This document shows positions 1-64,000 of a DNA stretch of 64,000 bases, one piece after another. A program made the position numbers and the translations under genes. Source of the DNA: Gemella morbillorum (GTDB lineage Bacteria > Bacillota > Bacilli > Staphylococcales > Gemellaceae); the NCBI RefSeq assembly GCF_900476045.1, contig NZ_LS483440.1, positions 124,001 through 188,000 of the forward strand. The letters run 5' to 3'. Position 1 is the first letter of the stretch. Every line of letters begins with the position of its first letter. Under the pieces are notes generated by a model. That model ran no database searches. It saw only the letters and a program-made list of their open reading frames with translations, and was not told where the DNA came from.

Positions 1-1388
1 TTATAATCATTTTTAGAATCTGGTTTTGAACCTTTATCTTTGTTAATATCCACAGGAAGAGAACCGTCAAGTTGCCAGTCGTTCCAACCTCCATCATAGA
101 AGTATGTATTAGCACGGCCAGTAAGTTGAGTCATAAACCATGGGATAGCGTTACGCCAACCTGTTCCACAGTAAAGAGCTATTTTATCTGTTTCAGCAAT
201 TCCCTGTCCTTTCCATAGGTTGTAGATTTCTTGAGGGTTACGCAAAGTACCGTCTGGATCCATATAGTCAGACATATCTCCTTTATTGTCACCAGCGAAA
301 CCGAAGATAGCCCCTTTAGGTTCACCAGCTTTTTCGATATAGTCATATCCACTAGTTTTACCTAAGTGTTCATCCCAAGCACGAATACTGACAAGTTTAA
401 TTCCTTCATTTTTTACTTTCTCAGCCATTTCTTTAGCACGAGAAATATTGTATTCTGGATGAGCTGGGATGTTTACACCGAAGTTAGAAGCTGCTTTTGG
501 TGTATTTGCTGTTGTTTCAGTTTTATAACCAGCTTCTTTCCAGTTTTTAAGGCTACCATTCATAATACGAACATCTTTTACTCCAGCCCATCTAAGTGCC
601 CAGTTAACACGGAAAGCTGCTGAAGCATCATCTGAATAAAGAATTATTGTTTTATCACTAGTAATTCCTTGTTTAAGAAGATTGGTTTTTATTTCATCGG
701 CAGAACGCAAGTTCCAAACTGGTCCATCTTCTATCCAATCTGTATTAAAGTGATATGCACCTTTAATATGTTCTTTATAGTTGATTGCTTTATCTCCTTC
801 TCCCCATGAAACTTCAAAGATTGAATAGTTATCTTTATTTGTATATGTTTCAGGAGTTTTGCCGTCTTGAATACTTTTTACCCATTCAGGCGAAACAAGA
901 TTTTGATATTCAGGATAAGTTACTAAATTATCTTTATTAGCATCATTATCAGCGAATTTTTTATAGTCTTCAAATTTGTAGACATCATAACCAAGTGTTG
1001 CTAGTTTATCAGAAACTTTTGCTATATTTTCCTTGTTTGTATCATAAACAACAATTTTTTTGTTTTTATCTAACCCTTTATCGCTAACAAATTTTGCTTC
1101 TTTATCTTTGTTAACTTTTCCTATAAATGAAGCGCTATATTGGATAGAATTTTTAAGATGGCCACCATTTTTAATACCATCTGTTTTGAAACCGTTATAT
1201 GCTTCATCGCTACGTGTATCAACGAATTGATACTCGCTGCTCCCTAAATTTTTTGTGAAATCATCTAAAGAAATAGTTTTAATTTCCTTTTTTTCACCTT
1301 GGCTTGTATTGGCATCTTTTGTAGAACACCCACTTAACACAAGACCGGAAGCAAGAAAAATCGCTCCTATTTTTTTAAAGTTTTTCAT
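1..1388 (-). CDS. Rhodanese-domain lipoprotein (thiosulfate sulfurtransferase-like), 3' end outside window
   Basis: The protein starts MKNFKKIGAIF and has a lipobox ending LSGC, so it should be an exported, lipid-anchored protein. About 462 codons are visible; the last complete codon is Tyr at 5-3, and no stop is reached before the window edge. Three rhodanese-like units can be read. The first two have degenerate active loops, whereas the third carries ALYCGTGWR, a CxxxxxR loop that can hold a persulfide. Function is therefore sulfur transfer outside the membrane, substrate unknown. The gene is divergent from prdC. The start is set by the signal peptide, but the Shine-Dalgarno lies unusually far upstream (see the hairpin entry). 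Confidence 0.85.
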   Translation of the reverse strand, partial: MKNFKKIGAIFLASGLVLSGCSTKDANTSQGEKKEIKTISLDDFTKNLGSSEYQFVDTRSDEAYNGFKTDGIKNGGHLKNSIQYSASFIGKVNKDKEAKFVSDKGLDKNKKIVVYDTNKENIAKVSDKLATLGYDVYKFEDYKKFADNDANKDNLVTYPEYQNLVSPEWVKSIQDGKTPETYTNKDNYSIFEVSWGEGDKAINYKEHIKGAYHFNTDWIEDGPVWNLRSADEIKTNLLKQGITSDKTIILYSDDASAAFRVNWALRWAGVKDVRIMNGSLKNWKEAGYKTETTANTPKAASNFGVNIPAHPEYNISRAKEMAEKVKNEGIKLVSIRAWDEHLGKTSGYDYIEKAGEPKGAIFGFAGDNKGDMSDYMDPDGTLRNPQEIYNLWKGQGIAETDKIALYCGTGWRNAIPWFMTQLTGRANTYFYDGGWNDWQLDGSLPVDINKDKGSKPDSKNDY

Positions 1389-1398
1389 TATAATATAT

Positions 1399-1423
1399 GC
1401 GACAACCTGCCGCTTTCCTCCTT
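1399..1423 (-). promoter_or_regulatory. Distant Shine-Dalgarno with hairpin before the rhodanese start
   Basis: On the minus strand AAGGAGGA (1423-1416) is about 28 nt from the ATG at 1388. The gap holds GCGGCA-GGT-TGTCGC (1413-1399), a 6-bp hairpin with a GGT loop and one G-U pair. Folding it would bring the Shine-Dalgarno to roughly 13 nt from the start. No better in-frame start or second ribosome binding site is visible. Confidence 0.5.
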
Positions 1424-1718
1424 TGTTTTGTCCAATTAATATTATAAATCGTTTTATTAAAAATGTAAATATTCAAGACAAGTATAACACAGGAATACTG
1501 TTGTTATGTTATAACATTGAATATAATGTATAAAACAGTTGCTATAGCTGATAAAGCGTTTAAGTGATAATATATTTCAATTAAAATACTATTTTTTAAA
1601 TAACAAAATAATATTATTCGCGGAGTTAAAGCATTGAATTTATAATATTGGTGTTATTTTTTATCGCTTAGAAGAACAGAGTAGAGAAAAGAAAAATATA
1701 TTTTTTTTAAAAAAACCT

Positions 1719-1747
1719 TTGCAAAAAAAGTGAAACTGTTATACAAT
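1719..1747 (+). promoter_or_regulatory. Sigma-A-type promoter of the prd operon
   Basis: TTGCAA (1719-1724) and TACAAT (1742-1747) are separated by 17 bp, giving a predicted start near 1754. An inverted repeat AGTAG-N10-CTACT (1754-1773) lies at the predicted transcript start and could be an operator or 5' hairpin. The ribosome binding site AAAGGAGG (1795-1802) follows. The rest of 1424-1718 is an AT-rich divergent spacer with no gene seen. Confidence 0.55.
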
Positions 1748-1810
1748 AAATGTAGTAGAAGTTTTGAACTACTGCTTGTAAAGAATTTTTGAAGAAAGGA
1801 GGAAAAAAGA

Positions 1811-3130
1811 ATGATAGAGTTTGATGTTGAAAAAATACACATTCCGTTAAAACAACACGTAGGTGGTCCATGTCAAGCAATAGTTAATGTGGGTGACCAT
1901 GTTAAACGTGGGCAACTTGTTGCTGTACCAGCTGGATTAGGGGCTAATATTCACGCAAGTTTGTCAGGAGTTGTTGAAGAAATAACTGAAATGGATATAG
2001 TTGTGAAACTAGATAAAGAACAAACTGATGATTATGTGAGATTAGAAAAAACAGATGATTATCTGCAAAAAATTAAAGATGCTGGTATCGTAGGTGTTGG
2101 TGGAGCAGGATTCCCTACTGGAATCAAGTTTTCTACACAAATTCCTGGTGGATATCTTATAGCTAACGCAGCTGAGTGTGAACCAATTTTAGGACATAAT
2201 GTTAAATTTATGGAAGAACAACCAGAAGTGCTTGTTCGTGGTATGAAATACATTATGGAACTAACAGGTGCTAAAGAAGGATATATTGCTATTAAAACAA
2301 AATATCGTAAAGCACTATTAGCATTAGGTAAAGCATGTAAAAATGAGCCTAATATCAGTATTAAGATTTTACCTAATATGTACCCAGCAGGGGACGAACG
2401 TGTTATCGTACGTGAAACATTAGGTGTGATTCTACAACCAGGTCAGTTGCCGTTAGAGGCTAATGCAATTATCTCAAACGTTGAAACTATTAAACATGTA
2501 GTAAATGCGATTGAAGATGATAAACCTCTTATAGACAAAGATTTAACAGTTGGTGGGCGTGTTCAAAATCCAAGTATTTTCTTAGATGTACCAATTGGAT
2601 TACCAATTAGTGTGTTTATAGAAAGAGCTGGAGGCTACATTAATCCGCATGGGGAAATAGTTCGAGGTGGACCATTTACAGGACGTCCAGCCCAAGAAGA
2701 TGAACCTATTAACAAAACAACTGGTGGGTTACTAGTTGCTATGCCATATCCACAAGAAAAAGAAAAAGTAGGGATACTTATTTGTGAGTGTGGAGCTCAG
2801 GAAGAGCGCCTTCGTCAAATTGCCGATGGTATGGGAGCAGAAGTAGTTTCTGTTCAAATGTGTAAACGTATGAAACCAGATAAAAATGGAAGATTACGTT
2901 GTGAATTACCAGGTATTTGCCCAGGGCAAGCGGAAAAAGTATTAAAAATGAAAAAAGATGGTGCGAAAGCAGTCATTGCTGGTACTTGTCAAGATTGAAC
3001 TAACACCGTGACAGGTGTAGCTCCTAGGTTAGGAGTAAAAGTTTATCATAGTACCGACCATGTACTTCGTGCCACTGACCATCATTTATATAGAAGCTAT
3101 AAGAGCTTAGAATTACACAATAATAATTAA
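1811..3130 (+). CDS. prdC: PrdC, selenocysteine-containing electron-transfer protein of proline reductase (in-frame UGA at 2996-2998)
   Basis: RnfC-like protein that in clostridia feeds electrons to D-proline reductase. The N-terminal part has the RnfC-type glycine-rich segment VGVGGAGFPTG and AAECEP; the C-terminal part is cysteine-rich (ICECG, QMCKRM, PGICPGQ). The frame meets TGA at codon 396 directly after GTCQD, but the same frame continues for 43 codons (TNTVTGVAPRLGVKVYHSTD...) to TAA at 3128-3130. Total length is 439 residues, close to my memory of clostridial PrdC. Reading UGA as selenocysteine creates a CxxU redox motif (C393, U396). Two hairpins follow the UGA. An AAAGGAGG site sits 8 nt before the ATG. 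This is the first gene of the prd operon. Confidence 0.9.
3003..3035 (+). promoter_or_regulatory. SECIS-like hairpins after the prdC UGA
   Basis: Two hairpins stand just downstream of the UGA at 2996. ACACC-GTGACA-GGTGT spans 3003-3018, and CTCCTA-GGT-TAGGAG spans 3021-3035. Bacterial SECIS elements lie within the coding sequence shortly after the UGA and bind SelB. The second hairpin is the stronger; which one acts cannot be decided by eye. Confidence 0.55.
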
Positions 3131-3151
3131 TTTAGTTGGAGGTTAGAAGTA

Positions 3152-5089
3152 ATGTCAATTACAGCAGAAACAGCGAAAGAACATTTAAACGACAAGGCGG
3201 TATTTTGTTGCAGAGCTGAGGAAGGGATCGTAATTGGTCCAGATAACTTAGAAGATCCAGGACTATTTGATGATTTAGTAGATTCAGGTCTATTATCTTT
3301 CCCAGATGATGCATTAACAATCGGACAAGTATTAGGTGCAAAATTATTAAAAACAACAGATGCTCTAATACCAATTACACCAAGCATTATTGATGCAGTA
3401 CAAGGTGGAGAAGAAAAAGCAGAAGAAGCAGTAGAAGAAGTTGTAGAAGCAGCGCCAGTTGCAACAGCTCCTGTGGCAGAAGTTGCACCAGTTGCAGCTC
3501 CAGTAGCACAAGCTTCAGCACCAGCAGGTGTATTCAAACTTCAAATCGGAAAAGGGGAAAATATCAATTTAGAAATTCCTCTATCAGCATTTGCTGGTGG
3601 GCAAGCAACATCAGCAGCACCAGCTGCAGCACCAGCAGTAGAAGCTAAAGCAGTAGAAGTTAAAGCTGATGCACCAGTAGCAGCAGCAAAAGAAGAAAAA
3701 GTAGAAGGTGAATCAAAGTTCATCCGTTCTCTACACACTAAACATTACAAAATTGATGAAGTAGTATTTGGAGAAAAAACTGAAATTAAAGGAACTACTT
3801 TAGTATTAAGAACTCCAGAAGATTTATGTAAAGAAGCTGCAGAGTCAGAAGTATTAGTAGAAGATGTTAAATTAGAAATCATCACTCCTGATAAATATGA
3901 CACTTACAGTGAAACAATCATGGACGTTCAACCTATCTGTGTTAAAGAAGAAGGTGAAATTGGACATGGTATCACTCGTGAACTTAAAGGTGTAGTAATG
4001 GTTCTTACAGGGACTGATGCTAACGGAGTTCAAATTGGGGAATTCGGATCTTCTGAAGGTGAATTAGAACGTAACATTATGTGGGGACGTCCAGGTGCTC
4101 CAGATAAAGGTGAAATCTTCATTAAAGGTCAAGTAACAATTAAAGCAGGAGCTAACATGGAACGTCCAGGACCATTAGCAGCGCACAAAGCTTTCGACCA
4201 CATTACTGAAGAAATCCGTAAAGCTCTTAAAGAAGTAGAAGATGAAAGCCTAGTAGTAGGAAACATCAATATTGAACAATATCGTCACCCAGGAAACAAA
4301 AAAGTATTAATCGTTAAAGAAATCATGGGACAAGGTGCAATGCACGATAACTTAATCTTACCAGTTGAACCAGTAGGAACACTTGGTGCTAAACCAAACG
4401 TTGACCTTGGTAACTTACCAGTTATGCTTGCTCCAACAGAAGTATTAGACGGTGGTATCCACGCATTAACATGTATCGGACCAGCTTCTAAAGAAACTTC
4501 TCGTCACTACTACCGTGAACCATTAGTACTTGAAGCTATGGCTGACGAAGAAATCGACTTAGTAGGGGTATTACTAGTTGGATCACCTCAAGCTAACTCA
4601 GAAAAATTCTATGTATCTAAACGTGTTGGTATGACTATCGAAGCTATGGATATCGATGGTGCTATCGTTACAACTGAAGGATTTGGTAACAACCACATCG
4701 ACTTTGCTTCACACATCGAAGAAATCGGTAAACGTGGAGTATCAGTAGTTGGTATGACTTACTCTGCAGTACAAGGTGCTCTTGTTGTAGGTAACGAATA
4801 CATGTCAGCTATGGTTGATAACAACAAATCTAAACAAGGTATCGAAAACGAAATTCTTTCAAACAATACATTATGTAAAGAAGATGCTATCCGTGCTTTA
4901 GCAATGCTTAAAACACAAATGGGTGGCGGAACAATCAAAAAAGCTGAAAGAAAATGGAATCCAAACGTTAAATTAAACAACGTAGAAATTATCGAAAAAA
5001 CTACAGGCGAAAAATTAGAATTAGTTGATAACGAACAAGTGTTACCAAAATCTAAAAAACGTCAAGAAATTTACGAAAAAGAAGACTAA
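3152..5089 (+). CDS. prdA: PrdA, D-proline reductase pyruvoyl-dependent proprotein
   Basis: This is the 645-residue precursor of the two larger reductase subunits. Known biology: autocleavage before a cysteine turns that residue into a pyruvoyl group that binds D-proline. The expected site is ALTCIGPASKETS, with Thr440-Cys441 (Cys codon 4472-4474). Cleavage would yield a 440-residue chain and a 205-residue pyruvoyl chain, agreeing with the roughly 45 and 23 kDa subunits known from Clostridium sticklandii. Residues about 85-190 form a low-complexity Ala/Val/Glu linker, and CC lies near the N-terminus (VFCCRAEEG). GGAGG precedes the ATG, 21 bp after prdC. PrdD and PrdE further on are paralogous to its two halves. 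Confidence 0.93.
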   Translation: MSITAETAKEHLNDKAVFCCRAEEGIVIGPDNLEDPGLFDDLVDSGLLSFPDDALTIGQVLGAKLLKTTDALIPITPSIIDAVQGGEEKAEEAVEEVVEAAPVATAPVAEVAPVAAPVAQASAPAGVFKLQIGKGENINLEIPLSAFAGGQATSAAPAAAPAVEAKAVEVKADAPVAAAKEEKVEGESKFIRSLHTKHYKIDEVVFGEKTEIKGTTLVLRTPEDLCKEAAESEVLVEDVKLEIITPDKYDTYSETIMDVQPICVKEEGEIGHGITRELKGVVMVLTGTDANGVQIGEFGSSEGELERNIMWGRPGAPDKGEIFIKGQVTIKAGANMERPGPLAAHKAFDHITEEIRKALKEVEDESLVVGNINIEQYRHPGNKKVLIVKEIMGQGAMHDNLILPVEPVGTLGAKPNVDLGNLPVMLAPTEVLDGGIHALTCIGPASKETSRHYYREPLVLEAMADEEIDLVGVLLVGSPQANSEKFYVSKRVGMTIEAMDIDGAIVTTEGFGNNHIDFASHIEEIGKRGVSVVGMTYSAVQGALVVGNEYMSAMVDNNKSKQGIENEILSNNTLCKEDAIRALAMLKTQMGGGTIKKAERKWNPNVKLNNVEIIEKTTGEKLELVDNEQVLPKSKKRQEIYEKED

Positions 5090-5114
5090 AATTTAAAAGT
5101 ATAGGAAGTAAGTT

Positions 5115-5408
5115 ATGATTGAAAAATTAAAATATGCATCTACAGAAAGAGTGTTCGAAGGGGTTATAGTCGATCATAACGACGCCAGCGTTACGATAGA
5201 TATTAAAGGACGCCTAGGGCAATTTAAAATTCCTATGAGAATGCTAATCTCGGAATACCCAGTAAAAATCGGACAAGAAGTTGCCTTTTTACTAAGTTAT
5301 CCAGAAGTATTAAATGAAGAACCTGACGAACATTATGTAAATGCAATACTTAATACTAAAAAGTTAGAACAAGAAGTACAAAATAGAAAACACAACGAAG
5401 AAAAATAG
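5115..5408 (+). CDS. Small conserved protein between prdA and prdB
   Basis: A 97-residue soluble protein without signal or membrane segment. It is beta-rich at the start (FEGVIVDHNDASVTIDIKG) and ends in a charged helix. A small gene at this position is also found in clostridial prd clusters, to my recollection; its biochemical role is unknown to me. AGGAAG lies before the ATG, 25 bp after prdA and 18 bp before prdB, so it is cotranscribed and presumably serves assembly or maturation of the reductase (inference). Confidence 0.75.
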   Translation: MIEKLKYASTERVFEGVIVDHNDASVTIDIKGRLGQFKIPMRMLISEYPVKIGQEVAFLLSYPEVLNEEPDEHYVNAILNTKKLEQEVQNRKHNEEK

Positions 5409-5426
5409 TAGGAAGGAGAAATTAGA

Positions 5427-6152
5427 ATGTCATTAACGATATTTGAAGGTCTACAATCAGAGATTTTTGTACCTATTACACCGAAACCAGTTTGGGCTCC
5501 AGTAACTAAAGAATTAAAAGATATGAAAGTAGCATTAGCTACAGCTGCAGGGGTTCACTTAAAAACAGATAAAAGATTTAACTTAGCAGGGGATACTACA
5601 TTCCGTGAAATCCCGGATACTGCTCACAGTTCAGATCTTATGGTATCTCACGGTGGATATGACAACGCTGACGCTAACAAAGATATCAACTGCATGTTCC
5701 CAATCGACAGATTACACGAACTTGCTAAAAAAGGTTTCATTAAAAGCGTAGCAGAATTCCACTACGGATTCATGGGTGGTGGTGGAGACCAAGAGGCTTT
5801 CACAAACTCTACAGGTCCAGAAATCGCTAAAAAACTAAAAGCAGAAAATGTTGATGCAGTTATTTTAACTGCTGGTTGAGGTACTTGCCATAGAACTGCC
5901 GTGATCGTGCAGAGAGCAATTGAGGAAGCAGGTATTCCAACAATCTTAATAGCAGCACTACCTCCAGTAGTGCGTCAAAACGGTACTCCAAGAGCCGTTG
6001 CTCCACTTGTACCAATGGGAGCAAACGCAGGAGAACCAGGAAACGTTGAGCAACAAACACAAATCTTAGAAGCAACATTAGAGCAACTAATTAAAATACC
6101 AAGTTCAGGTAAAATAGTTCCTCTTCCATTTGAGTACATCGCTCACGTGTAG
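5427..6152 (+). CDS. prdB: PrdB, selenocysteine subunit of D-proline reductase (in-frame UGA at 5877-5879)
   Basis: The catalytic selenoprotein that, with the PrdA pyruvoyl group, cleaves the proline ring to 5-aminovalerate. An ordinary ORF ends at TGA after 150 codons, but the same frame continues with GTCHRTAVIVQRAIEEAG and conserved proline-rich sequence (LPPVVRQNGTPRAVAP) to TAG at 6150-6152, giving 241 residues. Sec151 and Cys154 form a UxxC redox motif matching known PrdB. A stem-loop with SECIS geometry follows the UGA. AAGGAG sits before the ATG. No selA, selB, selD or tRNA-Sec gene is in this window, so the decoding genes must lie elsewhere. Confidence 0.93.
5885..5919 (+). promoter_or_regulatory. 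SECIS-like stem-loop after the prdB UGA
   Basis: Lower stem TTGC (5885-5888) with GCAA (5916-5919); upper stem CTGC (5896-5899) with GCAG (5909-5912). The apical part CGTGATCG can close two more pairs around a TGAT loop and leaves an unpaired T at 5908. The apical stem starts 19 nt after the UGA, inside the distance range of bacterial SECIS elements. Confidence 0.65.
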
Positions 6153-6161
6153 GAGAATTCC

Positions 6162-6191
6162 GAAGAGGGATGGAAATCCCTCTTCTTTTTT
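6162..6191 (+). terminator. Terminator between prdB and prdD
   Basis: Perfect 10-bp stem GAAGAGGGAT / ATCCCTCTTC with a GGAA loop and a run of Ts. It lies inside the operon, so it probably lowers expression of the downstream genes rather than ending the unit completely. Confidence 0.8.
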
Positions 6192-6200
6192 AAAAGAATA

Positions 6201-6218
6201 TCTGTACTAGTGTACAGA
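6201..6218. promoter_or_regulatory. Inverted repeat upstream of prdD
   Basis: TCTGTAC-TAGT-GTACAGA is a perfect 7-bp inverted repeat, followed by CTGT-N6-ACAG at about 6226-6239. It could be an operator for an internal promoter after the terminator. No convincing -35/-10 pair was found, and the binding protein is unknown. Confidence 0.35.
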
Positions 6219-6266
6219 AGAGGTACTGTTACATTACAGATGAATAAATAAAAAGGGATGATAATT

Positions 6267-7004
6267 ATGTCAAGTGAGAAATTACAAATAAAAGCATTCC
6301 ATATAAAAGATGTTGCTTTAGGAAAAAAAGTAAAAATTGAGAATAATGAGTTAATTATTCCAACAGAAATAGAATATGATAAAGATATTTTTGAGAGTGT
6401 AGAGGTGAAAATAATACGCCCTCGTGAACATAATTTTTATGTTAATACTATAATGGACGTTGTACCAATTTCGACAAAGGTTATAGGACGTTTAGGAGAA
6501 GGGATTACACATACTCTGACAGGTGTTTATATGATTCTTACAGGAGCAAACACAGAAGGGAAACAAATGCATGAATTTGGTTCTTCAGAGGGTATCCTAC
6601 AAGAACAGTTAGTTTTAAACAAGGCTGGTTCACCAGCTGCTGATGATTATTTAATCCATATTGATGTTATTATAAAACCAGAAGCTGAGTTTAATCGTGA
6701 ACTAGCATTCTCAATTTTCGAGCTATCAGATGTTTATTTACAAAATATCAGAGAAGTTATGAAAGTTTTGAGTGGTCGTGATGCAGATGAAGTACATGAA
6801 TTTTATAATAAACAAAATCCAGGAAAACCAAAAGTAGCTTTAGTGAAAGAGGTAGCTGGACAAGGCATGATGTATGATAATCAACTGTTCCCTATTGAAC
6901 CTAGTGGAATAGATAAAGGTATTTCTATTATAGATATGAATAATATGCCCGTCTTATTAACACCAAACGAATATCGTGATGGTGCGATAAGAGCAATGGT
7001 ATAG
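6267..7004 (+). CDS. prdD: PrdD, paralogue of the N-terminal half of PrdA
   Basis: 245 residues resembling the PrdA segment before its cleavage site: IMDVVPIST, GEGITHTLTGVYMILTGA, HEFGSSEG and VALVKEVAGQGMMYDN all have PrdA counterparts. It ends in DGAIRAMV exactly where PrdA has its Thr-Cys cleavage pair, so it lacks a pyruvoyl precursor. An ATG at 6258 exists, but the AAAAGGG Shine-Dalgarno directly abuts it; the ATG at 6267 has proper spacing. The role is unsettled in the literature as I know it; partner of PrdE is likely. Confidence 0.85.
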   Translation: MSSEKLQIKAFHIKDVALGKKVKIENNELIIPTEIEYDKDIFESVEVKIIRPREHNFYVNTIMDVVPISTKVIGRLGEGITHTLTGVYMILTGANTEGKQMHEFGSSEGILQEQLVLNKAGSPAADDYLIHIDVIIKPEAEFNRELAFSIFELSDVYLQNIREVMKVLSGRDADEVHEFYNKQNPGKPKVALVKEVAGQGMMYDNQLFPIEPSGIDKGISIIDMNNMPVLLTPNEYRDGAIRAMV

Positions 7005-7018
7005 GAAGGGGTGTTATT

Positions 7019-7486
7019 ATGGGTATAGGACCATCTACAAAAGAAACTAGTTTGCATCATTTTAGAGATCCATTATTAGATACTTTGGCAGAAGATCCGG
7101 ATATCGATTTCCAAGGGGTTATAGTTGTGGGAACTCCCCAAGACAACAGACTAAAACATTTAGTTGGTTGGAGAACAGCTACTTGGTTAGAAGCGATGAG
7201 AACGGATGGAGCTATAATCTCAGCAGATGGTTGGGGTAATAGTGATGTTGACTACGCTAATACTATGTTTGAAATAGGAGAGCGCGGTATTACAATAGTT
7301 GGTTTGAAATTTATGGGTAAACATAAATTTGTCGTAGAAAATGAATATACAAAATTTGTTTTAGACTTTAATAAATCAGAAGAAGGCGTAGAAACAGAAA
7401 TAGTTTGCCAAAACAATATTGATTATACTGATGCAAGAAAAGCCTTAGCATTGTTAAAATTAAAAATGAGACAAGATAACAAATAA
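7019..7486 (+). CDS. prdE: PrdE, paralogue of the C-terminal half of PrdA
   Basis: 155 residues starting MGIGPSTKETSLHH, which aligns with PrdA just after its pyruvoyl cysteine (CIGPASKETSRHY); here the initiating Met takes the place of that Cys. Also shared are GVIVVGTPQ, DGAIISADGWGNSDVDY and KFVVENEYT. It begins 14 bp after the PrdD stop with its own GGAAGGGG site. Without the cysteine it cannot form a pyruvoyl group, so a structural or regulatory role with PrdD is inferred. Confidence 0.85.
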   Translation: MGIGPSTKETSLHHFRDPLLDTLAEDPDIDFQGVIVVGTPQDNRLKHLVGWRTATWLEAMRTDGAIISADGWGNSDVDYANTMFEIGERGITIVGLKFMGKHKFVVENEYTKFVLDFNKSEEGVETEIVCQNNIDYTDARKALALLKLKMRQDNK

Positions 7487-7504
7487 TTTAAGGAGTGAAT
7501 AATT

Positions 7505-8524
7505 ATGAAACTAAATAAAATGATTTCAGTTATTGATACACATACAGCAGGTGAAGCAGCAAGATTAGTAACTGCAGGTATTCCAAAAATTCCTGGTAAA
7601 GATATGGTTGAGAAAAAACAATACTTCATCGATCACTTAGATGATGTTCGTAAGTCTGTTATGTTTGAACCACGTGGACACCAAGATATGTTCGGAGCAT
7701 TCCTATTACCTCCAACAAAAGAGGAAGCTGATTTTGGATTAGTATTCATGGATACTGGTGGCTACTTAAATATGTGTGGACACAATACTATCGCGGCAGT
7801 AACTGCAGCTGTAGAAACTGGTATGGTTGATGTAGAAGAAGGCGCTACTGAAAAAGAAGTAGTAGTAGAAACACCAGCTGGACTTATTTATGCAACAGCT
7901 AAGTTAAAAGATAACGGAGCTAAAGTAAAAGAAGTTTCATTCAAAAACGTTGAATCATTCTTATACAAACGCGATGTAGAATTAGATGTAGAAGGAATCG
8001 GACATATCAAATTTGATATTTCATTTGGAGGAAGCTTCTTCTGTATCATCTCTGCAGATCAATTAGGATTAGAAGTTAAACCAGAAAATGCTTCTAAACT
8101 AAAAGAAGCAGGACTAAAAATTCGTGAAGCAGTTAATGCTAACATCGAAATTCAACACCCAACTTTAGAACATATTAAAACTGTAGACTTAGTTGAAATT
8201 TATGACAAACCTTCTCATCCAGAAGCTACTTATAAAAACGTAGTAGTATTCGGAGATGGAAACATCGACCGTTCTCCATGTGGAACAGGTACATCTGCAA
8301 AATTAGCTACATTATATGCTAAAGGTGAACTTAAACCAGGTGAACCATTCGTATATGAAAGTATCTTAGGTACTTTATTTAAAGGTAGAATAGTTGAAGA
8401 GAGAAAATTAGCGGGATATGATGCAATCATCCCTGAAATCACAGGTTCTGGTTATATTTTAGGATTTAGTAACTATGTTTACGATCCAGACGATGAATTA
8501 ACTTATGGATTCTTATTAGGATAG
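7505..8524 (+). CDS. prdF: PrdF, proline racemase
   Basis: A 339-residue cofactor-independent racemase that converts L-proline to the D-proline used by PrdAB. Both catalytic cysteines are visible: Cys91 in MCGHN and Cys259 in SPCGTGTSAK. Length and motifs match the proline racemase/hydroxyproline epimerase family, and the location in the prd operon settles the substrate as proline. A TAAGGAGTG ribosome binding site stands before the ATG, and the next gene follows within 15 bp. Confidence 0.95.
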   Translation: MKLNKMISVIDTHTAGEAARLVTAGIPKIPGKDMVEKKQYFIDHLDDVRKSVMFEPRGHQDMFGAFLLPPTKEEADFGLVFMDTGGYLNMCGHNTIAAVTAAVETGMVDVEEGATEKEVVVETPAGLIYATAKLKDNGAKVKEVSFKNVESFLYKRDVELDVEGIGHIKFDISFGGSFFCIISADQLGLEVKPENASKLKEAGLKIREAVNANIEIQHPTLEHIKTVDLVEIYDKPSHPEATYKNVVVFGDGNIDRSPCGTGTSAKLATLYAKGELKPGEPFVYESILGTLFKGRIVEERKLAGYDAIIPEITGSGYILGFSNYVYDPDDELTYGFLLG

Positions 8525-8538
8525 GAGTGTAGAAAATT

Positions 8539-9417
8539 ATGGATTTATTGACAGTATTATTAATTATATTAGGGGCAGCAGGAGTATTCTTCTTAGTTTC
8601 ATTCATTATGGATATTGTAAAACATAAAGATGATTTAGGAAAAGAAAATCCAGTTATCGGATTCTTTATCGGGTTAGTGACTGACTTCTTCGATACATTA
8701 GGGATTGGAAGCTTCGCACCAACAACATTATTCTTTAAAATTACTAAATTTTTAGATACTGATAAAAAGATTCCTGGTACATTGAATGTTGCCCACACAA
8801 TTCCAGTATTAATGGAAGCGGCTTTATTCTTAACTGGGGTAAAAGTAGAAGGTGTTACACTATTCTCTATGATCGCAGCAGCAATCGTAGGTGCGTTAGT
8901 AGGAGCAAGAATAGTAAACAAACTTCCTGAGAAAAAAATCCAACTTGTTATGGGTGTGTGTTTAATCGTAACAGCATTCCTAATGATGTCAGGACAACTT
9001 GGATGGTTAAAAGCTCTTGGAGCTGGTAACGAAGCTGTAGGATTAACAGGTATTAAACTTATTATCGGTGTTGTAGGTAACTTCATTCTTGGAGCTCTTA
9101 TGATGGCTGGTGTAGGATTATATGCACCTTGTATGGCTATGGTTTACATGTTAGGTCTAAGCCCACTTGTAGCGTTCCCAATCATGATGGGTTCTTGTGC
9201 TGGACTTATGGCTATAGGTTCACCTGAATTCATTAAAGCAGGAAACTATACAAGAATTGGTTCTATAGCTATTGCTATAGGGGGTGTTATTGGGGTAACA
9301 GTCGCTTATACATTAGTTAAGAGTATGCCATTAGAAATTTTAACATGGGTAATCATCGGAGTTGTTATTATAACAGGTATCTCTATGATTAGACAAGGTA
9401 CTAAAAAAGCAGCTTAA
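8539..9417 (+). CDS. TauE/SafE-type membrane permease, prd operon
   Basis: 292 residues, strongly hydrophobic, about eight predicted membrane segments in two halves. The first half has GFFIGLVTDFFDTLGIGSF and the second has GNFILGALMMAGVG, the paired glycine-rich pattern of the TauE/SafE (sulfite exporter) superfamily. It is the last gene of the unit, 15 bp after prdF, with GGAGTG before the ATG and a strong terminator behind it. Its cargo is not shown by sequence; export of 5-aminovalerate or another proline-related ion is only a guess from context. Confidence 0.8.
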   Translation: MDLLTVLLIILGAAGVFFLVSFIMDIVKHKDDLGKENPVIGFFIGLVTDFFDTLGIGSFAPTTLFFKITKFLDTDKKIPGTLNVAHTIPVLMEAALFLTGVKVEGVTLFSMIAAAIVGALVGARIVNKLPEKKIQLVMGVCLIVTAFLMMSGQLGWLKALGAGNEAVGLTGIKLIIGVVGNFILGALMMAGVGLYAPCMAMVYMLGLSPLVAFPIMMGSCAGLMAIGSPEFIKAGNYTRIGSIAIAIGGVIGVTVAYTLVKSMPLEILTWVIIGVVIITGISMIRQGTKKAA

Positions 9418-9429
9418 TAAATAAATTAA

Positions 9430-9468
9430 AACGAAGTTTGAGATAAAATCAAACTTCGTTTTCTTTTT
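9430..9468 (+). terminator. Terminator of the prd operon
   Basis: Perfect 12-bp stem AACGAAGTTTGA / TCAAACTTCGTT around GATAAAA, followed by a long T run. Confidence 0.92.
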
Positions 9469-9486
9469 TTGTAATTAATACCTAAT

Positions 9487-9519
9487 AAAAAAGTCATCAG
9501 ATTATCTCTGGTGACTTTT
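9487..9519 (-). terminator. Terminator overlapping the stop of the RarD-type gene
   Basis: AAAAGTCA (9489-9496) pairs with TGACTTTT (9512-9519), with further pairing inside; read on the minus strand it ends in TTTTTT. It includes the stop codon of the rarD-like gene. Confidence 0.75.
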
Positions 9520-10419
9520 GTTTGCTAAATTATGCTTTTTCATTGAAGTAACTGCGGAATAACAGAATACAGCTACTGCAATCCAAATTATGATAAATGA
9601 AATTAATTTCTCAATACTTAATGGTTCGTTATAAATAAATATTCCTACAAAAAATTGCATTGTTGGTGGTAGATACTGTAGTATTCCAAGAAGGTAAAGA
9701 GGAATATCGACAGCACCTTTAGCGAACAGCATAAGAGGTATAGCGGTAATAGCCCCTGATAGAAGTAAGGCTATTATTGTAGCATTATTAGAAGTGTAAA
9801 ATGTTATATTACTTGTGCTTGCTAAATAGAGCATATAAATAATAGCTATAGGCGAAACAATAGCTGTTTCTATTAATAGACCTGCTTTTGGACTAAGAAT
9901 AATTTTCTTCTTACACAGACTGTATAATCCGAAAGTAAGGGCAAGTAGGATGGAAATCCAAGGAAGCGAACCAATAGAAATAAATAAATATAGTAATGAA
10001 ATTCCAACACAGATACAGGCAATTGTCTGTATACGGGTTAATTTTTCTTTTAAAAAGACAACAGCGAGTATTATAGTGACAATTGGATTAAGATAGTAAC
10101 CAAAACTAGCTTCTAGCACGTGGTTTGTATTTACAGCTATGATATAAGTTAACCAGTTTGCTGTAATTAAAAACGAAGCGAGAACAAGTAACGAGAAGCT
10201 TTTCTTATTTTGCCATATTTTTTTAATTTCTAAAGAAATGCTATTTTTATTTTTCGCTAAAAGGACCACTAAGATCATAAAAATAAATGAACATAGTACA
10301 CGTATAGCCAAAACTTCGTAAGCGTCAATGCTTTTTAGAAGTTTGAAATATATTGGAAAAAGTCCCCATGAAAAGTAACATATAAGAATTGCTATTAAAC
10401 TTTTTTTGGTGTTATTCAT
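9502..10419 (-). CDS. rarD: RarD/EamA-family permease
   Basis: 305 residues with about ten hydrophobic segments (two EamA/DMT repeats). The opening KKSLIAILICYFSWGLFPIYFK and the ANWLTYIIAVN segment are typical of the RarD subgroup. Members export or import small metabolites across the membrane; the substrate here is unknown. Monocistronic: GGAGCG precedes the ATG and terminators lie on both sides. Confidence 0.85.
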   Translation of the reverse strand: MNNTKKSLIAILICYFSWGLFPIYFKLLKSIDAYEVLAIRVLCSFIFMILVVLLAKNKNSISLEIKKIWQNKKSFSLLVLASFLITANWLTYIIAVNTNHVLEASFGYYLNPIVTIILAVVFLKEKLTRIQTIACICVGISLLYLFISIGSLPWISILLALTFGLYSLCKKKIILSPKAGLLIETAIVSPIAIIYMLYLASTSNITFYTSNNATIIALLLSGAITAIPLMLFAKGAVDIPLYLLGILQYLPPTMQFFVGIFIYNEPLSIEKLISFIIIWIAVAVFCYSAVTSMKKHNLANKSHQR

Positions 10420-10527
10420 ATGGCGCTCCTTTCACAAATTTCTTTTATATTTTATTAGTATATAGTAAATATAGTTAATAATCAAACAAAATTTAGGATT
10501 AACAGTTAATTCATTAAAATAAAAATA

Positions 10528-10568
10528 CCTAGTAGATATATTAATGTTGGATTTCTATATCTACTAGG
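10528..10568 (-). terminator. Terminator after the (p)ppGpp synthetase
   Basis: Perfect 13-bp stem CCTAGTAGATATA / TATATCTACTAGG; on the minus strand it is followed by TATTTTTATTTT. Confidence 0.88.
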
Positions 10569-10579
10569 GTTAGTATGTA

Positions 10580-11272
10580 TTAGACAAGTTGAGAATCGTC
10601 TTCTATTATTTCTTTTACCTTCTGCATTTGATTATCGAGCTTAGCGCTTATTTCAGCACAGAGTAATAGTCGACGTTCAATTTCTTTTTCTTTTTCCTCG
10701 CTTAGGTTCTTTTTGTAACGGAGCTTATGCTCTAAGCTAGCCCAAAAATCCATAGCTATTGTTCGAAATTGGATTTCTACAGCTACATGCTCTACTTTAT
10801 CTGATAAAAATATAGGAACTTTCACAATAAGGTGATAGCTACGATAACCATTGTCTTTGTAGTTCTTAATATAATCTTTTTCCGCTATTATCGTTAAATC
10901 ATCCTGTTGTTTTAAGGCTTCTACAAGTTTATAAACATCATCCTTAAATGAACAAATAACACGTACTCCTGCTACATCATAAATATTATTTTTTATAGTT
11001 TCTATATCAAACGGTAAATCGAGACGCTTTAATTTATTCATAAGGCTAAGCGGTGTTTTAAGACGAGTTGAAACTGATTCGATGGGGTTACTTTCCCCGT
11101 GAAGAGAAAATTCCTTATCAAAAACATTTAGCTTAGTTTCTATTTCTAACATTGCGCATTCATAATGCATAAATAGCTCGACATAAGGCTCCAGTTCATT
11201 TATTAATAAAGGCTGGTTAGCCTCCATTGAAAAAAGTTGATCAGTTAATGTTTCTATTTGTGTTTTTTTCAT
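10580..11272 (-). CDS. Small alarmone synthetase (RelQ/RelP-type GTP pyrophosphokinase)
   Basis: 230 residues consisting of a RelA/SpoT synthetase domain only, without hydrolase or regulatory domains; this size fits the small alarmone synthetases. Visible family motifs are GVRVICSFKDDVY, KDYIKNYKDNGYRSYHLIV and EIQFRTIAMDFWASLEHKLRYK (substrate binding and catalytic glutamate). It should transfer pyrophosphate from ATP to GDP/GTP as part of the stringent response. Monocistronic; the start has only a weak Shine-Dalgarno. Confidence 0.9.
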   Translation of the reverse strand: MKKTQIETLTDQLFSMEANQPLLINELEPYVELFMHYECAMLEIETKLNVFDKEFSLHGESNPIESVSTRLKTPLSLMNKLKRLDLPFDIETIKNNIYDVAGVRVICSFKDDVYKLVEALKQQDDLTIIAEKDYIKNYKDNGYRSYHLIVKVPIFLSDKVEHVAVEIQFRTIAMDFWASLEHKLRYKKNLSEEKEKEIERRLLLCAEISAKLDNQMQKVKEIIEDDSQLV

Positions 11273-11594
11273 ATATTTTCTCGCTTTTAATTATATACTC
11301 AACTATATAATAAATTATAATGTTAAAATGTAGTTTAATTTTCTAAAAAGAAAAACTTAATTTTTTCAATAAAAGTGTTAGCTGGCAGGGAACTTTTTAA
11401 TTTTCACTTGTAATTGGCGAGGTTAACACTAATAGATAGCTGTAGTAAAAATAATATAGAAAAGAAATGGTACAGATAATAAATTTATTCAACGTAAATG
11501 CTGATTTATCAATGTTTTCTTCTTATAAAAGAGAAAACAGAGATTCTCAAAAAATTCACAATTCTCACAACAAGCGATATAATAACATTTCTGA

Positions 11595-11642
11595 ATTTCC
11601 CGGAAATATTCGGTGTAGACAAGCGTTGATATTTGTTATAAT
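11595..11642 (+). promoter_or_regulatory. nrdD upstream region: palindrome and extended -10 promoter
   Basis: A palindrome ATTTCC-C-GGAAAT (11595-11607) lies just upstream of TGT-TATAAT (11634-11642), an extended -10 element with TAGACA (11616-11621) as a weak -35. The palindrome is well placed for a regulator. The stretch 11273-11594 has no gene; it holds only AT-rich sequence and a small GAGAA/TTCTC hairpin. Confidence 0.45.
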
Positions 11643-11725
11643 ATAGTATTAATAGCGTCTTTATTATAATTAAGATTAATTATGAATTAATAGAGGATAG
11701 ATAGGATTTTTGGGAGGGGAAAAAG

Positions 11726-13909
11726 ATGCAAAGAAGTAATTTTTATTCTTATACACAGAAAAAGTTAGATTTGCTTACAAAAAATTTATTAGTTATAAAA
11801 AGAGATGGTCGCGTAGTAAAATTTGATGCTGATAAAATATACAAGGCTATTGAAAAAGCTGTTAAAAGTGTGTTTGGAGAGAAACATAGTGTTAATATAG
11901 ATAGTATCGTAGATAATGTTATTATAGAAATCGGAAATAGATTTAAGGATAATATAAAAATTTACGAGCTTCAAAATATTGTTGAGCACACATTGTTAAC
12001 ATTGGGAGAAGAGGCTATTTATGAGGAATATGTAGGCTATCGTAGTATGCGTGATATAGAGCGTGAACGTAGTCTTGATATCAATGTCGCAATTGAAAAA
12101 TTAGTGAATCGTGATGAAAATGTTGTTAACGAGAATGCTAATAAAGATAGTTTAGTATTCAATACACATAGAGATTTAACAAGCGGTATTGTAGCTAAAG
12201 CGATTGGTTTGAAAATGCTACCTCAACACGTAGCTAATGCCCACCAAAAAGGCGAAATCCATTATCATGACTTGGATTATTCTCCGTATCAACCATTGAC
12301 AAACTGCTGTTTAATTGATTTTAAAGAAATGCTTACAAAAGGATTTAAAATTGGTAATGCAGATGTAGATAGTCCGAAAAGTATCCAAACAGCTACTGCT
12401 CAAATGGCGCAAATTATTGCAAACGTAGCATCAAGCCAATACGGAGGATGTAGTGCGGATAGAATAGATGAAGTGCTTGCTCCTTTTGCAAAACTTAACT
12501 ATGAAAAAAATCTAAAGATGGCTAGCGAATGGATTGAAAGTGAAGAAAAACAAGAACAGTTCGCTCGTGAAAAAACTAAAAAAGATATTTATGATGCGAT
12601 GCAATCACTAGAATATGAAATAAATACTTTATATTCTTCTCAAGGACAAACACCATTTACATCTTTAGGATTTGGTTTAGGTGAAGGATATTTCGAAAAA
12701 GAAATACAAAAGGCTATTTTAAAAGTTAGAATAGCAGGATTAGGAAAAGAAAAAAGAACGGCTATTTTCCCTAAATTAATCTTTGTAATAAAAGAAGGAT
12801 TAAACTTAAAACCAGAAGATCCTAATTACGATGTAAAACAATTAGCATTAGAATGTGCTACACAAAGAATGTATCCAGACGTAATTATGTACGATACTTT
12901 AGTGAAAATAACAGGAAGCTGCAAAACGCCTATGGGTTGTCGTTCATTCTTACCTGCTTGGAGAGATGAAAATGGAGAACTTGTTGAGAGTGGCCGTATG
13001 AATCTAGGAGTTGTAACTCTAAATCTACCGCGTATTGCTCTTGAATCAAATGGGGATAAAGAGTTATTCTGGGAAATCTTTAAAGAGCGCTTAGAAGTAT
13101 GTAAAGATGCTCTAGATTACAGAGCTAAAAGATGTGGAGAGGCGAAACCTCAAAATGCACCTATTCTTTATATGCATGGAGCTTTTGGGAAACGTCTAAA
13201 ACCAGATGATAGAGTTAAACAACTTTTTGATAAACAAAGAGCGACATTATCTTTAGGATATATCGGCCTATACGAAGTTGCTAGTGTTTTCTATGGTGGA
13301 GAATGGGAAAAAAATAAAGAAGCTAAAGACTTCACATTAGACATTATGAAGTATATGAAACAATGCGTAGATAAATGGACTAGCGAAGGGGATTACTGGT
13401 ATAGTATTTACTCTACACCAAGTGAGTCACTAACTGATAGGTTCTGCCGTATGGATACAGAGAAATTTGGTATGGTGGAAAATGTTACAGATAAAGAATA
13501 CTATACAAACTCTTATCACTATGATGTTCGTAAAAACCCAACACCATTTGAAAAATTAGACTTTGAAAAAGATTATCCTTATTATGCAAGTGGTGGATTC
13601 ATTCATTATTGTGAATATCCAGTGTTAAAACAAAATCCAAAAGCTCTTGAAGCGGTATGGGATTTTGCTTATGATAAAGTAGGGTATTTAGGAACTAATA
13701 CACCAATAGACCGTTGCTATAACTGTAACTTTGAAGGTGAGTTTGAACCGACGAAAAAAGGTTTTAAATGTCCGGAATGTGGTAATAGAGATCCAAAAAG
13801 CTGTGATGTTGTAAAAAGAACATGTGGTTACTTAGGTAATCCACAAGCACGTCCTATGATAAAAGGGCGCCATAAAGAAATCGTAGCAAGGGTAAAACAT
13901 TTAAAATAA
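11726..13909 (+). CDS. nrdD: Anaerobic (class III) ribonucleoside-triphosphate reductase, large subunit
   Basis: 727 residues. The N-terminal ATP-cone (LVIKRDGRVVKFDADKIYKA) gives allosteric control. The C-terminus has paired CxxC zinc-binding cysteines (CYNCNFEG, KCPECGNRD) followed by the glycyl-radical site RTCGYLG, with Gly701 as expected radical residue. It makes deoxyribonucleotides without oxygen. The activating radical-SAM enzyme NrdG is usually adjacent but is absent here; a terminator follows instead. GGGAGGGG precedes the ATG. Confidence 0.95.
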   Translation: MQRSNFYSYTQKKLDLLTKNLLVIKRDGRVVKFDADKIYKAIEKAVKSVFGEKHSVNIDSIVDNVIIEIGNRFKDNIKIYELQNIVEHTLLTLGEEAIYEEYVGYRSMRDIERERSLDINVAIEKLVNRDENVVNENANKDSLVFNTHRDLTSGIVAKAIGLKMLPQHVANAHQKGEIHYHDLDYSPYQPLTNCCLIDFKEMLTKGFKIGNADVDSPKSIQTATAQMAQIIANVASSQYGGCSADRIDEVLAPFAKLNYEKNLKMASEWIESEEKQEQFAREKTKKDIYDAMQSLEYEINTLYSSQGQTPFTSLGFGLGEGYFEKEIQKAILKVRIAGLGKEKRTAIFPKLIFVIKEGLNLKPEDPNYDVKQLALECATQRMYPDVIMYDTLVKITGSCKTPMGCRSFLPAWRDENGELVESGRMNLGVVTLNLPRIALESNGDKELFWEIFKERLEVCKDALDYRAKRCGEAKPQNAPILYMHGAFGKRLKPDDRVKQLFDKQRATLSLGYIGLYEVASVFYGGEWEKNKEAKDFTLDIMKYMKQCVDKWTSEGDYWYSIYSTPSESLTDRFCRMDTEKFGMVENVTDKEYYTNSYHYDVRKNPTPFEKLDFEKDYPYYASGGFIHYCEYPVLKQNPKALEAVWDFAYDKVGYLGTNTPIDRCYNCNFEGEFEPTKKGFKCPECGNRDPKSCDVVKRTCGYLGNPQARPMIKGRHKEIVARVKHLK

Positions 13910-13917
13910 TAATTACT

Positions 13918-13960
13918 AAATAAGCTTTCTAGCAAATTTATAGAGAGCTTATTTATTTTT
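13918..13960 (+). terminator. Terminator of nrdD
   Basis: AAATAAGCT pairs with AGCTTATTT around a partly paired loop, followed by ATTTTT. Confidence 0.75.
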
Positions 13961-14077
13961 GATAATTAATAAGTGATAATGGATAAAATAAGCTACTTTA
14001 TACAGCTCCAAACTCTTTACATCAACATACTTTTCTGATAAAATCAATATTGACATAACAATCAGGAGGACAGAAAA

Positions 14078-14941
14078 ATGGGTAAAATTTTCAAAGGATT
14101 AGTATTAGGTGCGGTTAGTGCGGTAGGAGCGTACTATTATAAAAATCCAAAAGAATTAGAAAAACACAAAGAATTGCTTAAAGAAAATGCAAAAGAAGGT
14201 TTGAATAAATTAAATGAGCTTGTAAATGAAGCAGTAGGTAGCGCAGTGGTGCAAGAAGAAAGTGATATTGCGCGTGAAAAGTTAGAAGAAGTAAAAGCTT
14301 ATGAAGAAAAACTTGAAGATAATTTTGTTGAACTAAGTACGGATGCAGATAATGTACTAGAAGAAGTTCAAGAAGATGTGGAAGAAAAAGTAGAAGAAGC
14401 AACGGAAGAGGTAGTATCGGGTGTAGAGGCTGTTCAAGAGGAAGTAGCTCCTGTAGTTGAAAATATCCAAGATGCAGTGGAAGAAAAAGTAGAAGAAGCT
14501 CAAGAAGTTGTGGAAGAAGTAACTGAAGAAGTAGAACCAGTTGTGGAAGAAGTAAAAGAAGAAGCTGAATCAGTACTTGAAGAAACACAAGACGCAGCTG
14601 ATGAAGTAAAAGAAGAGGTTGAGGACAAAGCTGAAGATATCCAAGATGCAGTAGAAGAGAAAATAGAAGATGTATCTGAATTTGCGAAAGATGCGCAAGA
14701 GGAAGCTCAAGATATAGTTACTGCAGCAGGAGATAGATTGGATCTAGACAAACTGACTTATGAAGAATTAGAGGCGTTAGAAGCGGAATTAGCAGTTCAA
14801 GCACAAGAATTAGAAGATTATGAAGAAGTAAAAGAAAATCAAGACGAAGAGCAAGAAGAAGCCCAAGAGGAAAAAGGAAAAGCTAAAACTACTTTAGATT
14901 CAATCGTAGCTTTATTTTCTTCAAAAGATGGGAAAAAATAA
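14078..14941 (+). CDS. Acidic, Glu/Val-rich repetitive protein (YtxH-like N-terminus)
   Basis: 287 residues. The start MGKIFKGLVLGAVSAVGAYYY is a short hydrophobic stretch like YtxH-type envelope proteins. Residues about 85-220 are a degenerate repeat of VEEKVEEA / EEVQEEV-like units, a long acidic amphipathic or coiled-coil region. The C-terminal part is also acidic and ends LFSSKDGKK. I do not recognise a defined family. An envelope-associated structural or stress role is possible. GGAGGAC precedes the ATG; monocistronic. Confidence 0.7.
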   Translation: MGKIFKGLVLGAVSAVGAYYYKNPKELEKHKELLKENAKEGLNKLNELVNEAVGSAVVQEESDIAREKLEEVKAYEEKLEDNFVELSTDADNVLEEVQEDVEEKVEEATEEVVSGVEAVQEEVAPVVENIQDAVEEKVEEAQEVVEEVTEEVEPVVEEVKEEAESVLEETQDAADEVKEEVEDKAEDIQDAVEEKIEDVSEFAKDAQEEAQDIVTAAGDRLDLDKLTYEELEALEAELAVQAQELEDYEEVKENQDEEQEEAQEEKGKAKTTLDSIVALFSSKDGKK

Positions 14942-14960
14942 ATAAGAATAAGCAACATAA

Positions 14961-14994
14961 TAAAAAGGAGAATTTTTAAAAATTCTCCTTTTTA
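14961..14994. terminator. Bidirectional terminator
   Basis: Near-perfect palindrome with arms TAAAAAGGAGAATTTTT and its complement, between two convergent genes; A and T runs serve both strands. Confidence 0.88.
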
Positions 14995-14997
14995 TAT

Positions 14998-15423
14998 TTA
15001 TAGATTTTTAACTATGCTTTCTTGAATTTTTTCAAAATCAGAAGGTTCTAATTTTTGAGGTGGCCACGCGATTTCCAAATTGTCAAAGTTAGTATCTTTG
15101 TCTTTGTAACGTGGAACTATGTGGAAATGAAGGTGGAAAACACTTTGCCCAGCATATTCTTCATTATTTTGGAAAATATTAATACCGTCACAATTGTAAG
15201 CTTCTTTTACGGCATTTGCAATTTTAGGAAGAACACGTCCGATATTTGCTGCTGTTTCAGGATCACAATCCAAAATATTACGGCTATGTTTTTTTGGGAT
15301 AACTAATGTGTGACCTTTTGTAATTGGGAATACATCTAAGAAGCTGTAGACATACTCATCTTCATAAATTTTATAGCTAGGAATTTCACCGTCAATAATT
15401 TTTTCAAAAATAGTTTTTTCCAT
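14998..15423 (-). CDS. HIT-family nucleotide hydrolase/transferase
   Basis: 141 residues. The histidine triad is visible as QSVFHLHFHIVPR, and the N-terminal half has FEKIIDGEIPSYKIYED and DVFPITKGHTLVIPKKH, standard for bacterial HIT (Hit/HinT) proteins acting on AMP-linked substrates. The frame extends upstream to 15432, but AAGGAGTG is spaced for the ATG at 15423. It begins 12 bp after the purine nucleoside phosphorylase, so the two are one transcript. Confidence 0.9.
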   Translation of the reverse strand: MEKTIFEKIIDGEIPSYKIYEDEYVYSFLDVFPITKGHTLVIPKKHSRNILDCDPETAANIGRVLPKIANAVKEAYNCDGINIFQNNEEYAGQSVFHLHFHIVPRYKDKDTNFDNLEIAWPPQKLEPSDFEKIQESIVKNL

Positions 15424-15435
15424 AGATAACACTCC

Positions 15436-16260
15436 TTATTTTAAGTTTTTTAGTGTTTCAATTAGTAATTGTTTAAGGTTTATACTAATTTGTTGGGCTG
15501 TTTTAAGTACATGCTCATGGTCATGTTTTCTTTCTTGAACCCCTGTTGCCATATTTGTAATACAAGCAAGAACTGCTACTGGGAGTCCGGCATGGTTGGC
15601 TGCAATAACTTCTGGAACAGTAGACATACCTACAAGATCGCATCCCATAGTTTTGAATGCTCTAATCTCAGCACGTGTTTCAAAGTATGGTCCTTGGAAG
15701 AAACCATAAGTACCTTGAGATAATTTGATATTTAGTTTTTCTGCAGAATTGTTAAGATTTTCTACTAAATACGGATCGAAAGGAGTAGTCATATCAACGA
15801 ATCTTTCTCCAAGACGTGGATCATTTTCGCCTCTTAGTGGATTATCGCTAACAAGTGAGATGAAGTCATCAAGACAAATAATATCTCCTTCGCTAAAATC
15901 AGTATTAATAGCACCACAAGCATTAGTAATAAATAATCCTTTAGCTCCTAAAAACTTAACAACATAAGTCATAAAAGCGACATCTTTCATGCTATATCCT
16001 TCGTAATGGTGAAGTCTACCATTTAAAATAAGGACATTTTTCCCAGAGATTTTTCCGAAAGTAAGTTTATTCGCGTGTCCTTTTACATGGTTAGCACGTT
16101 TATTTCCTGGGAAAAGTGGGATAGCCTCATAACCTAATTCTTGTTGGTCTTCTAGCTCAAGTGTAATACCACTACCTAAAACTACCGCGTAGTCGATAGG
16201 CTCGTTAAAATACTTTTTAATATAATTTGCAGTTTCAACAATATTATTGTAATACGTCAT
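15436..16260 (-). CDS. punA: Purine-nucleoside phosphorylase (trimeric type)
   Basis: 274 residues. Seen are the phosphate-binding YAVVLGSGITLELE, the GRLHHYEG motif, NACGAIN, GPYFETRAEIR and the MGCDLVGMSTVPEVIAA segment that defines inosine/guanosine phosphorylases. It splits purine nucleosides with phosphate into base plus ribose-1-phosphate. It is divergent from a nucleoside-type binding lipoprotein, so import and cleavage are neighbours. AGGAGGAA precedes the ATG. Confidence 0.93.
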   Translation of the reverse strand: MTYYNNIVETANYIKKYFNEPIDYAVVLGSGITLELEDQQELGYEAIPLFPGNKRANHVKGHANKLTFGKISGKNVLILNGRLHHYEGYSMKDVAFMTYVVKFLGAKGLFITNACGAINTDFSEGDIICLDDFISLVSDNPLRGENDPRLGERFVDMTTPFDPYLVENLNNSAEKLNIKLSQGTYGFFQGPYFETRAEIRAFKTMGCDLVGMSTVPEVIAANHAGLPVAVLACITNMATGVQERKHDHEHVLKTAQQISINLKQLLIETLKNLK

Positions 16261-16348
16261 AAAAAATTCCTCCTGAAAATGCTTTATCTAATAATTATAT
16301 CACATATGATAGAAAAAATGTAATATTTTCAAAAATTGTTACAAACTA

Positions 16349-16377
16349 TTGAAATCGATTGCTGAATATGGTATTGT
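16349..16377 (+). promoter_or_regulatory. Promoter of the first BMP lipoprotein with a cre-like overlap
   Basis: TTGAAA (16349-16354), 17 bp, TATTGT (16372-16377) with an extended TG. The -35 overlaps TTGAAATCGATTGCTG (16349-16364), which fits 14 of 16 positions of the CcpA cre pattern WTGNAANCGNWWNCAW. Catabolite control is plausible but unproven. Confidence 0.45.
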
Positions 16378-16410
16378 AGTTTCAATAGAGATAAATTTAG
16401 GAGGTAAATT

Positions 16411-17523
16411 ATGAAAAAATTACGCACTCTATTAACAATTTTAATAACATTGTCACTTGTGGTTGTAGGATGTTCATCTAAGAGCAAGAATGACAATAAG
16501 ACGGACAATTCAAAAGGATACAAAATAGGAATTGTTACTGGTGAAGGTGGAGCAAAAGATAAAAGCTTTAACCAAGCCAACGTAGAAGCGATTCAAGCAT
16601 GGGTTAAAGAAAATGGAGCGAAAGATCCTGTTGTTATCGAAACTAAAACACAATCGGATTTATCATCTAATGTTCAAAATGCGGCGAAAGTTTCTGATAT
16701 AATTTCAGTTGCAGGATATGAGTTTGAAAAAGAACTTACAAAAATTTCTGCACAATATAAAGACAAAAAATTCTTATATATTGATACTTTTGTAGAAGCG
16801 CCAAATATTGCATCGTTGATATTTAAAGAACAAGAAGCAGGATACCTAGCAGGATATGCAGCAGCATTAAAATCTAAAACTGGTAAAGTAGGATTTATCG
16901 GTGGAACAAAAATCCCACCAGTAGAAAGATTTGGTATTGGATTTGTTCAAGGAGCTAAAGCGGCTAAAAGTGATATTAAAATTATGTACAACTACAGTGG
17001 AACATTCTCAGATACAAACAAAGGTAAAACATTAGCGGCAACTATGTATGATTCTGGAGCAGATGTTATTTTCGTTGCGGCTGGTAACACAGGTAATGGA
17101 GTAATATCAGAAGCAAAAGAACGTGGGGTTCTTGATATGTCTAAAGGTGGAGAAGTTAATCACTGGGTTGTTGGTGTAGATAAAGACCAATACGAAGAAG
17201 GTATCTTCAAAGGAAAAGACAAAGACGGTAAAGAAGTTCAAAAATCTGTTGTTTTAACATCAGCTGTAAAAAATATTGAAGTAGCAGTTACTAAGATTTT
17301 AAATGAGATTAAAGCTGATAAATTCCAAAATGGTAAACATATATTTGGTATTAAAGAAAATGGAGTAGGCATTCCAAAAGAAAATCCAAATTTAAATGAT
17401 GATATAAAAGGAAAATTAACTAAAGCAATCGAAGAGTTGAAATCAGGAAAAGTGGAAGTTGTAGCCACTGGAGACGAATTAAAAGCAAAAGGTTCAGTAA
17501 CTAACATTGAAGGTGAGCTTTAA
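16411..17523 (+). CDS. BMP-family nucleoside-binding lipoprotein (first copy)
   Basis: 370 residues, MKKLRTLL signal ending VVGC, then a Ser/Asn/Asp linker and a periplasmic-binding fold of the BMP/Med family: GEGGAKDKSFNQAN, QEAGYLAGYAAALKSKTGKVGFIGG, VDKDQYEEG. In Bacillus the homologue NupN (YufN) binds nucleosides for NupOPQ. It has its own promoter and terminator and is about two-thirds identical by eye to the next gene, so the two receptors probably share the transporter encoded downstream. Confidence 0.9.
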   Translation: MKKLRTLLTILITLSLVVVGCSSKSKNDNKTDNSKGYKIGIVTGEGGAKDKSFNQANVEAIQAWVKENGAKDPVVIETKTQSDLSSNVQNAAKVSDIISVAGYEFEKELTKISAQYKDKKFLYIDTFVEAPNIASLIFKEQEAGYLAGYAAALKSKTGKVGFIGGTKIPPVERFGIGFVQGAKAAKSDIKIMYNYSGTFSDTNKGKTLAATMYDSGADVIFVAAGNTGNGVISEAKERGVLDMSKGGEVNHWVVGVDKDQYEEGIFKGKDKDGKEVQKSVVLTSAVKNIEVAVTKILNEIKADKFQNGKHIFGIKENGVGIPKENPNLNDDIKGKLTKAIEELKSGKVEVVATGDELKAKGSVTNIEGEL

Positions 17524-17532
17524 TATTTTCAA

Positions 17533-17571
17533 AATACGGAGTCAAGGACATAGGGTGGCTCCGTATTTTTT
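17533..17571 (+). terminator. Terminator of the first BMP gene
   Basis: AATACGGAG pairs with CTCCGTATT, followed by TTTT. The GGGTGGCTCCG in its loop side resembles a T-box word but there is no T-box leader. Confidence 0.85.
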
Positions 17572-17917
17572 ATAATTTGTGATTGTATTCAATAACCGAA
17601 CTATAAAATTATTCAAAAAAATAATAAAAAATAATATGATGAAAACGCTGATTTTACAGTCGTTGTTGTGTTAGTTTCGTTTTATTTAATAATATAATAT
17701 AACTAAATGTTCGGGCTTTATTTTAATAAAAAACATGAGGGAAAAGAGAAATTTAAAATGCTAATTTAAAAGTTATGAAAATGCTTTAAAGAGATGTGAG
17801 AAATTTTGTTATCTATAGGGTAATAAGAACGATAAATCATAAAAAAATAGAAAAAAGACACTTTCCTCCCTAAACACGAACTTTCTAAAAAAATATATTT
17901 GAAAAACAAATAAAATG

Positions 17918-17946
17918 TTGATATTTAGAAGATAATGTGGTATTAT
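17918..17946 (+). promoter_or_regulatory. Promoter of the second BMP gene
   Basis: TTGATA (17918-17923), 17 bp, TATTAT (17941-17946) preceded by TGG, an extended -10. The stretch 17572-17917 holds no gene; a partial cre-like word TGAAAACGCTGATT near 17640 is too far upstream to weigh. Confidence 0.65.
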
Positions 17947-17987
17947 TTAAATATAAAATATATAATAACAAAGGAGACTTTTTATTT

Positions 17988-19097
17988 ATGAAAAAGGTAT
18001 TTTCGTTAATAGCAGTTGTTTTATCAGCAGCATTAATTTTCGTTGGATGTTCTTCTAAATCATCTAACAACAATTCTAGTTCAGATAGTAAATCTGACTT
18101 AAAAATCGGAGTTGTAACTGACGAAGGTGGAGCAAAAGATAAAAGTTTTAACCAAAGTAACGTAGAAGCTGTTCAAGAATGGGTTCAAAAAAATGGTGGT
18201 AAAGCTTTAAATCCAATTGAAACTAAAAACCAAAGTGATATTGCAGCTAACTTACAAAACGCTTCAAAAGCAGCAGACGTTATTTCTCTTGCTGGATTCT
18301 ACTTTGAAAAAGAGTTACCAAAAATTGCAGATTCATTCCAAGATAAAAAATACATCTTTATCGATGGATCAGTACCTAACAAAAACGTAGAATCAGTATT
18401 ATTCGCTGAACAAGAAGCAGGATACTTAGCAGGATATGCAGCAGCTCTTCAATCAAAAACTGGAAAAGTTGGATTCATCGGTGGAGCTAAAATCCCAGCG
18501 GTAATCAAATTCGGTTTAGGATTTGTACAAGGTGCTAAAGCAGCTAAAAAAGATATCAAAATCGTTTATAACTACAGTGGTTCATTCAATGATACTAACA
18601 AAGGTAAAACTTTAGCAGCTACAATGTTTGACGCTGGAGCAGACGTTATCTTCGTTGCAGCTGGTGGAACTGGAAGTGGATCAATCAAAGAAGCTCAAGA
18701 AAGAGCTACTAAAGATCTAAAAGAAAGCGGAGAAGTTAAACACTGGATCGTTGGTGTAGACAAAGACCAATATGCAGAAGGTGTATTCAAAGCTAAAGAT
18801 AAAGATGGAAAAGATGTAGAGAAATCTGTAATCTTAACTTCAGCTGTTAAACGTATTGACGTAGCAGTTAAAAACATCTTAGATTCAATCAAAGCTGGTA
18901 AATTTGAAGGTGGAACTACTAAAACATTCACAATCAAAGAAGACGGTGTAGGACTTCCAGCACAAAATCCAAACTTAAGTGATGCAATTAAAGCTAAAAT
19001 CGATGCAGCTGTTAAAGATCTTAAAGAAGGTAAAGTAACAGTAGCATCAGAAGCTGCTAAAATAACAGATAAAGCTAATATTGACGGAGAACTATAA
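17988..19097 (+). CDS. BMP-family nucleoside-binding lipoprotein (second copy)
   Basis: 369 residues with signal MKKVFSLIAVVLSAALIFVGC. It is a close paralogue of the previous gene throughout (DEGGAKDKSFNQSN, QEAGYLAGYAAALQSKTGKVGFIGG, YNYSGSFNDTNKGKTLAATMFDAGAD). The frame is open to 17937, but AAAGGAGA is spaced for the ATG at 17988, where the signal peptide begins. Codon use is more uniform than in the first copy (many AAC/ATC/TTC endings), suggesting higher expression. Followed by a terminator, so it is not cotranscribed with the ABC genes by default. Confidence 0.9.
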   Translation: MKKVFSLIAVVLSAALIFVGCSSKSSNNNSSSDSKSDLKIGVVTDEGGAKDKSFNQSNVEAVQEWVQKNGGKALNPIETKNQSDIAANLQNASKAADVISLAGFYFEKELPKIADSFQDKKYIFIDGSVPNKNVESVLFAEQEAGYLAGYAAALQSKTGKVGFIGGAKIPAVIKFGLGFVQGAKAAKKDIKIVYNYSGSFNDTNKGKTLAATMFDAGADVIFVAAGGTGSGSIKEAQERATKDLKESGEVKHWIVGVDKDQYAEGVFKAKDKDGKDVEKSVILTSAVKRIDVAVKNILDSIKAGKFEGGTTKTFTIKEDGVGLPAQNPNLSDAIKAKIDAAVKDLKEGKVTVASEAAKITDKANIDGEL

Positions 19098-19122
19098 GAC
19101 TAATAGTTTAGTCATAGAAAAA

Positions 19123-19147
19123 GGCCTAGTTTTACTAGGTCTTTTTT
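19123..19147 (+). terminator. Terminator of the second BMP gene
   Basis: GGCCTAG-TTTTA-CTAGGTC stem with one G-T pair, followed by six Ts. Confidence 0.8.
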
Positions 19148-19380
19148 CTAAAATATAGGTAAGTATATTTTTAAAAGATACATTCAGAAATAAAATAGTT
19201 TCGCAGATTATTATTTAAACGTAAGGTAAGTATAAAAAAATTTGTTTTAAATTAATACTAAGAAAAGAGATAATGATATTAAACTAAGTATGATAAATAA
19301 GAAAGATGTAATTAATATTTATCTATAAGAAATATAGTTAAATAGTATTAAAATTCAAATGAAAAATTAACATAAAAAGC

Positions 19381-19409
19381 TATACTAGAACGTAAAAATC
19401 TAGTATAAT
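19381..19409 (+). promoter_or_regulatory. Operator-like inverted repeat over the -10 of the nucleoside ABC operon
   Basis: TATACTAGA (19381-19389) and TCTAGTATA (19399-19407) form a perfect 9-bp inverted repeat with a 9-bp spacer; its right arm contains the -10 TATAAT (19404-19409). A repressor bound here would block the promoter. The stretch 19148-19380 shows nothing else. Confidence 0.5.
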
Positions 19410-19445
19410 ATATAAGTGAAATTAACAAAAAAGAGAGGTAAAGAT

Positions 19446-20957
19446 ATGTACGCTATAGAAATGCTAAACATAACTAAAAAGTTTGGTGACTTCTACGCAA
19501 ATAAAGACATTACTATTCAGGTTAAGAATAATGAAATTCATGCTTTGCTTGGAGAAAATGGTGCCGGAAAATCTACATTAATGTCAGTTCTTTTTGGGAT
19601 GTACCATCAAGAAGCAGGTGTGATTAAATTAGATGGAAAAGAAGTTGATATTAAAGACCCTAAACATGCGAATAAACTTGGAATTGGGATGGTACACCAA
19701 CACTTCAAACTTATTAAAAACTTTACTGTTGCTGAAAATATTATTTTAGGAATGGAAGAAGTAAAAGGTGGAAAAATTGATTTAGAATCTGCTGCAAATA
19801 AAATTTCAGAGTTATCTAGAAAATATGGATTAGAAGTTAATCCTAAAGCCCTTGTTGGTGATATAAGTGTAGGGATGCAACAAAGGGTTGAAATTTTAAA
19901 AATGTTATATAGAGATGCTAACATTTTAATTTTCGACGAACCAACGGCGGTATTAACACCAGCGGAGATTGAAGAATTTTTAGCGATTCTTAAAAATCTT
20001 CAAGCAGAAGGAAAAACTATTCTGTTAATTACGCACAAACTTAATGAGATTATGGCAGTAGCTAATCGTTGCAGTATTATTCGTCGTGGAGAATATTTTG
20101 GAACAGTAGAAGTTGCAGAAACAACTAAAGAAAAATTAGCAAGCCTTATGATTGGTAAAGACTTAGAAATAATCAAGTATGAACGTTCTCGTGAAGGGAA
20201 GAAAAAAATACTAGAAGTATCAGGTATTTATGCAGATACTCAAGAAAAACAAAATATCTTACATGACTTCAATCTTGACGTACATGAAAGAGAAATCTTA
20301 GGTATTGCTGGAGTTGATGGTAATGGACAACAACAATTTGTTGAAGTACTGAATGCTTTACTTAAAGAAACACAAGGTAAAATTATCTTTGATGGAAAAG
20401 ATTTACATGGAATTTCTACAGCAAAACGTAAAGAATTAGGTCTTGAAATCATTGCCGAAGATAGACATAAAGATGGATTAGTGTTAGATTTCAGCGTTGA
20501 AGAAAATTCAGTATTAGAAAATTACTACACAGAGAAGTTTTCTAAAAATGGATTCCTTAAAAAGCCTGTAATTTCTAAATTTGCAAAAGAAATTTGTGAA
20601 AAATATGATGTTCGTAAAGCTGGTGATGAGAAGATTTCTGCACGAAGCATGAGTGGTGGTAACCAACAAAAACTTATTATCGGGCGCGCATTAGAACTTG
20701 ACCCTAAACTATTAGTGACTACTCAACCAACTCGTGGTCTTGACGTAGGGGCTATTAATGGTATTCATAAAATGCTAATTGATTACCGTGATAAAGGTAA
20801 TAGTGTTCTATTAATTTCATTTGACTTAGATGAAATTTTAACTTTATCAGATAGAATAGCAGTTATTCACAACGGTAATATTATCGATGTTGTAGATAAT
20901 GATGAGAATGTAACAAAAGAACAACTTGGTCTGCTTATGGCAGGGGTTAAGAAGTAG
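19446..20957 (+). CDS. nupO: Nucleoside ABC transporter ATP-binding protein (NupO/YufO type)
   Basis: About 503 residues with two ABC cassettes. The first has GENGAGKST, ISVGMQQRVEIL and ILIFDEPTAVLTP; the second has a degenerate P-loop (GVDGNGQQQ) but a good signature MSGGNQQKLIIG, the normal pattern for this RbsA-like class. A GTG at 19416 is in frame, but AGAGAGG is spaced for the ATG at 19446. It powers purine nucleoside uptake together with the next two permeases and the BMP lipoproteins. Confidence 0.9.
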   Translation: MYAIEMLNITKKFGDFYANKDITIQVKNNEIHALLGENGAGKSTLMSVLFGMYHQEAGVIKLDGKEVDIKDPKHANKLGIGMVHQHFKLIKNFTVAENIILGMEEVKGGKIDLESAANKISELSRKYGLEVNPKALVGDISVGMQQRVEILKMLYRDANILIFDEPTAVLTPAEIEEFLAILKNLQAEGKTILLITHKLNEIMAVANRCSIIRRGEYFGTVEVAETTKEKLASLMIGKDLEIIKYERSREGKKKILEVSGIYADTQEKQNILHDFNLDVHEREILGIAGVDGNGQQQFVEVLNALLKETQGKIIFDGKDLHGISTAKRKELGLEIIAEDRHKDGLVLDFSVEENSVLENYYTEKFSKNGFLKKPVISKFAKEICEKYDVRKAGDEKISARSMSGGNQQKLIIGRALELDPKLLVTTQPTRGLDVGAINGIHKMLIDYRDKGNSVLLISFDLDEILTLSDRIAVIHNGNIIDVVDNDENVTKEQLGLLMAGVKK

Positions 20958-20969
20958 AGAGGAGAACCT

Positions 20970-22028
20970 ATGTTAAAGAAAGTTTTAACTAATGCGGTGC
21001 TACCAATATTAGCTTCATTTATAATTGGAGCAATTCTTATTTCAGCAATAGGAGCAGCACCAGGAGACGTATTAGGAGTTATGGGTGATATTTTCACCGA
21101 CTCTAACAGTATAGCTGAAATTTTTGTATCGACAATTCCGTTAATTTGTACAGGATTGTCAGTAGCCTTTGCATTTAGAACAGGGTTATTCAATATAGGA
21201 GCAGAAGGACAATTCATTATGGGTGGACTTTTTGCAGGTATTGTTGCTATTAAAATGCAAGGTATGAACTTTTATGTAGTCTTAGTAGCAAGTATCTTAG
21301 CAGGTATTATTGTTGGTGGACTTTGGGCAGCTATTGCAGGGTATTTAAAAGCTAGATTCAATATTAGTGAAGTAGTTGTAACAATTATGTTAAACTACAC
21401 AGCTTTATACTTTGTTCAATTTGCAGTGCCAAAATTTATTCGAGGAAATAATGACATTATATCTCAACCACTTGTTGCAAGTGACGGTTCAGGATATTTA
21501 AAAAATGATTTGATAGAAGGTATTTTCAATAACCACCGTTTAGGAACGGATTTATTCTTAGCTATTTTTGCGGTTATTATATTCTATATCGTTATGGAAA
21601 AAACAGTATTCGGTTATGAGCTTCGTTCAGTAGGGTTTAACCCATCAGCATCTAGATTTGTTGGTATGAAAGTTAATAGAAACACTGTTCTTTCAATGGC
21701 TATTTCAGGAGCATTTGCTGGACTTGGAGGAGCGCTTTACAATATGGGACCTGTTGGTCAAGTAGTTGCAGGGTCTACATTCCAAGGGTTTGGATACATG
21801 GGTATCGCGGTTGCACTTATCGGAGCAAATACAGCACTAGGCTCATTCTTAGGAGCATTATTATTCGGATTCCTAGGAGTTCTTACTCCACAATTAGCGT
21901 TTATCGGTATTCCAAAAGATATCGCGAACATCTTAATCGGATTAATCGTATTATTCGTTGCAGCAAAAGCTATTTTCGATAGCAAATTACTAGATAAACT
22001 AGTTAGTAAAAAGAAAGGAGATAAATAA
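20970..22028 (+). CDS. nupP: Nucleoside ABC transporter permease (NupP/YufP type)
   Basis: 352 residues, about nine membrane segments, BPD_transp_2 family. Diagnostic segments: AFRTGLFNIGAEGQFIMGGL, FNISEVVVTIMLNYTAL and AISGAFAGLGGALYNMG. It starts 12 bp after nupO and ends directly against the next permease (stop followed at once by ATG). Confidence 0.9.
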   Translation: MLKKVLTNAVLPILASFIIGAILISAIGAAPGDVLGVMGDIFTDSNSIAEIFVSTIPLICTGLSVAFAFRTGLFNIGAEGQFIMGGLFAGIVAIKMQGMNFYVVLVASILAGIIVGGLWAAIAGYLKARFNISEVVVTIMLNYTALYFVQFAVPKFIRGNNDIISQPLVASDGSGYLKNDLIEGIFNNHRLGTDLFLAIFAVIIFYIVMEKTVFGYELRSVGFNPSASRFVGMKVNRNTVLSMAISGAFAGLGGALYNMGPVGQVVAGSTFQGFGYMGIAVALIGANTALGSFLGALLFGFLGVLTPQLAFIGIPKDIANILIGLIVLFVAAKAIFDSKLLDKLVSKKKGDK

Positions 22029-22949
22029 ATGGATACAGTATTATCACTATTAGACTCAATGTTACAATATACAGTACCTATTCTAATAGCAGCCATTGGT
22101 GGTTTCTATTCTGAAAAGAGTGGGGTTGTTAATATTGCACTTGACGGTTTTGTAATTTTTGGTTCATTTGTTGCTTCTTTCATAGCTTTAACAGCATTCG
22201 AAGGTGCGCCAACCATGTTTCAATTGGTTATATGTTTACTAGCTGCGACAATATGTGGAGGACTACTTTCACTTATCCACGCATTTATCAGTATTAACTT
22301 AAAAGCTGATCAAGTTATCTCAGGGACAGCGATTAACTTAATTACACCAGCTATTGCATTATTCTTAGTTAACCATTTCAATGGGACTTACGAATTATTA
22401 TTAGCAAGTGGATTCCCTAGATATACAGTTTTTGGTAAATTTACAGTATATCCAACGATTATTATAGCAATAGTATTAGTAGCACTTACTTACTATATTA
22501 TTTACAAACGTCCATTTGGACTTAGACTTCGTTCTGTTGGGGAAAATCCTCAAGCCAGTGATTCATTAGGATTAAACGTATTTAAATACCGTTATATTGG
22601 GGTATTTATTTCTGGATGTTTAGCAGGACTTGCAGGTGCAATTATTGCAACTACATTTAGCCAAGGATTTAACGCGGCAATTACAGTATACGGTTTTGGT
22701 TACTTGGCATTAGCAGCCTTAATCTTTGGTAAATATAACCCAATTACAATTACATTTGCAGCGTTATTCTTCGGAGGAACAAAAGTTTTCGCAGAAAAAG
22801 TGTCTATTCTTGCACCAGATCTTCCAATTCCAGTATCATTCTGGAACATGTTCCCATTCGTAGCGACAATTATCGCACTTATCGTCTTCTCTAAGAAAAC
22901 TTCTACACCAGAAGCGCTTGGAGTTCCTTACGATAAAGGTATGAGATAA
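22029..22949 (+). CDS. nupQ: Nucleoside ABC transporter permease (NupQ/YufQ type)
   Basis: 306 residues, hydrophobic, same superfamily as its neighbour: SEKSGVVNIALDGFVIFGSF, LKADQVISGTAINLI, LRSVGENPQASDSLG and FGKYNPITI. Heterodimer partner of NupP. The start abuts the previous stop with AAAGGAG inside the upstream gene's end. Ends the operon before a strong terminator. Confidence 0.9.
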   Translation: MDTVLSLLDSMLQYTVPILIAAIGGFYSEKSGVVNIALDGFVIFGSFVASFIALTAFEGAPTMFQLVICLLAATICGGLLSLIHAFISINLKADQVISGTAINLITPAIALFLVNHFNGTYELLLASGFPRYTVFGKFTVYPTIIIAIVLVALTYYIIYKRPFGLRLRSVGENPQASDSLGLNVFKYRYIGVFISGCLAGLAGAIIATTFSQGFNAAITVYGFGYLALAALIFGKYNPITITFAALFFGGTKVFAEKVSILAPDLPIPVSFWNMFPFVATIIALIVFSKKTSTPEALGVPYDKGMR

Positions 22950-22980
22950 GGTAAAAGTAATTTAATCAAAATATATACAA

Positions 22981-23018
22981 TAACACTCAGAAAGTTAATT
23001 ATTCTGAGTGTTATTTTT
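22981..23018 (+). terminator. Terminator of the nucleoside ABC operon
   Basis: Perfect 12-bp stem TAACACTCAGAA / TTCTGAGTGTTA, followed by a T run. Confidence 0.92.
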
Positions 23019-23107
23019 TAATTTAGAGAAAATGTGGTATAATAATGTCAAAGAAAAAAGAATAATCAATAAAATATCTTACTTTATTGATAAAGGAGAA
23101 TTTAGAT

Positions 23108-23806
23108 ATGAATAAGAAATTACTTATGGTTCTTGCAGCAGGTGCATTGGTTATAACAGGATGTGCAGCAAAAGAAGCCAATAAAGAAAAAAATGAAAAA
23201 AATAACTCAGAACAAAAAGATGTTCCAAAAGAAGAAAAGAAACAAGAACAAAAAGCTGCTCACGACTTAAAAGAAGCAGAAAAGCTAATAAATAAAGTGG
23301 CTATTTCAGGAAATGATTTATCGAGGTTAAAAACACAAACGAATCTATTAGCTTGGATTACACAAGACAGAGTTAAAAAATCGAAATCACCTAATGGAGA
23401 TGAACTGTTCACTATTTCGAAAGAAGATTATCTAGATGTTATCAATGAATATTCAGATAAAACTTATACTATGAATGAGGCGTTAGGTTTATTAAAAGGA
23501 CCAAATTTTAACGAATATGAAGTTGAAGCAGCAAAATCGCCATTGTATCCAACAAAAAATGAAATACATTATTATAAAGGTGATGATAAAATTGTCTTTG
23601 TTGGAATGCCTTTAACAAATAAATATCCACAAGAAGTTGAAGCAAAAGAAAAGTGGAAAGTAGAAGGAGATAGTATAAAAATAAATGTCCTTGATGCAAT
23701 GACTAAGACAAATATTTCGACTATAACTATAAAACTTAACAACAAAGATTATCAAGGTGGAAGCAAAAAATCTAAATATTATGTTGAAAGTGTAAAATAT
23801 AATTAA
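23108..23806 (+). CDS. Small lipoprotein of unknown function
   Basis: 232 residues: MNKKLLMVLAAGALVITGC signal, a Lys/Glu/Asn linker to about residue 60, then a soluble domain with many charged residues and no motif I recognise. The frame is open to 23087, but AAAGGAGAA is spaced for the ATG at 23108, where the signal peptide begins. Promoter-like TGGTATAAT lies near 23036. Surface-anchored; role unknown. Confidence 0.75.
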   Translation: MNKKLLMVLAAGALVITGCAAKEANKEKNEKNNSEQKDVPKEEKKQEQKAAHDLKEAEKLINKVAISGNDLSRLKTQTNLLAWITQDRVKKSKSPNGDELFTISKEDYLDVINEYSDKTYTMNEALGLLKGPNFNEYEVEAAKSPLYPTKNEIHYYKGDDKIVFVGMPLTNKYPQEVEAKEKWKVEGDSIKINVLDAMTKTNISTITIKLNNKDYQGGSKKSKYYVESVKYN

Positions 23807-23957
23807 AATATATGTGTAAATTCTTTATTTTAATAGTTTATTAACGATTTTAAAATTTCTAATAAAATTGATAACTTGTATGTAATGTAAAATAAGAGAT
23901 GATTTAAGTGTATTCAATAGATAGTAGCTAATTTATCTTTAAGATTAGAATCAAAGT

Positions 23958-24001
23958 TTAGTAGCGTAATGGTGAAATGGCCACTGCGCTATTAATTTTT
24001 T
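23958..24001 (+). terminator. Likely terminator in the 23.8-24.2 kb gap
   Basis: TAGCG pairs with CGCTA around partly paired GGTG/CCAC, followed by TTAATTTTTT. The remainder of 23807-24189 is AT-rich sequence without a gene I can support. Confidence 0.5.
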
Positions 24002-24189
24002 ATAGTTAATTACTTATACTTATATTTTCAGAAAGTAGTAGGTATTATTCACTATATTTTCTGTTATTTTGTTATTTAATTAGTAAAAATTCAATATATT
24101 TTTGGAAAATAAAGAGTGTTAATTATTTCTATATATGCTTAATATTAAAGCAATTTATAGGTTAAAGCTGTATTATAAAAAGCAAACTC

Positions 24190-24262
24190 TTGCAAAATTA
24201 TAAAAGAATATATATAATATAAAGTAAGGATTTATGCCTAAATATTTAAGGAGGATAATATA
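24190..24262 (+). promoter_or_regulatory. Promoter and leader of surface protein 1 (duplicated at 26750)
   Basis: TTGCAA (24190-24195), 17 bp, TATAAT (24213-24218), then a leader with AAGGAGG. From about 24188 this block is repeated base for base at 26748-26822, in front of surface protein 2. Confidence 0.75.
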
Positions 24263-26386
24263 GTGAAAAATATTACAAAAAAATATGTTCATGTATTTAT
24301 GGCAGTTTTGTTAGTATTATCAGTATTTGTACCATTTTTAAAAACTGGTAATACCGTAAAAGCAGCAGAATTACCAGCAAATAAATATACTATGACAACC
24401 GTTCCAACAATCAATAATAATAAATTAGTTGATAATGCAAAATATGGGGAAGGTAAATTTTATCTACAACCAACGTATAGTTTCCCAGATGATGTAGTGC
24501 TAAAAAATGGAGACTATATGGTTTACCAAGTTCCAAACGAGTTTAAAATCGAACAAGATTTAACAACTGATTTGAGAGCGGCAGATGGAACAGTAATTGC
24601 ACAATTAACAACAAATAAAGCAACTAATACGGCAAAAGTCACAGTAACAAATCAAGATTACTTTGCTAACTTGCCAGAAGATAAAAAAATTACAGCTTTA
24701 TTTACTGTTGTATGGGCAGATAGTGTTAAGTTAGATACTCCATACAAAATCACGATTCCTGGTGCTGGGGTTTACAATTTAACTCGTATTGTACCAGATG
24801 AAGATCCAACAGGATTTACAAAATGGGGAGTTCAAGACTCAAGTGACCCTAACTATGTAAACTGGCGTATCCGTATTAACCGTTATGCAAAACAACTTAC
24901 AAACGTTAATATAGCAGATACTATCCCAGAAGGACAAGTATTAGCTAGTGATATTACAGGATACTATTTCACTGGATGGAATAAACCAGAAGCTCATCCT
25001 AAGTTAGATGCAGCACATGTAACTGTAACAGATCAAAATCATTTCTCAATCAATCCGAATGGTAATGGTAAATTAGATGGACAAGGGCTTTATATTTTAT
25101 ATAAAACACGTTTAACAGCACCTGTTGACAACACAACTAAAAAAGTATTTAACAATGCTAAAGTTACAACTGATCAAGGTGTTTTTGATGTACCAGGTTT
25201 TGCACCATTAACTACAACAGAAGGTATTGGAGCAGGTGGTAAATCAGATGAAGTTGTATTTGAGGTAACTAAAAAACTTGAAGGTAAAGCTCTAGAAGCA
25301 GATGCGTTCACTTTCCAATTAATTGCACCAGATGGAACTGTACAAGAAGCGAAAAACGACGCTAATGGAAAAGTGAAATTCCCAGCTGTTAAGTTCTCAA
25401 AAACAGGAACATTTAAATACCAAATCAAAGAAGTAGATGGTAAAAAAGGTGGATACACTTATGATACTAAAACTATCAATGCAACAGTTACAGTAACAGA
25501 TGTGTATGGAGTTAAGACAGCAAGTGTAAAATATGATAATAAAGAATTCAAAAATACTTATAAAGCAGCTGAAACAACAGTTCAATTAGAAGCGACAAAA
25601 GTATTGAAAAATAAAGTACTAGAAGCAGAGAAGTATGAATTTGAATTAAAAGAAAATGGTGCGCTTGTTAGTACAGCTAAGAATGATGCAGCAGGAAAAA
25701 TTACATTCCCAGCAATTACATATAAAGAAGCAGGGAAACACACTTACACTATTACAGAAAAAGCAGGATCAGGGGATGATGGAGTAGCATACGATCCTAA
25801 TGCTTATGAAGTTACAGTAGATGTAAAAGATAATGGTGAAGGTAAATTAGTAGCAACAGTGACAGGGTTAGATAATCTAACTTTTGTAAATGTTTATACA
25901 CCAAAACCAACAAAAGCAACTATCAATGCTAAAAAAGAATTAGCTGGTAAAAACTTAGAAGATAACGAATTCACCTTTGTAGTAAAAGAAGGAACTAAAG
26001 TAGTAGGAACAGCTAAAAACAAAGCAGATGGAACAGTTACTTTCAATATAGAATATAAAGAAGCAGGGACTCATAATTATAAACTGACTGAAGTAAATGA
26101 AGGAAAAGACGGGTATACTTATGATGATGCTTCTTATGACGTAAAAGTAGAAGTTACTGACAATGGTGGTCAACTTGAAGCAAAAGTTACTGGACCTGAA
26201 GATAAAGCAATATTTAAAAATACTTACAAACCAAAAGGAGAAACTCCTGGTGGTTCAAATGACCCAGATCCTAAGGGAACATTACCAAAAACAGGGGCTA
26301 CTGATTCACCAGTATTACCTGGACTTTTAGGACTTGTGCTTATAGCAGTATCTGCATTCCTATATCGCGCTAGAAATAATAACTAA
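24263..26386 (+). CDS. LPxTG-anchored surface protein with isopeptide-type repeat domains (3 repeats)
   Basis: 707 residues from a GTG start with AGGAGG in front. Signal peptide (residues 1-35, cut near KAAE), an adhesin-like N-terminal region (about 36-325), then three repeats of about 110 residues (starting near VTKKLEGKAL, TKVLKNKVLEAE and KKELAGKNLED). Each repeat ends with F-N/K-N-x-Y, the pilin-type pattern of Lys-Asn isopeptide domains (Spy0128/FctA-like). The C-terminus has LPKTG, a hydrophobic helix and RARNNN for sortase anchoring. No sortase or pilin operon is nearby, so a single-chain adhesin is likeliest. Confidence 0.88.
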   Translation: MKNITKKYVHVFMAVLLVLSVFVPFLKTGNTVKAAELPANKYTMTTVPTINNNKLVDNAKYGEGKFYLQPTYSFPDDVVLKNGDYMVYQVPNEFKIEQDLTTDLRAADGTVIAQLTTNKATNTAKVTVTNQDYFANLPEDKKITALFTVVWADSVKLDTPYKITIPGAGVYNLTRIVPDEDPTGFTKWGVQDSSDPNYVNWRIRINRYAKQLTNVNIADTIPEGQVLASDITGYYFTGWNKPEAHPKLDAAHVTVTDQNHFSINPNGNGKLDGQGLYILYKTRLTAPVDNTTKKVFNNAKVTTDQGVFDVPGFAPLTTTEGIGAGGKSDEVVFEVTKKLEGKALEADAFTFQLIAPDGTVQEAKNDANGKVKFPAVKFSKTGTFKYQIKEVDGKKGGYTYDTKTINATVTVTDVYGVKTASVKYDNKEFKNTYKAAETTVQLEATKVLKNKVLEAEKYEFELKENGALVSTAKNDAAGKITFPAITYKEAGKHTYTITEKAGSGDDGVAYDPNAYEVTVDVKDNGEGKLVATVTGLDNLTFVNVYTPKPTKATINAKKELAGKNLEDNEFTFVVKEGTKVVGTAKNKADGTVTFNIEYKEAGTHNYKLTEVNEGKDGYTYDDASYDVKVEVTDNGGQLEAKVTGPEDKAIFKNTYKPKGETPGGSNDPDPKGTLPKTGATDSPVLPGLLGLVLIAVSAFLYRARNNN

Positions 26387-26441
26387 TTTTGGTTTTAACC
26401 TAGAGAAAGAAAACTATTTGCTACTTACAGTGATGATAAAT

Positions 26442-26475
26442 AAAAAAAGAGAGAATTCTTATTCTCTCTTTTTTT
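26442..26475. terminator. Terminator of surface protein 1
   Basis: Perfect stem AAAAAAAGAGAGAAT / ATTCTCTCTTTTTTT with a TCTT loop. The stretch 26476-26747 that follows is AT-rich and shows no gene. Confidence 0.92.
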
Positions 26476-26749
26476 ATGTTTATTAGGTAAATAATACTTT
26501 TTAAAAAAATATGTGATTATTAGAGTAATAGTGACGAATGTTGTTGCTAAAATGAAAAATATTTTTAATTATTATTTAACAGAAAATTGGAGAAAAATTA
26601 GTAAAAAAAATGAGATATTTTTTTGAAAATTAAATAATAATTTCTTTGTTGATTTATACTACAAGAATAAGGTTTTTTGTTAAGTTATAATTAAGATAAT
26701 GATATATATTTTTTATATCATAAAAAAGTGGAAAATCAAAATTAAATTC

Positions 26750-26822
26750 TTGCAAAATTATAAAAGAATATATATAATATAAAGTAAGGATTTATGCCTA
26801 AATATTTAAGGAGGATAATATA
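26750..26822 (+). promoter_or_regulatory. Promoter and leader of surface protein 2 (copy of 24190)
   Basis: TTGCAA (26750-26755), 17 bp, TATAAT (26773-26778), AAGGAGG; identical to the block before surface protein 1 and offset by exactly 2560 bp, the length of the duplicated unit. Confidence 0.75.
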
Positions 26823-29800
26823 GTGAAAAATATTACAAAAAAATATGTTCATGTATTTATGGCAGTTCTGTTAGTATTATCAGTATTTGTGCCATTTTTA
26901 AAAACTGGTAATACCGTAAAAGCAGCAGAATTACCAGCAAATAAATATAACATGACAGCGACTGTGAAAATCAATAATAATCCAATTGTAAATAATGCAA
27001 AATACGGGGAAGGAAAATTCTATATATCACCAACATATAGTTTCCCAAATGATGTAGTATTACAAAATGGAGATTATATGGTTTACCAAGTTCCAAACGA
27101 GTTTAAAATCGAAAAAGATTCAACAACTGATTTGAGAGCAGCAGATGGAACAGTAATCGCGAAATTAACAACAAATAAAGCAGCTAATACGGCAACAGTT
27201 ACAGTAACAAATCAAGACTACTTTGCTAACTTGCCAGAAGATAAACAAATTACAGCTTTATTTACTGTTGTATGGGCAGATAGTGTTAAGTTAGATACTC
27301 CATATAACATTACTTTCCCTGGGGCTGGAAACTATACTCTAACTCGTATTGTTCCAGATGATGACCCAACAGGATTTACAAAATGGGGAGTTCAAAACTC
27401 AAGTGACCCTAACTATGTAGACTGGCGTATCCGTATTAACCGTTATGCAAAACACTTTACAAATGTTAATATAGCAGATACTATCCCAGAAGGACAAGTA
27501 TTAGCTAGTGATATTACAGGATACTATTTCACTGAATGGAATAAAGCAGAAACACGTCCACTATTAGCAAAAACGGATGTAACTGTAACAGATCCAAATC
27601 ATTTTAGCATTAGACCAAACGGTGGTACGCTAGACAACAAAGGTTTATATGTAATGTATAGAACTCGTTTAACAGCACCTGTTGATAATGCTACTAAAAA
27701 AGCATTCAACAATGCTACAGCTACAACAGATCAAGGGAATTTTGATATACCAGGTTTTGCACCACTAACTACAACAGAAGGTATTGGAGCAGGTGGTAAA
27801 TCAGACGAAGTTGAATTCCAAGTTACTAAAAAACTTGAAGGTAAAGCTCTAGAAGCAGATGAATTTACTTTCCAATTAATCGCACCAGATGGAACTGTAA
27901 AAGAAGCGAAAAACGATGCTAAAGGAAAAGTAAAATTCCCAGCTGTTAAGTTCTCAAGTACTGGAACATTTAATTACCAAATCAAAGAAGTAGATGGTAA
28001 AAAAGGTGGATACACTTATGACACTAAAACTATCAACGCAACAGTTACTGTAGAAGATGTTTACGGTGTTAAAATGGCAAGTGTAAAATATGATAATAAA
28101 GAATTCAAAAATACTTATAAAGCAGCTGAAACAACAGTTCAACTAGAAGGAACAAAAGTACTGAAAAACAAAGTACTAGAAGCAGAAAAGTATGAATTCG
28201 AATTAAAAGAAAATGGTGCGCTTGTTAGCACAGCTAAGAATGATGCAGCAGGAAAAATTACATTCCCAGTAATTACATATACAGAAGCAGGGAAACACAC
28301 TTACACTATTACAGAAAAAGCAGGATCAGGGGATGATGGAGTAGCATATGACCCTAATGCTTATGAAGTTACAGTAGATGTAAAAGATAATGGTGAAGGT
28401 AAATTAGTAGCAACAGTGACAGGTTTAGACAACCTAACTTTTGTAAACGTTTATACAGCAAAACCAACAAAAGCAACTATTACAGCAACAAAAGCACTAA
28501 ACGGAAGCACATTAAAAGATGATCAATTTGAATTTGAACTAAAAGAAGGTGCTAAAGTAGTAGGAACAGCTAAAAACAAAGCAGACGGAACAATTACTTT
28601 CGAAGATATTACATATACAGAAGCAGGAGTGCATACATATACTCTAACAGAGAAAGAAGGAACAGAAGGTGGGGTTACGTACGATAAAACTTCTCACGAA
28701 GTAAAAGTAGAAGTTACTGACAATGGACAAGGTAAATTAGTAGCGGCAGTAACAGGAAATAACCCAGCATTCACAAATACATATAAAGCAGCTGAAACAA
28801 AAGCAACTATTACAGCAACAAAAGTACTAAACGGAAGCACATTAAAAGATGATCAATTTGAATTTGAACTAAAAGAGGGTGCTAAAGTAGTAGGAACAGC
28901 TAAAAACAAAGCAGACGGAACAGTTACTTTCGAAGATATTACATATACAGAAGTAGGAGTGCATACATATACTCTAACAGAGAAAGAAGGAACAGAAGGT
29001 GGGGTTACGTACGATAAAACTCCTCGTGAAGTAAAAGTAGAAGTTACTGACAATGGACAAGGTAAGTTAGTAGCGGCAGTAACAGGAAATAACCCAACAT
29101 TTACAAACATATATAAAGCAACTGAAACAAAAGCAACTATTACAGCTAAAAAAGTATTAGAAGGTAAAGCTTTAGAAGCAGACAAATATGAGTTTGAACT
29201 AAAAGAGGGTGCTAAAGTAGTAGGAACAGCTAAAAACAAAGCAGACGGAACAGTTACTTTCGAAGATATTACATATACAGAAGTAGGAGAACATGAATAC
29301 ACTGTAACAGAAAAAGCAGGAAATGAAGCAGGAGTTACATATGATTCAAAATCTTATACAGTAAAAGTAAAAGTTACTGACAACGGACAAGGACAACTTG
29401 AAGCAGCAGTAACAGATAATAACCCAACATTTACAAATACATATAAAGCGGCTGCAACAAAAGCAACTATTAAAGCTAAAAAAGTATTAGAAGGTAAAGA
29501 TTTAGAAGCAGACAAATATGAGTTTGAACTAAAAGAAGGAACTGAAGTAGTAGGAACAGCTAAAAACAAAGCAGATGGATCAATTGCTTTCGATGTAGAG
29601 TATACAAAAGCAGGAGAACATGAATACACTGTAACAGAAAAAGCAGGAAAAGAAGAAGGAATTACATATGATTCAAAATCTTATACTGTAAAAGTAAAAG
29701 TTACTGACAATGGACAAGGACAACTTGAAGCGAAAGTAACAGGAGATGGAGATAATGTGATATTTACAAATAAATATAACAAACCAGACAAACCAGCAAC

Positions 29801-29948
29801 AGAAACTCCTGATGGTTCAAATGATCCAGAACCTAAAAAAACATTACCAAATACAGGGGCTACTGATTCTCCATTATTCCCTAGCCTTTTAGGACTTGTA
29901 CTTGCAGCATTATCTATCTTCTTATATCGCACTAAAGATGCTCGATAA
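26823..29948 (+). CDS. LPxTG-anchored surface protein with isopeptide-type repeat domains (6 repeats)
   Basis: 1041 residues, paralogue of the upstream protein. The first 36 residues are identical; the adhesin-like region is similar but diverged, especially at residues about 37-75 and 235-300. Six repeat domains follow: two corresponding to repeats 1-2 of the neighbour and four of exactly 330 bp each (from 28470). Sorting signal LPNTG, hydrophobic helix, RTKDAR. Repeat number probably sets how far the adhesin head projects from the wall. GTG start with AGGAGG. Confidence 0.88.
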   Translation: MKNITKKYVHVFMAVLLVLSVFVPFLKTGNTVKAAELPANKYNMTATVKINNNPIVNNAKYGEGKFYISPTYSFPNDVVLQNGDYMVYQVPNEFKIEKDSTTDLRAADGTVIAKLTTNKAANTATVTVTNQDYFANLPEDKQITALFTVVWADSVKLDTPYNITFPGAGNYTLTRIVPDDDPTGFTKWGVQNSSDPNYVDWRIRINRYAKHFTNVNIADTIPEGQVLASDITGYYFTEWNKAETRPLLAKTDVTVTDPNHFSIRPNGGTLDNKGLYVMYRTRLTAPVDNATKKAFNNATATTDQGNFDIPGFAPLTTTEGIGAGGKSDEVEFQVTKKLEGKALEADEFTFQLIAPDGTVKEAKNDAKGKVKFPAVKFSSTGTFNYQIKEVDGKKGGYTYDTKTINATVTVEDVYGVKMASVKYDNKEFKNTYKAAETTVQLEGTKVLKNKVLEAEKYEFELKENGALVSTAKNDAAGKITFPVITYTEAGKHTYTITEKAGSGDDGVAYDPNAYEVTVDVKDNGEGKLVATVTGLDNLTFVNVYTAKPTKATITATKALNGSTLKDDQFEFELKEGAKVVGTAKNKADGTITFEDITYTEAGVHTYTLTEKEGTEGGVTYDKTSHEVKVEVTDNGQGKLVAAVTGNNPAFTNTYKAAETKATITATKVLNGSTLKDDQFEFELKEGAKVVGTAKNKADGTVTFEDITYTEVGVHTYTLTEKEGTEGGVTYDKTPREVKVEVTDNGQGKLVAAVTGNNPTFTNIYKATETKATITAKKVLEGKALEADKYEFELKEGAKVVGTAKNKADGTVTFEDITYTEVGEHEYTVTEKAGNEAGVTYDSKSYTVKVKVTDNGQGQLEAAVTDNNPTFTNTYKAAATKATIKAKKVLEGKDLEADKYEFELKEGTEVVGTAKNKADGSIAFDVEYTKAGEHEYTVTEKAGKEEGITYDSKSYTVKVKVTDNGQGQLEAKVTGDGDNVIFTNKYNKPDKPATETPDGSNDPEPKKTLPNTGATDSPLFPSLLGLVLAALSIFLYRTKDAR
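28470..29780 (+). repeat. Tandem 330-bp domain repeats inside surface protein 2
   Basis: Unit starts (AAAGCAACTATTA...) at 28470, 28800, 29130 and 29460 are exactly 330 bp apart. Units 1 and 2 differ at only a few bases. Units 3 and 4 share a different first third (LEGKxLEADKYEF instead of LNGSTLKDDQFEF). This pattern indicates recent amplification and allows copy-number change by recombination. Confidence 0.9.
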
Positions 29949-30020
29949 TCTTTTTTGATTTAGAGAAAATAATAGAAATAGTTATTTGTTAATTACAATA
30001 GTAATAAATAGTTTTAAGTA

Positions 30021-30054
30021 AAATCCGGGACATGGTAAATGTCCCGGATTTATT
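30021..30054. terminator. Terminator after surface protein 2
   Basis: Perfect 13-bp stem AAATCCGGGACAT / ATGTCCCGGATTT followed by a T-rich stretch; also suited to the convergent locus on the minus strand. Confidence 0.92.
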
Positions 30055-30978
30055 TTATAAATCTAAAATTTTTTTGTATGTGTTTATATCGGGTTCTTTT
30101 CTTTCTATGCACCAATTTTTTATAATGATTTTTAATTCGTTCTTATCTTGAACAAGTGTTTGGTAGAGTGCATCATCTTTTGCTATTTCAAAAAAGTAGC
30201 CAGAAATGTTATGGGATGCATCTTTATTGAATAGACGGGCAAAAAGACCATTTGGTACATAATTTGGTATGCATTGAATATAATTACTTTCTGAGGCTGT
30301 GTTATCATTTTCAAACCAGAGGGTAATAAAGGTAAATTGATCTTTTATTATACCTCTTTCTGGGTTATCAAGAGTAGCAATAGAATTTTCAATAGTCTTC
30401 CAATCGTATAAAGTATCTCCTATACTTTCGGTACTATATTTTAATATGTCAAGATTTTTACAAATAATCTCACCAGTAGCTAGATTATAAACTCCCATAC
30501 CATATTGTTCGGCAGTGTTTTTTAAAAATTTTAATACTTCAGTTGCCACATTGTATGAAAATGCACAATATACTCCATTTTTCCCAAAGCTGTAATCTGT
30601 CTAATATAAATATCGATTTTTATAAATCATATAGGTGTTTTCGTCGAATAGTATATCTGCGATTTTATGACCGTAAGCAATTAAAGCCTCGGACAAATTT
30701 CTATTTTTCAACAAAAACATTTTCATAAATAATTTATGAATATCAACAGTTTCTTTATTAAGAATTGTAAAATAGGCATCTTCCAAGTTTTCAAAATATT
30801 GATAAAAGCTACCTCTAGCTATTCCTGCTTTTTCAACTATTTCTTTAACGTTTACCTTTTGAAATGGCTTGGCTTCGAACGCTTCTTTAAATACAAAAAT
30901 TATTTTTTCTTGTTTTTCCTTTGTGAGATTATAAAAAACTTCTTTAGGAATTTTTTCCTCCATGTGATATGGTGTCAT
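30055..30978 (-). pseudogene. TetR-family regulator remnant joined in frame, across a TAG, to part of another protein
   Basis: Codons 1-125 (30978-30604) encode a TetR N-terminal helix-turn-helix (KEIVEKAGIARGSFYQYFENLEDAY) that stops early at TAG (30603-30601), whereas TetR proteins usually have 180-200 residues. The same frame then stays open for 181 more codons to 30055 (SFGKNGVYCAFSYN..., GMGVYNLATGEI). That part resembles the C-terminal portion of a small protein family I know only as hypothetical. The only starts after the TAG (for example GTG 30549) lack a Shine-Dalgarno. Either a nonsense mutation split one long gene or a deletion fused two fragments; I favour the second. Confidence 0.6.
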
Positions 30979-31134
30979 TTGTTAAGGGAATCAATTTTAT
31001 TAATATATGTTCTTCTTATCTTTTTGGTAATGTGAAAAATAAATAAGCCCTATATTCTAATATAACGTTTTTTATAGTTATACGATAAATAGGGCTTATT
31101 TTAAGTTGTGAAGGTAAATAAATTATTTTAAGAA

Positions 31135-31338
31135 TTATTCTTCGTCTTTTTTAACTACATTTTTAACGCCTTTGATAGCTCCTTCTACAGCATCTTTAGC
31201 ATCTACGATAACCTCTTTAACTTTTGAAGTAACTTTTTCTGCAGTTCCTTCTTTTTCTAGTTTTTCATCACCAGTTAATTTTCCTACACCTTCTTTAACT
31301 GATCCTTTAGCTTGATCTAATTTTTCTTCTATTGACAT
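31135..31338 (-). CDS. CsbD-family stress protein (copy 2)
   Basis: 67 residues, [31 protein letters not shown]..., the CsbD-like pattern of a small, charged, helical general-stress protein. It differs from the upstream copy at only three residues (A/T at 10, K/E near 58 and the last residue). AGGAGGT precedes the ATG. Part of the stress cluster 31135-32120. Molecular role of CsbD proteins is unknown. Confidence 0.9.
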
Positions 31339-31361
31339 AACAATACCTCCTGTTATAAAAA

Positions 31362-31565
31362 TTATTTTTCGTCTTTTTTAACTACATTTTTAACGCCTTC
31401 GATAGCTCCTTCTACAGCATCTTTAGCATCTACGATAACCTCTTTAACTTTTGAAGTAACTTTTTCTGCAGTTCCTTCTTTTTCTAGTTTTTCATCACCA
31501 GTTAATTTTCCTACACCTTCTTTAACTGATCCTTTAGTTTGATCTAATTTTTCTTCTATTGACAT
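31362..31565 (-). CDS. CsbD-family stress protein (copy 1)
   Basis: 67 residues, almost identical to the next gene, 23 bp apart with the same AGGAGGT leader; a recent tandem duplication. The near identity at DNA level extends through the intergenic leader. Both belong to one transcript with the 56-residue protein and perhaps the GlsB-type gene. Confidence 0.9.
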
Positions 31566-31588
31566 AATAATACCTCCTGTTATAAAAG

Positions 31589-31759
31589 TTATTCTTTGTT
31601 ATAACCAAATATTTCTTTTACTTCTTCTATAGCATTTTTTACTGCTTCTCTCGCTTCATCGGCAATTTCTTTGATTTCTTCATCTGATTTTTTTTCATCA
31701 ACTTTAGATAAATATTTATTTTTTCCTGCCGATATACTAGAATCTGGCGTTAGCACCAT
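31589..31759 (-). CDS. 56-residue charged helical protein in the stress cluster
   Basis: Starts [17 protein letters not shown] and ends [11 protein letters not shown], with [20 protein letters not shown] in between: a soluble amphipathic helix. AAGGAGGTATTTTAC precedes the ATG, 23 bp upstream of the first CsbD gene. The end [10 protein letters not shown] resembles the [10 protein letters not shown] end of the CsbD neighbours, so it may be a diverged relative. Function unknown. Confidence 0.7.
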
Positions 31760-31880
31760 GTAAAATACCTCCTTTCACATAAAAATAGTAGTTTAAAAAA
31801 ACGGTAATTAGTATGATTAGTGATATACTAAACCAACCTATTTAATTAATTTTAAATCGTACTATTTTTGAAAAGGCTAT

Positions 31881-32120
31881 TTATTCTTTTTTACCAAAAA
31901 AGAATGATACAACAGCAATAACAATAACTGCACCTAGGATAGAAGGAACTAATGCCATTCCAGCTAACTTAGGTCCCCATGAACCAAATAGTGCTTGTCC
32001 CACAGAAGAACCTACTAATCCTGCAATGATGTTTGCAATGATACCCATTGCTCCACCTTTTTTAGTAATCCCTCCTGCAATAAAACCTATAAACCCTCCT
32101 ACAATAATTGACCAAATCAT
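31881..32120 (-). CDS. GlsB/YeaQ/YmgE-family membrane stress protein
   Basis: 79 residues, three hydrophobic segments, MIWSIIVGGFIGFIAGGITKKGGAMGIIANIIAGLVGSSVG: the glycine-rich transglycosylase-associated (YeaQ/GlsB) pattern. In staphylococci and enterococci GlsB anchors Asp23-type stress proteins; no asp23 gene is seen here. GGAGT precedes the ATG. Confidence 0.9.
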   Translation of the reverse strand: MIWSIIVGGFIGFIAGGITKKGGAMGIIANIIAGLVGSSVGQALFGSWGPKLAGMALVPSILGAVIVIAVVSFFFGKKE

Positions 32121-32359
32121 ATTTTTACTCCTTTCCCGTTTATTTAGACATTTATTATCTTAGTCGTTAGAATTAGACATAATAAGTAAATATCTATCTA
32201 CTATTACTGTATATCAATAAATGTTCAAAGTCAAAGAAAACGCTCGCAAAAAATATTTAGTCTTTATATACAACAAATTTTTAAAATTACAGTCGAGTTT
32301 TTTTAAGATCCTTTATAAATAAAATCATTAAGTATATTTAATTTGTAGATTATTTATAA

Positions 32360-32424
32360 AAAAGTCCACCGACAATTTCGGTGGGCTTTTGGGGTCACTT
32401 TGGAGACAATCCAAAGTGTTTTTT
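32360..32424 (+). terminator. Two tandem orphan terminators
   Basis: First AAAAGTCCACCGA / TCGGTGGGCTTTT (32360-32390), then CACTTTGGA-GACAA-TCCAAAGTG (32396-32418) followed by TTTTTT. No plus-strand gene lies upstream, so they look like leftovers of a lost gene. The rest of 32121-32553 shows no gene. Confidence 0.75.
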
Positions 32425-32553
32425 ATTGTTTTTAGTCTATATATAACTTTATAAATACTATTAAAATAGGGTTTCTTAGGTTAAGTTACCTTTTTAGTTA
32501 TAACTAAAATAAAACCCCTTATAAATTAGGAGTTTTATATATCTCACTATGTT

Positions 32554-32686
32554 AGCAGTTAGAACTAATAATCTTTTCCTCGCGTTGCTCGTTAAGATTA
32601 AAGTTCTTGTTGCATACGCTGTATCTAAGAATTATGTCGTCGTTATACTCCTAATAATTCTAAGTTACACCGCATTATTCCCACTC
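32554..32686 (+). repeat. Structured direct repeat, copy A (ends in att core)
   Basis: About 132 bp repeated at 33284-33415 with roughly ten differences. It folds into two successive hairpins: AGAACT/AGTTCT with inner ATCTT/AAGAT, then AGAATTAT/ATAATTCT. The copy ends with the att core TTATTCCCACTC. Confidence 0.85.
32675..32686 (+). other. att core, outer left copy
   Basis: TTATTCCCACTC, identical to the end of guaA. The first GGCAGGG of the paired motif lies 66 bp to its right. Confidence 0.7.
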
Positions 32687-32752
32687 AAATGTAACAAAAT
32701 ATAATCTTAACTATTGATATTATAGTGTTTTGAAACTAATTTTTTTTGTTTT

Positions 32753-32771
32753 GGCAGGGGAAATGGCAGGG
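32753..32771 (+). promoter_or_regulatory. Paired GGCAGGG motifs, left arm
   Basis: GGCAGGG at 32753-32759 and 32765-32771, starts 12 bp apart. The same pair with the same spacing and strand lies at 51102-51120 near the other end. They resemble arm-type integrase or excisionase sites. Confidence 0.5.
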
Positions 32772-32827
32772 TATAAAAAGTATAATTATTTAGTAAAAAG
32801 TGTTGATATATTAGTATTTATAAATAG

Positions 32828-32856
32828 TTGATTATGATAATTTAATTTGATATAAT
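32828..32856 (+). promoter_or_regulatory. Promoter of the type I toxin mRNA
   Basis: TTGATT (32828-32833), 17 bp, TATAAT (32851-32856); predicted transcript start near 32863. Confidence 0.75.
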
Positions 32857-32935
32857 CAAAACTGGAGAGAGAAGTTAGTCGTAACAATACGGCGATAAAG
32901 ATGGTGGCTACTTCAATACGAAAGGGGATGGTGCT

Positions 32936-33016
32936 ATGCTCGCATACACTAAAATCTGGACGAAAGGAGTAGCGAGTTGTCAGCTTACGAAATTGTACAG
33001 ACGATTATTGGAATAA
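32936..33016 (+). CDS. Possible 26-residue leader peptide overlapping the toxin start
   Basis: ATG at 32936 opens MLAYTKIWTKGVASCQLTKL and stops at 33014-33016, overlapping the first 40 nt of the toxin gene in another frame. AAAGGGG lies 9 nt upstream. Its translation could open or block the toxin ribosome binding site. No homology is claimed; it may be spurious. Confidence 0.3.
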   Translation: MLAYTKIWTKGVASCQLTKLYRRLLE

Positions 33017-33081
33017 ATCTATTGATTGTTTCAGTAGTTAGTGCATGTATTGTAGCATTGAAAAAAGACAATAAAAAATAA
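32977..33081 (+). CDS. Small hydrophobic type I toxin (holin-like/Fst-like), 34 residues
   Basis: TTG start with GAAAGGAG 7 nt upstream. The protein reads (M)SAYEIVQTIIGINLLIV, continues as one membrane helix and ends ALKKDNKK. A short polar N-terminus, a single transmembrane helix and a lysine-rich tail match the Hol_Tox/Fst class of membrane-acting type I toxins. The mRNA has a 5' segment complementary to its own 3' end, and an antisense RNA overlaps the 3' end. In the ORF-free region between two att copies, it would act as an addiction module for the element. Confidence 0.75.
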   Translation: MSAYEIVQTIIGINLLIVSVVSACIVALKKDNKK

Positions 33082-33170
33082 CCATCTTTACGCTTTGGCT
33101 TAGGGTAAGATAGTTATTTAATAATTACATATTCGAGCCACCGTCTTTAAAACGGCTCTCTCTTTTTTAT
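33068..33170 (-). ncRNA. Antisense RNA antitoxin of the type I system
   Basis: Minus-strand promoter TTGATT, 17 bp, TGC-TAAAAT (-10 at plus 33182-33177), giving a start near 33170. The transcript would run through the complement of the toxin mRNA terminator and the end of the toxin gene. It would stop at the hairpin ATAAC-c-ATCTT...AAGAT-a-GTTAT (33078-33117), followed on this strand by TTTTTTATT. Length about 100 nt. This is the standard layout of a type I antitoxin overlapping the toxin 3' end. Confidence 0.65.
33135..33166 (+). terminator. Terminator of the toxin mRNA
   Basis: GAG-cca-CCGT (33135-33144) pairs with ACGGCTC (33152-33158) around CTTTAAA, followed by TCTTTTTT. Part of this stem (33136-33149) can alternatively pair with the mRNA 5' region 32896-32909. 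Confidence 0.75.
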
Positions 33171-33283
33171 ATTTATATTTTAGCATAGATAAGGAAAAAA
33201 ATCAAAGATTTTAATAAAAAGACCCCACCAATAATTTTTGGTGGAGATTAAACTAGTTTTTAGTATAGATACTTTGATGTATG

Positions 33284-33415
33284 AGCAGTTAGAACTAATA
33301 ATCTTTTCCTCACTTTGTTCGTTAAGATTAAAGTTCTTGTTGCATACGCTGTATCTAAGAATTATGTCGTTGTTATACTCCTAATAATTCTAAGTTACAC
33401 CGTTTATTCCCACTC
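33284..33415 (+). repeat. Structured direct repeat, copy B (ends in att core)
   Basis: Second copy of the 32554 repeat, offset 730 bp with a 1-nt gap near the end. Preceded by a CCACCA/TGGTGG hairpin (about 33224-33244) that parallels the terminator before copy A. Ends in TTATTCCCACTC (33404-33415). Confidence 0.85.
33404..33415 (+). other. att core, inner copy
   Basis: TTATTCCCACTC, third copy in the window. With the copy at 32675 it brackets the toxin-antitoxin locus, suggesting two elements in tandem or a remnant of an earlier insertion. Confidence 0.65.
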
Positions 33416-33494
33416 GATATGTCCATTGATATTGTTTTTTATAAATGGCATAAAATCAAGGTTTTTGTTATCTGATTTAGCCTTATTATCTAGT

Positions 33495-33650
33495 TTATTT
33501 CTGTTTATCCGATTTTTTGCAAGCATATTTTTTAAACTTTCTCTGAAGATATTTTTCATGCTCGGTTATCTTCCAGTAGGTTTTATAGATTTCTTCACTG
33601 ACCTTAACCTCTTTTCCTTTGACATAAAGGTAGTAATCCTTTTTATCCAT
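33495..33650 (-). pseudogene. Short conjugative-element regulatory protein, probably truncated
   Basis: 51 residues, MDKKDYYLYVKGKEVKVSEE then IYKTYWKITEHEKYLQRK, ending KKSDKQK. The opening resembles the N-terminus of sigma-70-like regulators of Tn916/Tn1549-type conjugative transposons, which are usually well over 100 residues. GGAGGATTACACA precedes the ATG. It lies beside the inner att core and other element debris, so a remnant is likely. Confidence 0.5.
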
Positions 33651-33791
33651 TGTGTAATCCTCCTTTTTCTGCTCTCTGTTTTTGCTTTTGAGAATAAAAA
33701 AGGAGGACTTCTACACTTTGACGTAAAAAATCCTCTTGAATAATTTTCTGTTTTATATCTATGTTTTATTTTTTGAGTTTCAAATATAATA

Positions 33792-33815
33792 ATGGAGATG
33801 GCAATTTTGACATCT
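33792..33815. terminator. Terminator of the marR-like gene
   Basis: GGAGATG-N10-CATCTCC hairpin downstream of the minus-strand MarR gene. Confidence 0.6.
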
Positions 33816-33838
33816 CCGTAAATTATAAATAATATTTC

Positions 33839-34282
33839 TTATTCTTCATTTAGGCTAACGAGAAAATGTTTAAATTGTTCTTCATCGTTATCTAACTTTC
33901 CAAAAAAAAATTCATCAATTTGCTCAATTAGCGGAACAGCTTTTTGTAATATTTCTTCTCCCTTTTTATTCAAAGTAACAGCTTTTGCTCTTGTATCCCT
34001 TGAATGTTCTTTTCTTTTCACAAAGTTATGTTTTTCCAATAAACTCAATATTTGAGATACGGTCATAACATCTATCCCTGAGAGTTTTGAAATCATAACC
34101 TGTGTAACTTCATTTCCATTTTGCGATAGATATGCAAGAGAAGCTAAAACAACAAATTGAGGGTGTGTCAAATTCATTTTCTTTAACTCCTGTTTTATCA
34201 TAAGATGCCATTTATTGTACACCCTCATGAATAACAATCCTGTTGATTTTTCTGAATTATTTTTATATTTTGATGTAAACAA
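33839..34282 (-). CDS. MarR-family transcriptional regulator
   Basis: 147 residues with the winged helix of MarR proteins: LTHPQFVVLASLAYLSQ, VTQVMISKLSGIDVMTVSQILSLLEKHNFVKRK and the wing DTRAKAVTLNKKGEEIL. Starts at TTG (34282) with AAGGTG upstream, 12 bp after the SRPBCC gene, so the two form one operon; it probably represses that operon. Likely imported with the surrounding element fragments. Confidence 0.88.
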   Translation of the reverse strand: MFTSKYKNNSEKSTGLLFMRVYNKWHLMIKQELKKMNLTHPQFVVLASLAYLSQNGNEVTQVMISKLSGIDVMTVSQILSLLEKHNFVKRKEHSRDTRAKAVTLNKKGEEILQKAVPLIEQIDEFFFGKLDNDEEQFKHFLVSLNEE

Positions 34283-34294
34283 ACAGCAATCACC

Positions 34295-34702
34295 TTATCT
34301 TTCCAAGCAATTTTTCAGAATGAATATAGAATGAGGAACATCGGAAAAAACTTGGCTCAAAAATTCCAAATGCTGCTTGTCTTCACTGTCTAAAGCTACA
34401 ATATGTTTTATATTTACGCTTCCGTCATTATTATCAATTATTTGATGACCAAAAAGAATATCTCCAAACGGAGTTTCTGTTTTATCCCAAAATTCTTCAA
34501 AAGGTTTTACAAGAGTAAGCTGATATTCCATAGGGGGCATTCCTTCAAGTTCCATAGTTCCATATGAACCTGTCTTAAATCCCTCTTTTAATGTAATATT
34601 TTTTAAATCTTTTTCCCAGTCATACCATTTTTCAATATTTGCATAGTATTCCCACACATCTTCTTTTGCCGCTTTGATTTTCAAACTAAAACTAAATTCC
34701 AT
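34295..34702 (-). CDS. SRPBCC (START/Bet v1-like) domain protein
   Basis: 135 residues opening MEFSFSLKIKAAKEDVWEYY, then WYDWEKDLKN and MPPMEYQLTLVKP: the helix-grip ligand-binding fold of polyketide cyclase/SRPBCC proteins. Ligand unknown. First gene of a two-gene unit with the MarR regulator; AAAGGAGGAAG precedes the ATG. Confidence 0.8.
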   Translation of the reverse strand: MEFSFSLKIKAAKEDVWEYYANIEKWYDWEKDLKNITLKEGFKTGSYGTMELEGMPPMEYQLTLVKPFEEFWDKTETPFGDILFGHQIIDNNDGSVNIKHIVALDSEDKQHLEFLSQVFSDVPHSIFILKNCLER

Positions 34703-34842
34703 AGTACTTCCTCCTTTTATTATATGTATACTTATTATAAATTATTTTATAATATTTGTCAACAAGGTTTTTACTTGTAGCTAAATGACAGAATAATTTT
34801 TCTCAACCTTTTCATATTCGCTTACCGGTATCCCTGTTCTTT

Positions 34843-35226
34843 TCAAACTTTTAGCTTTTCCTGTTTTTTCTCCTCTCTTCTTGCCTTATATCTGTCCTCA
34901 TATTCTTTTTCCTTGCCGTTTGCTTTACGCTTGAGGTAGTTTTGATGAAGCCTGTCTTTTCTTTCCCGTTCTTTTTCCTCCTCCTTTAATTTTTGTATTT
35001 CTTCTTCGGATAATTCTTCTTTCGGCGCTTCATAGTCCCCGATAAAGTTGAAGTAGATTTCGACTTTCTGATTGGCGGTTTGACTGCCTTTTCGATCTCG
35101 TTCGTGGACTAAGATTTTTTCTACAAACTCGTTGATGATGGTTGGTGTCAGTTCATCAAAGTTATCATAGCGTTCAATCAACCGGATAAACTTTTTGGCT
35201 CTATCTATTGCTGTAGGTAGAGTCAT
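34843..35226 (-). pseudogene. C-terminal fragment of a large serine recombinase
   Basis: 127 residues. LIERYDNFDELTPTIINEFVEKILVHERDRK and VEIYFNFIGDYEAPKEEL are the DUF4368-type C-terminal region of large serine recombinases of Tn1549/Tn4451-like elements, followed by a highly charged tail. The N-terminal catalytic and DNA-binding domains (about 400 residues) are missing. Debris of a second mobile element. Confidence 0.7.
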
Positions 35227-35282
35227 TTTTATTTCTATTCACCGTTTCAAACATTTCCAGAATATATGCCAAAAGCTCAAGC

Positions 35283-35465
35283 TTATTTTTCATCAATATC
35301 GCAGTCCAAATTAACATTTTCGAAATACTCTTCAAGCATTGCCAGTTTTGTTTGTAGTTCGTCAAATACTCTTATATTTCCGAATACCTCAACTCTATGA
35401 TTTAGGCTCATTTGAATCATATAATCCTGTTTGTTCAATCCCGATAATGCTATTTTCTCTTCCAA
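35283..35465 (-). pseudogene. MobC-like relaxosome protein fragment
   Basis: 60 residues, KIALSGLNKQDYMIQMSLNH and VEVFGNIRVFDELQTKLAML, resembling the middle of small plasmid/ICE mobilization proteins of the MobC/ribbon-helix-helix type. The N-terminus is missing. Past its stop another frame resumes with ELLAYILEMFETVNRN, suggesting a frameshift. It overlaps the 3' end of the integrase gene in a different frame. Confidence 0.45.
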
Positions 35466-36651
35466 TAAACTTTGTATTCGAGTTAGTTGTGTTAAACTTG
35501 ATTTTTATATTTCCAGTTATCATATCAGCGATACTTCTATCATTATTACCCCAAAGATGAGAGTAATGTTTTAGTGTTATCTCTGGACTAGAGTGACCTA
35601 ATCTTTTAGATATTACTAGTATATCTGCATTATGCTCGTTAATTAAATAGCTAGCATGACTGTGTCTAAGTCCTTTAGCTTGAATTTTGTGAACATCAGC
35701 TAAATTAGAACGTTTATTAATTATTCTACCAACAATACATCTATGTAAAGGTGTGCCATCATAACTCATTATAAAATGGCTATTTACTAATTTTTGTTGC
35801 CGCCTTTTCCACTCCTTTAATATCTTTATAGTATCATCATCTAGCGAGATGATACGTTTGCTATTTTCAGTTTTAAGAGTTAGGCTTCGTGTATATTCTT
35901 TTTTGGACTTCATATCAAGATTATGATGAACTCTTAATGTCTTTTTAGTAAAATCAATATCCGACCAATATAATGCTAAGCCTTCTGAAACACGTATTCC
36001 AGTTACATAGTATAGCCATATCATAACGAAGTGAAGGTGCTCTAGATAATCACTTTTATCAAAGGTAGAAATTACTTTCTCAAACTCATTCTTAGTCCAG
36101 TAAGGGATGTTAGATTTACCTTTAGGAATGGCTGATGTTTTCTTAGATACATTTTCCGAAAGGAATTGTCTAAAAACAGCATAATCTAAAGACTTTCTAA
36201 ATGCTCCGTATAATAGAGAGCAGTATGCTTGAGAATATCCGCTATGATTTAATAAGTAGATTCTAAAATTTTCACAATCGGCAATACTAATGTTACGTAG
36301 TTTCTTTCCTTTAAATCTATTTATAAAAATAGGTAATATAGTTTTTCTATTCTTCCATGTATTTTCACTTACTGTTGATTTGTAGTGTGGCAAATAAACT
36401 GTATTCATGAATTGCTCATAGGTCATATTATAGTTATGAGAACCACCTTTAGATTCTTTAAATTTTGCTTTTACTTTTATCAGCTCATCATTACAAGATT
36501 TTGCTGATTTGAAAGGTAAACCGTGAGAATCACGGCTACCTTTCTTCTGAATTCTTTTACCAGTTATCTGGTCCACACCGAGTTCCACGTTGTAGAAAAA
36601 GTAACCTGTTTTTTCATTTTTATAAACTCCGGGGAATTTTGTTTTTGTCAT
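35395..36651 (-). CDS. int: Tyrosine integrase of the guaA element
   Basis: 418 residues: an AP2-like N-terminal arm-binding region (GVYKNEKTGYFFYNVELG), SAM-like core domain (TYEQFMNTVYLPHYKSTV), and catalytic domain with Arg in TGIRVSEGL, HSHASYL after the second Arg (LRHSH), LGHSS and the nucleophile Tyr in LKHYSHLW. Tn916-type family. The last about 20 residues (FIGRENSIIGIEQTGLYDSNEPKS) run over the MobC-like fragment in another frame, so the native C-terminus may have been replaced at a junction. Its start overlaps the DUF3173 stop (TAATG). Confidence 0.92.
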   Translation of the reverse strand: MTKTKFPGVYKNEKTGYFFYNVELGVDQITGKRIQKKGSRDSHGLPFKSAKSCNDELIKVKAKFKESKGGSHNYNMTYEQFMNTVYLPHYKSTVSENTWKNRKTILPIFINRFKGKKLRNISIADCENFRIYLLNHSGYSQAYCSLLYGAFRKSLDYAVFRQFLSENVSKKTSAIPKGKSNIPYWTKNEFEKVISTFDKSDYLEHLHFVMIWLYYVTGIRVSEGLALYWSDIDFTKKTLRVHHNLDMKSKKEYTRSLTLKTENSKRIISLDDDTIKILKEWKRRQQKLVNSHFIMSYDGTPLHRCIVGRIINKRSNLADVHKIQAKGLRHSHASYLINEHNADILVISKRLGHSSPEITLKHYSHLWGNNDRSIADMITGNIKIKFNTTNSNTKFIGRENSIIGIEQTGLYDSNEPKS

Positions 36652-36851
36652 TACGCTATATCCTCCTGTATAGGAAATTTCAAACCGAGTATTTCTTCAA
36701 CAATTTCTTTTGGAACTGTGCCAATGCGGTTGTTTTCATAAATAGTGTAACCTCTATTAACAAGCTGAACTTTCGCTTGTTTTATCACCGAGCGAGCGGT
36801 ATGTTTCGGGAATCCTAGATGCATAACATCTTTGTAAGTTATAGTAATCAT
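36651..36851 (-). CDS. DUF3173 protein, likely excisionase/directionality factor
   Basis: 66 residues, MITITYKDVMHLGFPKHTAR, a small helix-turn-helix protein of the DUF3173 family that typically sits directly before integrases of Gram-positive integrative elements. The stop overlaps the integrase ATG by one base, so they are translationally coupled. GGAGG precedes the ATG. Confidence 0.8.
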   Translation of the reverse strand: MITITYKDVMHLGFPKHTARSVIKQAKVQLVNRGYTIYENNRIGTVPKEIVEEILGLKFPIQEDIA

Positions 36852-36907
36852 AAGAACCTCCTTTTATCTGATTTAATATTATTACTTCATAAACTTTCCT
36901 TATAATT

Positions 36908-39679
36908 TTAAGATAAATCTATATCATCAACCGATTTTGATTCAAAGTCCTCGAACTTAGAAGGGGACTGAGGTCTTAGAAAATCGGTGGTATCTCGTCC
37001 GATTTCATTAATAATTAAGTCATAATCTTCTATTGGTACTTTAACTTTGTAACATTTTTCTCGTATGTTTGCTATATAGATTCGTGATGCCTTCCTTTTA
37101 CTATCAGACTTGTTAATGATAATTTCTTCATTAATTAATCTGTTAATGGCTAACTTTACGTCTTCTATTTTTAATTCTCTGTGTAAAAATTTCTCAAATT
37201 CACCAGTAAATATATAAGCATATACAGCTTGGTTTTCTTTTTTCATTATGCCTATTTTCCCAGAAGATCGAACAGTTGTTGTATCATAGTAAAACCTAGT
37301 AGCGTTCTTGTGAATAAATTCGATTATTTTTTCATGTACGTCTTCAGGAATTCCTTTTCTATTAGGTATTTCTTTTTCCTCTAGCTTTACAAATAGTTGG
37401 ATTATTTTTTCTTCATCAAGTTGAACATTTAACAACTCTTTTGTGAGTGTTGCACCAGCGAGAATTGTTGCATAAAGAACGCTAATTCTATCTCTATATT
37501 CTGATTTAGCAATAGAGGCAATTATCTTGTCTTTTGCTTTTATAAAATGATCTAATATTAGTTGAGTGCCTCTCTTATGTAAAAACAAAGCTTTCATAAA
37601 TTCATTAGCAAGTATACCATAGTTTTCGTTTGCTAACCTTTTTATACTATTAGAACTACTAGCATCTTTTGTCCAAGGCTCATCTAAATCTATTTCAATT
37701 AGTCTCATTCTTAGTCCAGGGTTATCTTTTAGTCTAGAACGAAATCCGATTTCAGATGAGCATATTATAGTCGTATTGAAGGTCTTTTGTTCTTTCAGTG
37801 TTGAATCAGAGTTTAATCTTTGCTTGGATTTTCCTCCTGCTATTTGATAAACTAATGAAGTCATATCATTTATAGTACTACTAGACAGCTCATCTATGAC
37901 AGTGGCTACTCCGTAATTGTCAGATAACATCCCTAGTAATGCATTAGATGTCGCATTAAATGTCTTTAAGTTTTCTGTAGGATTACCATAGACGCTCTGT
38001 ATAAAATGTAAGGCTGTAGTTTTCCCTGTTGAACTACGTCCCATGATGTTGACAATTAGTGATCCAATATCAGGAAAATCATGTTTAGAAAGATAACCTA
38101 GAACTATCGAAGAAAAGCTTACAGCTAACGCAATTTCCATATTAGTACCTATTATTTCGTTATTTACTAGGTTTATAACATTTTCATAGTCTCCAGAGGG
38201 TGATAATTTAAAAATACTATCCTTGTTGAGTGTGCTTTCTTTATCATCACCATAACTTTTACACAGATTATAAACAAGTTTGTCATACTTAACCCATCCT
38301 ACATAACTATGGATAGCGCTGATTTTAGCTTTATGAGCCTGAAGTTGCAGGTAGGTAAGAAGTTTGTATTCACTATTAACCATTACTCCTTTTTTCGCCA
38401 AAATGTTACGTAAACATAAGGCATTAAGCTCATTACCTTTCAAGTAAAAAGTGTTTTTAGTCTGTCCTATGCTAAGCGACTGTATTTCATAATCAAATTC
38501 TTCTAAGTCTCTATTGTATATAACATTACTAATAAAAATCGGATTAGAAGAAATTTGATACAGACCTTTTTCCTTATCTTCAACTATGACACCTGTTTGA
38601 TCTAGAATATAGTTGGAGAATTGATATTTCTTTCCGTTTTTAATACCGTCTAGAGTGGGATGCTCGTAGGCTTCTATAACTTCTGTAATGAGTAATTCCT
38701 CAGGACAAGGATATTTTTCGTTAAAAGTATTTATATTTTGATATGCACAGCTTTCGTGATGACAACCAAAATAACATTTATCTCCATTTACGATGAAATA
38801 GTGACCCCTATCGTTATTTTTATGCTCCCTCATTGGACAGCCTTCAAATTTATAGAGTTCTCCATTATCTAAATATTTAACTTTAGTAAATAGCAGATTA
38901 TGTGATTCAAGCCACTCTTTAGGTTTATCCACTAGCAAATACGGTACATTTTTTGTCATTTTTTCATATTCAATATTTTCTTTTTTTGAATAACTGTTTA
39001 CCATATTTTCTATCATTTTGAAATCATTAACTTTTCTATTAGAGTTATCTTCTAAGAATTTAGAATAACGACATTCTTCTGGGGTAGTTTCAATACCTTT
39101 CGTATTAAGTGTTCCGTAAAATCTAGTAATACGTGCTGGATTGTGAACACCTTTATCAACATGAGCTTTTTCAGTTGAAAATTTATCATCTAATAAATAA
39201 AGTAATTTTTTTATAGTATCTTGATTAACTTTATTAGCATCAATACTTACAGGAATTAATGCGTGATATCCGTTACCAGAATCAAAAGTATAGTGATACT
39301 TAACCCCGTTTTCTTCTAAAAATTTCAAGCAATTATAAAAAACTTTTTTTGCTTCTTCTTTTTGTTCATTAGTAGAAACCGTTCCTGGATGGCGTTCAGG
39401 GTCAATGTCCAACAATATGAATTTTATACTTTTTATATCCTTATCAGATATAGTATTTTTTTCAACTGTGTCAAAGTAGTTAAAAGTAGTGTAGATATTT
39501 GAGTTATTATCTAACCCTTCAATATAGTTTATAATTTCGTCTATCTCAGAAGTAAGGAAAATATCATTCTTAATTTGTTCCTTTCCAATGCTACGAATGT
39601 TAATTTTTTCTACTCCATGATTATTTAAAGTGCTTAGAGTTTTTTTGATTTCATTTTGTTTTAAAATATGTTTTTTCAT
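36908..39679 (-). CDS. Primase-helicase (primase-like N-terminus plus DUF927-type ATPase)
   Basis: 923 residues. N-terminal part with FILLDIDPERH and YHYTFDSGNGYHALIPV fits a primase-polymerase-like fold. A Cys/His cluster follows (GDKCYFGCHHESCAYQN, zinc site). From about residue 330 there is a DUF927-type helicase with Walker A GRSSTGKTT, VIDELSSS and SKQRLNSDST. Such proteins replicate integrative or satellite elements. Likely self-replication function of this element. A large palindrome sits just upstream of its start. Confidence 0.8.
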   Translation of the reverse strand: MKKHILKQNEIKKTLSTLNNHGVEKINIRSIGKEQIKNDIFLTSEIDEIINYIEGLDNNSNIYTTFNYFDTVEKNTISDKDIKSIKFILLDIDPERHPGTVSTNEQKEEAKKVFYNCLKFLEENGVKYHYTFDSGNGYHALIPVSIDANKVNQDTIKKLLYLLDDKFSTEKAHVDKGVHNPARITRFYGTLNTKGIETTPEECRYSKFLEDNSNRKVNDFKMIENMVNSYSKKENIEYEKMTKNVPYLLVDKPKEWLESHNLLFTKVKYLDNGELYKFEGCPMREHKNNDRGHYFIVNGDKCYFGCHHESCAYQNINTFNEKYPCPEELLITEVIEAYEHPTLDGIKNGKKYQFSNYILDQTGVIVEDKEKGLYQISSNPIFISNVIYNRDLEEFDYEIQSLSIGQTKNTFYLKGNELNALCLRNILAKKGVMVNSEYKLLTYLQLQAHKAKISAIHSYVGWVKYDKLVYNLCKSYGDDKESTLNKDSIFKLSPSGDYENVINLVNNEIIGTNMEIALAVSFSSIVLGYLSKHDFPDIGSLIVNIMGRSSTGKTTALHFIQSVYGNPTENLKTFNATSNALLGMLSDNYGVATVIDELSSSTINDMTSLVYQIAGGKSKQRLNSDSTLKEQKTFNTTIICSSEIGFRSRLKDNPGLRMRLIEIDLDEPWTKDASSSNSIKRLANENYGILANEFMKALFLHKRGTQLILDHFIKAKDKIIASIAKSEYRDRISVLYATILAGATLTKELLNVQLDEEKIIQLFVKLEEKEIPNRKGIPEDVHEKIIEFIHKNATRFYYDTTTVRSSGKIGIMKKENQAVYAYIFTGEFEKFLHRELKIEDVKLAINRLINEEIIINKSDSKRKASRIYIANIREKCYKVKVPIEDYDLIINEIGRDTTDFLRPQSPSKFEDFESKSVDDIDLS

Positions 39680-39702
39680 TGAAATTACCTCTCTGTTTTT
39701 AT

Positions 39703-39737
39703 TTTTGGGTTGGATGGGTTACCCAGGTGTCCCAAAA
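39703..39737. promoter_or_regulatory. 35-bp two-tier palindrome upstream of the primase-helicase
   Basis: TTTTGGG (39703-39709) pairs with CCCAAAA (39731-39737), and TGGGT (39715-39719) with ACCCA (39721-39725). The tiers are separated by unpaired 5-nt segments on each side, exactly symmetric about 39720. Candidate replication origin or operator. The rest of 39738-39888 is very AT-rich and shows no gene. Confidence 0.5.
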
Positions 39738-39888
39738 TTTTTTAGAAGACAAGTACTTGCTCTATATATTTTTTGAAAGTGCATTTTCTAATGATATGAT
39801 AACATAAAGAAGAATAATGTTTATCATAAAATTTGGTAAAAAAAATCTAATAAGAAAAAAAGACAAATAATACTTATATAAATTAAAA

Positions 39889-39910
39889 ACCACTACTTTA
39901 AAGCAGTGGT
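39889..39910 (-). terminator. Terminator of the 639-residue gene
   Basis: ACCACT-N10-AGTGGT with, on the minus strand, a following TTTTTAATTT. Confidence 0.75.
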
Positions 39911-41829
39911 CAAATTATTAAAGAATCTAATTTTGATTCGAAAAAGTCTATATTAATTACATTAATATTATTTTTATTTTTTTTTATGGAATTCAGTAGT
40001 TTTTTGATATTTTTGTTGTATATGATAAGTTTAGTTTGTGATATAAAATTTTCGCAATCAATTAGACGTTTATAGTTTTTAATTATTTCTATCTTATTAT
40101 CGTCACTAAAATTGTTTTTTAAAATGTTATAGTATTTTGATTCTATTAATTCAGTGAATTTTTCAGTTATAGCATGAAAAAAAACATAATGGGAATCATT
40201 AGGAGTAATTATATCTAGTAGAGAAAAAGCTCTATATATATCATCATCATTATAGTATTTGAAAGTGTCATTATCAATAGATACCTTATTTTCATATTTG
40301 CAAAGTTCATCATCATATATAAGGTGATAATTGTATAATTCAGGCGTTTCATAAAACTTAACAATATAGTTTGAAAAAAAATGTAAATTTGCGAGTACAT
40401 AGCCAATATGTTCAAAAACATGGAAAGCTAGTTCTTTTATTCGATTATTTTTTTTCATAAAAGAGATAGGTTCTTTAGTTAGATGCGCCTCATATATAAT
40501 GTTTAAAATTTTGTCAATTTCTTTCGATACTGAACTAGGGTGCAATTTTAGAACTGCTATTAAAGAATCCTCTGTTTTATCTAGGGTGAAAGGATGGGCT
40601 TTTTTTGGCTCTTTCAATATTTGTTTTACATTTTTACATAGAGTAGATATTTTTTTAATTAGCAGTACCCAATCTTTATAAGTAGAGATTATAAATGAAT
40701 TAACTTCTTTTAAATAAGTTAATTCCATACATAAACCAGCCAAATAATTTTCGTTATCATACATAGACGATTTATTAGGATCAAACGAGAGCAATTTTGA
40801 TTGTAAATCTACAACAGAGTCTCTAATATTACTTAGAGTATCGGGTAGTTGTAGCATTATATTATAGCACTTTGATTGGAGTCTACTTTGTTCAGTATAT
40901 AGTGTAGAATGAGTAATAAATAATTCTTTTTTTAAATATTTCCATTCGTCATCCGTAGGAGAAGAACTAGAAAATAGGCTTTTTATAATTTCTATAATGT
41001 CTGTTAATTCTTTTTCATTTAAATTTTCAAATTGTTTAAAGATTTTATAAAATATATCTTCATTTCTGGAGCTACTGTATTTCACAGGAGCAGTTAATTG
41101 AGCTATGCGAGAAGTTTTAGAATCTTTTATAAGTAAGTAAGAACAGGAGATATTATATTCAAATGATGAGAATATATTTTTGTACTCTTCCATTAATTTA
41201 TTATGTTCGGTTATTATTAAATCAGGGGAATAACTTTTATTTTCTATTAGATTTAAAATCATTAGAATATTATGTAGCAAAAAGTTGTCTATTAATCTAG
41301 GATATAGAAAATACTCTTTTTTGTATTTTGTTAAAAAGCCATCTTTACGTGGAGTGATATAAAATGGAAGATTGTTAATATAGTATAATGAAGTGAGCAC
41401 ATATATAATAAATGCTATAGATTTATTGTATATTTTAAAATCACTTAAACTTGTTTTAAGTTTACAATTAGTTTTTTTAGAAGTTTCTGGTTTTATTTCC
41501 AAGTATTTATCGAAAAAATCATTTCCAAGTAATCTATTGCATTTTTTATTTGTAGATAATAAATACAAAGAATATGCTAGTCGTTTAGAAACCGCCTTTT
41601 TATTTATAATTGAGTCTACTCCTAACGTCGCGTTACGAATAAATTCATCAGAGTATTTTGTTTTTCTTGATGAATAACTTTTTTTAGTAGTATAATTTCG
41701 ATTTTCTTTTTTTCTTGTTTTTATATTATAATTGGGGTCTTCTTCTTTTAATGTATTATTTTCTCTATCTTCTCTGATAAATAAAATTGAATCACATAAT
41801 ATATCCCCAGTAAAAATAAATTCTTCCAT
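39910..41829 (-). CDS. Large protein of unknown function (639 residues)
   Basis: I do not recognise this protein. It is rich in Lys, Asn, Ile and Leu, apparently mostly helical, with no signal peptide and no membrane helix strong enough to call. The N-terminal 110 residues are polar and basic (RKKENRNYTTKKSYSSRKTK). Coding AT content is higher than that of chromosomal neighbours, in line with acquired DNA. It lies between the replication gene and a DUF1643 gene in the element, on the same strand. Confidence 0.75.
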   Translation of the reverse strand: MEEFIFTGDILCDSILFIREDRENNTLKEEDPNYNIKTRKKENRNYTTKKSYSSRKTKYSDEFIRNATLGVDSIINKKAVSKRLAYSLYLLSTNKKCNRLLGNDFFDKYLEIKPETSKKTNCKLKTSLSDFKIYNKSIAFIIYVLTSLYYINNLPFYITPRKDGFLTKYKKEYFLYPRLIDNFLLHNILMILNLIENKSYSPDLIITEHNKLMEEYKNIFSSFEYNISCSYLLIKDSKTSRIAQLTAPVKYSSSRNEDIFYKIFKQFENLNEKELTDIIEIIKSLFSSSSPTDDEWKYLKKELFITHSTLYTEQSRLQSKCYNIMLQLPDTLSNIRDSVVDLQSKLLSFDPNKSSMYDNENYLAGLCMELTYLKEVNSFIISTYKDWVLLIKKISTLCKNVKQILKEPKKAHPFTLDKTEDSLIAVLKLHPSSVSKEIDKILNIIYEAHLTKEPISFMKKNNRIKELAFHVFEHIGYVLANLHFFSNYIVKFYETPELYNYHLIYDDELCKYENKVSIDNDTFKYYNDDDIYRAFSLLDIITPNDSHYVFFHAITEKFTELIESKYYNILKNNFSDDNKIEIIKNYKRLIDCENFISQTKLIIYNKNIKKLLNSIKKNKNNINVINIDFFESKLDSLII

Positions 41830-41861
41830 GAGAATCCTCCATATTTTTTTCCTAAATTATA

Positions 41862-42368
41862 TCACATAAACTCCCATTTTGCTCTCACTTTTGGTGCTAG
41901 AGGATGAAAATTTTCTTGTTTGTTGTTATCAGTAAGAAAAAGTATTTTTTTCTTTAATTTGTTTTTAGCTAGTAACGAAATAATTGAATCTAATCTATCT
42001 TTTACGTGTTTGTTAGTTTTAGGGAGTGAGCCACAAGCTATAATTATTTTATCAGACTCTTTAGCACACTCTAGTATGTGCTTTGTATTATTTGTATTCT
42101 TCTGATTTTCAAATCTCCGATTTCCCGTTAAAATCTTCGAATATAGATTAACACTATAAAATCCACCAAAGTTATTTCTGTACACATTATTAGTAATAAA
42201 TGTAGTTGTAGAATCATTTATAATAAGCTCGCTTGTGCTTGGGTATAATGTTAATATAGTGACCATAGGTTTATTTTCATCCCAGACTTTCTTTAATATA
42301 AATCTTTCTTTGCCATCATCTGACATTAGTAATTCTATTTGAATATTTGCTGATAGTATTTTTGTCAT
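41862..42368 (-). CDS. DUF1643-family protein
   Basis: 168 residues. VWDENKPMVTILTLYPSTSELIINDSTT, NNFGGFYSVNLYSKI and IIACGSLPKTNKHVKDRL follow the DUF1643 layout (a statement about a missing-function family seen often on phages and mobile elements). Biochemical role unknown. It ends 32 bp before the 639-residue gene begins, so they share a transcript. Confidence 0.8.
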   Translation of the reverse strand: MTKILSANIQIELLMSDDGKERFILKKVWDENKPMVTILTLYPSTSELIINDSTTTFITNNVYRNNFGGFYSVNLYSKILTGNRRFENQKNTNNTKHILECAKESDKIIIACGSLPKTNKHVKDRLDSIISLLAKNKLKKKILFLTDNNKQENFHPLAPKVRAKWEFM

Positions 42369-42475
42369 TGTTTTATCCTTTCTATGCTGTTACTTTTTGA
42401 TATAGTTTAATAATTATTACAGTTATTTCATATATAGCCTTTATCCAGTCTAAGATAGAGGCTTTATTTCTTTTG

Positions 42476-42766
42476 TTAGATTTTCTCATATTTACTGAAC
42501 ACTAACCTTTCTTGTTTTAGTATGCCTGTTAAAAGTTTTTTTGTCATATCAGGATTATAGAAAATATAAACCGTAATATCTGCATAATAAAAAAAGATAA
42601 CTTGATATGATTTGTGCTTCATTACATCATAAAAGTTAGTAGGTAATAATTGGCTATCTAACTCATCTATAGTAAGGAGATAACTCTCAGATATTAATTC
42701 AGAGTAGTTAATATTTAAATTTAGTTTGTTATAAAGTAAGTTAATGATTTGATTAATATCTACCAT
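42476..42766 (-). CDS. Small unknown protein coupled to the RadC-like gene
   Basis: 96 residues, no recognised motif; slightly hydrophobic strand-rich middle (YQVIFFYYADITVYIFYNPD). Its start overlaps the end of the RadC-like gene by 7 nt, implying coupled translation and a joint role. Confidence 0.65.
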   Translation of the reverse strand: MVDINQIINLLYNKLNLNINYSELISESYLLTIDELDSQLLPTNFYDVMKHKSYQVIFFYYADITVYIFYNPDMTKKLLTGILKQERLVFSKYEKI

Positions 42767-43218
42767 AAAATACCTCCATACTCTTTATTATCTTTCTTAA
42801 GAGATAAAAAGTTAGAATTAGTGACAATAATATGATCTAGTACCTTTATACCAAGTAAATCACCAGCTTCTACTAATGTTTTAGTTACTTTTATATCTTC
42901 ATTACTAGGTTTTAAACTACCTGATACATGGTTATGAGCTACAATAATAGAATCAGAATTAGCGAGTATAGCTCCTTTAAATATTTCTCTAAAGTGAATA
43001 GGGGATTGGTCTAAAATACCTATATGACAAATTTCGCAGTAGGTAGGTTTCTTTTTAACATTTAGACCGACAATAGCAAAAACCTCTCTGTCATATGCAC
43101 CAATATAGTTAATAAAAAAATCTCCTGAAACATCAGGAGAGTTAAATTCTTTATTATTGTTTATTTCTATTTCTTTAAGTATTTCTTGTTTTAGTTGTAT
43201 AATTTGTATTTTTGTCAT
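42760..43218 (-). CDS. RadC-like JAB-domain protein
   Basis: 152 residues with the JAMM metal-binding motif in AHNHVSGSLKPSNEDIKVTK, the signature of RadC/YeeS-like proteins common on phages and integrative elements. It lacks the N-terminal helix-hairpin-helix of chromosomal RadC, as usual for mobile-element versions. Proposed role in DNA transactions is unproven. Confidence 0.88.
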   Translation of the reverse strand: MTKIQIIQLKQEILKEIEINNNKEFNSPDVSGDFFINYIGAYDREVFAIVGLNVKKKPTYCEICHIGILDQSPIHFREIFKGAILANSDSIIVAHNHVSGSLKPSNEDIKVTKTLVEAGDLLGIKVLDHIIVTNSNFLSLKKDNKEYGGILW

Positions 43219-43247
43219 TATTAGACTCCTTTTTGTAAAAAATAAAA

Positions 43248-43277
43248 AACCTAACTAGTGTTAAAACTAATTAGGTT
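43248..43277 (-). terminator. Terminator of the PrsW-like gene
   Basis: AACCTAATTAGT / ACTAGTTAGGTT hairpin on the minus strand followed by TTTTTTATTTTTT. Confidence 0.8.
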
Positions 43278-43291
43278 CGCAAAATATTTGA

Positions 43292-44503
43292 CTAATTTTC
43301 TGAGTTATATTTATACTTAGTTATCTCTTTAAGTCCAGCATTTATTATGACGAATAATTCTATCCATACCCATATTATTAAACCAGCCATTTTCAAATAA
43401 CTATTAAGAGGTAAATCCATATCCCAAAGAGCATGCATTATTACAATAGATGAAAAGAAGAAAACGAATTGTGATTTCATGAAGTGAGATAACTCTAATT
43501 CACTAGTTCTTTTAACTATTATTAATGCACCACCAGCTATTGCAGTCCATGCAAGATGACCACCAATAGAAGTGATAGCTCTTATAATTGTTACTTCCAT
43601 AGCTTGTTCAGAGAATGATAAAATATATCCAGCAGTTTCAAATGCTGCAAATCCAGCTCCAACAGCACCACCAACAAGAAGGCCATTTAAAATATATTTT
43701 ATATCTAGCTTAGTTACAAAGTAAATAACTATTATGAATTTTCCAACTTCTTCTATTAGTCCTATTAAGAATGCATCGGTAACGGTTAATGTTCCAAATA
43801 TCTGACTTTCTAAACTTAATGGGAAAACTTGATATAAAAGAAGTGCTATAAGTAAAGAGAAGGCACCACCAACGAAGAATATTTTAAATGTACTCATTAT
43901 ACTAATATTTTTAAATGAATTTAATTCAAAAAAGAATATTAATGCAGAAATAGGCATTGCAAATGCTCCAGCAAATATGAATCCTGGGATTGCATATTGA
44001 GCGTTTAATTTAAAAATACAAAACCAGAATGCTGCGAATGCAATAAGGAACCAAACAAGAACTCTAGAAAACAACCATGGTTTTCCCCAGCTTTCTGATA
44101 CTTGTTTTAGAGGTGGTGTAGTTTTTTTAGTTCCAGAAATAAATATTTCTTCTGCCTCATCAGTAGAATGAGAATTAAAAACTTCAGAGAATAATTCTCT
44201 AAGGTTAATATCTACACTCCCTATTTCTCCAGTGTACTTGTTTAAATGCTCAGTTGCAGAATCTAATACTTTTTTTGTGGATTGTGCAAACTGAGATGGA
44301 TTTGAGAATTGTGCTTGTTCTGTTTTATGTTTTTCTGTAGAGATATTATATTCATTTTGATTTTGATATTGGATTTGTGATTGAACTTCATTCAAATTTT
44401 CTTGATTTACCATGTTAGTATTTTTTTGTATTTTAATACCACATATACCACAAAAATTTGAGTTTTCGTTTAGTTTATTTCCGCAGTTGGGACAAAAATT
44501 CAT
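43292..44503 (-). CDS. PrsW-family membrane protease with N-terminal zinc ribbon
   Basis: 403 residues. N-terminal zinc ribbon CPNCG...CGICG (Cys 4, 7, 18, 21), a Gln/Asn-rich linker to about residue 135, then eight or so membrane helices with PrsW motifs: LIEEVGKF (EExxK), GHLAWTAIAGG and MHALWD. PrsW proteins are intramembrane metalloproteases that cut anti-sigma factors; what this one cuts is unknown. The next gene upstream has the same zinc ribbon, so they may work together. Confidence 0.85.
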   Translation of the reverse strand: MNFCPNCGNKLNENSNFCGICGIKIQKNTNMVNQENLNEVQSQIQYQNQNEYNISTEKHKTEQAQFSNPSQFAQSTKKVLDSATEHLNKYTGEIGSVDINLRELFSEVFNSHSTDEAEEIFISGTKKTTPPLKQVSESWGKPWLFSRVLVWFLIAFAAFWFCIFKLNAQYAIPGFIFAGAFAMPISALIFFFELNSFKNISIMSTFKIFFVGGAFSLLIALLLYQVFPLSLESQIFGTLTVTDAFLIGLIEEVGKFIIVIYFVTKLDIKYILNGLLVGGAVGAGFAAFETAGYILSFSEQAMEVTIIRAITSIGGHLAWTAIAGGALIIVKRTSELELSHFMKSQFVFFFSSIVIMHALWDMDLPLNSYLKMAGLIIWVWIELFVIINAGLKEITKYKYNSEN

Positions 44504-44659
44504 GATTATATATTTCCTTTCATTGAAATTAATATTTTATTTTAAGAATATGTGCTTAAAAGATACTTTATAAAAGTATAATCAACTAGTGTTGCAGTTA
44601 TATATTTATATGAGTAATATGTAGTTTATTAGAGAGAACGATTTAATCTTATTGTATTA

Positions 44660-45640
44660 TTATCTACCAAAAGCTTTTCTATATTCATCAGTACTTGGTA
44701 GTGTTTGGGCTCCTTCTTTTCCTTTTTGGATAAGCCATTCTAGACAAGCTTTAATTTCAGCATTACTTGCATTAAAACCTACATAATTACTTGCTATAGT
44801 CTGATAAGCATTTGTCTGCCTAAATTCTTTATAAGTTGTAGAGTTAGTTACTGTGCCACTAAATACATAAGAAGATCCTGCTGGTATAACGTCGTTATCA
44901 CCTACACCTCCAGAAGATGTGTTTGCTTGAGATTCTTTTGTCTTAGTTTCATCAAATTGTTTTTTTGCATTAGCTAATTTCGATTCAATATCGGCTACTT
45001 TCTTTTCAAATTCTTTTGATATTTTTTCAGTAGTAAACTTGTATTCTTTTAATGATTTTAATTCTGACTCAGCTTTATCAAAATCATTATTTTTTTGAAA
45101 ATCTTTTAATTTTTTAGCAGTTTCCAAATATTTATTTAATACTTTGCTATCTGCTAATATATTATTAACAAGCGTTTTGATATTATCATATTTCCCCGAA
45201 TAATTTGAATTGAACTTCTCTATTTGGGATGAGAGATTATCTTTTTCCTCTAGTATTGCAACTTGAATGTCAAATAAATCTGATACTAATTTTATAGTAT
45301 TCTCTATATCCACATCATCGTATTTATCTTCTGTTTTTATATCTTCAAGTGCTGATTTTCCTTTTTCAAGCTCACCTTTATTTACTAGGGAAATTGCTGA
45401 TTCATATTTTCTCATAAACTCTGCCTTAGCAGAAGAAGTTGTCTTCCACCAATATCCACCTATTGATAATATGATAACTAGGATGGTTAATACTATTATA
45501 TATTTAGAAGATTTAGTTTTTTTTACTTTTTCTTTTGCTTCGTTAGTAACTGTGTAGTTATTATTTATTTTTTCTCCACAAAACTCACAAAAATTAGAAT
45601 TGTTGATATTTTGTTTACCACATTGTGTACAATATTTCAT
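44660..45640 (-). CDS. Zinc-ribbon, single-pass membrane protein with coiled-coil extracellular part
   Basis: 326 residues: zinc ribbon CTQCG...CEFCG (Cys 4, 7, 18, 21), basic linker, one membrane helix (about 48-66, YIIVLTILVIILSIGGYWW), then a Lys/Glu/Ser-rich helical region to about 245 and a C-terminal domain (FRQTNAYQTIASNYVGFN). Topology suggests a cytoplasmic zinc ribbon and an outside sensor. No named family recognised. Confidence 0.75.
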   Translation of the reverse strand: MKYCTQCGKQNINNSNFCEFCGEKINNNYTVTNEAKEKVKKTKSSKYIIVLTILVIILSIGGYWWKTTSSAKAEFMRKYESAISLVNKGELEKGKSALEDIKTEDKYDDVDIENTIKLVSDLFDIQVAILEEKDNLSSQIEKFNSNYSGKYDNIKTLVNNILADSKVLNKYLETAKKLKDFQKNNDFDKAESELKSLKEYKFTTEKISKEFEKKVADIESKLANAKKQFDETKTKESQANTSSGGVGDNDVIPAGSSYVFSGTVTNSTTYKEFRQTNAYQTIASNYVGFNASNAEIKACLEWLIQKGKEGAQTLPSTDEYRKAFGR

Positions 45641-45794
45641 AATATGTTATCTCCTTTTTATAGTTTAATAAATCTTTTAATTTTTTGTGACATAAATTTA
45701 AAAATTAACTTGTAATTTTTGTATCAGGAGTAAGTGTATAACTATTGAAATATAGTATAATAATTTCAAATAGGAATATGCACTTACAAAATTT

Positions 45795-46646
45795 TTAATA
45801 TATCGCTTTATAAGTAGCAATGGTGCGTTGAAGGCTTCCATATTCAACAAGGGAACACGTTCCATCATTGTTTAATTTAAATAATACAATGGCAGAGTAT
45901 TGAGGATCTCTAGCTGTATAATTCAGCATTATTAAATTATTGTGTTTGTCAAACGTTCTATAAGAAACATCAATACCATCAGTAGGTGCTTCTTTACCAT
46001 CAGGACTTTTGCTCATAGATATTAAATCATTTTTTATAGTATGTTCATAATATTCATAGTTTTTCGCTATTCTTTCTGCAAATGTAAGTGTAGAGCTTGT
46101 ATTTTGATTTTCAGTTTGGTGGACTTCCTCTTTTCTGCTAACTTTTTTATTTGCTTCATCATTTAGTTTTTGTTTTAATGAGGTGTGGTTAAATTTATAT
46201 TTATCAATAATAGTATTAATATCATCAGGTTTAGCATCGTTTATTTCTTTTAATACTTTGTCATAGTTAGTGATATCCTCTTTTAACCAGTCAATCGCTT
46301 TATCAAACGAATTATCAATAGTTAGGGTTTCGACTTTTTCTAACGATTTTTTTGCTGAATCAATATCTTTATTATCAAGGCTTGTGTTAGTATTTTTTAA
46401 TTCCTTAGCAATCTTGATTTCAATTTTTATGTTTTTAAACATTTTTTGACCTTTATCATTATCAAGGTTTTCTAAACCTTTAACTCCTTCGTCAAAATTA
46501 TAATTATCATTTATAAGCGCTAAATATTTATCATGATCAGCCTTTATGTTATTTTGCCCAGAGTTTTTATAGAAGAAGTATCCACTAGCTACAATTACTA
46601 TAAATGCTATAAGACTTGAGATTATTGTGATATTTTTTTTACTCAT
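45795..46646 (-). CDS. Single-pass membrane protein of unknown function
   Basis: 283 residues: cytoplasmic MSKKN, membrane helix about 6-25 (ITIISSLIAFIVIVASGYFF), then a charged helical region and a C-terminal beta-rich domain (AIVLFKLNNDGTCSLVEYG). Architecture parallels the previous gene but without the zinc ribbon. Its ATG overlaps the stop of the Mor-like regulator (ATGA), so they are translationally coupled. Confidence 0.75.
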   Translation of the reverse strand: MSKKNITIISSLIAFIVIVASGYFFYKNSGQNNIKADHDKYLALINDNYNFDEGVKGLENLDNDKGQKMFKNIKIEIKIAKELKNTNTSLDNKDIDSAKKSLEKVETLTIDNSFDKAIDWLKEDITNYDKVLKEINDAKPDDINTIIDKYKFNHTSLKQKLNDEANKKVSRKEEVHQTENQNTSSTLTFAERIAKNYEYYEHTIKNDLISMSKSPDGKEAPTDGIDVSYRTFDKHNNLIMLNYTARDPQYSAIVLFKLNNDGTCSLVEYGSLQRTIATYKAIY

Positions 46647-46936
46647 TGTTGTTCTCCTTTTATTTTTAAATTATTATCTTTTATTATACGGTTTATATGT
46701 CTCATAGAGTAGCCATACTTTCTAGCCAAGTCAACTACATTATGTCCATTATACTCAGATTTAACAACGTTAATCATACCTTCTTTAGAGAGTAACTTCA
46801 TCGGAAAATTCAAAGTTAAGCCTCTAAAATGTTCATACAATTTAATTGTGTTTTCCTCACCAATTAAATGTGATATATCATTATAAATTGGCTGCCAGTT
46901 ATTTGGGTCTTTTAATGTTTTATTCTTGGCTGACAA
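46643..46936 (-). CDS. Mor-family transcriptional activator-like protein
   Basis: 97 residues. An N-terminal dimerisation-like part (SHLIGEENTIKLYEHFRGL) is followed by a helix-turn-helix (GHNVVDLARKYGYSMRHINRIIKDN), as in Mor/C activators and small relatives found on Gram-positive mobile elements. First gene of the membrane-protein unit, divergent from the PHP-ATPase; it probably acts on the shared intergenic region. Confidence 0.8.
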   Translation of the reverse strand: MSAKNKTLKDPNNWQPIYNDISHLIGEENTIKLYEHFRGLTLNFPMKLLSKEGMINVVKSEYNGHNVVDLARKYGYSMRHINRIIKDNNLKIKGEQQ

Positions 46937-46976
46937 ATTAAATCCCCTCCTTTACAATAATTATTATAAGTTTTTT

Positions 46977-47022
46977 TCTAGGACAGTATAAGACTAGTAA
47001 GTCTTGGATAATATCTAGGACA
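46977..47022. promoter_or_regulatory. Regulatory region between mor-like and PHP-ATPase genes
   Basis: Direct repeats TCTAGGACA at 46977-46985 and 47014-47022 flank a perfect inverted repeat AAGACT-AGTA-AGTCTT (46990-47005). A further TGTCTA is near 47038. This is a plausible binding region for the Mor-like activator, controlling both divergent units. Confidence 0.5.
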
Positions 47023-47146
47023 TAAGCAAATATAAATGTCTAAAATGTAAATAGTTTAATACTTAGTATTTAAACTATCAAAGTTATAATATATAATTAA
47101 TATATGTGATATATTATGGTTAATTAGAAATGAAGGGAGATTTTCC

Positions 47147-49636
47147 ATGGAAATTAATGAACAGGTAAAAACGGCTTATAAAGAACTAAAGAATCAAAAA
47201 GAAGAATTTGGTGTATTTTATAAAAGTGTATTTCACATCCATACTCCAGAATCTCATGACTATAGCTTATTAGAAGAATGGAATGATGAGGTATATAAAG
47301 AAAAGAGTGATAATGATATATATGAAATAGCTAAAGAGAAAATAGAGGGAGTAGACAAATTCACACTGCTAATGCATGAAGAAGATTCTCAGAAATATGG
47401 TTATTCTAGTTGTAAAGAATACTTATCTTACCTTATCTTAGCAAATGAACTATATTTACAAAAAATTGGATGTGTAGTGGTCTGCGATCATAATTCGATT
47501 AAAGGAATAAAAAAATTAGAAACTTCTATTTGCTTGTTAAACTCTAAGTATCCAAAGCACGTATTTCCTCATGTATTTAATGGGGTTGAAATATCGTGTG
47601 CAGATAAGTTACATATAGTGTTAATATTTGATAAAAAAAAATTACAGATAGTTGAAGATTGGTTAAATAATAACATAATGGACGTAGAATCTGGAACATA
47701 TGAGACAAGTCTTAATGTAATGACTTATTTTTCAAATAATGGAATATTTTGTTATATCGCCCATATAAATTCATCGAGTATATTTAGCAAAGACTATTTA
47801 GCAGGAGGTTATAGACAGAAGTTATTACAATCATCACTTATAGAGTGTCTAGGCGTATCAGCAAAAGAGCATATTGAAAGAATAAATAATAATATTTCAA
47901 AGTATAATAAATCGGTAAAAGTAAAGTATATTTTAGATAATGATTCACATAATATTGAAGGACTGGGAAAAAATATTATGTGGATAAAAGGAAGTAAGAG
48001 AAGTTACGAAATGATTATAGAAGCGATGTTAAATTATGATACATCAGTGAGATTTCAAGATGTAGATAATTTTCCTAAGAATTACATAAAAGGGGTACAT
48101 ATTCCCAAGGACAATCAGATAAATAGATTCTTAATAAATAAAGATGAACAGTTGTCATATAATATAATTTTTTCACCAGATTTAAATTGTTTCATAGGAG
48201 GAAGAGGAACAGGGAAAAGTACCACTTTAAATATATTACAGTATTGTTTAACTCAAAAGGTGAGGAACGAAAGAGAATTAGAATTTATTTGTAGAAATCC
48301 TAATATATTTATTTTGTATGAATTAGATGGGGATGAGTATATTGTAGAAATGGGAATTCGTTCTATTTCTAAAAAGGATGATAAAGAACATATACTAAGA
48401 AAATTTGGCAAAAATAAAAAAGGATTATATCATTATTCATATAGGTTTGATTCTGGCGAAATACAGCAATTGGCTAGATCACAGGACTTAAATATTTACC
48501 ATGTCAAACGTAATGGGAAAGAGTTTGAAAGAGTATCGAATAAAGCTAGAATCTTGGGGGAAATGTTTGATACTGTATATTCTGTCAATGACTTGGTGAA
48601 AAAAGCAGATAATGATGAGATGACAGAATTTATTTACAATTTATTATTGAAAAATAAACAACTGGCTAAACCCACAATTAATGGTGAGAAAACTAAATTC
48701 CGAAGTATTTCTGAAATGATAGTTAAAGTGAATAATAAGAAAAATCAAAGGGCTGAGCAAGTAGAGAAAATTATTTCTTCATTCAATGAAAAAAATATAG
48801 GTAGATTAAAAATTGTATATGAACAAAGTGATAAATTTAGAGCACCTAATTTTAAAAATTGGTTGTCAAAAAATTTAAAAAATAATATAGGAATATATAG
48901 AATAACCTTAAATGAAACAATAGATTGCTTAAATGAGCTTTATGAAGAATTTGGTTTTTTTGAGTTTTTCACCAACATAGAAAAGAAAAAATCAGATATA
49001 TTAGGTAAATATTTTTGTAGGTATTCTGCTCAAAGTAAACTAAAAAGAGATGTAGATCGTGTTGCTTTAAATGATAATAATATTGAAAAATTTCTGGAAA
49101 TTATTTATACTGTATTTGACCAAGTTTCTGAAGAGAACCTTAAATATTATATTAATAGTTTTGGAAGACAGGAAGAATTAAGATTGGAGTTTAATATTAA
49201 TTTAAAAGTCTCATCAAAAAAAGGGGAAATTATTTATAAAGATATAAGAAACTTAAGTCAAGGGCAAAAGGTAGTAGCGATGTTAGATTTTATTTTAGCG
49301 TATAGTGACTATTCGGAAGACTATAGACCACTAATAATAGATCAACCAGAAGATAATCTAGATACAAGGTATATTTACCTAACTTTAGTAAATCAACTTA
49401 AAAGTGTAAAAGATAAACGACAAATAATAATTGCTACACACAATGCTACTATTGTTACTAACGCTATATCAGATAAGGTTTTTGTCATGGAGTCAGATGG
49501 AGAGCATGGATGGATTGAATTACAAGGATACCCGGGTGAAATAAAAATAAAAAAAGCAATTGTTAACTATCTTGAAGGTGGAATAGATTCATTTAAACAC
49601 AAGCAAGAGATATATAAGAGTGTATTAAGTGATTAA
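47147..49636 (+). CDS. PHP-domain/SMC-like ATPase (TrlF-type), candidate defence protein
   Basis: 829 residues, the only large plus-strand gene of the element. N-terminal PHP phosphoesterase: H30xH32 ([11 protein letters not shown]), CDHNS, NGVEISC, IAHINS and DNDSHN supply metal ligands. ATPase: Walker A GGRGTGKS near residue 350, signature LSQGQKV near 702, Walker [12 protein letters not shown] near 728, H-loop ATHNA. The combination of a metal-dependent phosphoesterase and an ABC/SMC ATPase matches the family annotated TrlF-like. I infer nucleic acid cleavage gated by ATP, possibly anti-phage. Its end overlaps the convergent resolvase by 12 nt. Confidence 0.85.
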
Positions 49637-50233
49637 GTTTATGCGTTTCTTTATCTCATATACAGTAGATTTAGCTATGCCAACATGATTAGCGATAGAT
49701 TGGACAGGTTTTTTATCTTGGAGCATAGAAACTACACTTTCATATATAAACCTATCTTGAGGATTTTTAGCGTGAGCATGATATTTGATGGGGCGTCCAT
49801 TATAAATACCACGTAACTTTGCTTGTTCTATGCCTTGACGTTGTCTTTCTAGAATTTTTTCACGTTCATTTTGAGCGATATATCCAAGTAGTGAAAGAAA
49901 AATATCAAACATAGCAGTGTCTAGTGTAGGATTGTTAGTATTAAAATTAAGAAAAGGAGCATCTACTATTGTTAGTATTACTCCTTTATCTTTTATTATT
50001 TGTATTATCTCTTTTAAATCTTTGTAATTTCTGCTAAGTCTATCTAGAGAAGAGATTATTACTTCATCGTTAGGTCGGATAGAGTTTAGCATTTTATTAA
50101 GAACTGGTCTATTTGTATCTTTTCCGCTTTCTTGTTCACTATATAGTAAATCTACATTATTGTCTTTCATAATTTGTTTTTGTCTATCTAAGTTTTGATT
50201 AATGGTAGAAGTTCTTATATATCCGATTTTCAT
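49625..50233 (-). CDS. Serine recombinase (resolvase/invertase type)
   Basis: 202 residues with catalytic Ser9 in [26 protein letters not shown], the E-helix region [20 protein letters not shown] and a C-terminal helix-turn-helix ([19 protein letters not shown]). Small resolvase or Pin-like invertase. Possibly resolves cointegrates or multimers of the element; no clear recombination site was found near it. Confidence 0.9.
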
Positions 50234-50355
50234 ATTTTTGTACCTCCTGAATTTAGTTTTTAGACATGTATAACGGACACTTTATTTGTTGATTTAATAG
50301 GATTGATTTTTGTTCGATATGGGTATACCCATAGTAGTCAATTTAGGCGAAAAAA

Positions 50356-50392
50356 TAGTCGCAACTTTATTTTTAAAGTTGCGACTATAATA
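50356..50392 (-). terminator. Terminator of the Fic gene
   Basis: Perfect 14-bp stem TAGTCGCAACTTTA / TAAAGTTGCGACTA with a TTTT loop; on the minus strand followed by TTTTTT. The stretch 50234-50355 holds only leader sequence of the resolvase. Confidence 0.92.
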
Positions 50393-51064
50393 TTAGTTGA
50401 ATTGTGTTATTCTTTGTTTTTCAAACTCAAGGGAGTTGCTTAATAGAGAAGTTAATCCTTCTATATTCTGTTCAGCTAGATATTCCATATATTCAGCTCT
50501 ATTTTCTTTAGAGATGATAAGTGGAGAATTTAAGTATTTGATTCCTAAGTAGAGTAGGACTAATCTTCCACATCTACCATTACCATCACTGAAAGGATGT
50601 ATTCTTTCGAATTGAATATGTGTATCTGCAAGAATTTCTAATATATCAGTATCCTCTTTAGCGTTGTTTAATCGATAGTTAGTATTATCTATCCATTGAC
50701 GTACTAAGTATGGTGTTTCACTAGGTGATGCAGTCTGAAACTCTGCACCGACTATTGCATTTTGACTAGACTTGAAACAACCAGCATCGTGCTGTAATCT
50801 ATCTACTAAATACCTATGCAAATCAAGTATTAAGTCTATATTTAAATCTTTATTATTATCTATATTATCAAATAAATATTCAAAAGCTTGCTTATGATTT
50901 TCTATTTCATAAAATTCTCTGATACCTTTACGAGAACTAGGAAGAGTATTTTCTAATATTATTGATACTGTTTCAGGTAAAGTGATAGTATTTCCTTCAA
51001 TTGCACTAGAATGATAAGCCATTCTAATTAGTATGTCATTAAGATAATCTTGTATATATTTCAA
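50393..51064 (-). CDS. Fic-domain protein with N-terminal inhibitory motif
   Basis: 223 residues. Active-site loop HPFSDGNGRCGR is complete (HxFxDGNGRxxR), so AMP transfer is expected. The N-terminus has YHSSAIEGNTITL, matching the (S/T)xxxE(G/N) inhibitory helix, so it is a self-inhibited class II Fic protein. Target unknown. Stand-alone Fic proteins on mobile elements have been linked to toxin and defence roles. It is the gene closest to the guaA junction. Confidence 0.9.
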   Translation of the reverse strand: MKYIQDYLNDILIRMAYHSSAIEGNTITLPETVSIILENTLPSSRKGIREFYEIENHKQAFEYLFDNIDNNKDLNIDLILDLHRYLVDRLQHDAGCFKSSQNAIVGAEFQTASPSETPYLVRQWIDNTNYRLNNAKEDTDILEILADTHIQFERIHPFSDGNGRCGRLVLLYLGIKYLNSPLIISKENRAEYMEYLAEQNIEGLTSLLSNSLEFEKQRITQFN

Positions 51065-51101
51065 AACTGTTCACCTTCTTACATTGTAAATTTTACTCTT
51101 C

Positions 51102-51120
51102 GGCAGGGAAGTTGGCAGGG
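51102..51120 (+). promoter_or_regulatory. Paired GGCAGGG motifs, right arm
   Basis: GGCAGGG at 51102-51108 and 51114-51120, starts 12 bp apart, same as at 32753-32771. They are 91 bp inside the guaA-side att core. Confidence 0.5.
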
Positions 51121-51167
51121 AACTTTATGCCTAAAAGTTTATTTTTATTAATTTTTTTGAAATAAAA

Positions 51168-51193
51168 AGCCTTAAAAATCAAGGCTTTTATTT
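51168..51193 (-). terminator. Terminator downstream of guaA
   Basis: AAAAAGCCTT and AAGGCTTTTA form a hairpin with T-rich flanks on both strands, 20 bp beyond the guaA stop; it belongs to the element end, so the element supplies guaA's terminator. Confidence 0.65.
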
Positions 51194-51211
51194 ATATATT
51201 TTACTATTGAA

Positions 51212-51223
51212 TTATTCCCACTC
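51212..51223 (+). other. att core inside the end of guaA
   Basis: TTATTCCCACTC on the plus strand is GAG TGG GAA TAA of guaA (Glu-Trp-Glu-stop). Integration here preserves the protein end. Confidence 0.75.
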
Positions 51224-52756
51224 TATAGTTGCTGGTGGCTTACTTGTAATGTCGTAGACTACGCGGTTAACGTGTGCTACTTCGTTTACGATACGTGCTG
51301 AGATTTCTTCAAGTACTTCAAATGGGATATGTGCCCAACTTGCTGTCATACCATCGATACTTGTTACGGCACGAACTGCAACAGTATAATCGTAAGTACG
51401 AACATCTCCCATAACTCCTACTGAACGGATATCAGGAAGACATGTGAAGTATTGCCAGATTTCTCCTTCTAAACCACGTTTAGCGATAACATCACGTAGG
51501 ATAAAGTCACTATCGCGTACGATTTGAAGTTTTTCTTCTGTTACTTCTCCAAGAACACGGATACCTAAACCTGGTCCTGGGAATGGTTGACGCCAAACTA
51601 TTTCATGAGGAAGACCTAGAGCTTCTCCTAATGCACGAACTTCATCTTTGAACAATGTGTTAAGAGGCTCGATAAGTGAAAAACGCATATCTTCTGGTAG
51701 TCCACCAACATTGTGGTGAGATTTGATAGTTTGAGCATTTTTAGTTCCAGATTCTATAACATCTGTGTAAAGAGTTCCTTGTGCTAGGAATGGAACATCG
51801 TGTAATTTCGCGCATTCTTCATCAAATACATATACGAACTCATTACCGATGATTTTACGTTTTTTCTCTGGATCACTTACACCTTTAAGTTTTCCTAGGA
51901 ATCTTTCTTTTGCATCTACTTTAATAAGGTTCATGTTGAAACCACCATCGATTTCTTTACTGAAAGTTGACATAACAGCTTCTGCTTCACCTTTACGAAG
52001 TAAACCGTGATCGATAAACATACAGATAAGTTGGTCTCCAATTGCTTTATCTAAAAGAGCTGCTACTACAGAAGAGTCTACACCACCAGATAGGGCACAA
52101 AGAACTTTTTGATCTCCAACTTCTTCACGAATTTCTTTGATTTTGTCATCGATAAAGTTTTGGATAGTCCAGTTTTCAGTACAGTTACAAACGTTTCTAA
52201 TAAAGTTTTTAAGTAGGTCATAACCGTATTCTGAGTGACGAACTTCTGGGTGGAATTGGAAACAGTAGAATCCTTTTTCTACGTTTTCGGCAGCAGCGAT
52301 AGGGCAGTTATCACTAGTTGCTACTACTTTAAATCCATCAGCAAGTTCAACAACTTTGTCAGAGTGACTCATTAATACTTGTTGAGTAGTTGGTGTAGCT
52401 TCGAATAGACGAGCACCAGCAACTACATCAATGTTATGTGCTCCGTATTCACGGCTAGTCGCTGATTCTACGCGACCTCCAAGTTTGTGCTGCATTAATT
52501 GCATTCCGTAGCAAATACCAAGCACTGGAATACCTAGGTTGAAAATTTCATCATCAATTGTTAGAGAATTTTCTTCATAAACAGAGTTAGGTCCCCCAGA
52601 AAGAATAATTCCCTTAGGATTCATTTTTTTAATTTCATCAATAGAAATCTCGTTATCATGTAGTTCAGAATAAACACCAAGCTCACGTACACGACGTGTG
52701 ATAAGTTGGTTGTACTGACTACCGAAGTCAAGAACTAGTATAAATTCGTGTTTCAC
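51212..52756 (-). CDS. guaA: GMP synthase (glutamine-hydrolysing)
   Basis: 514 residues. Class I glutaminase with nucleophile Cys82 ([10 protein letters not shown]) and [16 protein letters not shown]-pyrophosphatase with P-loop [13 protein letters not shown]-terminal dimerisation domain ending KPPATIEWE. Converts XMP to GMP. Intact despite the integrated element at its 3' end. AGGAGGAC precedes the ATG; no purine riboswitch was recognised upstream. Confidence 0.97.
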
Positions 52757-52994
52757 AGTTGTCCTCCTAAAATTTGCATAATAATATACTTTATTATATC
52801 AAGAACAGACTCAGAAGTAAAACTTAAATTACGCAAATAGAGAACAAAAACGAAGTATTTGTGATTTCCGATAAAATCAAGGTTAATTATTATGAAAAAT
52901 ATTTAAAATCAAGGAGATTTACTTGAAGTGCAGGTCGGCAATAGATAAGTCGGTAATAGAGAAAAGTCAATATATTATACAAAATAGCGATAAA

Positions 52995-53003
52995 TGGTAT
53001 AAT
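52995..53003 (+). promoter_or_regulatory. Extended -10 promoter of the lactonase gene
   Basis: TGG-TATAAT (52995-53003), about 40 bp before the ATG; no good -35. The rest of 52757-52994 is the guaA leader and AT-rich spacer without a gene. Confidence 0.5.
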
Positions 53004-53042
53004 AGGTGTTATAAATGATGAAATAATGGCTAGGAGGCTAAA

Positions 53043-54059
53043 ATGGTAAGAGCATATATAGGAACATATACTAAAAAAGAAAGCCAAGGAATATATAAAA
53101 TAGAATTATCAGAAGAAGGTAGAGTGTTAGAAGTAGCATCAGTTGCTAAAGTAGAAAATCCGACTTACTTGGCGCTATCGAGTGATAATAAAAATTTATA
53201 CAGTGTATCTAAAAGAGAAGGTAAAGGAGCTGTTACTAGTTTTAGAGTTTTAGAAGATGGGAGACTCGAAGAACTAACATCAGTTTCAAAAGAAGGTAAT
53301 CCTCCATGTTACGTCGAGGTAAGTCATGATGACAAGTACTTGCTATCAGCAAATTACCACACGGGAACGGCGGATAGTTATTCAATTACTAATGGAGCTT
53401 TAGGAACATTATTATCGACTGATACTCACGAAGGGAATGGTGTACATCCACGTCAAGAAAAGTCTCATGTTCATTTTGCAGGTTTTTCTCCAAGTGGTAA
53501 TTATGTTTTCACATGTGATTTAGGTACGGATGAAATTACAACGTATAAGTTAAACGAGGGTAGATTAGAAAAAGTTCAAAATGTAAAAGTAAAAGCTGGT
53601 AGTGGCGTTCGCCATATAGTCTTTAGTTCAGATGAAACAAAAGCTTACGCTATGACGGAGCTAACAAGTGAGGTAATTGCTTTTGATTATGATGGTGATG
53701 GAAATCTAACGAATCCGGAATACTATTCGACATTATTAGAGGATTTTCCTGTTGAAAATAAAGGAAGTGCGATAAAAATTTCTAATGACAATAGGTTTAT
53801 CTATGTGAGTAATCGTGGGCAGGATACTATCGTTGTCTTTGAGAATGTGAATAATAAGTTAAAAGAGATTCAAACTATTAGTACTGAGGGAGCAGATCCT
53901 AGGGATTTTGCCTTATCAAAAGATAATAAGTTTGCTGTTGCAACTAATGAAACATCAGGAACGATAACTGTATATGCAGTTGATCAAAAAACTGGTGAGC
54001 TAGATGTTGTTCAATGTGGTGTTGAAGTACCGGAAGCAGTCTGTGTAAAGTTTATTTAG
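53043..54059 (+). CDS. Lactonase-family beta-propeller protein (6-phosphogluconolactonase-like)
   Basis: 338 residues with repeated blade motifs: YIGTYTKKESQGIYKIEL, NPTYLALSSDNKNLYSV, HVHFAGFSPSGNYVFTCDLG, SGVRHIVFSSDETKAYAMTEL and ADPRDFALSKDNKFAVATNE. This is the seven-bladed propeller of the YbhE/Pgl family that hydrolyses 6-phosphogluconolactone in some bacteria; substrate not proven here. Monocistronic with AGGAGG before the ATG. Confidence 0.88.
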   Translation: MVRAYIGTYTKKESQGIYKIELSEEGRVLEVASVAKVENPTYLALSSDNKNLYSVSKREGKGAVTSFRVLEDGRLEELTSVSKEGNPPCYVEVSHDDKYLLSANYHTGTADSYSITNGALGTLLSTDTHEGNGVHPRQEKSHVHFAGFSPSGNYVFTCDLGTDEITTYKLNEGRLEKVQNVKVKAGSGVRHIVFSSDETKAYAMTELTSEVIAFDYDGDGNLTNPEYYSTLLEDFPVENKGSAIKISNDNRFIYVSNRGQDTIVVFENVNNKLKEIQTISTEGADPRDFALSKDNKFAVATNETSGTITVYAVDQKTGELDVVQCGVEVPEAVCVKFI

Positions 54060-54067
54060 AATATAAT

Positions 54068-54104
54068 AAAAACTATTTGACGTAAGTAACGCCAAATAGT
54101 TTTT
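54068..54104. terminator. Bidirectional terminator
   Basis: Perfect 12-bp stem AAAAACTATTTG / CAAATAGTTTTT between convergent genes. Confidence 0.9.
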
Positions 54105-54107
54105 CTT

Positions 54108-54389
54108 TTATCGTTTTTTAACTACAAAAAAGGGTGCTCCAAAATTACAATATTCTAAAATATAATCTTCTAGATTATTGATATTTTTTGGATTGTTATT
54201 GTCTTTTGTTAGTGTGAAGCCACTAAGGCGAAGTTTGTCATGAGAAATATCGCCGACAATATAAGGTTTATTTTTTAGTACATCGACTAATTTTTCTTCG
54301 AACCATTCTTTTTGGAAGGCATCTTTAAAATTGTATATAAGCTCATAGATAATCCCATCAACTTCAAATACTAAATTATTTTGCTCCAT
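54108..54389 (-). CDS. YutD-like (DUF1027) protein
   Basis: 93 residues: VDGIIYELIYNFKDAFQKEW, YIVGDISHDKLRLSGF and LEDYILEYCNFGAPFFVVKK follow the YutD/DUF1027 pattern of small Firmicute proteins; role unknown. Two bases separate it from the upstream pseudoenzyme gene, so they are cotranscribed. Confidence 0.8.
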   Translation of the reverse strand: MEQNNLVFEVDGIIYELIYNFKDAFQKEWFEEKLVDVLKNKPYIVGDISHDKLRLSGFTLTKDNNNPKNINNLEDYILEYCNFGAPFFVVKKR

Positions 54390-54391
54390 AA

Positions 54392-55591
54392 TTAATCCTT
54401 TCTAACAACTTTTTTCATAATGTAAAATGCCATAAATACTAATGAATAGATAGCTAAAATACCCGTAGCGAAGTACTTAGTACGATCGATAACTATAGTA
54501 GTTTTTTCTAAGTTGTTTTTCTTGTCAAAATTAATATCATTGATAAAATTTGTTTTTACTTTTGCTAATACACCTGAAGTATCGTTTGATGAAAAGTCAG
54601 CAAAAACAGTACCTGCATTAGCAGAGATTGTTTCGTATTTTTGGAAAAGTAATATTTTTTTATTCATAAGTAGGTAGGTAACATCTTTTATAGAATGTTT
54701 TTCATAGAATAAATCATAAATATCTTTTTCAAAAGTGATGTTCTCGTTATTTATTTTATAACTACCTGCTTTTAGTGCAAGTTTGTAGCTATAATTGGTA
54801 AATAAATAGTCATAAGTTTTTTGCAGTTTATCAAAATATGTAGCCTTATCATCATTTTGGTTTAAAATCGTAATAAGTAATTTTGTATCTCCGCTATAAG
54901 CAAAAGTGATACTATTTTTATTCGCGTGATTAAGTCCCAACACTCTAAACTTATCTGATTCTGTAAAAGAAATATTGTTAGTAGCTTTAGAACCTGATGA
55001 AAGTGTTACTTCTGGATTTTTAGTAATCTCAGTAAGTTTTGGGTAATTTCTCAAAATCATATTCGTTAAATACGACATATTTTTTGCCGTACTTATATTT
55101 TTTTCGTCAATAGTTAATGAAGCTAATGTCGTGTCGTTAAGGGACATTGAACTCAAAATGTCTTTTGCTTTTTCGATTGTTAAATCATATTTTTTAAAAA
55201 TAGCCTCTAGTAGAGCGTCAGAATCTTCATTTTCAAGTAAGAATAAAGCATCTTCAACGCTAACAGAAGAACTAAGGTTGTATTTATTTAAGATAGCATC
55301 GCTATTAGTAATTTTCAATTTTGTATCAAGTGAAATTTTGTCATTTTTTAAATCGTTTGTTAGTAAAAATAAGGCAAGATGATTTGGTAAGTTGCTCACA
55401 GATACTTGTTTATTTTCTCCACGTTTAGAAATTATTTTTCCAGTATTAAATTCCGAAACTACAAGATGTGTGTTGACATCGCTAAAGTTAGAGATTGCAT
55501 TGTTGTCTAAAAATAGCATCTCTGCTTTTGCGAGATTCGGTAATAAAAAAACTAGAAGAATAGATAAAATACTAATTTTTTTAAGTCTCAT
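54392..55591 (-). CDS. DacA-like protein lacking the penicillin-binding motifs (putative pseudoenzyme)
   Basis: 399 residues: signal peptide (to LAKAE), a D-Ala-D-Ala carboxypeptidase-like domain, a beta domain and a C-terminal membrane helix (YFATGILAIYSLVFMAFYIM). The family scaffold is recognisable at ISTAKNMSYLTNMILRNYPKL and FDKLQKTYDYLFTNY. The catalytic motifs are gone: where SxxK is expected is SVSNLPNHLAL, the SxN position reads NEDSD, and no KTG occurs. It should be unable to bind penicillin or trim peptidoglycan; a scaffold or regulator role is inferred. Confidence 0.75.
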   Translation of the reverse strand: MRLKKISILSILLVFLLPNLAKAEMLFLDNNAISNFSDVNTHLVVSEFNTGKIISKRGENKQVSVSNLPNHLALFLLTNDLKNDKISLDTKLKITNSDAILNKYNLSSSVSVEDALFLLENEDSDALLEAIFKKYDLTIEKAKDILSSMSLNDTTLASLTIDEKNISTAKNMSYLTNMILRNYPKLTEITKNPEVTLSSGSKATNNISFTESDKFRVLGLNHANKNSITFAYSGDTKLLITILNQNDDKATYFDKLQKTYDYLFTNYSYKLALKAGSYKINNENITFEKDIYDLFYEKHSIKDVTYLLMNKKILLFQKYETISANAGTVFADFSSNDTSGVLAKVKTNFINDINFDKKNNLEKTTIVIDRTKYFATGILAIYSLVFMAFYIMKKVVRKD

Positions 55592-55810
55592 TATAAAAAA
55601 ATCCTTTTAATCAAAGTTTTAATTAGGAAAACTAGGGGGAACTCTTTTGAAAAAGTTCAATAGTTCTTCTAAATATATACCCTTTAGTATAGTACAAAAT
55701 AATAAAAAATTCCAATAAGAAGAAATATAAAATTAAAATAATTTTCAAATAATAGTTTTTAATAAAAAACGTAGGTTGGAAAAAATTTTAGAAGAAAAAA
55801 CTAATTATAT

Positions 55811-55862
55811 TTGACATATGATTGTTTATTCATATATAATACATATGAAAGAATAATCATAT
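55811..55862 (+). promoter_or_regulatory. Promoter with twin ArsR/SmtB-type operators for the metal ATPase
   Basis: TTGACA (55811-55816), 18 bp, TATAAT (55835-55840). Operator 1 ATATGA-N8-TCATAT (55816-55835) fills the spacer; operator 2 ATATGA-N8-TCATAT (55843-55862) covers the transcript start. Centres are 27 bp apart. The layout fits the SmtB/CzrA type sensor encoded at 58073. Confidence 0.75.
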
Positions 55863-55896
55863 ATTAATATTTTCAAGAGGAAAGAGGGGATATAGT

Positions 55897-57933
55897 ATGT
55901 GTAATAATATAAAGGGTGTTGATAATATTCATAATAATGAAAAAAAATGTAATCATGCTCATAAGTATAATAGTAATAATATTAGTTCTCATGCTCATGA
56001 ACACAACCACAATCATAAACATAATAATTGTCATGAACACAATCACAATAACAATCACTGTCATATGCATAGCCATGGTGGAAAATTTCCAGTAATAATG
56101 TATTTTGTTGGATTAGCGGCTTTTATTGCTGGATATATATTAGAAAATAGGTATTCCTTATATTCAAATATTTTGTTTATTGGAACAGTTGGGATAGCGG
56201 GATATCATGTCATTTTTGAAGGATTAGGAAATACAATCCAAAATACAAAAAAAGAGAAACGATTTTCTCCTAATGTTCATTTGCTGATGACTCTAGCAGC
56301 TATAGGGGCTATTTTTATCGGTAATTATGAAGAAGCGGCTATGCTTATAGTTATTTTTGCCGGAGCACACTTTTTAGAAGAATATGTTGATGAAAAAAGT
56401 AGAAAAGAGATTACGAATCTATTGAATCTAAATCCGACTCAAGCGAGGTTAGTTTTAGAAGATAATAATACAAAGATTATTCCTATAGATAAGGTTGAAG
56501 TAGGGGATAAACTCCAAGTTTTAAATGGAGATCAAGTTCCGACGGATGGAATTGTTTTAAGCGGGACTACATTCATTAATGAAAGTTCTATTACTGGTGA
56601 GAGTGTTCCTAAAGAAAAAAACATTGGTGATGAAGTTTTTGGGAGTACTATTAATGGAGAAGGAACCTTTGTTATGCAAGTCACTAAAGAGCTAGGAGAT
56701 ACGGTTTTTGCGAAGATATTAGGTTTAGTCAATGCTTCGCAAAATAGTTTGACAAAAACTGCAACATTGCTTCAACGATTGGAACCTAAATATGTAACTC
56801 TTGTTTTAGTTCTATTTCCAGTAGTACTTCTTGCGAGTAGATTTATTTTCGGGTGGAGTTGGGAGATTAGCTTATATCGCAGTATGGTTTACTTAATTGC
56901 GGTATCTCCGTGTGCTTTGGCAGCAAGTGCTATTCCAGCGACACTAGCGACTAATTCTAATCTATCAAAACGTGGAGTTCTCGTTAAAGGTGGGGCATAC
57001 CTATCGCATTTGAGTAATATTAAGGCGATTGCTTTTGATAAAACGGGAACATTAACTAATGGAGAGCCAGTTGTTACAGATTATATTTTTGAAGAAGATG
57101 AGGAAGAATTGTTAAAAGTAGTTGTCTCAATGGAGAAGCAATCTAATCATCCATTAGCACGAGCTATCGTAAATAAGTTTCCTAATGTTGAACCTATAGA
57201 ATTAGAAGTTGAGAATAAAATAGGTATTGGATTAGTAACGACGTATTTAGGGGCAGAGTACTGTATAGCAAAGGTAACTGCATTTACTAATGCAAGCGAC
57301 GCTTTAACTAAACAGGTGGAGTGCTTGGCTAAAGAAGGGAAAACTGTTGTTTATGTAGCACGCAATTCTAAAGTAGTTGGGTTGTTGGCTTTTATGGATA
57401 TCCCAAATGCTAGTGCAAAAGGTGCTGTAGAGTATTTTAAAAAGCAAGGCATCTATACAATGATGATTACAGGTGATTCATATTTGACGGGGGAGGTTGT
57501 AGGAAAGATTGTTGGAATAGATGAGGTAAGAGCGAATGTTATGCCAGAGGATAAGGCACAGATTATAAAAAGTCAAAAGGAAAAATATGGTAATGTAGCT
57601 ATGTTAGGAGATGGTGTTAATGATGCGCCAGCACTTGTCCTTGCTGATGTAGGTATAGCTATGGGAAATGGTACTGACGTTGCGATGGATGTTGCGGATA
57701 TGATTTTAATGAAAAATGATTTATCAAAACTTAGCCATGCTCATAAATTAAGTAAGAAAATGCTTAAGATAACTTATCAAAATATTATCTTTGCAATGTT
57801 TGTCGTAGTTGTATTAGTTATTTTGAACTTTTTAGGGAAAATGGATATTACCTTCGGGGTTATTCTCCATGAAGGAAGTACACTAGCAGTAATATTAAAC
57901 TCACTTAGAATGCTAAAAGAAATAAAAGAGTAA
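55897..57933 (+). CDS. P1B-type heavy-metal exporting ATPase, SPC/HEGST subgroup, His-rich N-terminus
   Basis: 678 residues. The first 60 residues are packed with His and Asn plus several Cys, a metal-binding tail without a CxxC HMA domain. Six to eight membrane helices; TGES (ITGESVPK), SPC in the metal-transport helix (AVSPCALAAS), phosphorylation site DKTGTLT, MITGD and GDGVNDAPAL; last helix HEGSTLAVILNSL. SPC plus HEGxT places it in P1B-4 (Co/Zn/Fe exporters). RBS GAGGAAAGAGG. Negative control by the twin operators is likely. Confidence 0.92.
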   Translation: MCNNIKGVDNIHNNEKKCNHAHKYNSNNISSHAHEHNHNHKHNNCHEHNHNNNHCHMHSHGGKFPVIMYFVGLAAFIAGYILENRYSLYSNILFIGTVGIAGYHVIFEGLGNTIQNTKKEKRFSPNVHLLMTLAAIGAIFIGNYEEAAMLIVIFAGAHFLEEYVDEKSRKEITNLLNLNPTQARLVLEDNNTKIIPIDKVEVGDKLQVLNGDQVPTDGIVLSGTTFINESSITGESVPKEKNIGDEVFGSTINGEGTFVMQVTKELGDTVFAKILGLVNASQNSLTKTATLLQRLEPKYVTLVLVLFPVVLLASRFIFGWSWEISLYRSMVYLIAVSPCALAASAIPATLATNSNLSKRGVLVKGGAYLSHLSNIKAIAFDKTGTLTNGEPVVTDYIFEEDEEELLKVVVSMEKQSNHPLARAIVNKFPNVEPIELEVENKIGIGLVTTYLGAEYCIAKVTAFTNASDALTKQVECLAKEGKTVVYVARNSKVVGLLAFMDIPNASAKGAVEYFKKQGIYTMMITGDSYLTGEVVGKIVGIDEVRANVMPEDKAQIIKSQKEKYGNVAMLGDGVNDAPALVLADVGIAMGNGTDVAMDVADMILMKNDLSKLSHAHKLSKKMLKITYQNIIFAMFVVVVLVILNFLGKMDITFGVILHEGSTLAVILNSLRMLKEIKE

Positions 57934-57941
57934 GAGTAGAG

Positions 57942-58010
57942 GATAGGCACGGATTTACATAGTTGATTTTTAAAATCATAGTTGTTAATCCCAAGCCTAT
58001 CTTTTGTTTT
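57942..58010 (+). terminator. Terminator of the metal ATPase gene
   Basis: Long imperfect hairpin: GATAGGC (57942-57948) with GCCTATC (57995-58001), GGATT with AATCC inside, TTGATTTT with AAAATCA at the top; then TTTTGTTTT. Confidence 0.85.
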
Positions 58011-58017
58011 AATAATC

Positions 58018-58046
58018 TTGCTTTAAATAGCGAATATGGTTATAAT
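58018..58046 (+). promoter_or_regulatory. Promoter of the ArsR/SmtB gene
   Basis: TTGCTT (58018-58023), 17 bp, TATAAT (58041-58046). No ATATGA-N8-TCATAT operator here, so the regulator seems not to control itself in the same way. Confidence 0.65.
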
Positions 58047-58072
58047 AAAGTATGTTAAGATGGAGGGATTAG

Positions 58073-58387
58073 ATGAATACTTTAAAGAGAGTAGAAAATA
58101 TACCGGAAGAAAAATTAGATAAAGTTTTAGCGTTGTTTCATTTATTGCGCAATAAAACAAGATTTAAGATTTTGTTATTATTAATGGAAAAAGAAAGAAA
58201 TGTTAGTGAGCTTGAGGAGATTATTGGAGGTACGCAGTCGGCAATATCTCACCAATTAGCAGAGCTTAGAAATATGAAGTTGGTAAAAGATCGCCAAGAA
58301 AAAAGAATGAGATACTATAGCATATATGATAGTCATGTAACATCGATAATAGAAGCGGCGGTAAGTCATATAAATGAGGATTGTTAG
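58073..58387 (+). CDS. ArsR/SmtB-family metal sensor, alpha-5 site type
   Basis: 104 residues. Winged helix with RNKTRFKILLLLMEKERNVSELEEIIGGTQSAISHQLAEL. The last helix has DSH-x10-HINE, the D-x-H-x10-H-x2-E/H alpha-5 metal site of zinc and cobalt sensors (SmtB, CzrA); there is no CxC alpha-3 site. It most likely represses the ATPase upstream until metal binds. It may share its transcript with the flavoprotein gene 18 bp behind it. Confidence 0.92.
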   Translation: MNTLKRVENIPEEKLDKVLALFHLLRNKTRFKILLLLMEKERNVSELEEIIGGTQSAISHQLAELRNMKLVKDRQEKRMRYYSIYDSHVTSIIEAAVSHINEDC

Positions 58388-58405
58388 AAGAAAGGAAGTA
58401 TCTAA

Positions 58406-59554
58406 ATGAAGTATGATGTTATTATAATAGGTCTTGGAAGTGCAGGGCTTATGGTTGCTGATAGGTTAAATGATAGTGGGTTGCGTGTTTTAGTTTTAGA
58501 ACAAAATAAACGTGCAGGGGTGAAGCTACTTTTAACTGGAAATGGTCGCTGCAATGTGATGAGTAGTGATAATGCTGAAGATTTCGTCGCGGCTGTTCAT
58601 AACGGACGATTTTTGCGTAGTGCATATCATAAATATAATGTGAAGAAATTTTTTGATAAACATAATTTAAAGCTAAAACAAGAAAATAGAAGATTGTACC
58701 CAGCTAGTGAAAAAGCGCGCGATGTGGTGAATACTTTTAAAATAGATCATGCTAAAATAAACTATAACGAAAAAGTAGAAGATTTAATCTTTGAAGATGA
58801 AAAACTAGTAGGAGTTCGTACTAATATAGATACATATTATGGGAAAAGTGTAGTTATCTGTGCAGGAGGAAAAACTTATCCGCAGAGTGGAAGTGACGGT
58901 TCTCTCCATAGAATATTAAAAAAACATGGTGTAAAAATCACAAAAATATATCCGAGTGAAGTAGCGTTGATTTTTGATGATTTTAAAGAATTGTCAGGAG
59001 TTGCACTTCAAAATGTAAAAATGTTCCATAAAAAGAATGAACGCGTAGGAGATTTGCTTTTCACACATAAAGGTCTAAGTGGGCCATTATCTATTGCGAT
59101 GGGTGAATTTGTAGCTAGATTTCCAGAAGATAAGTTTTACTTAGATTTTTATCCGGAATTAAATGAAGAAGCGTTGTTTGAGAAACTTTGGCAAGATAAT
59201 AAGTTTTTAAGTGGAAAATTACCGAAAAGTTTTTATAATTTTATGATTGATAAGTATTTCCCAGAAAATGTTAGTAAAAAAGAACTTAGGAAGTTTGTTT
59301 CGAAGATTAAACGTTATGAGCTTGTAAATATTAAGACAATGCCGTTGGAATATGCTTTTACAACAGCTGGTGGGGTTGACTTAAAAGGGGTTAGTCCGAA
59401 AACATGTTCTCATAAAAAAATAGATAACTTATATTTTGCTGGAGAAATTTTAGATTTACACGGGGAAATCGGGGGATATAATCTGATGATTGCATGGTTT
59501 ACAGGTATGATAGTTGCAGATGCTATTAAAGAAAAATTTGGTTTGGAAGTTTAA
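58406..59554 (+). CDS. BaiN/HI0933-family NAD(P)/FAD-dependent oxidoreductase
   Basis: 382 residues. FAD-binding GLGSAGLMVADRL, the family hallmark LLLTGNGRCNVMSS, VVICAGGKTYPQSGSDG, LLFTHKGLSGPLSI and the C-terminal TTAGGVDLKGVSPKT with LHGEIGGYNLMIAW. A soluble flavoprotein of wide distribution whose substrate is generally unknown. GAAAGGAAG precedes the ATG. Confidence 0.9.
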   Translation: MKYDVIIIGLGSAGLMVADRLNDSGLRVLVLEQNKRAGVKLLLTGNGRCNVMSSDNAEDFVAAVHNGRFLRSAYHKYNVKKFFDKHNLKLKQENRRLYPASEKARDVVNTFKIDHAKINYNEKVEDLIFEDEKLVGVRTNIDTYYGKSVVICAGGKTYPQSGSDGSLHRILKKHGVKITKIYPSEVALIFDDFKELSGVALQNVKMFHKKNERVGDLLFTHKGLSGPLSIAMGEFVARFPEDKFYLDFYPELNEEALFEKLWQDNKFLSGKLPKSFYNFMIDKYFPENVSKKELRKFVSKIKRYELVNIKTMPLEYAFTTAGGVDLKGVSPKTCSHKKIDNLYFAGEILDLHGEIGGYNLMIAWFTGMIVADAIKEKFGLEV

Positions 59555-59676
59555 ATAAATTTTTCAACTTATAATTATACAAAAAATATAAATAAGATTA
59601 GGTAGATTATTCTTTTTAAATAGAAAGTATATATAAAAAATGCTAATTTAATCTAACACCTACCTTTTAGGTATGG

Positions 59677-59716
59677 TTGAAAGAAGCTGAAATAGTTAGT
59701 ATAATCTAGATATACT
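59677..59716 (+). promoter_or_regulatory. Promoter with operator-like palindrome for the iron-type ABC operon
   Basis: TTGAAA (59677-59682), 17 bp, TATAAT (59700-59705). The -10 is part of an inverted repeat AGTATA-N7-TATACT (59698-59716). A small hairpin ACCTA/TAGGT sits just upstream (about 59657-59671). No Fur consensus is evident. Nothing else is seen in 59555-59676. Confidence 0.6.
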
Positions 59717-59744
59717 CAAAATAATGAAAGGATGAGAGATATTT

Positions 59745-60785
59745 ATGAAAAAAATCTTTAAATTATTAGCTACTGTTTTAGCAGTTTCTCTAATTTTATT
59801 AGGTTGTGGTCAAAAACAATCGACTGAAACTAAACAAGAGGAGAAAAAATTAGACTTTGGTGGTAGAACGATGAATGTTGTCGCTACTTCCGAAAAATAC
59901 AAAAAGCTATTTGATAAATTCGCAGCAGAAACAAATAGTAAAGTCGAATTTTTATCTATGTCAAGTGGAGAAGTAATTTCACGCACAAAAGCAGAAGGAA
60001 AACCTATAGCAGACCTTTGGTTTGGTGGAGGTATTGATGCTTTTATGGCTGCTAAAAAAGATGGACTTTTAGAACAATACGAAGCTAAAGGTTCTGATAA
60101 AATCAAAGAAGGTTTTAAAGATAAAGAAAATTATTGGTTATCAAAAGGGATTACTGTAGTTGGATTTTTAGTTAATGAAAAAGTCTTAAAAGAAAAAGGA
60201 TTAGAAGTTCCTAAAAAATGGTCTGATTTAACTAATCCAAAATATAAAGGGTTGATTATTATGAGTAACCCAGCTATTTCTGGAACTAATTTCGGTGCCG
60301 TTGCTGGAATTTTAGGTCAAAAAGGTAATGAAAAAGGTTGGGAATACTGGACAGAGTTTAACAAAAACGTAGATTTCTACAGTAAACGTGGTAAAGACCC
60401 ACAAGAAAAAACAGCTGCTGGAGAATTCGGAATAGGAATTATCCCTGTTGATAAATCTGCATTTGATGCAGCTAAAAAACATAATTTAACAGTTGTTTAT
60501 CCTGAAGACGGTATTCCTTGGATTCCTGAAGGAGTTGCAATCTTCAAAAACTCTTCAGCAACAGATATAGCAAAAGCATTCGAAGACTTTATCTTGAAAC
60601 CAGAAAACCAACAATTAATTGCAGAACTTGATGGTAAAGATGGTGCTCAAATGGTAATCGATGGTTCTAAAGGAGCAGATTTAGGATTACCAAAAGATAG
60701 ACTTCTTAAAGAAGACCTAGCTTCATTTGGTAACGAACGTAGTGCTATTCTTAAAAAATGGAAAGAATTAGTAGGAGATAAATAA
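59745..60785 (+). CDS. ABC transporter substrate-binding lipoprotein (Fe3+-type)
   Basis: 346 residues, MKKIFKLLATVLAVSLILLGC lipoprotein signal. The binding domain has ADLWFGGGIDAFMAAKKDGLLEQY, YWLSKGITVVGFLVNE, VPKKWSDLTNPKYKGL and GIPWIPEGVAIFKNS, the pattern of FbpA/AfuA-like iron-binding proteins (related proteins bind phosphonates or polyamines). First of a three-gene importer. Iron is inferred from similarity, not shown. Confidence 0.85.
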   Translation: MKKIFKLLATVLAVSLILLGCGQKQSTETKQEEKKLDFGGRTMNVVATSEKYKKLFDKFAAETNSKVEFLSMSSGEVISRTKAEGKPIADLWFGGGIDAFMAAKKDGLLEQYEAKGSDKIKEGFKDKENYWLSKGITVVGFLVNEKVLKEKGLEVPKKWSDLTNPKYKGLIIMSNPAISGTNFGAVAGILGQKGNEKGWEYWTEFNKNVDFYSKRGKDPQEKTAAGEFGIGIIPVDKSAFDAAKKHNLTVVYPEDGIPWIPEGVAIFKNSSATDIAKAFEDFILKPENQQLIAELDGKDGAQMVIDGSKGADLGLPKDRLLKEDLASFGNERSAILKKWKELVGDK

Positions 60786-60850
60786 AATTAAAAGGTGATA
60801 GCAAATTTATTTTTCTTATTTGCTATCACTTTATTTTACAAGGAGGTATT

Positions 60851-62452
60851 ATGAGAGTAAAAACAATAAATAAATTTGATATAAGCATAATAATGGTGCT
60901 AGTTATTTCGTTTATACTTTTTATATTATACCCATTTGTAATGATTTTTATTTATGGGATGAAGGGCGATTTAGTTAGTGTATTTCTTCAAAATAAAAGT
61001 TATTACTTAAAACTATTAACTAACTCTCTTAAAGTTGCTAGCGGAACGACTATTGTAACGGCGATATTATCTGTCTTTATAGCGATATTTTATTTTATAA
61101 GTAAGAACGCCGTTAAAAAACTTATGGTTTTAGTATTTATGATAGCGACGATTTCACCACCGTTCGTCACATCTTTATCTTATATAAATTTATTTGGTAG
61201 ACGTGGATTAATCACTTATAACTTATTAGGACTAAATTATGATCCGTATGGTTTTTTAGGTATTGTTAGTATGCAAAGTGTTACTCATATAGCTATAAAT
61301 GCCTTGCTTTTAATTGGTTTTGTAAATGGAATTAATTATAGCGTCATTAACTCTGCAAGGTCGTTAGGTGCTAATACAAATAGGGTTATATTGGATGTTT
61401 TGATTCCGTTAATGAAACCAGCTATTAAGGTGGTTGTACTCCTTACGTTTATAAGAAGTGTAGCTGATTTTACAACACCAGCTATTGTTGGTGGTAAGTA
61501 TAATGTCCTTTCAACAGAAGGTTATTTAGCATTTATTGCAGAAGGTGATGTAAGTAAGGCGGTAATATTGAACTTTATTATTTTATTACCATCACTTTTA
61601 GTTTTTTTACTATTTTCAAAAAGTCTAAAAAATGTTGTCGTTGAAAATAGAGGTGTTGCTTATTCAGGTTTAAATATAGAGAAAAAAGGTCTAATATATC
61701 GACTGTCAGCATTAGCTAGCATTATTACTATTTTTATTTTAGTATCTTTATATGGAGCTATAGTCTTATCTGCGTTTACTACTATGGAATATGGGAAACT
61801 AGTATTTACTCTACAGAATTTTATTGATACTAATGAGTATATTTCTGGAGTCTTTCTTAGAAGTATAATCTATGCATTAATCGCAGGTGGTGTAGCTTCT
61901 ATAGTAGGACATATTTTACAATATTATATTCAAATTCAAAAAATAAAATCATTAAAGATAATTGATTTTATCGCTACATTGCCATACATATTACCGGGAA
62001 CATTTTATGGATTAGGGTATGTTCTAGCATTTAATTCGTATCCGCTGAAAATTACAGGCACAGCTTTGATAGTTATACTGAATTTAATTTTCAAACAAAT
62101 GCCATTTGCTAGTAGAATTGGATATAGTTCAGTTAGTCAAGTGCCTTTAGCTCAGCTAAAAGCGGCTCGTGATTTAGGAGGGAAAAGACTTGATGAATTA
62201 AAAGATGTTGTACTACCGTTAACGAAGCAAGGTCTATTTGTCAGCTTTATCAACGGTTTTAATGCAACGATGACAACGATAGGATCTATTATATTTTTAG
62301 TATATCCAAGTCAAAAAGTAGCAACACTAGTAATGTTTGATGTTATAGAAAGTGGTAAGTATGATATAGGTTCAGTAATTGCTTTTTATATTATCATGAT
62401 TTGTTTGGCAGTTAATGTTTTATATTACTTAATACTAAATAGGAAGAGGTAG
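60851..62452 (+). CDS. ABC transporter permease, two fused domains (FbpB/AfuB type)
   Basis: 533 residues, about twelve membrane helices, two BPD_transp_1 domains. Both EAA loops are visible: NSARSLGANTNRVILDVLIP and KAARDLGGKRLDELKDVVLP. Duplicated permeases of this length are typical of ferric iron importers. A hairpin-like AT stretch lies between it and the binding protein gene; AAGGAGG precedes the ATG. Two bases separate it from the ATPase gene. Confidence 0.9.
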   Translation: MRVKTINKFDISIIMVLVISFILFILYPFVMIFIYGMKGDLVSVFLQNKSYYLKLLTNSLKVASGTTIVTAILSVFIAIFYFISKNAVKKLMVLVFMIATISPPFVTSLSYINLFGRRGLITYNLLGLNYDPYGFLGIVSMQSVTHIAINALLLIGFVNGINYSVINSARSLGANTNRVILDVLIPLMKPAIKVVVLLTFIRSVADFTTPAIVGGKYNVLSTEGYLAFIAEGDVSKAVILNFIILLPSLLVFLLFSKSLKNVVVENRGVAYSGLNIEKKGLIYRLSALASIITIFILVSLYGAIVLSAFTTMEYGKLVFTLQNFIDTNEYISGVFLRSIIYALIAGGVASIVGHILQYYIQIQKIKSLKIIDFIATLPYILPGTFYGLGYVLAFNSYPLKITGTALIVILNLIFKQMPFASRIGYSSVSQVPLAQLKAARDLGGKRLDELKDVVLPLTKQGLFVSFINGFNATMTTIGSIIFLVYPSQKVATLVMFDVIESGKYDIGSVIAFYIIMICLAVNVLYYLILNRKR

Positions 62453-62454
62453 TT

Positions 62455-63375
62455 ATGTATTTGCAACTAGAAAATATTTTTAAAAATTATAATGAAAAAG
62501 AAGTTTTAAAAAATATAAATTTTGAGATAACTGAAGGACAACTTGTCTGTGTTTTAGGGCCTTCTGGCTGTGGGAAAACAACTTTGTTAAATATAATTGG
62601 AGGTTTTATAGAAGATTTTTCAGGGAAAATATTTATAGATAATACAGATATAACTAATGTTACACCTGAACGAAGACCTATAGCGACGGTATTTCAATCA
62701 TATGGACTATTTACTCATAAAAATGTAATAGAAAATGTTAGCTATGGTTTGAAATTTTTGAAATTATCAAAAAAGGAAATCTTAGTACAAGCTACTTCGG
62801 TTTTAGAAAAAGTAGGACTTGCAGGCTACCAAAATAAATATATTTCTGAATTATCAGGGGGAGAGCAGCAAAGGGTTGCTATTGCACGTAGTCTAGTGTT
62901 ACAACCTAAGGTTTTACTTTTAGATGAGCCATTCTCTAATCTAGATGTACATCTTAGAGGAGCTATGAGAGATGAGGTAAGAAGAATACAAAAAGAGTTT
63001 GGTGTTACTATGATTATTGTTACTCATGATCAAGAAGATGCTTTTAGACTCGCTGATAAGATAATTGTTATGAATAATGGTGAAATAGAGCAAATAGGAA
63101 CACCACAAGAATTATATAGCAATCCTAAAACGGAATTTGTGTCAAAATTTATAGGTGAAAGTAATTTATCGAAAGATGGACATGTTTTAAGACCTGAGAG
63201 GATTAAATTGAAAAAAGATAACAATCAGGGAAATACAATTTTAGAAAAATTTTATTTAGGGGCTACGGTAGAATACAAAGTGCAAACTAAGAAATATGGA
63301 TATTTAAAAGTTTTGACATTATCATCAGAAGAAGCTTTTGAAATTGGTGATAAAGTTGAAGTAATTATAAAATAA
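62455..63375 (+). CDS. ABC transporter ATP-binding protein (FbpC type)
   Basis: 306 residues: Walker A GPSGCGKTT, Q-loop VFQSYGLF, signature LSGGEQQRVAIARSL, Walker B VLLLDEPFSNLD, H-loop THDQEDA, then a short TOBE-like C-terminal region (LRPERIKLKK). Energises the permease directly upstream. A shorter tail than FbpC of proteobacteria. Confidence 0.93.
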   Translation: MYLQLENIFKNYNEKEVLKNINFEITEGQLVCVLGPSGCGKTTLLNIIGGFIEDFSGKIFIDNTDITNVTPERRPIATVFQSYGLFTHKNVIENVSYGLKFLKLSKKEILVQATSVLEKVGLAGYQNKYISELSGGEQQRVAIARSLVLQPKVLLLDEPFSNLDVHLRGAMRDEVRRIQKEFGVTMIIVTHDQEDAFRLADKIIVMNNGEIEQIGTPQELYSNPKTEFVSKFIGESNLSKDGHVLRPERIKLKKDNNQGNTILEKFYLGATVEYKVQTKKYGYLKVLTLSSEEAFEIGDKVEVIIK

Positions 63376-63379
63376 GGAT

Positions 63380-63421
63380 AACGTCAATAGGGATGTCCAA
63401 TATCTCTATTGGTGTTATTTT
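63380..63421 (+). terminator. Terminator of the iron-type ABC operon
   Basis: AACGTCAATAG pairs with CTATTGGTGTT (11 bp, two G-T pairs), then ATTTTTTG. Confidence 0.85.
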
Positions 63422-63490
63422 TTGTTTACTTTTCTTGATGGAGGTAGTATAATAAGGGTTATGTTTTAATGAAAGAAAGGATATGGAACA

Positions 63491-64000
63491 GTGAAAAAGC
63501 ATTTCAAAAAAATATTATTAGGTATTCTTGTGATTTTAGTTGTTGCCTTTGGTTTTACAGGGAATTATTTTTATAATTTTGCTTTGAATCCAAAAGTAGA
63601 TAAAAGTGCAATAGTAAACCAAGATAGCGATGGTAACAAAGAAGATAAAAAAGCAGTAGAAAATTGGTTTGAGACTACTAAAAAAGAATTGACGATGGAT
63701 TCTGTAACTAAAAATAAACTGGTAGGATATAAATTTGAAAATCCAGGTGCTAAAAAATGGGTTATAGTAGTGCATGGGTATACAAGTAGCTCATTTAAAA
63801 TGGCAAATTATATTAAAAAGTTTTACGACATGGGATATAATGTTTTTGCTCCAGATTTAATTGCCCACGGGAAAAGTGAAGGTGAGTTTATTTCTATGGG
63901 AGGGTATGATTCAACTGATTTAGTCAATTGGATTAAAAAAATTTCGGAAGACAGTGGTAATGCTGATATAGCGTTATTTGGTATAAGTATGGGAGCAGCT
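63491..64000 (+). CDS. Alpha/beta hydrolase with N-terminal membrane anchor, 3' end outside window
   Basis: 170 codons visible, running off the right edge. GTG start with GAAAGGA 10 nt upstream; an ATG at 63483 is followed at once by a stop in its own frame. One membrane helix (ILLGILVILVVAFGFTGNYF), then WVIVVHGYTSSS (oxyanion HG motif) and LFGISMGAA, where GISMG holds the nucleophilic serine. Probably an extracytoplasmic serine hydrolase of the YqkD-like group; substrate unknown. Confidence 0.88.
   Translation, partial: MKKHFKKILLGILVILVVAFGFTGNYFYNFALNPKVDKSAIVNQDSDGNKEDKKAVENWFETTKKELTMDSVTKNKLVGYKFENPGAKKWVIVVHGYTSSSFKMANYIKKFYDMGYNVFAPDLIAHGKSEGEFISMGGYDSTDLVNWIKKISEDSGNADIALFGISMGAA

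Follow-up and report, generated by a model that had tools for sequence, protein, structure and literature searches.

The 64,000-nucleotide window analyzed here, positions 124001-188000 of a complete 1,760,930-base Gemella genome, almost certainly carries a complete D-proline reductase operon, arranged as prdC-prdA-(CBO2463)-prdB-prdD-prdE-prdF-tauE, in which the UGA codons within prdB and prdC are read as selenocysteine (Sec). PrdB and PrdC are described selenoproteins of the Clostridium sticklandii proline reductase operon (PMC3091704; PMC13188914). From the identity of the genes, the positions of the UGA codons, the Sec machinery of the genome, the conservation of the loci and the constraint on their codons, we infer that Sec is inserted in the cell and that the enzyme is active.

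As read with the standard code, prdB (5427..6152, plus strand) begins as a 150-codon open reading frame (5427-5879) with a TGA as its terminal codon (5877..5879). It had originally been predicted that this in-frame TGA splits a single gene whose frame continues for a further 90 codons, and that it specifies the Sec of the PrdB motif. Translating the TGA as Sec yields a single 241-residue protein that ends at a TAG (6150-6152) and matches the PrdB model TIGR04483 from end to end (positions 1-238 of 238, 400.9 bits against a curated cut-off of 300), bearing out the first of these claims, and the TGA aligns with the known PrdB Sec, as the second required. The Sec falls at residue 151 in the motif TAGUGTCHR, where UGTC represents UxxC. 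In 80 of 80 loci from other genomes, including Gemella, Enterococcus, Vagococcus, Companilactobacillus, Peptostreptococcaceae and others, the same codon is TGA. Moreover, the frame past the TGA contains no stops in 82 orthologues, against averages of 7.9 and 6.1 in the remaining two frames. The 90-codon extension is the longest among TGA-ended open reading frames of the window, where the median extension after all stops is 8 codons, and this length, together with the stop-free frame in orthologues, indicates that the extension is not due to chance. The region 3' of the TGA is under purifying selection, as is the region 5' of it, with pN/pS of 0.04-0.17 between Gemella species. A search of the PDB with PrdB returned no sequence relative. 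Elsewhere in the window, another long TGA-ended frame (41862-42368, minus strand) is followed by a 37-codon extension.

The operon opens with prdC (1811..3130, plus strand), which is split by a TGA (2996..2998, plus strand) in the same manner, a second selenoprotein case that was missing from the original prediction. With this TGA translated as Sec, prdC encodes an NADH/RnfC-like electron transfer selenoprotein of 439 amino acids (TIGR04481, 596.5 bits, cut-off 490) with Sec396 in the motif GTCQDU, CQDU being the CxxU motif. Comparison of prdC loci identified TGA at this position in 55, the window included, and a Cys codon in 9 others.

The remaining genes of the operon, all on the plus strand, are likewise recognizable. 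The D-proline reductase proprotein is encoded by prdA (3152..5089; TIGR04480, 991.6 bits), in which Cys441 (4472-4474) is predicted to be the pyruvoyl-forming residue from its ALTCIGP motif and from the point at which PrdD and PrdE are split. PrdD (6258..7004; TIGR04482, 369.5 bits) and PrdE (7019..7486; TIGR04480 positions 415-565, 148.5 bits) are paralogues of the middle and C-terminal parts of PrdA, respectively, divided exactly at its predicted pyruvoyl site. Between prdA and prdB lies a gene for a CBO2463/CBO2479-domain protein (5115..5408; NF041553, 89.3 bits), which occupies the same place in the compared loci. Downstream of prdE are prdF, encoding a proline racemase (7505..8524; PF05544, 415.4 bits), and the last gene of the operon, which encodes a TauE/SafE-type membrane protein (8539..9417; PF01925, 54.9 bits) that is kept here in most loci and possibly stands in the place of prdG. 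A terminator-like hairpin with a T run separates prdB from prdD (6162..6185, plus strand), and given its position past prdB, prdD-F may be less expressed than prdA-B; a second terminator-like hairpin lies past the last gene (9428-9462). This gene order is common to Gemella, Enterococcus, Vagococcus, Companilactobacillus and Peptostreptococcaceae, although it varies, for example by the lack of prdC or prdF in some. Divergent from prdC, a gene on the minus strand (window 3-1388) encodes a lipoprotein with three rhodanese domains, and such a gene also adjoins the prd operon in two other Gemella species (loci L041 and L044).

A further claim of the original prediction was that the genome must encode SelA, SelB, SelD and a tRNA-Sec with a UCA anticodon. 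A whole-genome search recovered all four, so the machinery for Sec is not absent from this organism. The tRNA-Sec (genome 235213-235305) carries the UCA anticodon and scores 68.7 bits, over the tRNA-Sec family cut-off. The protein genes selD (genome 241320-242345), selB (243557-245416) and selA (246670-248019) belong to a selenium gene cluster with the order selD, YedF-like, DUF3343-like, selB, cysteine desulfurase-like, selA, in which the three "-like" names were assigned by eye. An in-frame TGA is also found within selD itself (241359), in the motif CGGUNSKIGPG, bringing the selenoproteins detected in the genome to three (PrdB, PrdC and SelD). No other PrdB/GrdB match was found in the genome, and no formate dehydrogenase, the control for which did give a signal elsewhere; GrdA also gave no match, but its control was silent too, making this a weak absence.

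In bacteria, the SECIS element is described as a hairpin located 16-37 nt past the UGA with a G in the first two loop positions, and -7.5 kcal/mol or better is the quoted energy threshold (PMC13188914). When synonymous codon conservation was computed over locus pairs of no more than 85% identity, codons +5 to +12 past the TGA formed the top-constraint window of the whole gene in both prdB (z 5.1) and prdC (z 6.7), in the stretch where any SECIS hairpin would have to lie. Because each z value is scaled to the other windows of its own gene and the loci are related, these are not formal probabilities. The 9 prdC with Cys instead of Sec displayed no such peak, based on 32 pairs only. In prdC, fold, constraint and stem-pair conservation point to a SECIS-like hairpin at 3020..3036 (plus strand), in which four pairs of the inner stem are preserved in 28-31 of the 31 distinct sequences compared and which has an apical loop, GGU, 28 nt past the UGA, a loop and distance that match the published bacterial model (PMC13188914). 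The selD hairpin, with the loop GGG 17 nt past the UGA, agrees with this model in distance and loop G as that of prdC does, and each of the two ranks in the top 0.4% of sampled coding positions. The candidate in prdB (5896..5912, plus strand; CUGCCG-UGAU-CG-U-GCAG), with the loop UGAU 22 nt past the UGA, outranks 94% of coding positions (top 6%), and in isolation its energy is -6.6 kcal/mol, short of the threshold. The 50-nt fold past the UGA was unusual for prdC (z -2.86), moderate for selD (z -1.48) and no stabler than shuffles for prdB (z 0.30). The prdB fold is unremarkable and its hairpin energy misses the threshold; it is the codon constraint that argues for a SECIS element in this gene. 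RNAalifold on 82 prdB sequences produced no convincing single consensus hairpin, apparently because two alternative stems are in use, and no annotated RNA was detected with Rfam in the initial 12 kb of the window.

Given that the open reading frame mechanically ends at the TGA, prdB might be taken for a pseudogene, or for the product of a sequencing error, with a true stop that truncates the protein at residue 150. However, the recurrence of TGA at this codon in every one of the 80 loci from independent genomes, the stop-free and selectively constrained frame downstream of it, and the presence of the Sec machinery render this explanation vanishingly improbable. It is also extremely improbable that UGA is read as tryptophan, or as cysteine by near-cognate readthrough, instead of Sec. 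TGA is indeed rare as a stop in the window (5 of 45 long open reading frames), as would be expected under such a reading, but the genome possesses a UCA-anticodon tRNA over the tRNA-Sec family cut-off along with SelA, SelB and SelD, and the codon constraint downstream of the TGA is position specific. In addition, the homologues without Sec have Cys at this position: the three non-Sec PrdB of Gemella carry Cys (TGT) and not Trp, and the nine non-Sec PrdC likewise carry Cys. Under selenium starvation, it is possible that Cys is misincorporated at the UGA.

A different type of explanation accepts the genes as they are, but supposes a silent operon, or a vestige of one, that Gemella retains without function. 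We regard this as very unlikely, given that all operon genes are intact, that prdB is under purifying selection, that the operon is conserved across Gemella species and their relatives, and that the Sec machinery is retained in 9 of 9 genomes of the genus.

If the operon is instead a functional proline reductase with Sec at both UGA codons, as we favor, SelD and SelA would make the Sec-tRNA, and SelB with Sec-tRNA-Sec would recognize the hairpin just 3' of each UGA. By analogy with C. sticklandii, PrdF would convert L-proline to D-proline, cleaved PrdA would bind the D-proline via its pyruvoyl group, and Sec151 of PrdB would attack so that the ring is opened to yield 5-aminovalerate. PrdC may carry electrons from NADH through its CxxU center to PrdB, and NAD+ would thereby be regenerated in amino acid fermentation.

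The Gemella operon differs from that of C. sticklandii in its host, a facultatively anaerobic coccus of the class Bacilli. The C. sticklandii operon comprises the same subunits (prdA, B, C, D, E and F), with Sec at corresponding positions and in corresponding motifs (Sec152 of PrdB in UxxC, Sec392 of PrdC in CxxU), PrdD and PrdE as split PrdA paralogues, and the racemase inside the cluster (PMC3091704). In Clostridioides difficile, PrdB is approximately 80% identical and its gene has the TGA at the corresponding codon, and the order from prdA through the TauE-type gene is the same. In contrast with Gemella, the fetched sequence upstream of prdA gave no PrdC match, and the C. difficile PrdC is reported to have Cys in the Sec position (PMC3091704). 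Enterococcus, Vagococcus and Companilactobacillus belong to the same class and share the prdC-to-tauE order and the TGA in both prdB and prdC, but their PrdA is approximately 62-73% identical and they occupy neighboring tree branches. A second, all-cysteine prd-like operon was detected in three other Gemella genomes (L140-L142; L140:8000-13691) and is absent from the present genome. It shares PrdC, PrdA, CBO-like and PrdB homologues with the operon described here, but its PrdB is 55% identical with Cys (TGT) for Sec, its PrdC, in the one read (L140), has CTDC with Cys instead of Sec, its PrdE and PrdD are fused in reversed order, and no PrdF racemase match was found in the fetched stretch. This all-cysteine operon may act on a substrate other than proline.

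Among 157 genomes of the order, PrdB above cut-off was found in 8 and SelA above cut-off in 12, all from the Gemella family, and tRNA-Sec, sought in the family only, was found in 11 of its 15 genomes. Three more Gemella-family genomes displayed only a weaker PrdB match, in a frame of approximately 438 residues that is GrdB-like in appearance. SelA, tRNA-Sec and Sec enzymes co-occur in the Gemella family, and neither full-length SelA nor PrdB was found in any other of these genomes of the order. In a midpoint-rooted FastTree phylogeny of PrdA, B, D, E and F, Gemella was placed among the Bacilli, adjoining Companilactobacillus, and the window operon grouped with those of G. sanguinis and G. haemolysans. 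The original prediction had considered a Sec-containing PrdB notable should the host prove to be Gemella. The host is indeed Gemella, but this placed too much weight on it, as Sec-PrdB is widespread in Bacilli, including many Enterococcus, Vagococcus and Companilactobacillus. One member of the Gemella family, G012, lacks both tRNA-Sec and PrdB; its sel operon survives only as a deletion scar, with selD codons 1-49 joined to selA codons 384-460 (L145:9830-10194).

We consider it likely that Gemella, a human-associated facultative anaerobe, reduces proline in a selenium-dependent, Stickland-type manner and maintains an entire Sec system for only three detected selenoproteins, and that within the Gemella family the Sec trait was acquired as a unit and, by one relative, given up as a unit. 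A Gemella species should be able to use proline as a selenium-dependent electron acceptor, a process best known from clostridia, which bears on competition for proline in the mouth and gut. The family also represents a compact natural experiment in the gain and loss of a selenocysteine system, and automated gene prediction that treats TGA as a stop will cut both prdB and prdC short here. Enzymes of this type are well known, and what seems undescribed is only their occurrence in the genus Gemella: the open-access PMC literature yielded no link of Gemella to proline reductase or selenocysteine, although such a link may be reported outside it. In one paper (PMC4417235), the closest relative of the trypanosome racemase among bacteria is taken to be the proline racemase of Gemella.

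Several other features of the window were also observed. Positions 24263-29948 encode two related LPXTG surface proteins in tandem, the second of which combines six repeats of the FctA type (Spy0128-like isopeptide) with a collagen-binding-type domain. The region 35395-51064 is likely an integrated element, with a tyrosine integrase, a DUF927 protein, a RadC-like protein and a resolvase, as well as an SMC-like ATPase (47147-49636) that weakly matches several defense ATPases and a Fic-type protein (50393-51064) that matches the candidate defense family PDC-S04. Finally, positions 55897-57933 encode a metal P-type ATPase whose N-terminus is very rich in histidine.
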